A stretch of DNA of 41,972 bases from positions 1-41,972 of the forward strand of contig JASHSG010000036.1 of NCBI GenBank assembly GCA_030040935.1. The letters run 5' to 3'. Both the position numbers and the translations under genes were made by a program. This DNA comes from Acidobacteriaceae bacterium. Its GTDB lineage: Bacteria; Acidobacteriota; Terriglobia; Terriglobales; Acidobacteriaceae. Shown one piece after another: positions 1 through 41,972 of this stretch (its first letter is position 1; each line of letters starts with the position of its first letter). The notes beneath the pieces are model-generated. The model saw only the letters and a program-made list of their open reading frames with translations. It did not search any database and was not told the origin of the DNA.

Positions 1-1114
1 CGGCTACGGGAACCTGGTGAGCCGCGTGGTGAACATGGTGCACAAGTACTTCGGCGGAGTTGTGCCGGAGGCGGGCGCGGAGACGCCGGCTGAAGCTGCG
101 CTGCGAGCGAAAGCGGAAGCGGCGATCACGGCGTTCGGGCCGGCGTTCGATGAGCTCAATTTTTCTGAAGCGCTCAAGAGCCTGTGGCTGCTGGTTGCCG
201 AAACCGACGGTTACCTGACGGCCAATGCGCCCTGGAAAAAGCCGGCGGAACGATCGAATGAGGAACATGCGAAGCACCAGGCCAGAGTGCTGGCGACGGC
301 GGCGGAGGCGATTCAGGTGATTACGGCGCTGGCCTATCCGGTCGTGCCGGAAGCTGCGTCCAAGGTATGGCAGCAGCTTGGACTGGGCCAGCTGGCGGAA
401 GCTGCGAAAAAGGTGTTTCTGAAAGATCTTGCGTGGGGCGGATTGAAGGCGGGGACGAAGTTCGGCGAGCCCGCACCGCTGTTTCCGCGCGCTGAGAAAG
501 AAGCGATCGAACATATGCGGAGTCTTGAGGACGAAAACAGCCAAAGCGCGGTGGAATCCGCGGCCGGCGGAAGTGCAGTGGAAGATGCGAAGGTGCCAGT
601 TGCGGCGCAGAAGAAGGAAGCGGCTTCACCCGCGAGAATGGCTGCGCCAAGGACTCCGGCGGCGATGCTAAAGCCGCCGGCTGCGGCGGCTGCGACTCCG
701 GCGCCGCAAGCACTTCAGCGCGTTGCCACGAGCGAGGGTACGGCGGTTGCGCCACAAGCAGCGGCGGAGGTCGCCACTCATGGGCCGCAGCACATTACGA
801 TCGACGACTTTGCCAAGGTGGAGCTGCGCGTGGCGCAGATTCTGGTTGCCGAGCGCGTGCCCAAGGCCGACAAGCTGCTGCGGCTTGAGGTGGACTTGGG
901 GACAGAAAAGCGGCAGATTCTGGCAGGGATCGCTGAGCACTACGATCCGGAAAAACTGGTTGGGCGGAGAATCGTTATTGTTGCGAACCTGGCGCCGCGA
1001 AAGATGCGTGGACTCGAGTCAAATGGAATGCTGCTGGCGGCTTCGCTCGAGGGCGGCGCGCCCGTGCTTGCTGGGTTCCTCGAAGATGTTCCTCTTGGCG
1101 CGCGCCTCAAGTAG
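1..1114 (+). CDS. metG: Methionyl-tRNA synthetase, C-terminal part (5'-truncated by window), with C-terminal tRNA-binding (EMAP/OB-fold) domain
   Basis: Frame is open from the window edge ([19 protein letters not shown], typical MetRS anticodon-binding domain start); C-terminus [36 protein letters not shown]...[15 protein letters not shown] is the classic MetG tRNA-binding domain. Confidence 0.95.
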
Positions 1115-1208
1115 GCGCTCCGCGCCTTTGGGCCTCGGACCAGATGCTAATCAGTCTTGAGCAGAGACCTCGTGCCAGCGACTAGCGAGCGGCTGCTCCA
1201 CGCAAGGG

Positions 1209-1293
1209 TGGTGCGGAAGGCGGGACTTGAACCCGCAAGCCTTTTGGGCGCCAGCTCCTAAGGCTGGTGTGTTTGCCATTTCACCACTTCCGC
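1209..1293 (-). tRNA. tRNA-Leu(TAG), 3' CCA encoded
   Basis: Reverse complement GCGGAAGTGGTGAAATGGCAAACACACCAGCCTTAGGAGCTGGCGCC...GGTTCAAGTCCCGCCTTCCGCACCA: 7-bp acceptor stem, anticodon loop CTTAGGA (TAG), variable arm, T-loop GGTTCAAGTCC. Confidence 0.95.
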
Positions 1294-1420
1294 GCGGTGG
1301 GCAGCCTGGACAGGGCCCGGCCAATTCAAGTCTAGAGTCAAATTGCTGCAGGTGGCAATGCGCATGCGGGTTCCCGCCTTGCTGGCTCGGCCTGCCCCGC
1401 GAACACCGCTGCTGCCGGCG

Positions 1421-1924
1421 TTATTTTGCGCTGCGCGCGAAACTGCCGCTCTTGCCACCCGATTTGGACTCGAGCCGTATATCTCGAATGACGATGGCCT
1501 TGTCGAGCGCCTTGGTCATGTCGTAGACGGTGAGCGCAGCAACGGCGGCGGCGGTGAGGGCTTCCATTTCAACGCCGGTGGGGCCGGTTGTGGAAGCAGA
1601 CGACGTGATGCGCACACCGCCGCGGACGATAACAGCCTCAACGTCGACGTGCGTGAGCACGAGGGGATGGCACATGGGGATAAGATCTGAGGTGCGCTTG
1701 GCGGCCTGAATGCCCGCGAGGCGCGCGACCTCAAGGGGATTGCCTTTACGGTTGGACGGCAGAGCCGCAATGACGGCTGTCGAGAGCTCGACAAAGGCGG
1801 ACGCGGTGGCGTTGCGGCGCGTGGACTGCTTGGAGCTGACATCGACCATGGAGGCCTGGCCGGATTGGCGGAAATGCGAGAGACGCGAGGGTTTGCTGTT
1901 TACGGGCTGCGAAGATTTCGGCAT
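1421..1924 (-). CDS. moaC: Cyclic pyranopterin monophosphate synthase MoaC
   Basis: MVDVSSKQSTRRNATASAFV...KGNPLEVARLAGIQAAKRTSDLIPMCHPLVLTHVDVE...GVEMEALTAAAVAALTVYDMTKALDKAIVIRDIRLESKSGGKSG is diagnostic for MoaC; the start is set at MPKSSQ, just after the moeA stop. Confidence 0.95.
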   Translation of the reverse strand: MPKSSQPVNSKPSRLSHFRQSGQASMVDVSSKQSTRRNATASAFVELSTAVIAALPSNRKGNPLEVARLAGIQAAKRTSDLIPMCHPLVLTHVDVEAVIVRGGVRITSSASTTGPTGVEMEALTAAAVAALTVYDMTKALDKAIVIRDIRLESKSGGKSGSFARSAK

Positions 1925-1932
1925 AGAACTCC

Positions 1933-3267
1933 TCAGGGAAGCAGAATGCGGACAGTCGTGCCTGGGCGAAGGCGATGGGCGTCCTCGGGCACGGCCAGAA
2001 AACAGTTGGCGCGGGCCATAGCGGCCAGATCGCCCGAGCCCTGCCAGGGGACGAGCGCGACGGAAGGCTCGGAGCCGGCGAACGTGCACGTAGCGGGCAG
2101 AAAGCGCGTGAGGCCCGGTTTGGTTTTGACGTCTTCGGCGAGGTGCGCGAGCGCGAAGCGCGGGCCGAAATTCCGTCTCCCGGCGAGCGCGGCGATCAGA
2201 GGCGCGGCGAAGAGCAGGAAGGTGACGGCGGACGAGACAGGATTGCCGGGCAGCCCGAAGCAGTACTTCGTACGGCTCTCGTTTTGGGCGGGATTTGTAG
2301 AACCGCGGCGGAATTCAGCGAAGACCAGCGGCTTGCCGGGCTGGATGCGGACGCCGGTGAAGTGAAAGCGGGCTCCGGCGCGGATCAGTGCGGGCTCAAC
2401 GAGATCGAACTTGCCCGCGGAAACGCCTCCGGTGATGAGAAGAAGATCGGCGGCCCGAGCGCGGGCCAGTGCGGCATCGAGGGATTCGGCGGTGTCTCGG
2501 GCGATGGGCAGGATCCAAGGGTCGGCGCCGGCCGCGGTGACCATCGCGGCCAGCATGGCGCTCGATGAGTTTCGAATCTGGCTGGGACCGGGGGTTGAGC
2601 TGATGGGCACGAGCTCGTCGCCGGTGGAAAGGATGGCGACCCGCGGCCTGAGGAAGACCGGGAGCGAGTTCGAGCCGCAGGACGCGGCGAGAGCAATCTG
2701 TGCGGCGCCGATGAGGGAGCCGGGGGGGAGAAGTTTGTCGCCTTTGTGCGCCTGAGCGCCGCGGCCGACGATGTTCTCGCCTTTGCGAATCGTGCGCGAG
2801 GGCATAAGGCGGATGGCGCGGGCTGACGCGGCGCCGGATTCTTCGGCCGGTGCGCCAGATTCTATAGTGTGTTCCAGCATGATCACGGCATCGGCGCCCG
2901 AGGGTATGGGCGCGCCGGTCATGATCTCCCAGGCTGCGCCGCGCGGGAGCGGGCCGGAAGAAGCTTGCCCGGCGCGAGTTGTGCCGGCCACGCTGAGGGG
3001 ACGATGCGTGGAGGCTTCAGCGGCGCGGCAGGCGAATCCGTCGCGCGTAGAACGGGCAAACGGAGGCTGTTCGGCATCGGCAAGGAGGGGTTCGGCCAGC
3101 ACGCGGCCGATGGCCTGATTGAGCCTGACACGCTCGATGCCCGAACTACGCTGGCCAGTGTGAAGCCGGACGACTTTCGCGGCGCAGGAGGTGACCAGCG
3201 CGGCAGCCTCGTCGAAACCCGGCAGTGCGGGGCTGAACAATCTGGAGCTGAGGCGCGCCGGACTCAT
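1933..3267 (-). CDS. moeA: Molybdopterin molybdenumtransferase MoeA
   Basis: QPPFARSTRDGFACRA, GAAWEIMTGAPIPSGADAVIMLE, RPRVAILSTGDELV, LLITGGVSAGKFDLVEPAL, GKPLVFAEF, GLPGNPVSSAVTF motifs; start chosen at MSPARL. Confidence 0.93.
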   Translation of the reverse strand: MSPARLSSRLFSPALPGFDEAAALVTSCAAKVVRLHTGQRSSGIERVRLNQAIGRVLAEPLLADAEQPPFARSTRDGFACRAAEASTHRPLSVAGTTRAGQASSGPLPRGAAWEIMTGAPIPSGADAVIMLEHTIESGAPAEESGAASARAIRLMPSRTIRKGENIVGRGAQAHKGDKLLPPGSLIGAAQIALAASCGSNSLPVFLRPRVAILSTGDELVPISSTPGPSQIRNSSSAMLAAMVTAAGADPWILPIARDTAESLDAALARARAADLLLITGGVSAGKFDLVEPALIRAGARFHFTGVRIQPGKPLVFAEFRRGSTNPAQNESRTKYCFGLPGNPVSSAVTFLLFAAPLIAALAGRRNFGPRFALAHLAEDVKTKPGLTRFLPATCTFAGSEPSVALVPWQGSGDLAAMARANCFLAVPEDAHRLRPGTTVRILLP

Positions 3268-3301
3268 GGAATGGATTGTAGAGGTTCGGAGAACCAGCGC
3301 G

Positions 3302-4579
3302 TTATGGCTGAGAGTCCGAATTGGCGGGAGTTGAAGTGGGCGAGGACGAGCGGGCTGGATCGGCAGAGGATGGCGCTGGGCCGGGGGGCACGATGTCTTC
3401 GCCTGCCCGCTCGAGAATGGCGGTAGCATCAGCGGCGTGGGGTCCGGTGGGGGCCAGCTGCAGGTACTTGCGAAAAGCATCGGCGCAACCCGGCGGCAAA
3501 ACCAACTTTTGGGTGTCGGGATCGACACGGGCGTCCTGGGCGAGGCCCACAGCTTTGATGTAGTAAAGGAGGGCCTGATCCGGATCTGCCTTTATGGCGA
3601 CACCAGCAGCGTCGATTTGCGCAGAAAAGTTCTTCGTCTCATAGAAGATCAGGGCTTGATTGCGGAGGTACATGGCGGCATTCGACGGATCGGCCTTTGC
3701 GGCGGCGTCAAATGCGGCATTGGCTTCGTCGACCAAAAGGGTCCGTGCATAGACCTCGCCCAAGCCGGCCTGGGCCGCGCCTATGACGTCTGGCCGAGGC
3801 GGATCGGCCTCTTGCCCAAGGTCGAGCGCCTTTTTGAAGTTGGCTTCCGCGTCCAGGTATTTCTCAAGCGCAGTTTCGGCGCGCGCCAGAGCGATCCAGA
3901 GCACAGGCTCGCCGGGATCTGCAGCTGCGTCCCTGGTCATCAGGGTTTCGATTTCGGCCAGCCTGGCATTCTCGATCTCAGCGGTCATTTCATCAACGTC
4001 GCCAGGGCTGGCGGCAGCGCCGAGGTTCTGCGCGGCAGTAACGCGCGCATCCTCCGCAGCATGGAAGTCAAGATTCACGATTCTCAGGTCGGCCTCGATG
4101 GCTGCGTTATCGCGTTTGGCGTCGGAGGCGGCCGCGACATTTGCCTCGGACAACTCATGTAACGCCCTTTGCTGGTCAGGCGAAAGCCTGGCAATGAACT
4201 CGGGGCGAGTCATATCCATGTCCTGCGCCGTATCCTGTCCCGCGACGATTTGGACACCGCTGATGTAATCGACGATTTTGCCTTGCGGCGTATCGGGCGC
4301 GCGGTAGACCACCATGTATTCACCCGGAGGCGCCTGACCGGAGTAGTCGCCCGAAGCCGCGACGGGAAAGTTGTAGCCTAGCGTTACTCCGCCGTCTACG
4401 GAGAGGCTGACCGTGCCGTCCTTCTGAGGCACTCCTGAAGGATTGATGACACGGCCGTGGATTCTGCCCAGGCCAGGGGCCGCCTGCGCTGAGGCGAACA
4501 GAAAGGGGGCGAAGAGCAGGCCAGCGAGGGCGGAGACGCTGGCCAAGGCCGAAAGGCGCGCCGGAATCCCAGAACTCAT
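3302..4579 (-). CDS. Secreted protein with carboxypeptidase-regulatory-like N-terminal domain and TPR repeats (paralogue of the 4666-5883 product)
   Basis: Signal peptide (LFAPFLFASAQA); GRIHGRVINPSGVPQKDGTVSLSVDGG...GEYMVVYRAPDTPQGK beta-sandwich; TPR-like helices (EPVLWIALARAETALEKYLDAEANFKKALDL). Confidence 0.85.
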   Translation of the reverse strand: MSSGIPARLSALASVSALAGLLFAPFLFASAQAAPGLGRIHGRVINPSGVPQKDGTVSLSVDGGVTLGYNFPVAASGDYSGQAPPGEYMVVYRAPDTPQGKIVDYISGVQIVAGQDTAQDMDMTRPEFIARLSPDQQRALHELSEANVAAASDAKRDNAAIEADLRIVNLDFHAAEDARVTAAQNLGAAASPGDVDEMTAEIENARLAEIETLMTRDAAADPGEPVLWIALARAETALEKYLDAEANFKKALDLGQEADPPRPDVIGAAQAGLGEVYARTLLVDEANAAFDAAAKADPSNAAMYLRNQALIFYETKNFSAQIDAAGVAIKADPDQALLYYIKAVGLAQDARVDPDTQKLVLPPGCADAFRKYLQLAPTGPHAADATAILERAGEDIVPPGPAPSSADPARSSSPTSTPANSDSQP

Positions 4580-4609
4580 GCAATGAATTGTAGTGGGTGG
4601 CGATCTGCG

Positions 4610-4642
4610 AAAAAAGGCGCCCGCACGGCGGACGCCTTTTGT
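4610..4642 (-). terminator. Intrinsic terminator downstream of the 4666-5883 gene (possibly bidirectional)
   Basis: Reverse-complement AAAAGGCGTCCG-CCGTG-CGGGCGCCTTTTTT: about 12-bp stem with one mismatch, then a T-tract. Confidence 0.8.
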
Positions 4643-4665
4643 GGCAGCTCGTTCGAGCGGACCGC

Positions 4666-5883
4666 CTAATGGGACTTGGACGCCTTGTAGGAGGAGCTGA
4701 CCTTCTCTCCCGCCTGCTGCAAAATCCCGGCAACCTCGTTGGCATAGGCGCCGTCGGGTGCGAGCTCAAGATACTTCTCATAGGCCGCAACGCAATCGGG
4801 AGGCAAAACGATGCGCTGGGTCTTGGGATCGATGGTGGCGCTGGCGACCAAACCCTGGCCCTTGATGTAGTAGAGGATGGCCTGATTCGGGTCGATCTTG
4901 ATGGCCTCATCGGCTGCAGCCGCCTCGGCGGCGTTATTGTTTTCCTGATAGAAGATAACGGCCTCGTTTCTCAGGAAGAGGGGTGCGTCGGTTGGATCGG
5001 CCTTGGCAGCTGCGTCATAGGCAGCATTGGCCTCAGGAACCTTGCCTTGACGCGCGTAGATTTCGCCCAGGCCGGCGTTGGCCTGCCCAATCACGGCCAT
5101 CCGCGGTTTCTTCGAGGCGGACTCTAAATCAAGCGCCTTTTTGTAGGAGGCGATCGCGTCGTCGTAGTCCTTGAGCCCAGCCTGAGCAAACCCCAGGTTG
5201 ACCCACAGCAAAGCCTCGTCCGGCTTCAGCCCCGTGTCCTTGGTCATCAAGCTCTGGATGTCGGTGTATTTGGCAGTTTTAATTTCGTTGACCTTGGCGT
5301 CAAGATCGGCTTTTGAAGCATTGGGGCCGAGCTGCTGCGCCGCAGTCCCAGATGCGCCGTCCAGGTCTTTCTTGTCCTGACTAACAGCTCTCAGGTCGGC
5401 ATTCAGGGCGTTAATCAGCTGGTTCGCCTTGAGGGCCTCAGAATTCTGCTTCTTAAGTTCGTCGAGTTGCCTTTTTTCATCCGCAGTCATGTTGTTGATG
5501 TAGTCCTGCCGCGACATATCGTCGTCCTGATCGAGATCCTGTCCGGCGACAATTTTGATTCCGCGGATGGAGTCGACCATCTTCCCCTCGGGAGTGTCGG
5601 CCGCGCGATAGACCAGTGTGTACGTTCCGGGCTTTGCTTCGCCTGAATAGTTGCCTGTGGAATCAACCGGGAAAGTGAAGTCCAGAGTATGACCTCCATC
5701 GGTCGAGAGGCTAACCGTGCCACCCCCTTGGGGTTGGCCGGTCGGATTTATCACCTGGCCGTGGATCTTGCCCATTTTGTCGGAAGGCTGGGACGGAGCC
5801 TGTGCCGGAGCGGGCGGAGGAGCCAATGCGAGCAGGACCGGCAAAGCGGATAGACCCAGCAAAAGAGAAAAAACGCGTTTCAT
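4666..5883 (-). CDS. Secreted protein with carboxypeptidase-regulatory-like N-terminal domain and TPR repeats
   Basis: MKRVFSLLLGLSALPVLLALAPPPAPAQA signal peptide; GKIHGQVINPTGQPQGGGTVSLSTDGG...; TPRs EALLWVNLGFAQAGLKDYDDAIASYKKALDLE; aligns along its full length with the 3302-4579 product. Confidence 0.87.
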   Translation of the reverse strand: MKRVFSLLLGLSALPVLLALAPPPAPAQAPSQPSDKMGKIHGQVINPTGQPQGGGTVSLSTDGGHTLDFTFPVDSTGNYSGEAKPGTYTLVYRAADTPEGKMVDSIRGIKIVAGQDLDQDDDMSRQDYINNMTADEKRQLDELKKQNSEALKANQLINALNADLRAVSQDKKDLDGASGTAAQQLGPNASKADLDAKVNEIKTAKYTDIQSLMTKDTGLKPDEALLWVNLGFAQAGLKDYDDAIASYKKALDLESASKKPRMAVIGQANAGLGEIYARQGKVPEANAAYDAAAKADPTDAPLFLRNEAVIFYQENNNAAEAAAADEAIKIDPNQAILYYIKGQGLVASATIDPKTQRIVLPPDCVAAYEKYLELAPDGAYANEVAGILQQAGEKVSSSYKASKSH

Positions 5884-6437
5884 GTCATCTCCTTGAGAGG
5901 AGCGGGAGGGGTGCTGCCCGCAGTCTCTAAAAAAATTCAAATTACAAGTGCACAGCGGCAGACGAACTTAGGAAGCCGCCGGAAGACCGTCGAAACGATG
6001 GAGAGCAAGGAAAACCTCGCGACAGCCCAGACGCCGTTTTCCCAGCCGAGCGGACAGGTGCAAAGGCGCGTGTCAATGCCGCCCGGCATATTTCCAGCAA
6101 AACCAACGTTAAATCCAACCCAGCGCCCCGCACAAGGGGATTTGAGCGGTTCCACAATTTACGCGTCCCTTCTAAGCTCCTCCAGTGTCGCCATTTCCTC
6201 AAGAAATGCCACCCGGCGGTTGCGCTCCCGGGAAACTGCAATTTTGGAGGCACACAAAATCGGATCATCGAAAACGGGCAATGGAGATGACCGCGCCAAA
6301 CAATGCAGACGATGGTGGAGGCCGGCAGGCCAGAGACTTACCCAGAACGCCGTCCAACGCCTCGTGGATTAACGATTGCAATGGTAGTTCGTCAGCAGCG
6401 AGGCCGCGTGTGGCGCGGATCACACTAGAATTCTGGT

Positions 6438-6947
6438 ATGAGCATTGTGATTCGCAAGGCAACCGCCGAGGATGCGGTTCAGATTCTGGAGTTTGTTCGC
6501 GCGTTGGCAGCCTTTGAACGCGCACCGGATGCGGTGACGGCGACTGTGGAAGGCCTGATTCGAGATGGCTTCGGGCCGCATCCGTTTTTTGAATGCCTGA
6601 TTGCCCAATGCGACGGCCAGGCGGCGGGATTCGCATTTTATTTCTTCAACTACTCGACGTGGGCGGGACGGCCGGGCATCTACGTCGAGGATCTCTTTGT
6701 GCTGCCTGAGTACAGGAGGCTGGGTATCGGAAAGGGGTTGTTGAAGCGGGTGGCTGCGATTGCGCTGGAAAACGGCTGCCGGCGCCTGCAATGGGAGGTC
6801 CTGGACTGGAACACCCCCGCGATCGACTTTTATCGCGCCATGGGCGCCGAATTTCTGGATGAATGGCGGAATGTCCGCCTGAGCGGCGAGGCGCTGGATC
6901 GGCTGGCCACCTGCAGTGATCCAGGCGTTGCCGGCGCCGGACGATGA
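6438..6947 (+). CDS. GNAT-family N-acetyltransferase
   Basis: MSIVIRKATAEDAVQILEFVRALAAFERAPDAV...GIYVEDLFVLPEYRRLGIGKGLLKRVAAIALENGCRRLQWEVLDWNTPAIDFYRAMGA: canonical GNAT motif A (RxxGxG) and motif B. Confidence 0.93.
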   Translation: MSIVIRKATAEDAVQILEFVRALAAFERAPDAVTATVEGLIRDGFGPHPFFECLIAQCDGQAAGFAFYFFNYSTWAGRPGIYVEDLFVLPEYRRLGIGKGLLKRVAAIALENGCRRLQWEVLDWNTPAIDFYRAMGAEFLDEWRNVRLSGEALDRLATCSDPGVAGAGR

Positions 6948-6948
6948 G

Positions 6949-8331
6949 ATGACGAGAATTCGCGTGATCGGAGCGGGATTGGCTGGGCCAGAGGCGGCGC
7001 TGACGGCCGCACGGCTGGGCTGCGAAGTCGATCTCTACGAGATGCGCGCGATCGTGCACGGCAAGCCTCGATTGACGCCAGCGCACCAGACCACGGAGTT
7101 CGGCGAGCTGGTGTGCTCGAATTCGCTGAAAAGCGAGTCGGAGAACACTGCGCCGTGGTTGCTGAAGCAGGAGATGCGGCGGGCGGGATCGACACTGATG
7201 CGAATCGCGGATGAGACAGCCGTGCCCGCCGGACATGCGCTGGCTGTGGATCGCGTGGAGTTTTCGCGCCGGATTACAGAGGCCATCGCTGCGCAAGCGA
7301 AGATTCGCGTAATCCGGGAAGAGGTGACAAGCCTAAGCCCGGGTTTGGTCGAGGGCCGGAACGGTGCGACGCACTGCACGATTGTGGCGACCGGGCCGCT
7401 CACGTCGGATGCGCTAAGCCGGGAGATTGAGCGGCTGGCGGGCTCCGGGCATCTCGCGTTTTACGATTCGATCTCGCCGATCGTTGAAGCCGAGTCGATC
7501 GAGATGAATCGCGTTTACTTTGCGGCCCGATGGGACAAGGGAACGGCGGATTATGTCAACTGTCCCATGGACCGCAGTGAGTATGAGCGGTTTTTGAATG
7601 CGCTGCTCGCGGCCGAGCCCGCAGAAGAAAAGGCGTGGGAAAAACTCGACTACTTCGAGGGCTGCCTTCCCATCGAGGAGCTGGCCAGGCGGGGGCGTGA
7701 CACCCTGCGCTTTGGTCCGATGAAGCCGGTGGGCCTGCGCGATCCGCGGACGGGCAAGACCCCGTGGGCGGTGGTGCAGTTGCGCAAGGAGAATCTGCGC
7801 GCCGACAGCTACAACCTGGTCGGATTCCAGAACCACTTGAAGTTTGGCGAGCAGGCGCGGGTGCTGCGGCTGATTCCGGGCCTCGAAAATGCGCGCTTCC
7901 TGCGCTACGGGCAGATTCACCGCAACACGTATATTTGTGCTCCAGCGCTCCTCGACCAATGCCTGCGCCTGAAAAGCGCTCCGGTAATCATGTTTGCCGG
8001 GCAGATTTGCGGGGTGGAGGGGTATACCGAGTCGATTGCGTCAGGCATGCTGGCGGGGATTTATGCGGCGGCCCTGTCGCGAGGCGAGGAACCTGTGCCC
8101 TTGCCGCGCGCGACGGCCCTTGGATCACTGGTTCACTACGTCACGCACGCGGATGCGAGGAGCTTTCAACCCGCCAACATCACCTTCGACTTGCTGGAGC
8201 CTTTGGACGATGAGACGCGGCGGCGAGTTCGGGACAAGAAGGAGCGGCACCGCGTGCAATGCGAGCGAGCGCTCGCGGCGTTTGAAGATTGGCGGGCGGC
8301 GACCGGGCATCCGGCATTGGAACCGCGCTAG
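6949..8331 (+). CDS. trmFO: Methylenetetrahydrofolate--tRNA-(uracil-5-)-methyltransferase TrmFO
   Basis: IRVIGAGLAGPEAALTAARLGCEVDLYEMR...TPAHQTTEFGELVCSNSLKS; YVNCPMDRSEYERF; FEGCLPIEELARRGRDTLRFGPMKPVGL; FAGQICGVEGYTESIASGMLAG. Start set at ATG 6949 rather than 6916, which overlaps the GNAT gene. Confidence 0.95.
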   Translation: MTRIRVIGAGLAGPEAALTAARLGCEVDLYEMRAIVHGKPRLTPAHQTTEFGELVCSNSLKSESENTAPWLLKQEMRRAGSTLMRIADETAVPAGHALAVDRVEFSRRITEAIAAQAKIRVIREEVTSLSPGLVEGRNGATHCTIVATGPLTSDALSREIERLAGSGHLAFYDSISPIVEAESIEMNRVYFAARWDKGTADYVNCPMDRSEYERFLNALLAAEPAEEKAWEKLDYFEGCLPIEELARRGRDTLRFGPMKPVGLRDPRTGKTPWAVVQLRKENLRADSYNLVGFQNHLKFGEQARVLRLIPGLENARFLRYGQIHRNTYICAPALLDQCLRLKSAPVIMFAGQICGVEGYTESIASGMLAGIYAAALSRGEEPVPLPRATALGSLVHYVTHADARSFQPANITFDLLEPLDDETRRRVRDKKERHRVQCERALAAFEDWRAATGHPALEPR

Positions 8332-8382
8332 CAGAGTTTACGTACCTGTGTTTACGCTCGGCCCTCCCCCGAAAGGAATGTT

Positions 8383-9435
8383 ATGCAGCCCGTCACCGCA
8401 GTCGATTCCATTGCGCCTGCCATCGAGCGCACCAGGGAATTCCTCTTCAGGCCTTTCAAATGGAGCACCTATTTGAAGCTGGGGCTGGTGGCGATCATTA
8501 CTGAAGGACTGGGGGAAAACTTTCATTCGCCGCACCTGAGTCATGGTGAAGGAGGCGGCCGATTTCATGCAACGACGGCATTGCCGTCGTTCCACCCCGC
8601 CCCCGGTTCGATTGCGATTGTCGCGGCGTCTGTTGCGCTGGCAATTGTACTGTCGCTTTTTATTTTCTATCTGATCACGCGCCTGCGGTTCGCGTTTTTT
8701 TATTCGCTCGTTCACAGCGTGAAAGAGATCGGACCGGGGTGGCGGCTCTATCGAGCGCAGGCGTCGCGGTTTTTCCGGCTCAACATTGTTGTGGGAATCT
8801 GCTTCATGCTGCTGATGGCGCTGATGGCGCTTCCATTCGCAGCCGGATTCTGGCGGCTCTATCAATTGAGCCAGCAGGGCGGCCACCTGGAGATCGGACT
8901 CATGTTGGCCGTTATCTTGCCGTTGATTCCGATCGTCATTTTGCTGGCGGCCGCCTGCGTTCTGACCGATGTGATTCTGCGCGACTGGATGATGCCGCAT
9001 ATGGCGATGGACGACGCGACGGCGGGCGAAGCATGGCGGCAGGTGCGGGCGCGGATCACAGCCGAGAAGAAGCAATTCATTGTTTACGCGATCCTGCGCG
9101 TGGTTTTGCCGACGATCGCGGCGATCGGAGTGTTCCTGCTGCTCGCTCTTCCCGGGTTCATGCTGGCTGGCATTGTTGCGGCGATCGAGTTCGGTGTCTA
9201 CTCGGCGTTCTCAGGCGCGACCGGGGTATCGTGGCTGGTGGGCGTGGTTGTCGAGATATTCTTCGGCGTGGTGGCATTTGTCTTCGCGTTGTTGGCGAGC
9301 ATCTGCGTCGGTGGTCCTTTGAGCACGGGCGCCCGCGAGTATGCCCTGATCTTCTACGGCGGCCGTTACAAGACGCTCGGCGACGTTCTTTACCCGGCGC
9401 AGGCGATCGCCGGCGGATCGAGCCGGCCGGCCTGA
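8383..9435 (+). CDS. Multi-pass integral membrane protein of unknown function
   Basis: MQPVTAVDSIAPAIERTREFLFRPFKWSTYLKLGLVAI followed by several long hydrophobic segments (IAIVAASVALAIVLSLFIFYL, LNIVVGICFMLLMALMALPF, LMLAVILPLIPIVILLAAACVL, ...). Confidence 0.8.
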   Translation: MQPVTAVDSIAPAIERTREFLFRPFKWSTYLKLGLVAIITEGLGENFHSPHLSHGEGGGRFHATTALPSFHPAPGSIAIVAASVALAIVLSLFIFYLITRLRFAFFYSLVHSVKEIGPGWRLYRAQASRFFRLNIVVGICFMLLMALMALPFAAGFWRLYQLSQQGGHLEIGLMLAVILPLIPIVILLAAACVLTDVILRDWMMPHMAMDDATAGEAWRQVRARITAEKKQFIVYAILRVVLPTIAAIGVFLLLALPGFMLAGIVAAIEFGVYSAFSGATGVSWLVGVVVEIFFGVVAFVFALLASICVGGPLSTGAREYALIFYGGRYKTLGDVLYPAQAIAGGSSRPA

Positions 9436-9555
9436 CGCGACCCCGAGAACACGACCTGGAACCTTTTCGCTTCCTCCCGTGTCGAAGAGAAGGAGCGTCA
9501 GCGACGCGGCCAGCGGCGCGTGAACGTGTACCCTGAAGGCTGGGGAAGCCGGCGA

Positions 9556-10785
9556 ATGAAGTGGAAGTTGATGACACGGAAGGCCATGCTTTTTGCGGGG
9601 CTCGCGTGTTGCGCGGTTCAGGCGCTTGGGCAGGGCGAGCAGCCAACGGAGGCAGAGAAGAAATCTGCGACGACGATCGTTCTGCCGCCCTCGCCAAAGG
9701 CGCTCCTACCTGACAGCTTCGACGGCTGGGTGACGACGGGACCATCCAAGGTCGTGACCGACGCGGTCGAGGTTGATCCGGCCAACGCGGCAGCCCTCAA
9801 AGAGTATGGGTTTAATGCCGCGGCGGTGGCCGACTACAAGCGCGAGAGCGAAACGCTCGGCATGCGCGCGCTGCGTTTCGATGACGCCAGCGGGGCTTAC
9901 GGCGCGTACACCTACTATCGCCAAAATGGCTGGCCCAGAGAAGAGATCGGGACGGGAGCGGCCTCGGACCACAATCGCGTTCTATTTTGGCAAGGGACGA
10001 CCGTGGTGGATGCGACGTTTTCGCGGATCGGACCGATGACGGCTGGAGAACTGCGCGAGATCGCGCACCAGCTTCCCGTGCCGACCGGAAACCGGGCGAT
10101 GATCCCGCCCATCCTCGCGAACCTTCCCAAAGCTCAACTGGACGGGCAGACGACGCACTACGCGGAGGGGCCGGCCGGCTACGCCGGATCGGGGGGTGTG
10201 CTGCCGCCGTCGCTGGTGGATTTCGACAAGGGCGCCGAAACGGTGACGGCCAATTACTCACTGACTTCAGGAGCGGCGACTTTGACCATCATTGACTACC
10301 CGACGCCACAGATCGCAGAGGCGCAGGAGGCGGCCATTCGCGCGTATCTGAAGGCCGGCAGCCAGGCGCAGCCGCCGTGGCCGAAGCCTTTGACCGACTC
10401 CGACCAGGCATCGCTGGAGGTGCGCCACAGTGGGCCCCTGGTGGCGTTGGTGAGCGGCGACGCGGTTCCCGACGACAGTCATCGGCTGCTCGAGTCAGTT
10501 CACTTCGAAGCCAGCTTGACGGGGATTCCGCAGCCTGTGGAATCAGAGGTGGAGAAGACCAGCAGGCTGCTGTTGGGGATTGCTGTGCTGACGTTGATCG
10601 GGGCGACCGCGGCAGTCGTGCTGGGAGGGTTCCTGGGCGGTGGGAGAGCCCTTTATCGCATGGCGCGCGGCAAACCGATCTCGTCGGTCTACGACGAGGA
10701 GTTTATTCATCTCGATTTGGCTGAGAAATGGGACGAAAGAATCGAAGTGGTTGAGGTCATTGAGAGACCGAATCCGGAAGGTTAA
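9556..10785 (+). CDS. Secreted/membrane-anchored protein of unknown function (possibly DUF6599-like)
   Basis: Signal peptide (AMLFAGLACCAVQALGQG), LLPDSFDGW motif, C-terminal TM (LLLGIAVLTLIGATAAVVLGGFLGGG) and short cytoplasmic tail; start placed at MKWKLM inside the 9520 ORF. Confidence 0.75.
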   Translation: MKWKLMTRKAMLFAGLACCAVQALGQGEQPTEAEKKSATTIVLPPSPKALLPDSFDGWVTTGPSKVVTDAVEVDPANAAALKEYGFNAAAVADYKRESETLGMRALRFDDASGAYGAYTYYRQNGWPREEIGTGAASDHNRVLFWQGTTVVDATFSRIGPMTAGELREIAHQLPVPTGNRAMIPPILANLPKAQLDGQTTHYAEGPAGYAGSGGVLPPSLVDFDKGAETVTANYSLTSGAATLTIIDYPTPQIAEAQEAAIRAYLKAGSQAQPPWPKPLTDSDQASLEVRHSGPLVALVSGDAVPDDSHRLLESVHFEASLTGIPQPVESEVEKTSRLLLGIAVLTLIGATAAVVLGGFLGGGRALYRMARGKPISSVYDEEFIHLDLAEKWDERIEVVEVIERPNPEG

Positions 10786-10911
10786 CGCTGCTCGGTCTCT
10801 GTGGAAAAAGGGACGCAAACCCGAAGAAACACTACGAAATCACGGGAAATGCCGGAGGATTTGAGGCGAATAATCAGCGAATAAAAGAACCCTCTGCGGC
10901 GCAGCGTTTTA

Positions 10912-10949
10912 TTGTTAAAACATTGAAACACCAACACTTATTTTAACAA
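10912..10949. repeat. Perfect 9-bp inverted repeat TTGTTAAAA-N20-TTTTAACAA in an AT-rich block
   Basis: TTGTTAAAA at 10912-10920 and its reverse complement TTTTAACAA at 10941-10949, immediately upstream of the -35 at 10960. Confidence 0.75.
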
Positions 10950-10959
10950 ACATTTTCTC

Positions 10960-10988
10960 TTGACACTGCCTCCCCCCGCTCCTAGTAT
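10960..10988 (+). promoter_or_regulatory. Strong sigma70-like promoter, TTGACA-N17-TAGTAT
   Basis: Consensus -35 TTGACA (10960-10965), 17-bp spacer, -10 TAGTAT (10983-10988), preceded by an AT-rich UP-like element. Confidence 0.7.
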
Positions 10989-10994
10989 GCAGCC

Positions 10995-11080
10995 AGAAAG
11001 TTCTGATGGGTTTGGCTCCGTTGGAACTATTCTCCCTGAGGAGAGAGCTGCCCTGTTGCCGGGCGGCTCTTTCCGTTTTT
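10995..11080 (+). ncRNA. Candidate small RNA, ~85 nt, ending in an intrinsic terminator
   Basis: Lies between the promoter at 10960-10988 and a terminator hairpin; no CDS with support in 10786-11603. Confidence 0.45.
11040..11080 (+). terminator. Intrinsic terminator of the candidate sRNA
   Basis: GGAGAGAGCTGCCC-TGTTGCC-GGGCGGCTCTTTCC-GTTTTT: about 14-bp stem including G-U pairs, then a T run. Confidence 0.65.
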
Positions 11081-11603
11081 GCGCCTGATTCGGCCGGCTT
11101 GCTTGAGTTCCGGGGCTCAGCCGGCACTGGCTTGGCCCATCGCCGGTCGGATTGTCCACGTTGCCAGGAATTGGCAGGGTCGACCGCGGCGAGAATTGGG
11201 TCTGCAGCGCCACAGGCCGAGCTTGAGGACGGAATGAGGCCGGGACCTCGCGCTTGGGACTTCTCGATGATCGCGGGTGAAATCGGGCGATCTGCAATCG
11301 CGCGCGCCCGATTGAGCTGGCCGGCAGCGACGAGGATGTGCGGGCCAGCCATCCCAATGAGCTAAAGACCCGGCAGCTCTTTCATTCTCGCGCGATTCGG
11401 GAATCATTCCCTGGGGCGCTCAATCCAGATTTCGATACCGCGCCGTCTCATCACTTCAGGTAGCTGCCGCGTTTCTCAGCTGTTTCGCAATCGCAGGGGA
11501 CAGTTTTTGGACCGAAGGCACACGTTCGAAGCTGCGCCGGGCGCGGCTTTACCTCGATTCGGCGCGACGATACAATCGAAAAGCGGGACAAAGAGAAAAT
11601 CGA

Positions 11604-11679
11604 GCCGACGTAGCTCAGTTGGTAGAGCAGCTGATTCGTAATCAGCAGGTCGTCAGTTCAAGTCTGACCGTCGGCTCCA
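11604..11679 (+). tRNA. tRNA-Thr(CGT), 3' CCA encoded
   Basis: GCCGACGTAGCTCAGTTGGTAGAGCAGCTGATTCGTAATCAGCAGGTCGTCAGTTCAAGTCTGACCGTCGGCTCCA: full cloverleaf, anticodon loop TTCGTAA. Confidence 0.96.
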
Positions 11680-11778
11680 GATTCGATCAGCGCAGAATCG
11701 CTGCTGGCCAGTTCGTCCGAACCCGCGCGTCGCGCAGCCGCCCTTCCAGATTAATTCATCGAATGCGGCGCACCTCAA

Positions 11779-14700
11779 TCAGTCGGGCACAACAAACAAG
11801 GTGATGGATTGCGCTGGGAACGTATAGTTGCCAATGGTACTCGTTGTGCTGCCTGCCGCGGGAGGCGTGACGCTGACGGCGGCCTCTTGCACGATTGCGG
11901 TCAGATTGGCATTGCTGTACTGGTACACCTGCGCGTTCGTGCCGGCCGTTGAAGTGAAGTTTTCCACGCTGATACTCGAGGTAAGTGAACCATAGGTCTT
12001 GTTGATGACGATCACGGTAATGGCGTTGTCGGAAGTTCGCTGTGCGCCGAAGACCGCGAGCTGCCCCTCGCCGTTGCCGGTTGATGCCGTGCTGGTTGCG
12101 TAAAGATATGTGTTGCCAAAGGTCGAGTCGTTCCCGTCGTAGTTGCGGTACATGGCAAAGGCGTAGTTCCCGGGACCCTGAGAACTGTAATTCGTAGTCG
12201 GCCAAAAGGCGCCCATACCCAGATTCTGACGCCCGAAGATTCCGAGTATGTCGGCCTGCACGACCGCGCCGTTGATCGATTCCAGGCCGCCGAAGTTGTA
12301 TTCGTCGATCGAGGTTTTCGTGCCCGGGTAATCGTTGGCGACCCACGTTTGCAGCATGGGAATCACTTGCGGAGCCTGTGCCGGCACGGTGCAACTGGAG
12401 GTGTAGTCCGGGTCGGTAATGTAGTTCGGCTGCTGATAACCGCCGTATGCCGGGGCTACAAAATTATCGGGGTCCTTATAGGTCGAGTCCCAGAAGACGC
12501 GCGTTCCATTCATGCGCTCGATTTGCTCCTGGGTGTCACCCGCCGTCGTAAAGGCCACTGAGTTGCCGCTGTTGACCGGATACTGGGGCGCAAAATAGCT
12601 GTGGACGTCAACATAATCGAGCAGCCGGATGCCATACTGCTGCGAATAGCTGTTGAATTGCTGCAGGTAGTACTCGATCATGGGCACGCCGCCGTGGGCC
12701 TCGCGGTCGATGGGATTACTCCATGGCTGGTAACACGGTCCTGAACTCCATCCGCTTTCGATGTCCTTCTTGGAATAAAAGTAGGCCCACCAGTAGTCAA
12801 TGACCGGCCCGCTGACCAGGGCTGTGGGATCGGCGGTCTTGATGGCCAAGGCAGTGCCAATTCCATTGTTGGTCACCTCATCGTAAGTGAAAGCGACCGG
12901 ATGGACATCACGATGCACTGCATCCCACCAGGTGGGCTCATTGTCGAGATCCCAGATGGCTACTCCATTGCCACTGGCGCCGCTGCCATATCCGGTCACG
13001 ATCGAGTTGACCCAGGCGCCCGGCCAGGTCCCATCGGCCCAGGTTCCTGTGACAGAGCCGGGGGCAGGCGCGCTCAAAATGCTCGGCGGGGCCTCCTGGG
13101 TGCTGGTGATTGCAGCAATCGTGTTGCTGCCGTACAGATCACAGCCGCCCGAAGATGAGCAACCGTTGGTCCCATCGGGATCAATACCGTCGCCGCAACT
13201 CCCGTTGTAGCTCTCCTGGCCCGGATAAGCTGTCTTGGTGAAGCTGCAGGCCCCGGAAACGCCGTTCGAAACCCAACCGAGCACCGGCACTGTGCCCAAG
13301 GCGGCGGATCCTGCTGCATCGACGGCTGGAAAGAACTGCGTGAAATTCTCACCGGTTCCGGAGTTGGGGAACATGAAGGCGGCGCCGTCGCCGTTTTCAA
13401 AGTAATAGTCCGAGGCGGAATTGGTCCATCCGTTTTGGTAGTTGTAGCGCGACGTGTCGTCGCCGCCCCAGCGCAGAATACCGGGATTGGCAACCTTTTC
13501 CGAGGCCGGATCCAGATCGTACGCATTCATCCCATAGACGTAGGGGCTGATGGTGTGCGGGTTTTCATTGGGGTTCGATGGCGTGCCTAGATCCACGGCC
13601 AGGGCCGGTCCGGCTGCCGTGACCGGTGGGCTCAACGTGACGGTCGCGCTGCCGCTTACGTTTGTGAATCCGGTCATCGTACTCGTGGCTGTAACGGTGA
13701 CGGTCGCCGGAGCCGGATACGGCGTGTTGTAAAGCCCCGCAGAACTGATGTCGCCCGGGCTCAGCGAGCTCCCAGTGGGAGCGGCCACCGACCAGGTGAC
13801 CCCGTCGCTGTAGCTGCCAGTGCCCTGCACCGTGGCCGTGAATTGCTGCTGCGTGCCAATGGTCGCTGTGGTGGGTGTCACGATAATCGAAGTAATTCCC
13901 GGCTGGTTGTAGTTCGCCGTTACCGTCGTATTTGCGCTGATGGTTAGATTGCAGACGGAGCCGCTCGATCCGCTCGTTGATGCGCATCCGCTCCAGGAGA
14001 CAAATGAATAAGTGTTATCGGTGAGAGCAGCGCTCAGTGCTATCTGCGTGCCACCGTAGTACGACAGCGTGAACGGCGTTGAACCGCCCGTCTTTGCGCT
14101 GTTGTCTGCCGGACTCGCAGTGATCGAAATGCCGCTCGAGGGTCCTGCCGAATCCACCGTCAGTATGTAGGCGGCAGGCGTGTTTACCGTTACCGATCCC
14201 AAACCGGTGGCGCTGGTGTACGTGGATGAACTCGCAGCGTCAGGTGTGTAGCTTCCGGTCAACTCATCCGTTCCGGTGGCCAGTGAGCTCGCCGGAATAT
14301 TGATCTGAGCGCTGCCGTTCACGAGTACAGTCGCGGACGGAGTGTCGTATCCGCCGCCGCTCAGCGTCACCGAGCCGGTCGGCGTGGGGGCGCCGGCGCC
14401 GCCGCTCACGGCGACCGTCACAGCCAATGGCTGATTCTCAGCGATGCTCGAAGCACCCGGAGTGACCGTCACAGTGGGAGTTGCCGGGTTCACCGTTACG
14501 CTCACCGAGCCCGTCACGATGTTGTAGTCGGTCGAGTCGGTGGGCGTAAAGGTCACGCTCTCGCCAGGTGTTCCGCCGCTGGGCACGATGGTGGATGTAG
14601 TCCATGCAAACGCTCCGGGTACTGACGCCATTCCGCCGCTCAATGTCGAAGATGCCAGCGTCTGGCCGTAAGTGATCGCGCTCGCCGCAGGCCACGCCGA

Positions 14701-15270
14701 CACCACCGGCGTAGCTTTGTTCACCGTCACACTCGCCGAGCCCACCACCGCGTTGTAATCCGTGGTGTCGGCGGGCGTGAAGGTCACGCTCTCGCTCGGA
14801 GTTCCGGCGCCGGGGGCCGTGGCGGGTGTCGTAAAGGCAAAGGTGCCCGCCGTTGACGCTGTTCCGCCGCTCAGTGTCGAAGATGCCAGCGTCTGGCCGT
14901 AGGTGATCGCGCTCGCCGCAGGCCACGCCGACACCGTCGGCATCGCCTTGTTCACGATCAGGCTCACCGAACCCACCACCGCGTTGTAATTGGCCGCGTC
15001 GGCGGGAGTGAAGGTCACACTCTCGCTGGGGGTCCCAGCGCCAGGCGCCGTTGCGGGCGTCGTCCAGGCAAACGTGCCGGATACCGATGCCGTGCCGCCG
15101 CTGAGTGTGGACGAAGCCAGCGTCTGGCCATAGGTGATTGCGCTGGCCGAAGGCCAAACAGAAACCGTCGGCGTGGTGATGGAAGCTGTGCCTCCGCCGC
15201 CGCATGCAGTGACCCATAGCAATGCCAGAAAACTCGACCAAAGCGCCGCTCGCCTTCTCTTCACGCTCAT
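11779..15270 (-). CDS. Secreted/lipoprotein glycoside hydrolase family 44 (endoglucanase/xyloglucanase-type) with three N-terminal MBG-like Ig modules
   Basis: Lipobox LLWVTACGGGG; three 77-aa repeats (VSAWPAASAITYGQTLASSTLSGGTAS...); catalytic region LRWGGDDTSRYNYQNGWTNSASDYYFENGDG, WDLDNEPTWWDAVHRDVHP (acid/base NEP), KTSIDEYNFGG (nucleophile), as expected for GH44. Start set at MSVKRRR rather than the 15390 ORF start. Confidence 0.88.
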   Translation of the reverse strand: MSVKRRRAALWSSFLALLWVTACGGGGTASITTPTVSVWPSASAITYGQTLASSTLSGGTASVSGTFAWTTPATAPGAGTPSESVTFTPADAANYNAVVGSVSLIVNKAMPTVSAWPAASAITYGQTLASSTLSGGTASTAGTFAFTTPATAPGAGTPSESVTFTPADTTDYNAVVGSASVTVNKATPVVSAWPAASAITYGQTLASSTLSGGMASVPGAFAWTTSTIVPSGGTPGESVTFTPTDSTDYNIVTGSVSVTVNPATPTVTVTPGASSIAENQPLAVTVAVSGGAGAPTPTGSVTLSGGGYDTPSATVLVNGSAQINIPASSLATGTDELTGSYTPDAASSSTYTSATGLGSVTVNTPAAYILTVDSAGPSSGISITASPADNSAKTGGSTPFTLSYYGGTQIALSAALTDNTYSFVSWSGCASTSGSSGSVCNLTISANTTVTANYNQPGITSIIVTPTTATIGTQQQFTATVQGTGSYSDGVTWSVAAPTGSSLSPGDISSAGLYNTPYPAPATVTVTATSTMTGFTNVSGSATVTLSPPVTAAGPALAVDLGTPSNPNENPHTISPYVYGMNAYDLDPASEKVANPGILRWGGDDTSRYNYQNGWTNSASDYYFENGDGAAFMFPNSGTGENFTQFFPAVDAAGSAALGTVPVLGWVSNGVSGACSFTKTAYPGQESYNGSCGDGIDPDGTNGCSSSGGCDLYGSNTIAAITSTQEAPPSILSAPAPGSVTGTWADGTWPGAWVNSIVTGYGSGASGNGVAIWDLDNEPTWWDAVHRDVHPVAFTYDEVTNNGIGTALAIKTADPTALVSGPVIDYWWAYFYSKKDIESGWSSGPCYQPWSNPIDREAHGGVPMIEYYLQQFNSYSQQYGIRLLDYVDVHSYFAPQYPVNSGNSVAFTTAGDTQEQIERMNGTRVFWDSTYKDPDNFVAPAYGGYQQPNYITDPDYTSSCTVPAQAPQVIPMLQTWVANDYPGTKTSIDEYNFGGLESINGAVVQADILGIFGRQNLGMGAFWPTTNYSSQGPGNYAFAMYRNYDGNDSTFGNTYLYATSTASTGNGEGQLAVFGAQRTSDNAITVIVINKTYGSLTSSISVENFTSTAGTNAQVYQYSNANLTAIVQEAAVSVTPPAAGSTTSTIGNYTFPAQSITLFVVPD
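14475..15190 (-). repeat. Three tandem 231-bp MBG/Ig-like coding repeats in the GH44 gene
   Basis: The motif cgtctggc(c/c)(g/a)taggtgat recurs at 14659, 14890 and 15121 (exact 231-bp period). Confidence 0.85.
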
Positions 15271-15585
15271 TTTTGTCAGTCCTTCTCTCGTAATCGGCGC
15301 CCGGTTTTGCTTCTCTAGCCCCGGCCGAATTCTTTCCCCGGCCGCTCTGGCTGAATGCCGTACTGACGCGTCATCGCGCATGTGGCACAATCGGGCTTAA
15401 ACATGCTTGTCGTGCTTCTTGCCGAGGCTATGGATGTATAGTCGGACGGAATCCGGCTGGCATTCGTTAGAAATCAAGCCCAAGCCGATCTCGTTCCCGG
15501 TGCGCTTGCAAATACCTTGAATCAGCATCTTTTCGACGGCAGGCCCATTTTATGACTGGCTTGGTCGAACGCGAAACCATATGAG

Positions 15586-15762
15586 TTACGAAAGGCACAT
15601 GCGCGGAAAGCATGAGACCGGATCAGGAATCCTCGTAAGCCGCTCGACCATGCGCAAGGCGCCGTGCTTTTGAGGGAACGGAACCTGGATACCATCAATC
15701 GACTCACCCCGGGCCAACTTCATATCCGGCATAGTCCCTGCTTCAGGTTTGACTTTACGCAT
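15586..15762 (-). CDS. Small hypothetical ORF (58 aa), possibly a gene remnant
   Basis: MRKVKPEAGTMPDMKLARGESIDGIQVPFPQKHGALRMVERLTRIPDPVSCFPRMCLS; below the ORF-track cutoff, composition looks protein-like, no clear RBS. Confidence 0.2.
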   Translation of the reverse strand: MRKVKPEAGTMPDMKLARGESIDGIQVPFPQKHGALRMVERLTRIPDPVSCFPRMCLS

Positions 15763-15775
15763 CAGAATTCAAGAT

Positions 15776-15814
15776 CAAAAAACCACGGCCTCTCCGTAAA
15801 AGAAGAGGCCGTGG
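15776..15814 (-). terminator. Intrinsic terminator of the 15836-20263 gene
   Basis: Reverse complement CCACGGCCTCT-TCTTTTACGG-AGAGGCCGTGG-TTTTTT: perfect 11-bp stem plus T6. Confidence 0.92.
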
Positions 15815-15835
15815 GAAGTTAGGAACCAATCCGGT

Positions 15836-18800
15836 TTACTGTTCGACGAACACCGAGATCGGCACCGTCTGGGTAACTCCGCCGCCAGTGGCCGTAATCG
15901 TCACGACGGTGTTGGTGCCCTTCGGCGGGGCCGGCGGTCCGTTATAGGCGCCGCAGCCGGAAAGCTGAATGGCCCCGATCACACCCGCGATCAGCACCAG
16001 AGCCAACATCAGACCGCGCCGTTTCTTCCAGCCAAAGAAGCACAGAGCAATTGCGAACGTTGCTCCAGCCGGGAGGAACGGGTTGGAACGGTGTTGGAGA
16101 GACGCCGTGTTGCTGTCGGTGATCGTCAGGATAGTGCTGGTGGTCCCCGGCGGCGTTATGGTTGCGGGGTTGAAGACGAAGGTCACGCCTGACGGCGCAC
16201 CGCTGCTCGTGAAGGTGATGGGCACTGTGAATGCGGGGTTCGGCACGATCGTGATCGTGACGGTAGCAGAACTACCGGGCCCCACGGTTACTGAGGGTTG
16301 AGCCCCGATGGTGAAGTCAGGCGGTATCACCTGGAGGGTGTAGGTTGAGGCTCCACTCGCGCTGGGCGTATAACCCGCCAGCGTGGCAACAGCCGTGACG
16401 GTCACCGTGGCTGGATAGGTTTCAGCCGTGAGGGTAATGGCGCCCGCGTAAGTCTTGGCGGTTGAGCTGGTCAGCGGATTCGAGCCGTCCGTGGTGTAGA
16501 GGATGGCAGCGCCGGACGTAGAATCCGTGATGGTCGCGGTGTTCGACGTCCCGATGATCAGCGTGCTTCCGGTAGCTGGGCTGATTACCGGTGTTGCCAC
16601 TTGACCCAGCGGAGTTACAGCGACGGACCCCATGACCTGAGTCGCCGCCGCGTAATCGGCGTTGCCTGCCTGGTTAGCGTCGACCACGATGGTTCCCAGA
16701 CCGGTGGCGGTGAGAGTGCTACCGCTCAACGATCCGGCGCCCGCAGTGCTGGAGGCATCGAGTGTGAAGGTAACCGGGTTGCCGGACGCACCGCCGGTTG
16801 CCGACAGAGTTTCCGCCTTGCCGTAGCCGAGCGGAGTTGTCGGATTGAAGGTAATGGTCTGAGCGGCCTGGTTGACGACGATGGTACCGGTCACCGCGCC
16901 CGCAGCCAGGTAGTTAGCATTTCCAGCCTGACTCGCCGCGATCATGATTGTGCCGACTCCCGTAATGGTCAGGGTCGCGTTGTTCGTGCCGCTGAGGGTG
17001 CCAGGTCCGGACGTGAGAGAGAAGGTGACCGGATTGCCAGATCCACCACCGGACGCGCTCAGCGTGATCGGAGTGGTGCTGTAAGACACCGGTGAGGTCG
17101 GTTTGAAGGTGATCGTCTGCGGGGCCTGGGTGACGTCAATCGTGATCTGCACCTGAGGCGCGGCGGCATAGATCGGTGTGCCCGTCGTGGTGCCCGCCTG
17201 GTTGGCGTCGATGATCAGGGTACCCGCACCGGTGATGGTCAGGGTTGTCCCGTTGGTGCCGCTTACTGCCCCAACGCCCGCGGTACTTCCAGCGTCAACA
17301 CTGAACACGACCGGATTGCCGGAAGCGCCGCCGGTTGCCGACAACGTGTACGGGCCGCCGCCAAAGACGACCGGCGAAGTGATGCCGGCGAAGTCGGTGA
17401 TGGCCTGTGCGGTCGCGGCGCTGCCACTGACGGCGAAACCGCTGCCAGTGCTTCCGTTCACCGTGTCGTCCACGGTCAACGTGGATGAGACAGCGCCCGA
17501 AGCAGAGGCGGTGGGCGTGAAGGTGATGGTTGTCGGCAAGGATGAACCGCCGCCGAAGGTCAAGGCATCGCATCCGGCGGGCGCGGTCAAGGCGCCGGTG
17601 AACTCCGTGTCTCCGGAGGTGATGGTCAGCACCGGCGGATTGGTGCAGCCAAAGTCATCGAGCACCCAGACGTTGGTGGCCGTGGTTGGGGCCGCCGAAG
17701 AAGCCTGGCCAAGCACCGTCACCGAGCCAATGGCATTGAACGCCATCGTGTCGCTGCCGTTGTTGTAGCCGGCATAGTAGAAGTTGCCCTTGGTGTCAGA
17801 GGCGATCACCTTGGCGCCCGGTGCCGCGAGAGCAATCGGATTGGCCCATTCAAGGGTTCCTGAGTTGTTCAGGATTTCGTAGATGCCGGTGTACTGATCG
17901 GCAAAATACACATTGTTCTTTGAATCGATCGAAACCGCATCGATCTCGTTGTTGTACTTGCAAGGCGCCGCGGTGCAGACCGGTGTTTCGGTCTCGAGCA
18001 GCGTGGGAGCGGCCGCATAGCCCGTCGTCACCCCATTGAAGCCTGCGCTGGTGCTGGTTTTCAGCTCCTGCAGGTCAGAAGAGTGGCTGTAGGATGAGCC
18101 GCCTACGTCGATCAGGGAGTCGGTGAAGAATACATTGTCATTGGAATCGATGGAGATGGCGCCGACATAATACTGATCTGAAGCCGCATCGGAAGGAACC
18201 GTTTCGGCGTAGAGCAGGATCGGAGCCGTCGGCGTCGCACCGTAGAGGCAAGTCGGACCGCACTCAAGGATGGAGTACGGCTGGTTTGTAACGGTCGTCG
18301 AAGGCGACTCGTCGCTGGTGGTGATGAAGAGATTGCCATTCTTGTCGAAGTTAATGCCTGCGATACCAAAGGCAATCGTCCCATTGCCGACCACGATCTG
18401 GCAGATTCCCGCGTTGTCGGGCGCTACTCCATCGCCTTTGCAGGTGGGAGCGGCGGTGACTTGCGCGGCCGTGAAAGTGGGATAGGCTCCGCTGATAACG
18501 GGGAGCTTGATGATGGTATTGCCATATTCGTTTCCGGCGTAGGCATAGCCCGAGCTGTCAATGGCAACGGCGCCGACGCCGTTCAATGGCCCCAGATTCG
18601 CAACCACGGTGCCCGTGGAGGTGAACTGCTGGAGATCATTGCCATACGAGCTGCCTGCGAGGACGGCGCCCAACGTGGAGTTCAAGGCCATGGTGCCGCT
18701 ATCGGACGCATCCGCGCCGAAGACGCCGCCGCCCGTGAATGCCGCACCCCAGGTGTTCTGGCTAACCGAGGAGATGCTTCCGGCCTTGGCGATCACTGAA

Positions 18801-20263
18801 GACGAATCGCCCGACGCGGTGTCGTTCACCGTGAAACCGGTATAGGGCGTGACTCCGGTTGTCGGGGTGTAGGTGACAGTGACCGGGAACTCAGCAGCGG
18901 TTCCCAGAGATGATGAGCCGCAGGTACCCGCGCTGGCTGCAAATGGCGGATCCGGGACGGTGAACGTCAAAACGGCCGTGGAGCAAGGATCCGAGTTGTC
19001 CGCCACAAGAACCGTCGCCGTTGTTGCGGTTCCCGGGAACGACGGGCCGTCGAGCGATACATAGCCGACCGTGTCGGCGCCGCTGGTGTTAACTACGGTG
19101 GAGTAGCCCTCCACGTAGAAGTTGCCGTAGGTGTCTTTCTGCAGCAACTTCGTGCCCTGGTTGCTGATTGCGTAGATGCCTGCGGCGGTGGCTCCGGTTT
19201 TGCTGTTTGGGATACCGTAAATACCGGAGTTATCGAGGCCGATGTACACCTTGCCGTCCGATGGCGTTGGGTCGGCATATACCGCATCAATCTGATCGTC
19301 ATAGTTGCCGGGAGATGCGATAGTCAGGGTTTCGACCACTGTTGGCGCTGCCGTGAAACCAGTGGTTACGCCGTTGAATCCCGAGTTCGCAGTCGTGTCG
19401 ACGAGCATCTCGTTCAGGTGGGAGTCGATACTCTTGTTGCTGGTGTTGGCCAGAGCAGAATCGGTGAAGAAGAGGTTGCCCCAGGGGTCGATGGACATGC
19501 CGCCGACATAGAGCTGGCCGGTGGTACCCGGTGTGCTGGCGATGGGCTCCGCGTAGATAAGGACAGGGGCCGCGGTCGAGCCCGAAGCGGGATAAAGGCA
19601 CTTGGTCCCCGCCGCTTTGCACTCAAAAATTGAATAGGCCGGACCCACGCCGCCGGAATCACCCTGGTCGTCGGTGGCGAAGAACAGATCGTTGGCCGCG
19701 TCGAAGGTCATCGATTCCACACCGAAATAGCCGAGGGTCGATGATCCGAGTGATTTGATGATGCACTCTCCCGCGGTCTTGTCGGTGGCGGCCACGCCCG
19801 TGCAGGCGGGCAGCGCGCTGCCGCCAGAGCCGCTCGGATCGACGGTGTAGGTATAGGTTCCGTTGGTGTTCATCGGAATCTTTGCTACCACATTGGTAAA
19901 CTGGCCCGCCACATACAGAAAGTTATTGCTGTCAATGGCGACTGCGCCCGCGTTGGCGAAGGGTCCAACAACCGAGACCGCATAGCCGGGGCCGCTGAAC
20001 TGAATGATGTTGCCGCCATAGGTCTCGCTGGCCACGATAACGCCCATCGAGTTGATGCCCCAGGAGCCGCCCGCAGGAACGTCCCCTGCTAGAGCACCGC
20101 CATTCGGATAGGCCGTAAACCAAGTACTCTGGCTGACGATAATAGGGGCTGACGAGGCCGCGTTCGCGGCAGTCGCGAACAGGAAGATGGCCAGGATCGC
20201 GAGCAAAGCTACCACCGCGCCCCGCGACGCGTAACGCTCAAATTCCTTCAACTTCGTTTCCAT
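15836..20263 (-). CDS. Giant secreted NHL/beta-propeller and Ig-like repeat protein with C-terminal double-TM tail
   Basis: RBS GGAGGATTTGTG-ATG; METKLKEFERYASRG + hydrophobic signal; repeated AIDSNNFLYVAG / SIDPWGNLFFTDS / AVSIDSKNNVYFADQ propeller-like motifs; QTITFKPTSPVSYSTTPITLSASGG Ig repeats; tail FFGWKKRRGLMLALVLIAGVIGAIQLSGCG. Confidence 0.8.
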   Translation of the reverse strand: METKLKEFERYASRGAVVALLAILAIFLFATAANAASSAPIIVSQSTWFTAYPNGGALAGDVPAGGSWGINSMGVIVASETYGGNIIQFSGPGYAVSVVGPFANAGAVAIDSNNFLYVAGQFTNVVAKIPMNTNGTYTYTVDPSGSGGSALPACTGVAATDKTAGECIIKSLGSSTLGYFGVESMTFDAANDLFFATDDQGDSGGVGPAYSIFECKAAGTKCLYPASGSTAAPVLIYAEPIASTPGTTGQLYVGGMSIDPWGNLFFTDSALANTSNKSIDSHLNEMLVDTTANSGFNGVTTGFTAAPTVVETLTIASPGNYDDQIDAVYADPTPSDGKVYIGLDNSGIYGIPNSKTGATAAGIYAISNQGTKLLQKDTYGNFYVEGYSTVVNTSGADTVGYVSLDGPSFPGTATTATVLVADNSDPCSTAVLTFTVPDPPFAASAGTCGSSSLGTAAEFPVTVTYTPTTGVTPYTGFTVNDTASGDSSSVIAKAGSISSVSQNTWGAAFTGGGVFGADASDSGTMALNSTLGAVLAGSSYGNDLQQFTSTGTVVANLGPLNGVGAVAIDSSGYAYAGNEYGNTIIKLPVISGAYPTFTAAQVTAAPTCKGDGVAPDNAGICQIVVGNGTIAFGIAGINFDKNGNLFITTSDESPSTTVTNQPYSILECGPTCLYGATPTAPILLYAETVPSDAASDQYYVGAISIDSNDNVFFTDSLIDVGGSSYSHSSDLQELKTSTSAGFNGVTTGYAAAPTLLETETPVCTAAPCKYNNEIDAVSIDSKNNVYFADQYTGIYEILNNSGTLEWANPIALAAPGAKVIASDTKGNFYYAGYNNGSDTMAFNAIGSVTVLGQASSAAPTTATNVWVLDDFGCTNPPVLTITSGDTEFTGALTAPAGCDALTFGGGSSLPTTITFTPTASASGAVSSTLTVDDTVNGSTGSGFAVSGSAATAQAITDFAGITSPVVFGGGPYTLSATGGASGNPVVFSVDAGSTAGVGAVSGTNGTTLTITGAGTLIIDANQAGTTTGTPIYAAAPQVQITIDVTQAPQTITFKPTSPVSYSTTPITLSASGGGSGNPVTFSLTSGPGTLSGTNNATLTITGVGTIMIAASQAGNANYLAAGAVTGTIVVNQAAQTITFNPTTPLGYGKAETLSATGGASGNPVTFTLDASSTAGAGSLSGSTLTATGLGTIVVDANQAGNADYAAATQVMGSVAVTPLGQVATPVISPATGSTLIIGTSNTATITDSTSGAAILYTTDGSNPLTSSTAKTYAGAITLTAETYPATVTVTAVATLAGYTPSASGASTYTLQVIPPDFTIGAQPSVTVGPGSSATVTITIVPNPAFTVPITFTSSGAPSGVTFVFNPATITPPGTTSTILTITDSNTASLQHRSNPFLPAGATFAIALCFFGWKKRRGLMLALVLIAGVIGAIQLSGCGAYNGPPAPPKGTNTVVTITATGGGVTQTVPISVFVEQ

Positions 20264-20713
20264 CACAAATCCTCCGGTGAAATGTCGTTTCAGATATGGG
20301 GGAACAGCAGTAGCGTTCCGCACGTTGACTCGATTCCTTGTCCTTACTCCCGATCCTTCCAGTAATGAGAAGGTTTGTGGCCTGACCCGGTGGACTCGGG
20401 AGTCCCAATTCCCCTGGGCTGAATCTTCAGCAAAATGTCATTACGAATAAGCCCATCCTCCTTGCGCGCCCAGTTCCGCTCCGTGAAAGTGATACGAGGA
20501 AACTTCAAACCTCATTGATCGCCCTAACATCGGCCCGCCTCTCCCTCCGACGATTTGCGCCGCTTCCGGGCAAAGCACCGATCAGGCAAGTTGGGTTCGG
20601 AGGCGCGGTTACCCACGCAGAACCGTGTCTGTTACCGCTCCCAGAGCGAGTCCGAGTATATTCGCAGCACACACCGATATTGGCGACCCCAGAACTACTG
20701 AAAGAAATGCGGA

Positions 20714-20745
20714 ATTATATTCATACTCAAAAAGGCGGTTGTCAA
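20714..20745 (-). promoter_or_regulatory. Candidate promoter for the 15836-20263 gene, implying a ~440-nt leader
   Basis: Minus strand TTGACA (20745-20740), 20-bp spacer, TATAAT (20719-20714); both hexamers perfect but spacing is long. Confidence 0.35.
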
Positions 20746-21484
20746 GAGAATTCACGCAGTGGATTTCTCGCGATAGAAGCGGGCCGAGCCGGGAGTAAAT
20801 CGATTCCGGGCGAGAAGCGGCATCGCCCAGGGCCGGCAAACATCTTCCGGAACGTGGGGAGAAAGGCAACCCGACCGGAAAGGCCTTTTGACTTTGGCCA
20901 CCCCTGTCCAACCGCAGTTTGCGCTGGCGTAACCGCCGTGATGGTATCGCGACCGCTATACACAGCCCGGTTGTGCCGGCCGCCAGACTCGGTTCCGGCC
21001 TGGAGCGGCAGAAATTCAACGAATTCAGACAGGTTCATCGAAATAAACGATTAAGCACGGGGATAAAGAGCGACCATTTCCGTCCCGCAGGTTGACGCGC
21101 CCGTCGAGTGCGAAGCTTTTTGAATGGTTCCGGTCCCGGCGTTCCGGTAGTAACGGAGATGCATGAAGAGGTTAGCCTCAGGCTCTCGACGCGGATCCCG
21201 AAACTTCCCGGAAAAGCCAATCCAAAGCCGCAATGCCGATCGATCTTGATTTCCTTATCAGAGACTTTCTTCCGAGGATGGACGCGCCGGGGGAAATGGC
21301 GCGAGCTTTTCATTCGCTCCGCGCACGTTGCGCTGACTCACAGAGGTCACACGAAAGAGCGTGGCCGCGGCGAGGCGAATAAATGTGGCTAATGAAACTA
21401 AATCAATTTAATTCAGGCCATAATAGAATTCCAGACTTCCCGATATTGTGGCCAAAAGCGGTGCGCGAGATTCATAATTACCGC

Positions 21485-21514
21485 TTGACTATTCTCCACA
21501 GGGAGCCCCATAAT
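21485..21514 (+). promoter_or_regulatory. Candidate sigma70 promoter of the TonB-dependent receptor gene
   Basis: TTGACT (21485-21490), 18-bp spacer, CATAAT (21509-21514), upstream of the ATG at 21639. Confidence 0.5.
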
Positions 21515-21575
21515 TTGAACCCGATATTAACTTAGTGAAATTTGGGTCGATCTGGGGTCGTACGTTCTCGGGCGG

Positions 21576-21589
21576 TGTTATCGTTATCA
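21576..21589. promoter_or_regulatory. LacI-family operator-like site TGTTATCGTTATCA
   Basis: Matches the degenerate pattern TGnTAnCGnTAnCA at every fixed position; lies between the candidate promoter and the receptor ATG. Confidence 0.6.
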
Positions 21590-21638
21590 TCGCGCACCGA
21601 ATCTCGCAATATCAGGACAGCCAAGGGGGGTTGTTACG

Positions 21639-24600
21639 ATGAAGTCTTTTCCTGGATTCAAGCAGGCGTCCGCATGTTTGGGGCTGTTTCTCGCGGTGCT
21701 GCTGTTGTGGCAAATACCCGCCCAGGCACAGGAGACCACAGGCAGCGTATCGGGCGTTGTTCAGGATACGACAGGCGCGGTGATACCGAACGCTGTGGTG
21801 ACAGTCGTCGACCTGACCAACCAGTCGGAACGCAAGACCGTCAGCAATGGCACCGGAGAATTCGCCATCAACTCGATTCCGGCCGGGCTGCGTTATCAGG
21901 TGCGGGTGGAGATGAAGAACTTTTCACCGTGGCAGTCGCAGCCTTTTCCACTGCGGCCCGGCGATCGCGTGACTTTCACCGACATCCGCATGCAGGTGGC
22001 TCAGGCCGCTGAACAGATTACGGTCGAGGCGGCCAATACCCAATCGCTCAAGCCGCTGGATACGCCCGAGCGCAGCGATGTGATCACCGCCGAGGATCTG
22101 GACACGCTCGCCATCGTGGGCCGCGATGCCACGGAGCTGATTGAGATGCTGCCGGGGTTCGCAATGATCAGCAACCAAGTCAATAACCAGGCGCCAAATA
22201 CGGCTGTTTCGGGTTTGAGTGGTCCCACCGGCTCGTACTCTGCCAACGGCGCCGGGCCCACCGGACTGGCGACGGTGATGGATGGCGTCTCCATTCAGGA
22301 CATCGATACGAATGCCGGGACCGTGCAGCAGGTCAACTCCGACATGATCCAGGAGATCAAGGCCACGACGTCGACGTTCAGCGCCGAATACGCCAAGGGG
22401 CCGGCCGTGCTGAACGCAACCACCAAGGCAGGCACCTCCGCCTACCACGGCGAGGCCTACATGTATGCCCGCGATACGGTGTTCAACGCCAACGACTGGT
22501 ACAACAACTATCTGCAGCAGACGCGGCCCCCGGGCCGATATCTCTTTCCCGGCGGTCAGGTAGGTGGTCCGCTGTGGATTCCGGGCACTCAGTTCGGTCC
22601 GCACAACAGCAAGCTTTTCTTTTTCGCTGGCTATGAATATTACAACCAGAATTTCTGGTCGCAGACGCTCGGTTCGTGGGTACCCACCATGTCGGAGCGC
22701 AGTGGCGACTTCAGCGCAGCGTCATTGAATTCCGAACTGTGCGGCGCTCGTCCCGACGGCGGAGTGAACCTGGATGCCGTTTTGCCCATGTGTTATGCGG
22801 ATAACTACCTGCCTGGCGGGCAAACTGTGGCGGATGGCAACGTGAACGCATATGCCAATCCGAGCGGCGTGGCTCTGGTAAATTGGCTGCCGCTGCCGAA
22901 TGCCAATCCCTTCGTCAACGAGCAGGGTTACAACTATGTTCAGCAGGTGATCCAAACCCAGAATGGCACACAGTTTCACGCCCGCGTCGATTTCAACCTG
23001 AGCGACTACAACAAGTTCTATGCCACCTATGGCCGTCAGGCACAGATCACCGACGAGCCGGTTGCATGGGGATACGCGCCAAACAACTCAATGTTGTATC
23101 CCGGCCAGGTCACCTCGGGCGATATTTCGAACATATTCTCCCTCCATTATGTGCGGATCTTCGGCAGCAGCGTGACCAATGAAGCCAGTGCCTCGATGTC
23201 CTTTATCAGCGACCCGGCCAACATGGGCAACCCCACCGCTGTGAGCCGGTTCCACATGAACGACTACAACTGCAACAATGTGGCTGAGCGGGCGGCGGGG
23301 ACTTGTAACAATCCCGCCAGCGACAATTTCAACTATCTGGGCGAATACAAGAATAACTACGATTACTCAGTACCGGCGCTGTCGGACTACGGCTCTTTGG
23401 GCTATCCCAACATGCTGATGCCGGGCGGTTTCTACAACGACCAGGTCAAGATGAAGAAGGTCGTGCCTACCCTGGCCGATACAGTGAACTGGGTGAAGGG
23501 ACCGCACAGTCTCGCCTTTGGCTTATATGCCGAGCGGGGCATTCTCAACGGCGATGCAGACTACGCTGCCGCGTTCCCACAGGGAGAATACGACTTCACT
23601 CCAGGCAATGGATACTACGAGTACAACGGAACTCAGGGGTTGTCGTTCTACAACAGCAACTACATAGGCTGCGAAAATCCGGATCCGAACGGCACCAGCC
23701 GTCTGTCGGGCGCGGCGTATTTCGGCAGCTGCATCAATCCTGTGGCCATGATGTACATGGGCTACGCAGATTCCTTCACCCAGACGAACTTTTCGCCGAT
23801 CGTGGACATGCAGTACACCACGTTGTCTGGATTCGTGAACGACGCCTGGAAGCTTCACCGGCTCACATTGATGCTTGGCGGCCGTTTGGAACACCTTGGA
23901 CCATGGTTCGACCGCCATGGCAATGGCTTGGCTACCTTTTCTCCCTTCCTCTACAACAGCCAGTGCACGGGCCGCGACTGCAGCAGCGAGGCTCTGCCGG
24001 GAATCACATGGTACAAGGTCAATCTCGGCGTCCTGAACTCAGTGAATAAGCCGGCGTTGCTAGATTTCAGCCCGCGCGTGGGCGCCTCGTGGGATCTGTT
24101 CGGGACCAGCAAGACGGTGCTTCGCGGTGGATGGGGAATGTATCGCAACCAGGAGCCGTTTTCACCTTATGCGCTGGCGGCCGCCAGTGCCCAGGGTTAC
24201 AAAACGAGCCAGTCGCTCGGAATCCTGAGTTTCGATCTGGTCGACAACCAATCGCCCATCAATCCTCCCGATATCAACGTCTACACGCTTTCCAGCACCG
24301 ATAAGGTTCGCCCCCTCTATTACCAATTCAATGTGACCGTGGACCAGCGCCTGATGTGGAATTCGCTGATGGAGGTTGCCTACGTCGGTAGCGAGAACAC
24401 CAACCTGCCTACCTATAATCTGGGAGCCAGCGGGTACAACGGCGCATCCGACCTAAACGTGCTTCCCCTGGGCGCGTATTTCCAGCCCAGTTTCTCCATT
24501 TCCAATCTGCCGGCCTCGATCATCGAGCCCAATACGGGCGGTGACCTGAGCACCCTGACCACGGCGGAACAGGACTTCTACAGGACATATCCGTTCTACC

Positions 24601-25580
24601 AGCACATCTATTCGCTGAAACACGATTACTATTCGAATTACAACAGCCTGCAAGTGAGCTGGAACAAATCCACCGGCTTCGTGAGTTGGGGCGCGAACTA
24701 CACCTTCTCGAAGGACCTGGCCACGGCCGCGTCCTACAACAACGAACTGGCGGATCCCCTGAATCTGCGCAACGATTACAACCCGGCGCCGTTCGATCGC
24801 AGCCAGGTCTTCAACATCCACTATCTTGTCAACTTTGGACGCCGTTATACGGGCAGCAGCGCCCTCTTGTCCAAAGTCGTGAACGGTTGGCAGGTCTCCG
24901 GCATTTCTACCGTGCAGAGCGGCCCCGACCTGACTTCGGAGGAGGGCGAGAACTTCTCCTTTGGGTATGGAAATATTCAGGCAACTCAGCTCTATTTGCC
25001 ACAACAGGTCAATAGTCCAGGTCAATCCGCAAAGACCTGCGCAAACGTCTATGACATTTCGCCGGACAAGAACGGAAACACGTATTGCGTGACCAACATG
25101 AATCCGGTGGTTTGGCTGGGGACGCCGGATTATCTGTTGATGCCGACACTAAACTGCAACCCGTCGGGCGGAAGCGCGAAGAATCAGTTCATCCACGCGA
25201 CCTGCTTTGGGCTCCCGCTGCCGGGCAGCCCCACGACGGGCAATTATGCGCTCTCGGCGAATCCCAGCGGGCAGGGGCAGTACCGGCTTCCGTACATCCA
25301 CGGTCCCGCCTTCTCAAACCACAATGTGACGCTGATCAAGGACTTTTCGATGCGAGAAAGCCGAACCCTGGAATTCAAAGCCTCGGCGTTCAATTTCCTC
25401 AACCACCCGCTGGTTTCATTCAACAACAACGACAATTCGAATTTGAATCTCGGCAACCTGCTGGGAGCGGTTCCAGGCCAGGCTCTGACCGAGGCAATGC
25501 TGGGGCATAAGGATTTCGGAATTGCCAATGTGAAATACGGCTCGCGCCTGCTGGAATTCAGCGCAAAGTATTCGTTTTAG
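21639..25580 (+). CDS. TonB-dependent receptor, Oar-like, with N-terminal carboxypeptidase-regulatory-like domain
   Basis: Signal peptide; TGSVSGVVQDTTGAVIPNAVVTVVDLTNQSERKTVSNGTGEFAINSIPAG; plug-like NQAPNTAVSGLSGPTGSYSANGAG...VMDGVSIQD; KGPAVLNATTKAGTSAYHGEAYMYARDTVFNANDWYNN; C-terminal beta strand LLEFSAKYSF. Confidence 0.93.
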   Translation: MKSFPGFKQASACLGLFLAVLLLWQIPAQAQETTGSVSGVVQDTTGAVIPNAVVTVVDLTNQSERKTVSNGTGEFAINSIPAGLRYQVRVEMKNFSPWQSQPFPLRPGDRVTFTDIRMQVAQAAEQITVEAANTQSLKPLDTPERSDVITAEDLDTLAIVGRDATELIEMLPGFAMISNQVNNQAPNTAVSGLSGPTGSYSANGAGPTGLATVMDGVSIQDIDTNAGTVQQVNSDMIQEIKATTSTFSAEYAKGPAVLNATTKAGTSAYHGEAYMYARDTVFNANDWYNNYLQQTRPPGRYLFPGGQVGGPLWIPGTQFGPHNSKLFFFAGYEYYNQNFWSQTLGSWVPTMSERSGDFSAASLNSELCGARPDGGVNLDAVLPMCYADNYLPGGQTVADGNVNAYANPSGVALVNWLPLPNANPFVNEQGYNYVQQVIQTQNGTQFHARVDFNLSDYNKFYATYGRQAQITDEPVAWGYAPNNSMLYPGQVTSGDISNIFSLHYVRIFGSSVTNEASASMSFISDPANMGNPTAVSRFHMNDYNCNNVAERAAGTCNNPASDNFNYLGEYKNNYDYSVPALSDYGSLGYPNMLMPGGFYNDQVKMKKVVPTLADTVNWVKGPHSLAFGLYAERGILNGDADYAAAFPQGEYDFTPGNGYYEYNGTQGLSFYNSNYIGCENPDPNGTSRLSGAAYFGSCINPVAMMYMGYADSFTQTNFSPIVDMQYTTLSGFVNDAWKLHRLTLMLGGRLEHLGPWFDRHGNGLATFSPFLYNSQCTGRDCSSEALPGITWYKVNLGVLNSVNKPALLDFSPRVGASWDLFGTSKTVLRGGWGMYRNQEPFSPYALAAASAQGYKTSQSLGILSFDLVDNQSPINPPDINVYTLSSTDKVRPLYYQFNVTVDQRLMWNSLMEVAYVGSENTNLPTYNLGASGYNGASDLNVLPLGAYFQPSFSISNLPASIIEPNTGGDLSTLTTAEQDFYRTYPFYQHIYSLKHDYYSNYNSLQVSWNKSTGFVSWGANYTFSKDLATAASYNNELADPLNLRNDYNPAPFDRSQVFNIHYLVNFGRRYTGSSALLSKVVNGWQVSGISTVQSGPDLTSEEGENFSFGYGNIQATQLYLPQQVNSPGQSAKTCANVYDISPDKNGNTYCVTNMNPVVWLGTPDYLLMPTLNCNPSGGSAKNQFIHATCFGLPLPGSPTTGNYALSANPSGQGQYRLPYIHGPAFSNHNVTLIKDFSMRESRTLEFKASAFNFLNHPLVSFNNNDNSNLNLGNLLGAVPGQALTEAMLGHKDFGIANVKYGSRLLEFSAKYSF

Positions 25581-25742
25581 GTAGTCGCACCTGGTCCGGT
25601 GCGCCGCACGCCGGATCGCGTTTTGAAGCAGCTCCATCGCGGCGGGAATCGGGCCGGTTGTTTGGGATACGATAATGCCGCGCTCCGGAAGGGACGACTG
25701 CAAGATGCGGGCAGGCGGCTGGGCCGTTTGCAGCAATTCTGA

Positions 25743-28700
25743 ATGAGATTGTTCGTGGAGAGTGTCATGGTCATGGAGATGAGAACGTATTTTCGCCGGC
25801 TGGTCAGCGTTGGGGTCGGATTCCTGGGGGCGGCATTGATGTTGGGCGGGGCCGCGCGCGGACAGGCTCCGGCGGTATCCACGGGCTCGATTGTCAACAT
25901 CCCGTTCAGCACTACCTGGGGCCAGATCTATGTAATTCGCTTTTATAAGGGGAATGTTCTGGCGCTTGATTCAGGAGCCGGCGCCCTGTATCAGCTCTCC
26001 CCGGGCGCGACCTCATGGACAACGCTGTCTTCGGCCTCCAGCTCTTCACCGCTGGGCACCGGCGGCTACAACACAATCGGCATGGCGATCGATGCTGTGG
26101 GCAATCTCTATCTTGGGATTCGCTATCCGGTCGCTGCCGCCCCCAGTGCACTGTTCTGGCGCATTCCCTATGATTCCGCCAAGAACACCTGGGACGTCAC
26201 AACGAGCTACGCCTGGGGCAGCAACATTATCGACCCCAACAGTGGCGCAACAGTCGTCAGCGAGGGCGGCTCGGACTGGGTCGATTTCGTCAACAGCTCC
26301 AAGATGGACGGCAGCGGAACGCTCTACTGGGTTACGGAGAACCCCAACGAAATCTATACGGCTCCCGTCGATGCCTCAGGGAATGCGGACTTGCCCAATG
26401 GGGTGAACGCCAATTCCATCGTTACCGGTCTTGAGACCGATGGAGATTACCTGGCCGAAGACGTCAGCGGCAACATCTACCTGGTTGAAAACCATGCCGT
26501 AAAACCGGCAGCGCGCGTGCCGGGCATCTACTTCATTCCTGCCGGCACGTCGGGGATCGTGGGATCGGAGGGGAGCGCGGAGGCGCAGTTGATTCGAATC
26601 GATTCGAGCAGCAATCCGGTGGTGTATGCCGGCATAACGCTCGATGCTTACGGGAACATTTATGTGCCTTCGGAGGTGAACTCCAGCTATGGCGAGACAG
26701 TGGCGGGCATCTGGAAGATTCCGAACGAATGCGGGAGCGCGGCTGCGGTAAACAGCTCCTGCCTCCCCAATTTCAACGACATTTCCCTTTACGCTCCGGT
26801 TTCAAGCAACAACCCCGTATCCATCGATTCGCGCGGATACGTGTGGATCCCCACCTATCAGGATTGGAGCCCCAACGGGTCCGGACCCTATCCGAATCTG
26901 TATGCGATCGCTGTATGGGCTCCGGGATCCATCAATCTCGGCGCCGCGCCGACGGGCGCTGCGGGACCGGCGGGCAAGTTATTTATCGACTTCAACCAAC
27001 CCATCACTCCCGGCGGCATTCAATTTTCGCAACCGGGAACTGGCTCGGACTTCACTATCGCAACAACGGACCCCACTCCGCCAACGACTGCGCCGGCAAC
27101 TTCCCCGGCCTGCACGTCGGGAACCGCATATTCCGTCCAGAACATATGCCAGGTTTGGGTGGCGCTTGATGCGCGCAAACCCGGGGCCATCTCTGGCCAG
27201 CTCATGTTGCTGAACTCGAGCAATTCGCCCGTCGCTGGCAGCACTGTTTATCTGAGCGGCATCGGACAAGGCTCGGAGGCATCTTTGCTCTCTTTAGCGG
27301 CGCAGAGCACGGTTGCAGCCGGTCTTGATACGCCGGCGCAGGTGGCTGCCGATGCGGTGGGAGACACGTGGGTCGCCGACGCGGGCCTGCATCAGGTGCT
27401 GAAATTCAGCGCCGGCTCCACCACTGCGGTAGGCGCCCCCGTTGGGAAAAATCTCGTTGCGCCCACCGGAGTTGCCGTGGACGGATCTGGCGATTTGTAC
27501 ATCGCGGACTCGGGAAAGGTGATCGAGATTCCGTGGGTCAATGGAGCTCTCGACACTGCCGGTCAAACCACATTGGCCACAGGATTCGGAAGCGATCTGA
27601 ACCTGGCTGCAGACGGCGTCGGCAATGTTTATGTGGCTGATCCGAAGAATTCCCGTGTCGTCAAGATTCCCAGCCCCGAAACCGCGCAGTTGTACCCCGA
27701 CTTTGAAACCATACCCGCCACTTCCCTTTCCACGACCGTCACGATGGGCTCCGGATTCAGCGCACCTTCGGCAATTGCGACCGACAACTCCGGCGACTTG
27801 TTCGTTGCCGATGGCGCGAATCTCTATGAGATCACGCCGTGGGATGTCCAGACGGAGCTGCTGAACTCCCTGACCGGGCCGGTAACTGGCCTGGCAGTGG
27901 ATGCTTCAGGATCGGTGGACGTGGCACAGAGCGGCGGAGTTCTGCATATCCCCGCCATTGCAGGGGTTCTCAGCTTCAACAGCGCAAGTTCGCTGGATGA
28001 TTCTGTCATTGCCGCGCCCAATGGCGTGGCTCTCGATCAAGAGGGCAATCTGTACGTCACCGACATGACGAGCGGTACCCCGAATCTCTTCGAATTGAGC
28101 GCGAATGGGTTCGTGAATTTCGGTGTTGGCCTCACTCCCACCGTCCTTGCCGAGGAGGACGTGCCGGTGTTCAATATCGGCAATGAGAATCTGACGGTGA
28201 CCGGGACTCCGACCTTCAGTGGTCCCGATGCCAGCGATTTTTCTGTGACCACCCCGAGCGGTGGAACCCCTTGCGACACGACGGGCGCGACGCCCGTGGC
28301 CGCCGGCAATGCATGCACCATCGGAGCCGGCTTTACGCCGCCGCCGCCACCGGCGGGCGATATTTTGCCGATCACCTATTCCGGCGATACGATGACGATC
28401 CCAACCAATGCGGGCAACGTTGCGGGCGGCGATGTGTCTGCCGGACTGGAAGGCAGCGCGCTGGCCGGGCTTGAGGCGACCCAGGCGACCGTCTCACTGA
28501 ACCCCGCGACCACAACCTTCCCGGGCAGCACTGCCGTGACGGTGACAATTACTCCGGAGCCAGGCGGCGGCATAGATTATCCCACCAACGTGCCGTCGGG
28601 AACCGTGACTCTGACCCTGACCAGTACAGTCGCGGGCAGCACGCAGCCCCCGCTGGTTGAAACGGCTCAGGCCGCCGGGAATGACACCGGAACAACGGCG

Positions 28701-29726
28701 ACATTTACGCTGACCGGTATTCTTGGGGGCACCTACAACGTAACGGCAGCGTACGGGGGAAATCTCGCTCAATTGTTCCAGAAGAGCCAGAGCTCACCCG
28801 TACCCCTTACCGTTTCGCCGGCAGCGCCCACCATCTCGCTGCCCGAGCCCACGGGTGTCCAGCCGAACAGCCAGAACGGCGTTTACTATGTGCTGCTCCA
28901 CGGCGATACGACCCTTACCGCGAATGTTGCGTCCACGCTGGGAACGCCGACCGGCTTGGTCACATTTATGAACGGAACTACGGCAGTGGGTACCGCGGCG
29001 CCGGATGCAAACGGGAATGCGAGTCTCAACCTGGGCACCCTGGTAGCGGGCAACTACACCGTCACAGCCGTCTACAGTGGCGATCAGAACTTCGCTTCAG
29101 TGACCTCGCAAAGCGTCTCCTTCCAGGTGATCCCGGCGAGCGTATTGATCTGGGCCAACCCGACTTCGGTTTCGACCAAGGGAGGGACGCCGGTGTCGAG
29201 CACTCTCAGCCTGGAGTCGCTGGTCGGATTCACGGCCACCAACGGGGCCAACATCACATGCGACAACAGCACGATGCCGAACGATGCCGAATGCACGTTC
29301 AGTGTTCCTCAGCCTGACATTTGCGCGCCTACCGGTCAGGCGGGCAACACATGTTCCGGCATCACAACGACGGTCGTAACCATCAGCACCAACATTCCGG
29401 TGAATATCGGGAGCACGCAGCAGAACAGGTCTCGTACCTCTCCTCTTGTTCTGGCCGGCATTTTCGGACTTGGCCTGCTGGGACTGGGGCTGCGCAGAAG
29501 AGCGACCTTTAATCGATATCTCTTCGGCGCCATCAGCCTTGTGTTGTTCCTTACCGGTGCGGTCTTGGGCGTGAGCAGCTGCACCAACTCGGGTTACACC
29601 AAGACGCCGGCAGTTCCAACCTATACCACCCCGACCGGCACGTATAACGTGAGCATTATCGTCACCAATCCAGGGAACGGCACGCAAGAGTCATTGCCCT
29701 TCACCCTGGGGGTGACGATCCAATAG
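25743..29726 (+). CDS. Giant secreted NHL-repeat/Ig-like protein with C-terminal double-TM tail (paralogue of the 29857-34185 product)
   Basis: Signal peptide region (LVSVGVGFLGAALMLGGAARGQA); NHL motifs GVAVDGSGDLYIADSGKVIEIP, LAADGVGNVYVADPKNSRVVKIP; Ig_3-like VTFMNGTTAVGTAAPDANGNASLNLGTLVAGNYTVTAVYSGDQNF; tail GLGLLGLGLRRR...SSC. The exact start among nearby ATGs is uncertain. Confidence 0.85.
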   Translation: MRLFVESVMVMEMRTYFRRLVSVGVGFLGAALMLGGAARGQAPAVSTGSIVNIPFSTTWGQIYVIRFYKGNVLALDSGAGALYQLSPGATSWTTLSSASSSSPLGTGGYNTIGMAIDAVGNLYLGIRYPVAAAPSALFWRIPYDSAKNTWDVTTSYAWGSNIIDPNSGATVVSEGGSDWVDFVNSSKMDGSGTLYWVTENPNEIYTAPVDASGNADLPNGVNANSIVTGLETDGDYLAEDVSGNIYLVENHAVKPAARVPGIYFIPAGTSGIVGSEGSAEAQLIRIDSSSNPVVYAGITLDAYGNIYVPSEVNSSYGETVAGIWKIPNECGSAAAVNSSCLPNFNDISLYAPVSSNNPVSIDSRGYVWIPTYQDWSPNGSGPYPNLYAIAVWAPGSINLGAAPTGAAGPAGKLFIDFNQPITPGGIQFSQPGTGSDFTIATTDPTPPTTAPATSPACTSGTAYSVQNICQVWVALDARKPGAISGQLMLLNSSNSPVAGSTVYLSGIGQGSEASLLSLAAQSTVAAGLDTPAQVAADAVGDTWVADAGLHQVLKFSAGSTTAVGAPVGKNLVAPTGVAVDGSGDLYIADSGKVIEIPWVNGALDTAGQTTLATGFGSDLNLAADGVGNVYVADPKNSRVVKIPSPETAQLYPDFETIPATSLSTTVTMGSGFSAPSAIATDNSGDLFVADGANLYEITPWDVQTELLNSLTGPVTGLAVDASGSVDVAQSGGVLHIPAIAGVLSFNSASSLDDSVIAAPNGVALDQEGNLYVTDMTSGTPNLFELSANGFVNFGVGLTPTVLAEEDVPVFNIGNENLTVTGTPTFSGPDASDFSVTTPSGGTPCDTTGATPVAAGNACTIGAGFTPPPPPAGDILPITYSGDTMTIPTNAGNVAGGDVSAGLEGSALAGLEATQATVSLNPATTTFPGSTAVTVTITPEPGGGIDYPTNVPSGTVTLTLTSTVAGSTQPPLVETAQAAGNDTGTTATFTLTGILGGTYNVTAAYGGNLAQLFQKSQSSPVPLTVSPAAPTISLPEPTGVQPNSQNGVYYVLLHGDTTLTANVASTLGTPTGLVTFMNGTTAVGTAAPDANGNASLNLGTLVAGNYTVTAVYSGDQNFASVTSQSVSFQVIPASVLIWANPTSVSTKGGTPVSSTLSLESLVGFTATNGANITCDNSTMPNDAECTFSVPQPDICAPTGQAGNTCSGITTTVVTISTNIPVNIGSTQQNRSRTSPLVLAGIFGLGLLGLGLRRRATFNRYLFGAISLVLFLTGAVLGVSSCTNSGYTKTPAVPTYTTPTGTYNVSIIVTNPGNGTQESLPFTLGVTIQ

Positions 29727-29750
29727 GGAGTTTTTCAGAGCAGTCAGCTT

Positions 29751-29776
29751 TCGGAGGGCGCTCGGTGACCCTCCGG
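29751..29776 (+). other. Intergenic hairpin between the two giant NHL genes
   Basis: CGGAGGG-N10-CCCTCCG (29752-29758 / 29769-29775); no downstream T-tract, so not called as a terminator. Confidence 0.5.
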
Positions 29777-29856
29777 AAGCGCAGGAGATGCAGGTTTTCA
29801 TGCCGCGGTTTTACACAACGAGCAAGGTTGGTATGAGTCTTCCAGGGAGAAATATC

Positions 29857-32800
29857 ATGTTGAACAAACCATTCATTTCGCTGCGCCGGTTCTCGGAATG
29901 TGCGTTGACGATCTTGTTCCTCGCCGGAACCCTGTGCGCGGCGGCTCATGCGCAGGCTACGCCGACCATCGCGAGTTTCGCAACCGGGGTGAATCATAAT
30001 ACGGCTACGAAGCCCATCAGCCCGGGAAACATCGCGAACATCGCGACAGACAGTTTCGGCGACGTGCTCGCTGTGGATGATTCGAATGGTGCACTTTACG
30101 AGTTCCCCTTTGGCGGCGGAAATGCCAAAGTCCTTGTTCCCACCGGCGGTCTGGCCGGCGGCTCGGGCACGATTGTCACCCCGGGAATTGCCATCGATTC
30201 GGATAACAATCTCTATATTGAGGGCGGTACGTGCGTATTGATGTATCCCTACGACAGCGGGACCGCGACGTGGGATTTATTGGCGGCGCTTTCTAAAACC
30301 AACACATCCGCGGCCGTTTGCGGCGCGAGCGCGCCAACCTTCACCAATTTCGGAACCGGCGTGGTGGCTCTCGGTTTGGCGATCGGCAACACCAGCACTC
30401 CGAACGTCCTGGCTGGAACCACCTCCTCGACAGGCAACAGCATCGTGAGCATCCCCGTCACAGGAGCGTGGACGGCTCCAGTCGCAGGAGCGCCAACTGC
30501 CATCATCTCGGGCATGAAAGCGCCGGCAATCTCGGTTGCCGAGGATACAACCGGCAATATCTATTTCGTTGAGAGCGGTACCGGAGCTCTGCCAGGAGTT
30601 TACAAAATCCCCGCCGGACAAACAGGACTCACTTCGGATTCAGGCCTGGCGCGCATCGACCCCAGCTTGCCCAACGCCGACGGCGTGGCCGTGGACAGCC
30701 AGGGCAATATTTACTTCAGCGACAACCAGGAAGGTGTTTTCCTTCTTCCCGAGGGTGCCACGTCGAGCAGTTCCACTCTTCTGCTGACTTCGGTGACGGC
30801 GCAGGGTTCCGTGGCATCGTACGGTAACGGTTTCTTGTTCGTTCCGACGCAGCAAACGCTTTGGAATGGCGTGTCCGACGTTGCGATCGTCACCTTCGAC
30901 GCGGCAAATTTCGGTTCCGAGGCCATTGCGCCCGCCTCGCCCGTGCAAGGACAGGTAGTCTTCAGCTTCAATAGTTCCAACAGCATCACTCCGGGCACGA
31001 TTGAGGTGCTGGAGTCAGGCGACGCCAACCCCAATTTTGCGGCGGGGAGTGGCAGTAAAAGCCCGGCCTGCGTGACCATGGCGCAGGCTCCATCTACGGG
31101 CTCTCCCTTGCCCTACACGGCCCTGGAGTCCTGCACTGTCACCGTGTCCTTCTCTCCCAGCGCGACGGCCGGCGTCTCAGCCACTCTGGTCATGTTAGAC
31201 ACCAAAGGGAACCTGATCGCCTCCATTCCTCTGAATGGGATTGGGATAGGTGGAGCGGTTCAGGTGATGCCGCCGGCGCAGACGGCGATTGGCGGCGGTC
31301 TCATTTCGCCCCAGCAGATCGCCGTGGATTCCGGCGGCAACGTTTACGTGGCTGACTCTGGCCAGGGTGCCGTGGTGCATGTCTATCCGGGCGCCACAGC
31401 GACTTTCGTCGGCAAAAATTTGAAAGCGCCGACGGGAGTGGCCGTGGATGGAGCCGGCGATGTCTTCATCGCCGACAGCGGCAATGTCTACGAAGTGCCG
31501 GAAACCGCAAGCGGCTTGAATGCTGCTGGTCAAGTGACGCTGGCGACCGGTCTGGGCGCGCAAGTCGCGCTGGCTGCCGATGGTCTCGGCGATCTCTATG
31601 TGTCCGATGAGGACAACCAAAAGGTCTATGAGCTTGAGAATTTCAGCGCGGGCACAAATACCGGGCTGCCTCCGATACTCAACTCCGAAGACATAACCCT
31701 GACAGGAACCGCATTCAGCGGCGCGCCCTCTGCGATCGCGGTGGATTCGGCCAACAATCTCTATGTTGCGAACGGCGGCAGCGTGTACGAAGTCACTCCG
31801 ACCGGAACTCAGACCGCGGTTCTAAGCGGCCTGACCGGCGTGACAGACCTGGCGGTCGATCCCTCTGGTTCGATCTACATCACGGCGACGGGCGGAACAG
31901 TCCGTATTCCCAACGTGAGTGGGACGCTCAAGACAGCCAATGAGACGGCGGTGGCCAGCGGGGTGACCAAACCGACTTCCGTGGCCATGGATCTTCTGGG
32001 GAATGTCTACGTAACCGACGGGACTGCCCTGAACGTGAACGTGACCGAAGCCAGTGCGTCTCTCAACTTTGGTACGCTGACCGCCGACCCAACCACCAAG
32101 CCGGCGCCGCCGGGATCGTCCTCGTCGCAGGTCGTCACGCTTCTGAACTATGGGAATGCGCCCTTGGCGGTGACAGGCTACACAAGTACACCCGACGTCT
32201 TCGAGCCCGACTATTCGGAGACATCCGATACCTGTTCCGGCAATTCGATCGCGGTGAACTCGACCTGCACTGCAACCATCACCTTCAGTCCTGGTATCGG
32301 CGACGGCGGCGCGCTGACGGGAGAAGTTCTGGTTCAGGGTAACGTGGGCAATTCGCCCGTGGGAGTGAACGGTACCGGCGTGGCCCCAACGTTATCCAAT
32401 ACCGCGACCGCGATGGTTGCAAGCAGCAAAGGCACCATTGAAGGAGTTCCCGTCATGGTCACGGTTACTCCCACCGTGGCCGGCAATCCAACACCCACAG
32501 GAACGGTGACCCTTTCGATCGTTCCCGGCAGCAATGTTCCGCTTACCGATCCGACGAATTTTCAATATGAGATGAACGCGCAGGATCAGGTAGTGTATCC
32601 GCTCCAGGTGACGGAGCCGTACTCCGTTACGATGAGCCTGGTTGGCACAACAGGCGCGGCCCAGTTCGATCCAACGTTCTTCCCGATCGGAGCTTACACA
32701 TTTACGGCCAGGTACAACGGCGATCCGACCTATATCTACGAGCACTCCAGCAACGCGGCGGGGGTCTCAATCGCTACGGCGGTGCCGGTGACGTTGACGC

Positions 32801-34185
32801 AGCCTGCGGTCGCATCGATTACGGCCACTCAACCGCTTTATACGCTCCCCTGCACATCGGGATCCGGCGCCACGTGCACGACTGCATATAACTACGGGCA
32901 GCCTTCGAATAACCCTCCAGGCTATCTGGTACTGGCAGGGGGAAATGGCGCCCAGCAGCCGTACGACGGCTCAATAAATTCGTGGGGTTATATCTATCCT
33001 CTAACGGTCGCGTCTGACAGTGGCGATCCCATGATTGGCACAGCCGTGTACAGTAACGGAGCCCAAACCGGCTGGAACTACGGGGCTGTGAACTATGTCA
33101 CGACAAACGGGCAGTCTGCTTGCGGCAACGGCGCTGGAAGCAAATCCATTGTCAATCTGGACGATACCGGATCAGCGCCGCTTGATGTATCTTGCTTTGC
33201 CATCAATACGAACAACAATACGATCCCCGATATCATGACCTATTATTCGGTCACCCCCGAATATAGCGGAACTTATAACGATCTGGTGAGCGTCAATCCC
33301 AACTATGAGAATTCGAGCAATGGGCAAGCGGTTGGTTTCTGGGCGCTCAGCCACTCCATGGTGCAGATCGGCGCCAGCCCCGCTTCGGTCAATGTTGCCG
33401 CAGGATCCGCAGCATCGACGACGCTCACGATCAGCTCGATCCTGGGATACGGATATGCGGGGCGCACCTCGAACGGAGGCCCCGACAATAACTATTCGCT
33501 GCCACTGAGCCTGACGTGTCAGGGCTTGCCGGCATACGCCACGTGTTCCTTCAGCTATCCCGCGCCGAACCCTGCTGATCCGCAGGTGGCCGGCGCCGCA
33601 ACGCAATCGCCCTACCCGCCGATTCCGCCGAACCTGGTCGCGCTCGAATGCGCCCCGGGCAGCAGCCAGCAATACTGCGCCGTCGATGTAGGTCCTGTTG
33701 CCGGCGCCGTCAATGGATACGGGCTCTTCCATTCAGGGAACCAGAGTACGCCTTGCACTGCGGTCGACGGATGTCTCGGGCCGGGCACCGTGGTAATGAC
33801 CATTAACACCAATGTGTCTGTGGGAACCAGCACCTCAAAGCTCGCAAAAGACAAGGAAGGCGTCGCTTTCGCGGCCTTGTTCGGGCTGGGCCTGCTGGGG
33901 CTCACATTCCGCCGCAGAGTCTCGCGGATGAAAGGTTTGCTGGTGGTACTGTGTGTGCTGCTCTTTGGCGGCGCTTTCGCCACCCTTACCGCATGCAGCA
34001 CAACACAGCTGGGCACGGAATCTACAGCCGCGGTGACACCCGCCGGAAGTTACTGGGTCACCGTAACGGCCAAGCAGGCCGGCAGCATTCTGATTACCAC
34101 CACAAACGGCGGAATCGTGGTGGTCCAGGGCAACGGAGACCAGATGTCCCTGCCGTACACAGTGAATGTGACAGTGAGTCAGTAG
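29857..34185 (+). CDS. Giant secreted NHL-repeat/Ig-like protein with C-terminal double-TM tail
   Basis: Start at MLNKPFISLRRFSECALTILFLAGTLCAAAHAQ signal peptide; IAVDSGGNVYVADSGQGAVVHVYPG, GVAVDGAGDVFIADSGNVYEVP NHL motifs; choice-of-anchor-like LNFGTLTADPTTKPAPPGSSSSQVVTLLNYGNAPLAVTG; tail FGLGLLGLTFRRR...TACS. Confidence 0.86.
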   Translation: MLNKPFISLRRFSECALTILFLAGTLCAAAHAQATPTIASFATGVNHNTATKPISPGNIANIATDSFGDVLAVDDSNGALYEFPFGGGNAKVLVPTGGLAGGSGTIVTPGIAIDSDNNLYIEGGTCVLMYPYDSGTATWDLLAALSKTNTSAAVCGASAPTFTNFGTGVVALGLAIGNTSTPNVLAGTTSSTGNSIVSIPVTGAWTAPVAGAPTAIISGMKAPAISVAEDTTGNIYFVESGTGALPGVYKIPAGQTGLTSDSGLARIDPSLPNADGVAVDSQGNIYFSDNQEGVFLLPEGATSSSSTLLLTSVTAQGSVASYGNGFLFVPTQQTLWNGVSDVAIVTFDAANFGSEAIAPASPVQGQVVFSFNSSNSITPGTIEVLESGDANPNFAAGSGSKSPACVTMAQAPSTGSPLPYTALESCTVTVSFSPSATAGVSATLVMLDTKGNLIASIPLNGIGIGGAVQVMPPAQTAIGGGLISPQQIAVDSGGNVYVADSGQGAVVHVYPGATATFVGKNLKAPTGVAVDGAGDVFIADSGNVYEVPETASGLNAAGQVTLATGLGAQVALAADGLGDLYVSDEDNQKVYELENFSAGTNTGLPPILNSEDITLTGTAFSGAPSAIAVDSANNLYVANGGSVYEVTPTGTQTAVLSGLTGVTDLAVDPSGSIYITATGGTVRIPNVSGTLKTANETAVASGVTKPTSVAMDLLGNVYVTDGTALNVNVTEASASLNFGTLTADPTTKPAPPGSSSSQVVTLLNYGNAPLAVTGYTSTPDVFEPDYSETSDTCSGNSIAVNSTCTATITFSPGIGDGGALTGEVLVQGNVGNSPVGVNGTGVAPTLSNTATAMVASSKGTIEGVPVMVTVTPTVAGNPTPTGTVTLSIVPGSNVPLTDPTNFQYEMNAQDQVVYPLQVTEPYSVTMSLVGTTGAAQFDPTFFPIGAYTFTARYNGDPTYIYEHSSNAAGVSIATAVPVTLTQPAVASITATQPLYTLPCTSGSGATCTTAYNYGQPSNNPPGYLVLAGGNGAQQPYDGSINSWGYIYPLTVASDSGDPMIGTAVYSNGAQTGWNYGAVNYVTTNGQSACGNGAGSKSIVNLDDTGSAPLDVSCFAINTNNNTIPDIMTYYSVTPEYSGTYNDLVSVNPNYENSSNGQAVGFWALSHSMVQIGASPASVNVAAGSAASTTLTISSILGYGYAGRTSNGGPDNNYSLPLSLTCQGLPAYATCSFSYPAPNPADPQVAGAATQSPYPPIPPNLVALECAPGSSQQYCAVDVGPVAGAVNGYGLFHSGNQSTPCTAVDGCLGPGTVVMTINTNVSVGTSTSKLAKDKEGVAFAALFGLGLLGLTFRRRVSRMKGLLVVLCVLLFGGAFATLTACSTTQLGTESTAAVTPAGSYWVTVTAKQAGSILITTTNGGIVVVQGNGDQMSLPYTVNVTVSQ

Positions 34186-34543
34186 GAGATAGGCTGAAGC
34201 GCAGAGCGGGCGGGAACCAGGCTCTTCTCCTGCCAGATTGATGTTGGAAGGGGGCATATTGGCTCCGCCCAACAACCTTTCCAGGCTCCATCGAATGCGG
34301 GAAAGACCCTGGCGCCGCGACAGAATATCAGCGACGGTATAGAGATGTTTGAGTTCGGCGGCAGATGTCGTTGCGCAGTCAAGTAAATTGATTTAGGATG
34401 GGCTGTCCGCTAAAGACCCAGCACGATCCGCACCTGGCGTGGCGCACCCGGACCAAGCGCAACGAGATCCCGGGACGTACGAATTAAGGACTGCACGCTC
34501 AGCGCACGCGCAAGTTAGTTCCACGGCTCCGCCTGGCTGTAAG

Positions 34544-34578
34544 TTGGAATGGCCGGCTTAGCCGTCTAAGTATTCCAA
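34544..34578 (+). promoter_or_regulatory. Hairpin abutting the RBS of the GH30 gene
   Basis: TTGGAAT (34544-34550) ... ATTCCAA (34572-34578) perfect 7-bp inverted repeat, with inner CGGCTTAGCCG; the 3' arm overlaps AAGGAGAGG (RBS). Confidence 0.5.
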
Positions 34579-34588
34579 GGAGAGGTCA

Positions 34589-37381
34589 ATGATGCGATTT
34601 CGAATGGCTTGGTGCCTGATGTGTGCGGCCCTGGTGCTTGCAGGATGCGGCGGCGGGAATTCAAACACCACAACGACCAAGACCACCCCCAGTGTCTCGG
34701 CATGGCCGACGGCGAGCTCGATTACCTACGGCCAGACGCTGGCATCGTCGACATTGACCGGCGGCACGGCTTCAGTAGCCGGCGCATTTGCTTTCACGAC
34801 CCCCACAACTGCTCCGGGCGCAGGATCCCCCAGCGAGAGCGTGACCTTTACGCCTACCGACACGACTGACTACACCACTGTCACGGGAAGTGTGACCGTG
34901 ACGGTGAACAAGGCGACGCCAACCGTTTCGGCATGGCCGACGGCGAGCGCGATCACTTACGGCCAAACGCTGGCGGCATCGACGCTGAGCGGCGGAACAG
35001 CGTCTACGGCCGGCGCCTTTGCCTTTACCACGCCCGCCACGGCCCCGGGCGCGGGAACTCCCAGCGAGAGCGTAACCTTTACGCCAACCGACTCGGCCGA
35101 TTACAACTCCATGGCGGGCAATGTGACCGTGACGGTGAATAAAGCGACGCCGACGGTTTCGGCATGGCCCACGGCGAGCGCGATCACCTCCGGCCAGACG
35201 CTGGCTTCGTCGACACTGACCGGAGGCACGGCATCGGTGCCGGGTGCTTTCTCCTGGACGACGCCGACCACGACCCCCGCTACGGGGACCGACAGCGAGA
35301 GCGTGACCTTCACGCCTACCGACTCGACCGACTACAACACGGTCGTTGGCATGGTGAGTGTGACGGTGAACACGAATACTCCGACAGTGACCGCGGTTAC
35401 GCCTGCCAGCGCGAGCACAGGCGCCGCGGTGACAGCCGCCCTGACCGCAACCTTCAGCGAGGCGATGAATGCGTCGACCATCAGCACCGCGACATTCCTC
35501 CTGCAGGCCCAGGGAAGCTCGACCGGCGTCGCGGGCGCAGTCAGCTACAGCGCCGGCACGATGACGGCCACGTTTACGCCGACGGCTAATCTCGCTTACA
35601 GCACGATGTACACGGCGACCATCACCATCGGCGCTCAGAACTCAACGGGAACAGCGCTGGCCGCAAATTACGTGTGGAGCTTTACCACGGAGGCTGCGCC
35701 GGCTCCCACTGTTACGGCCACCGTGCCGGCGAGCGGCGCAACAGGCGTGAATGTGGCCAACGCTCTGACGGCTACCTTCAGCCAGCCGATGAACTCGTCG
35801 ACGATTACCTCCTCTACGTTTACGGTGGCCACAACCAGCGGCAACACACCTGTTTCAGGGACGGTAACTTACAACAGCGGCACTTCGACGGCAACCTTTA
35901 CACCGTCGGCCCTGGCCGCCAGCACCTCCTACACGGCAACCATCACCACGGGCGCAACAAGCTCCGCCGGGGCCGCGCTTGCCGCCAACTACGTTTGGAC
36001 CTTCACGACCGGCGTGCCCGCGAACCAGGTCACCGTGGACTTTGGAACGACCTATCAGACTATCCAGGGGTTCGGCGGATCGACGGCGTGGCTTGGACAA
36101 ATGCCCGCGGCCGTGGCCAAGGCCCTTTTCAGCCCAACCAGCGGACTCGGCCTGAGCATCCTGCGCGTGCGCATCGATCCCACAGGCACCGCATCGGGCG
36201 GAGGTAATAGCGGGGATCCATTTGAAACCGGCGAGTGGGACTATGAGGCGGCCAACGGTGCGGAAGCCGTCGCCAACAACCCCAACGCCGTTGTCTTTGC
36301 GACTCCCTGGACCCCGCCGGCCATGTGGAAGCTCGCCGGCACCAGTACGACCGTCAGCGGTGCAACGTTTAACGAGGCGCTCTACAGCGGCGGCTGCAGC
36401 CCTTCCGGTGTTGACGAAAGCGGGACTGCCGGAGGCTACTGCGGCGGATACCTCGATCCCAACCACTACGCCGACTATGCCAACTATCTCGAGGATTTCG
36501 TCAGCTTTTTCAATACGACGAATGGTTTCAATCTCTACGCCATCTCGATGCAGAACGAGCCAGAGGAGAATGTCGACTATGAGTCCTGCGTCTGGACTCC
36601 CGCCCAGATGGATGCCTGGGTAGCCGGCAACGCCTCCACCATCACTTCGGACCCATACTCCACGAAACTGATTATGCCGGAGTCGGACGACTTCAACCCC
36701 GTGGATGCCTCAACGACTTTGAGCGACGTGAATGCGGAGGGCAAAGTCAGCATTATTGGCGGCCACATTTATGAGACATTGTTTGGCGGCTCGATTGCGC
36801 CCTACTCCATCCCTGCGGGCGATACGCCAAAAGCGCTCTGGATGACCGAATTTGGCCCGTTGAGCAGCGCGGCGCTCACATGGAGCCAGGCAGTGACGAC
36901 CTATGCCCCGACGATTCATAACTCCCTGGTCACCGGCCAATATAACGCTTATGTCTGGTGGGGAATTTTCGGCGAATCCACGGGCAGTTGCGCAACCGCC
37001 GCCGGCACTTGCGGCCTGGTTGACGACAGCGGAACACTTCAGGTACCGGGCTACATGATCGGCCAGTACTCGAAGTTCATTGCGCCTGGCTCGGTGCGCG
37101 TGTCGGCGACTGCAATCCCAGTCGCTGGAGTTTATGTTTCGGCGTTCATGAGCAGCTCGCCGTCGCATTACACGATCGTGGCCATCAACACCAATTCGAG
37201 CGCGGAGAGCCTGGCCTTCACCCTGGATGTCAACGGCAACCCAACCTCGAGCGTGACCTCATTGACGCCAACGGAGAGCACGTCGAGCGCGGGGCTGGCA
37301 GCGCAACCGGTGGTCACCGTGTCGGGCGGGCTGTTCGACTACACGCTTCCCGCGCAGAGCATCGTCACGTTCTATCAATAG
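34589..37381 (+). CDS. Lipoprotein glycoside hydrolase family 30 with three MBG-like Ig modules and two Big_5-like domains
   Basis: Lipobox ALVLAGCGGG; VSAWPTASAITYGQTLASSTLTGG repeats; VTAVTPASASTGAAVTAALTATFSEAMNASTIS (Big_5-like); catalytic YQTIQGFGGSTAWLGQMP, ISMQNEPEENVDYESCVWTP (acid/base), ALWMTEFGPL (nucleophile). Confidence 0.9.
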   Translation: MMRFRMAWCLMCAALVLAGCGGGNSNTTTTKTTPSVSAWPTASSITYGQTLASSTLTGGTASVAGAFAFTTPTTAPGAGSPSESVTFTPTDTTDYTTVTGSVTVTVNKATPTVSAWPTASAITYGQTLAASTLSGGTASTAGAFAFTTPATAPGAGTPSESVTFTPTDSADYNSMAGNVTVTVNKATPTVSAWPTASAITSGQTLASSTLTGGTASVPGAFSWTTPTTTPATGTDSESVTFTPTDSTDYNTVVGMVSVTVNTNTPTVTAVTPASASTGAAVTAALTATFSEAMNASTISTATFLLQAQGSSTGVAGAVSYSAGTMTATFTPTANLAYSTMYTATITIGAQNSTGTALAANYVWSFTTEAAPAPTVTATVPASGATGVNVANALTATFSQPMNSSTITSSTFTVATTSGNTPVSGTVTYNSGTSTATFTPSALAASTSYTATITTGATSSAGAALAANYVWTFTTGVPANQVTVDFGTTYQTIQGFGGSTAWLGQMPAAVAKALFSPTSGLGLSILRVRIDPTGTASGGGNSGDPFETGEWDYEAANGAEAVANNPNAVVFATPWTPPAMWKLAGTSTTVSGATFNEALYSGGCSPSGVDESGTAGGYCGGYLDPNHYADYANYLEDFVSFFNTTNGFNLYAISMQNEPEENVDYESCVWTPAQMDAWVAGNASTITSDPYSTKLIMPESDDFNPVDASTTLSDVNAEGKVSIIGGHIYETLFGGSIAPYSIPAGDTPKALWMTEFGPLSSAALTWSQAVTTYAPTIHNSLVTGQYNAYVWWGIFGESTGSCATAAGTCGLVDDSGTLQVPGYMIGQYSKFIAPGSVRVSATAIPVAGVYVSAFMSSSPSHYTIVAINTNSSAESLAFTLDVNGNPTSSVTSLTPTESTSSAGLAAQPVVTVSGGLFDYTLPAQSIVTFYQ
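34690..35385 (+). repeat. Three tandem 231-bp MBG/Ig-like coding repeats in the GH30 gene
   Basis: tcggcatggcc(g/c)acggcgag recurs at 34697, 34928 and 35159 (exact 231-bp period). Confidence 0.87.
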
Positions 37382-37406
37382 AGCGGGCTCGACGGGCAGA
37401 GGGCTT

Positions 37407-38339
37407 TCAAAGTGCCGCGTTCTTGACCAGCGTGGATTTCCCGGGATCGAGGGGTCCGTTTCCCATGCGGAACGCCGCCACTCCACAGCCGACGAGCGCG
37501 GCCTTGTCCTTGAGCTCGGAGACACGCAGCTCGACGGACAAATCGCCGATCTGGGCCTCCACGGCGGGCAGGAAGAGATTGGCCGCTCGCGAGATGCCAC
37601 CACCCAGTACGACCACTTCAGCGTGAAAATCAGCGAGCCTCGTCCCAATGACTACGCCAAGATGCCGGCCGAACTCGCTGAAGGCCTGCTGCGCGGCATG
37701 ATCGGAAGGTGCGGCCGCCGCCAGGTCGACGACTTCTTTCTTCTTTCCCGTACGGCGTTCGTAATTCCCAACGATGGCTCTCGACGAGATAAAATCCTCC
37801 ACGATTCCGCCCTCGTAAGGAAGATTCCAAATCTCACCGCCCGGGGGCACGCCCGCCCCTGTGGTGGCGAGATGGCCGTCGATCGCAAATGCCGAGCCGA
37901 TTCCCGTCCCCAGTGTGAGCCCCACGACGCGGCGAAATCCACGCGCGGCTCCGGCGCCGATCTCGCCCAGCAGATATGCATCCGCATCGTTGAGAAAGCG
38001 AACCTGCGCCAGCTCGAAGCCGAAACGCTCGGCTAAGCCGCGGCGCAGATCGACCTTATAGAGGTAAGGCAGCTTGTGCTGCATCAGGCTCACGCCGGCC
38101 TGGAGATCGAATGGTCCGGGCACGGCGAGCATCGCTCCCATCATCTCGCCGCTGCCGCTGCCGGCCTTCATTCCCAGCTCATGGAGGAGATCGAGGAAAG
38201 CGCTTGAACTGGAAGCGGCTGAGTGGGGCGCACTGAAGACGGGACCGAGGCGAAAGTCGGCAGCGTAGCAAATCGCAGCGGCGACATGGCTGCCGCCCAC
38301 ATCGAACGCTAGCACACAGCTTTCCGCATGGTCGGCCAT
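37407..38339 (-). CDS. ROK-family sugar kinase
   Basis: VLAFDVGGSHVAAAIC nucleotide-binding motif; LAVPGPFD; FLNDADAYLLGE; VGLTLGTGIGSAFAIDGHLA; EVVVLGGGISRA. Start at MADHAES (38339). Confidence 0.88.
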   Translation of the reverse strand: MADHAESCVLAFDVGGSHVAAAICYAADFRLGPVFSAPHSAASSSSAFLDLLHELGMKAGSGSGEMMGAMLAVPGPFDLQAGVSLMQHKLPYLYKVDLRRGLAERFGFELAQVRFLNDADAYLLGEIGAGAARGFRRVVGLTLGTGIGSAFAIDGHLATTGAGVPPGGEIWNLPYEGGIVEDFISSRAIVGNYERRTGKKKEVVDLAAAAPSDHAAQQAFSEFGRHLGVVIGTRLADFHAEVVVLGGGISRAANLFLPAVEAQIGDLSVELRVSELKDKAALVGCGVAAFRMGNGPLDPGKSTLVKNAAL

Positions 38340-38355
38340 CGCGAACACCGAACAC

Positions 38356-38389
38356 CTCAAACGACATCGTCATTTCCATGCCGTTTGAG
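38356..38389. repeat. 8-bp inverted repeat CTCAAACG-N18-CGTTTGAG upstream of the ROK gene
   Basis: CTCAAACG 38356-38363 and CGTTTGAG 38382-38389; immediately upstream of the ROK start. Confidence 0.5.
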
Positions 38390-38557
38390 ATTGTTACCAT
38401 TTGTATCACAGCGAGCGGTGAAGAGCCGGAGATTTTTCAGCGAAAATCTGCCCCGTTACGAAGAAAATCTGCGACAGTTCTGGCCCGATGCCGCTATGAT
38501 GGTCCCCGGCTTCCCCCGCTGATAGTTCCCTGCTTATGCGGACTGGCAGTCTCATTT

Positions 38558-38571
38558 TGATAACGTTATCC
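38558..38571. promoter_or_regulatory. LacI-family operator-like site TGATAACGTTATCC
   Basis: Contains the perfect 12-bp palindrome GATAACGTTATC; fits TGnTAnCGnTAnCA with one terminal mismatch; ~100 bp upstream of the GH2 ATG. Confidence 0.6.
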
Positions 38572-38667
38572 CAAAGGACCTGAAGCTGGTCGATACAACC
38601 TCGGACGCATGAAAATCGAACTGAGGCCTTTGCGCTTTGCTTCGCCCGTTCTATAGGATGGTTTGCC

Positions 38668-41600
38668 ATGCCTAAGCATTCCTCATTCCTTTGTGAACCC
38701 AGACTGCAGCTCGCGAGGGTTCTGGTTGCACTGGTTGCAACCGGGACCTTCATCCATGCGCAGGGAGCAGCAGCGCCCACTGCAGCTTATGGTCCGTTCA
38801 ATGCGGATTTTCTTGCCGATGGTCCCGGGTTGAACAAGACGCTGTCTCCCGCGACTTCGCTGGACGGCATTTCAGCTGTGGCAATGGATGGCCAGGGATC
38901 GGGCCAGCCCGCGATGCAGGATCCGATCCTTGCGGGCCGCGCTTCGTGGACACTCGTCTTTTGGTTTGAATCGCCTGAGCCAACGCAGGGCACGATTTTG
39001 CTGGCCGGCATTGGCGATCCTGCCGCGGAGGATGCGCGCTTTATCGGAATCAAGGACGACCGGCTGGCGCTCTGGCTGGGGCGCGCAGGAAACTCCCCCG
39101 GATTTGTGGAATCTGCTGCCGGCAATCGAACGCTGAGCGAAGCAAAGTGGCACCTGGCTGTCGCCGCCAGTGATGGCGGCCGCGTCGTGCTCTATGCCGA
39201 TGGCCGCGAGGCAGCCTCGCGCACGCTTGCGCAAGGCAGTGTTACAGCGGTTATGGAGATGGCGCCTCCGCCGCTGGCGGGCGTCGCAGAAGGTCATTTC
39301 GGCGGAAGAATCGCTGCGTTGAGGATTTTCCGCGCTACATTGACGGCCGATCAAGTGAAAGCCATGGCTGCCGCGCCGCCGGACTTCAGCGAACCAACTT
39401 ATGAGGAAGCTTCCGCACACTGGCCAGTTCAAACGCGCGGGCAGGCTGGATACAGCGCGCCGCAGGATCCATCGACGCTGCCCGAGGGTAAGGGCGGAAT
39501 TCAAAAACCTGTGGCTAAACCGCTCGGCGATGCGGACCTTCATTGCGAGCTGAAGGGTGAGAATCCATGGCGGCTCACTGGCGGATGGAAGCTGCAGGCG
39601 GCGCCGCAAGTAAAAGCAACCGGCGAGGAGATTTCGAAGCCCGGTTTTGCCGACAAGGACTGGCTCGCGGCCACGGTGCCGGGTACGGTGCTGACCACAA
39701 TGATCGACCGCGGCATCTATCCGGATCCCGATTACGGGCTCAACAATCTCGCCATTCCCGAAAGTCTTGCTCATCAGGATTATTGGTATCGCGTGGATTT
39801 CAAGATGCCCGCCGCGGCGCGCGGGCGCAGGCTGAAACTTACGTTTGGAGGCGTGAATTACGCCGCCGAGGTTTGGATGAATGGGAAGAAACTCGGTGGA
39901 TTCAAGGGCGCCTTTCTGCGCGGGACATTTGACGTATCAGACGTTGCCGCAGGTGAGAATGCATTGGCAGTGCGTGTCTCGCCGCCACCGCACCCAGGTG
40001 TTCCTAACGAGGAATCGCTCAGGGGCGGTCCCGGCGAGAACGGCGGAATGGAGGTGCTGGATGGCCCAACCTTCGCCGCCGCGGAAGGATGGGATTGGAT
40101 TCCAGGCATTCGCGACCGCGACACGGGCATCTGGCAGGACGTGACGCTCAAGGCGACCGGACCTGTCGAGATCGGCGATCCAAATGTGATTACGACTTTA
40201 CCGAAGTCTGACAGGAGCGAGGCCGACATTGAGATTGAAGCACCGCTGACGAACGCAGGCGGAATAGCGATCGACGGCGAGCTGACGGCCGCTTTTGACG
40301 ACGTAAAGGTAACGAAACGGGTGCATTTAACTTCCGGCGAAACGGTGGTTCGGCTGGAGCCGGCGGAATTCGCGGCGCTCAAAGTCCAGCAGCCGCGGCT
40401 TTGGTGGCCCAATGGGTACGGCGATCCCGCGCTGCACACGCTAAGCGTTTCGTTTGCCGCAGAGGGTAAGATCAGCGCCGCAACACAGATTCAATTTGGA
40501 ATGAGAGAGGTGAGCTACGAGCTTTCGCTCTTCGACGGGTCAGGGCATCTTCAACGCGTGGAGCTGCTGCCCAGCCGTACGCACGATGAGGCGCTGCCGC
40601 TGATCGACGGAACGCATCAAGGCATTCGACAGATTTTCGACTGGACACCGAATCAAGTGCCGCCCGGACAAACGTTGCCGGACTGGATGCTGCACTCCTG
40701 GGTGCAAACGCTGGAACCTGAGGCAGCAAGCTCGCCGTCGATTCGGCCGGTTGCCGGCGGTTGGCCCGGAACGGACCTGGTCATCAAAGTGAACGGCGTC
40801 CGCATTGCCGCGCGCGGCGGCAACTGGGGCATGGACGACATGCTGAAGCGCGTGAGCAGGGAGCACCTGGAGCCATATTTCCGCCTGCATCGCGACGCGC
40901 ACGTGAACATGATCCGCAACTGGATGGGCCAGAACACGGAAGAGAGTTTTTACGCGCTGGCCGACAAATACGGGCTGATGGTGTGGAACGATTTTTGGGA
41001 TTCGACGGAGAACTACAACCTGGAAGCTGAAGATCCCGCGCTGTTCCTCGAAAATGCGCGGGACACGATTCTGCGCTACCGGCATCATCCATCGATTGTG
41101 GTGTGGTGCGGGCGCAACGAGGGCGTGCCTCAGCCCGCAATCAACGGCGGGCTGGCAGATTTGGTGCGGACCCTCGACCACACGCGCTATTACACAGGCA
41201 GCTCGAATCAGGTGAACCTGCGCAATTCGGGGCCTTATCAGCTTCAGCCGCTTGAAACTTATTACCGGATTAATCGCGGGTTCAGCGTTGAGCTCGGCAT
41301 TCCGAGCGTGCCTACACTGGAGAGCCTGAAGTCCTTCATCCCTGAAGCGGATCGGTGGCCGATCTCGGACACTTGGGCCTATCACGACTGGCATCAGAGC
41401 GGAAACGGAGCGGTGCAGCCGTTCATCGAGACCATGGAAACCGAATTCGGCGCACCCTCGAGTCTGGAGGACTTCGAGCGCAAGGCGCAGATGATCGATT
41501 ATGCCGGCCATCGAGCCATCTTCGAAGGGTTCGCTGCGCATCTGTGGCAGCCCAACTCGGCGCGCATGATCTGGATGACGCAACCTTCATGGCCAAGCAT

Positions 41601-41972
41601 GGAGTGGAACTTTCTGAGCTGGGACTACGACACGCAATCAAGTTTCTACGCAACCGAAAAGGCCTGCGAACCGATTCATGCGCAGCTCGATCTGACGGAT
41701 GGATCGGTGGACCTGATCAATCTCGGAGCCGCGCAAACCCTAAACGTGCGCACGCTCGTAGTCGGCCTGGACAGCAAGACGCTGAGCGATCATACCAGCC
41801 AGGTTCAGGCCGCAGCCGATGACCGCACTCCCGTGACGAAACTCGATTTGGCGACGTTGGCCGCAGGTCACACCGTTTTTGTAAGGCTCGTGGTCAGCGA
41901 TGCAACCGGCTCGGCGGTGAGCGACAACTTTTATTGGTGGGCCGCGGACGAAGCAAGCTTCCGCGAGCTGAA
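38668..41972 (+). CDS. Secreted GH2-superfamily glycosidase (beta-mannosidase / exo-beta-glucosaminidase-like) with N-terminal LamG-like domain; 3'-truncated by window
   Basis: Frame open from ATG 38668 to the window end; signal peptide LVALVATGTFIHAQG; LamG-like ASWTLVFWFESPEPTQGTILLAGIG...RVVLYADGREAASRTL...GRIAALRIFRATLTADQVKAM; GH2 jelly roll WLAATVPGTVLTTMIDRGIYPDPDYGLNN...DYWYRVDFKMP; catalytic HPSIVVWCGRNEG and FSVELGIPSVPT. Confidence 0.9.
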   Translation, partial: MPKHSSFLCEPRLQLARVLVALVATGTFIHAQGAAAPTAAYGPFNADFLADGPGLNKTLSPATSLDGISAVAMDGQGSGQPAMQDPILAGRASWTLVFWFESPEPTQGTILLAGIGDPAAEDARFIGIKDDRLALWLGRAGNSPGFVESAAGNRTLSEAKWHLAVAASDGGRVVLYADGREAASRTLAQGSVTAVMEMAPPPLAGVAEGHFGGRIAALRIFRATLTADQVKAMAAAPPDFSEPTYEEASAHWPVQTRGQAGYSAPQDPSTLPEGKGGIQKPVAKPLGDADLHCELKGENPWRLTGGWKLQAAPQVKATGEEISKPGFADKDWLAATVPGTVLTTMIDRGIYPDPDYGLNNLAIPESLAHQDYWYRVDFKMPAAARGRRLKLTFGGVNYAAEVWMNGKKLGGFKGAFLRGTFDVSDVAAGENALAVRVSPPPHPGVPNEESLRGGPGENGGMEVLDGPTFAAAEGWDWIPGIRDRDTGIWQDVTLKATGPVEIGDPNVITTLPKSDRSEADIEIEAPLTNAGGIAIDGELTAAFDDVKVTKRVHLTSGETVVRLEPAEFAALKVQQPRLWWPNGYGDPALHTLSVSFAAEGKISAATQIQFGMREVSYELSLFDGSGHLQRVELLPSRTHDEALPLIDGTHQGIRQIFDWTPNQVPPGQTLPDWMLHSWVQTLEPEAASSPSIRPVAGGWPGTDLVIKVNGVRIAARGGNWGMDDMLKRVSREHLEPYFRLHRDAHVNMIRNWMGQNTEESFYALADKYGLMVWNDFWDSTENYNLEAEDPALFLENARDTILRYRHHPSIVVWCGRNEGVPQPAINGGLADLVRTLDHTRYYTGSSNQVNLRNSGPYQLQPLETYYRINRGFSVELGIPSVPTLESLKSFIPEADRWPISDTWAYHDWHQSGNGAVQPFIETMETEFGAPSSLEDFERKAQMIDYAGHRAIFEGFAAHLWQPNSARMIWMTQPSWPSMEWNFLSWDYDTQSSFYATEKACEPIHAQLDLTDGSVDLINLGAAQTLNVRTLVVGLDSKTLSDHTSQVQAAADDRTPVTKLDLATLAAGHTVFVRLVVSDATGSAVSDNFYWWAADEASFREL

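Follow-up and report, generated by a model that had tools for sequence, protein, structure and literature searches.

Our analysis indicates that the C-terminal tail of the protein encoded at 29857-34185 of the window (the whole stretch of Acidobacteriaceae DNA analysed here, 41,972 nucleotides) is a member of an existing domain family and not a tail of a new kind. The family is NCBIfam NF058595, 'invert_tail', described there as a 'lipo-invert putative C-terminal anchoring domain'. Moreover, sequence profiles and computed models give good support to the view that the transmembrane hairpin of this tail is an insertion in one Ig-like domain, placed in the loop before its last two strands. We propose, at a probability of roughly 60%, that the arginine loop, the second helix (TM2) and the lipobox act as an internal lipoprotein signal for the ordinary Lgt/LspA pathway, and that the lipidated last strands tether the protein. 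The Ig-insertion reading is new here; the name of NF058595 states only a putative role.

The features on which this proposal rests are collected in Table 1. The order described in the initial annotation, a first helix (TM1), an arginine cluster, TM2, a lipobox-like LTAC and a beta tail, is borne out by the translation, with 62 residues after the cysteine where about 75 had been counted. TM2 corresponds to the h-region of the internal lipoprotein-type signal, and its last residues form the lipobox LTA. An alternative in-frame ATG at 29788 would give a product of 1465 residues. The NF058595 profile is the same domain as the tail, which passes its curated cut-off of 37 bits: positions 2-107 of the 113 in the profile are matched shortly before the stop codon, with 39.9 bits for the tail slice, 42.6 bits in the genome search and 36.1 bits for the whole protein, the last just below the cut-off. 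The match thus lies at the C-terminus of what, judging its signal peptide by eye, is a secreted protein. With the cysteine at residue 1380 of 1442, the tail does not have the N-terminal location of a lipoprotein signal; it may act like one, yet the protein is not an ordinary N-terminal lipoprotein.

Table 1. Coordinates of the tail-bearing proteins of the window and of the parts of their tails
Feature	Residues	Nucleotides	Strand	Basis or remark
CDS, NHL/SBBP beta-propeller protein with tail	1442 aa	29857-34185	+	Pfam NHL and SBBP matches
N-terminal Sec-type signal peptide, MLNKPFISLRRFSECALTILFLAGTLCAAAHA ahead of QA		29857-29952	+	judged by eye
Terminal Ig-like domain, first half (pre-hairpin strands and a long low-confidence insert)		33361-33807	+	AlphaFold, HMM
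NF058595 match		33787-34104	+	above family cut-off
TM1, GVAFAALFGLGLLGLTF, putative stop-transfer helix	1335-1351	33859-33909	+	translation; AlphaFold helix 176-190
Basic loop RRRVSR, predicted cytoplasmic; also n-region of the internal signal	1352-1357	33910-33927	+	
TM2, MKGLLVVLCVLLFGGAFATLTA	1358-1379	33928-33993	+	AlphaFold helix 201-217
Invariant Cys, predicted lipidation site	1380	33994-33996	+	alignment and all fetched and held-out tails
Outer tail	62 residues	33997-34182	+	AlphaFold strands, weak HMM match
Second tail protein		25743-29726	+	family match 29364-29714; Cys 29580-29582
Third tail protein		15836-20323	-	family match 15845-16144
Third tail protein, Ig first half		~16315-16115	-	
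Third tail protein, hairpin		~16069-15962	-	
Third tail protein, Cys		15955-15953	-	
Third tail protein, Ig second half		~15913-15845	-	

The three tails that had been noticed in the window are real, all of them scoring above the family cut-off, and the source genome has at least 11 places that do so, the two further window proteins included. The initial annotation had allowed for a tail with no family beyond these proteins; we found the opposite, a large family, with a match in every one of the 95 aligned tails. Among 297 genomes sampled across the phylum, the tail is present in all 32 of its own family and in only 10 of the 265 others. It also recurs in nearly all the genomes sampled family-wide from this widespread environmental family (58 of 60, over 59 genera), with 1-29 matches in each. 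Since the same architecture is seen again in 57 of the 59 genera sampled within the family, and since the only invariant column in an alignment of 95 sequences is the cysteine, the tail is not a chance arrangement. The tails look like C-terminal anchors for large surface proteins. Our literature search, which left out most subscription journals, found no publication that uses the name NF058595 or 'lipo-invert'.

The initial annotation missed that its beta tail belongs to an Ig-like domain which begins ahead of TM1: the strands before the hairpin make up the first half, and those after the cysteine the second. Between the cysteine and these last strands lies a flexible linker. When an HMM was made from 13 uninterrupted Ig repeats and nothing else, it matched the half before TM1 in 90 of 97 tails (median positions 2-67) and the half after the cysteine, again in 90 of 97 (median positions 66-95), while shuffled halves gave 2 matches in 291. 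Profiles of the two tail halves, for their part, found contiguous pairs in uninterrupted upstream domains of the same proteins, and in the uninterrupted copies the sequence runs straight across the insertion site. A protein of 2655 residues (locus L133) carries a run of uninterrupted Ig repeats, the last of which has the hairpin at the equivalent place. In ten genomes outside the profile the matches fell into two classes, nearly all of them ending at 76-95 (uninterrupted) or at 120-128 (with the hairpin); those of the uninterrupted class mostly stop between model positions 80 and 91, the typical continuation being ...TPAGTYTLTVTG.... The 29857-34185 protein itself matches the uninterrupted-Ig HMM weakly, at residues 1174-1238 (E 0.0087) and, for the second half, at residues 1374-1416 against HMM positions 47-90 (E 0.25).

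Computed models, in which strand pairing was judged from DSSP and from Foldseek alignments, agree with the profiles. For the slice of the 29857-34185 protein that starts at 33331, AlphaFold places strands at 11-75 and 152-159, followed by two helices (176-190 and 201-217) and two further strands (239-249 and 276-283), with a mean pLDDT of 65.6 and low confidence in places. The last two strands, at about 34045-34077 and 34156-34179, are those of the outer tail, and with them the Ig-like domain is complete. Foldseek aligned it with the S-layer protein SbsC over 277 columns (probability 0.99, E 0.03). The model of the 15836 tail has a mean pLDDT of 81.9, with strands at 51-117 (pLDDT about 95) and 185-207 (about 87-96) and helices at 133-144 and 150-168 between the two groups of strands. 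Its Foldseek alignment with 2r39, a FixG-related protein of 109 residues which we take to be Ig-like, spans 174 columns with a TM-score of 0.64 by target. Since 174 columns are set against only 109 residues, the hairpin is a gap in an otherwise complete fold. Profiles and models together indicate that the two flanks make up one Ig fold. The first half of the domain also contains two cysteines nine residues apart (numbered 87 and 96 in the alignment's first sequence), which perhaps form a disulphide; they are kept in 67 and 64 of 76 tails, and are not found in the 15836 protein.

The strongest signal in the tail is the cysteine that closes TM2. None of the 102 tails fetched, which come from many genera, lacks it, and its column is the most informative of all, with 5.7 bits where the columns of TM1 and TM2 average about 1 bit. 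The residue before it (-1), scored in 99 tails, is G in 69 of them, A in 19 and S in 10, with a single I, so that G, A or S stands there in 98 of 99 while making up 32% of TM2 residues overall; the sole isoleucine, judged by eye, comes from a mis-assigned TM1 cysteine in locus L005. About 7 of the 99 have an unusual residue at -3, a point against the lipoprotein-signal reading. In the loop region K and R number 469 and D and E only 19, a positive-inside pattern. The tails have the features of a lipoprotein (type II) signal, namely basic residues, a hydrophobic stretch and a lipobox with its cysteine. Because the tails had originally been found by a model that contains the cysteine, we built a Cys-blind profile that ends at the basic loop, and searched it in ten genomes that gave no loci to it. 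All 47 matches that reach the loop continue with a hydrophobic stretch, G/A/S and Cys, and none of the 47 ends after the arginine cluster. In E. coli, by the Lol rule, an Asp after the cysteine marks a lipoprotein for retention in the inner membrane. By that rule the tails would carry no such mark, since the residue following the cysteine is never Asp in those fetched.

How could a signal so close to the C-terminus anchor a large protein? A basic region, a hydrophobic helix and a lipobox, so oriented, are the substrate form of Lgt and LspA, and in its topology the tail does not depart from an ordinary lipoprotein signal. The body would be exported through the N-terminal signal peptide; by known topology rules TM1 would then run from outside to inside, the arginine loop would lie in the cytoplasm, and TM2 would return from inside to outside. 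We infer that the tail is both lipidated and cleaved: Lgt would attach diacylglycerol to the cysteine, and the single-copy LspA would cut before it. The lipidated strand peptide would stay in the Ig fold, where non-covalent strand complementation would hold the body to the lipid anchor, and the TM1-TM2 remnant would also hold the large body. Of the two suggestions in the initial annotation, a hairpin with both ends outside and a lipobox in the second helix finds support in the positive-inside charges, the invariant cysteine and the signal-peptide-like N-terminus, while sorting by an exosortase or rhombosortase does not, as discussed below.

A further step can be imagined. After LspA has produced a short lipopeptide, a second cut, before TM1, would free the body, and the resulting two-chain complex could reach the outer membrane as a lipoprotein anchored at its C-terminus. 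We put this forward tentatively and consider it doubtful. After the LspA cut the body would still be bound to the inner membrane by TM1 and TM2, so that a lipid anchor is not obviously needed unless the chain is cut again. If such a self-complementing anchor does form, it would be a main way in which the Acidobacteriaceae tether large secreted repeat proteins. More generally, should the proposed steps of lipidation and cleavage hold, no dedicated sortase would be needed to give a protein a C-terminal lipid anchor: the ordinary lipoprotein machinery could do so from a signal nested in a beta-sandwich, and the protein would be kept together by its own fold.

A simpler possibility is that TM1 and TM2 do no more than hold the last Ig domain to the inner membrane, both ends of the hairpin lying outside, the cysteine remaining unlipidated and the chain uncut. 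A hairpin by itself suffices as an anchor, the positive-inside charges fit one, and LspA is not expanded in the family. However, a plain hairpin has no need for an invariant cysteine, whose column rises so far above the helices around it, and the near-universal G, A or S at -1 is the lipobox rule. We regard this explanation as unlikely, though it would be no great surprise. Rather improbable, in our estimate, is that Lgt modifies the cysteine while LspA does not cut, leaving a whole chain held by hairpin and lipid together. On ordinary prolipoproteins Lgt acts before LspA, and this order, like the architecture of the tail, would permit such an outcome; on the other hand, LspA usually needs G, A or S at -1 in order to cut, and the tails have retained such a residue.

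The initial annotation had compared the first half of the tail with exosortase- and rhombosortase-type sorting signals, which would place the processing at TM1. TM1 followed by arginines does look similar to such signals, and exosortase (PF09721) has matches in 26 of the 32 sampled genomes of the family. The likeness is nevertheless generic, a hydrophobic helix and then Arg, and TM1 has no strong sorting motif, [AM][LMF]W[LIF] occurring in a subgroup of only about 12 of 99 tails. The initial annotation had also suggested looking for co-occurrence with the enzymes, and neither of them tracks the family. No exosortase match was found in the remaining 6 of the 32 genomes, which bear 6-14 tails each (G007, G022, G171, G217, G241 and G273, with 14, 6, 8, 12, 14 and 12); outside the family 81 genomes have an exosortase, and only 5 of those 81 have the tail. 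With its presence so decoupled from the tails, we reject exosortase as the partner. Rhombosortase (TIGR03902) is likewise rejected, as none of 60 genomes has a match above the cut-off, and matches below it are as strong in control genomes. Neither do the matches of the Cys-blind profile stop at the arginine cluster, and we consider a sorting signal of this kind very improbable. In one genome (locus L135, G249:C5:253500-260500) a tail gene is followed, about 0.5 kb further downstream, by a weak exosortase-like gene of 355 aa, which might speak for such a signal; an exosortase-like neighbour as a rule was not seen beyond this locus. A dedicated LspA paralogue is rejected as well, a single LspA being present in 30 of the 32 own-family genomes, and no protease was found for an additional cut before TM1. 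Nothing here thus points to a dedicated enzyme, and the most economical candidate is Lgt/LspA, the universal pathway. Finally, we reject as practically negligible an artefact in which a gene ending in TM1 and Arg is read through into, or fused with, a downstream small lipoprotein gene: a free-standing frame resembling such a gene does occur in the source genome (L010, below), but the frame is open, without stops, in every listed match and across many genera, and the part after the cysteine completes an Ig domain begun before TM1.

The tail can be set beside three known kinds of signal. With an ordinary Lgt/LspA signal it shares the basic n-region, the h-region, the lipobox with G/A/S at -1, the invariant cysteine and the orientation in the membrane; it differs in lying near the C-terminus, after a first transmembrane helix and inside an Ig-like domain, which would as a rule leave a mature lipoprotein part of only about 34-70 residues. 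In MYXO-CTERM tails, processed by myxosortase, the order is Cys, TM and Arg at the end; a defined lipobox is reported to be absent, and lipidation of the cysteine is predicted (PMC11980579). The likeness here is a C-terminal anchoring region with an invariant cysteine, a transmembrane helix, an arginine cluster and predicted lipidation. Order and topology, however, are inverted (TM, Arg, TM, lipobox-Cys, Ig strands), so that the cysteine does not precede the helix and Arg does not come last. In the PEP-CTERM/exosortase and GlyGly-CTERM/rhombosortase systems the signal is the last part of the protein and goes together with a protease dedicated to it (PMC1569441, PMC3237569). They too have a hydrophobic helix and then Arg near the C-terminus, whereas in the present tail TM2, the cysteine and 62 residues follow the arginines, many-tail genomes can be without an exosortase match, and rhombosortase does not reach its cut-off in the genomes searched. 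In the same literature as above we found neither a split-Ig lipid anchor nor an Ig fold with a lipoprotein signal inside it, and no paper there that brings PEP-CTERM and exosortase together with acidobacteria.

Natural variants of the tail bear on the role of the last strands. In locus L148 as many as 351 residues, mostly further Ig-like repeats, follow the cysteine, and in L179 about one additional domain lies between the cysteine and the final strands; in both, the protein still closes with the final Ig strands despite the inserted domains. In L014, judged by eye, the hairpin is displaced by one strand towards the C-terminus, and the tail lacks that strand. Such a pattern would be expected if the interrupted domain depended on the final strands for its completion. 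Locus L186 also has one or more whole domains inserted between the lipobox cysteine and the last residues. Two short frames were seen besides. That of L010 (G000:C127:7900-8082), free-standing and 66 aa long, consists of the TM2-lipobox-Cys-tail part alone and is a small lipoprotein in its own right or else the remnant of a gene; in L118 (G233:C1:898611-898868) the tail sits in a frame of 135 aa whose upstream part is not Ig-like, probably a frame-shifted gene.

The surroundings of the gene are partly conserved. A query with the full protein found one close relative, at locus L105 in an Acidobacteriaceae metagenome-assembled genome, where homologues of the 25743 protein, of the 29857-34185 protein (from the ATG at 29788) and of the glycoside hydrolase at 34589 follow in the same order. 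This hydrolase (34589-37381) is XynC-like by NCBIfam, under the cut-off. Its product has an ordinary N-terminal lipoprotein signal (ALVLAGC), and this signal matches the TM2-Cys part of the NF058595 profile (E 0.003). A GH44 glycoside hydrolase (Pfam PF12891) is encoded at 11779-15390 on the reverse strand, close to EpsB by NCBIfam and below the cut-off of that family.
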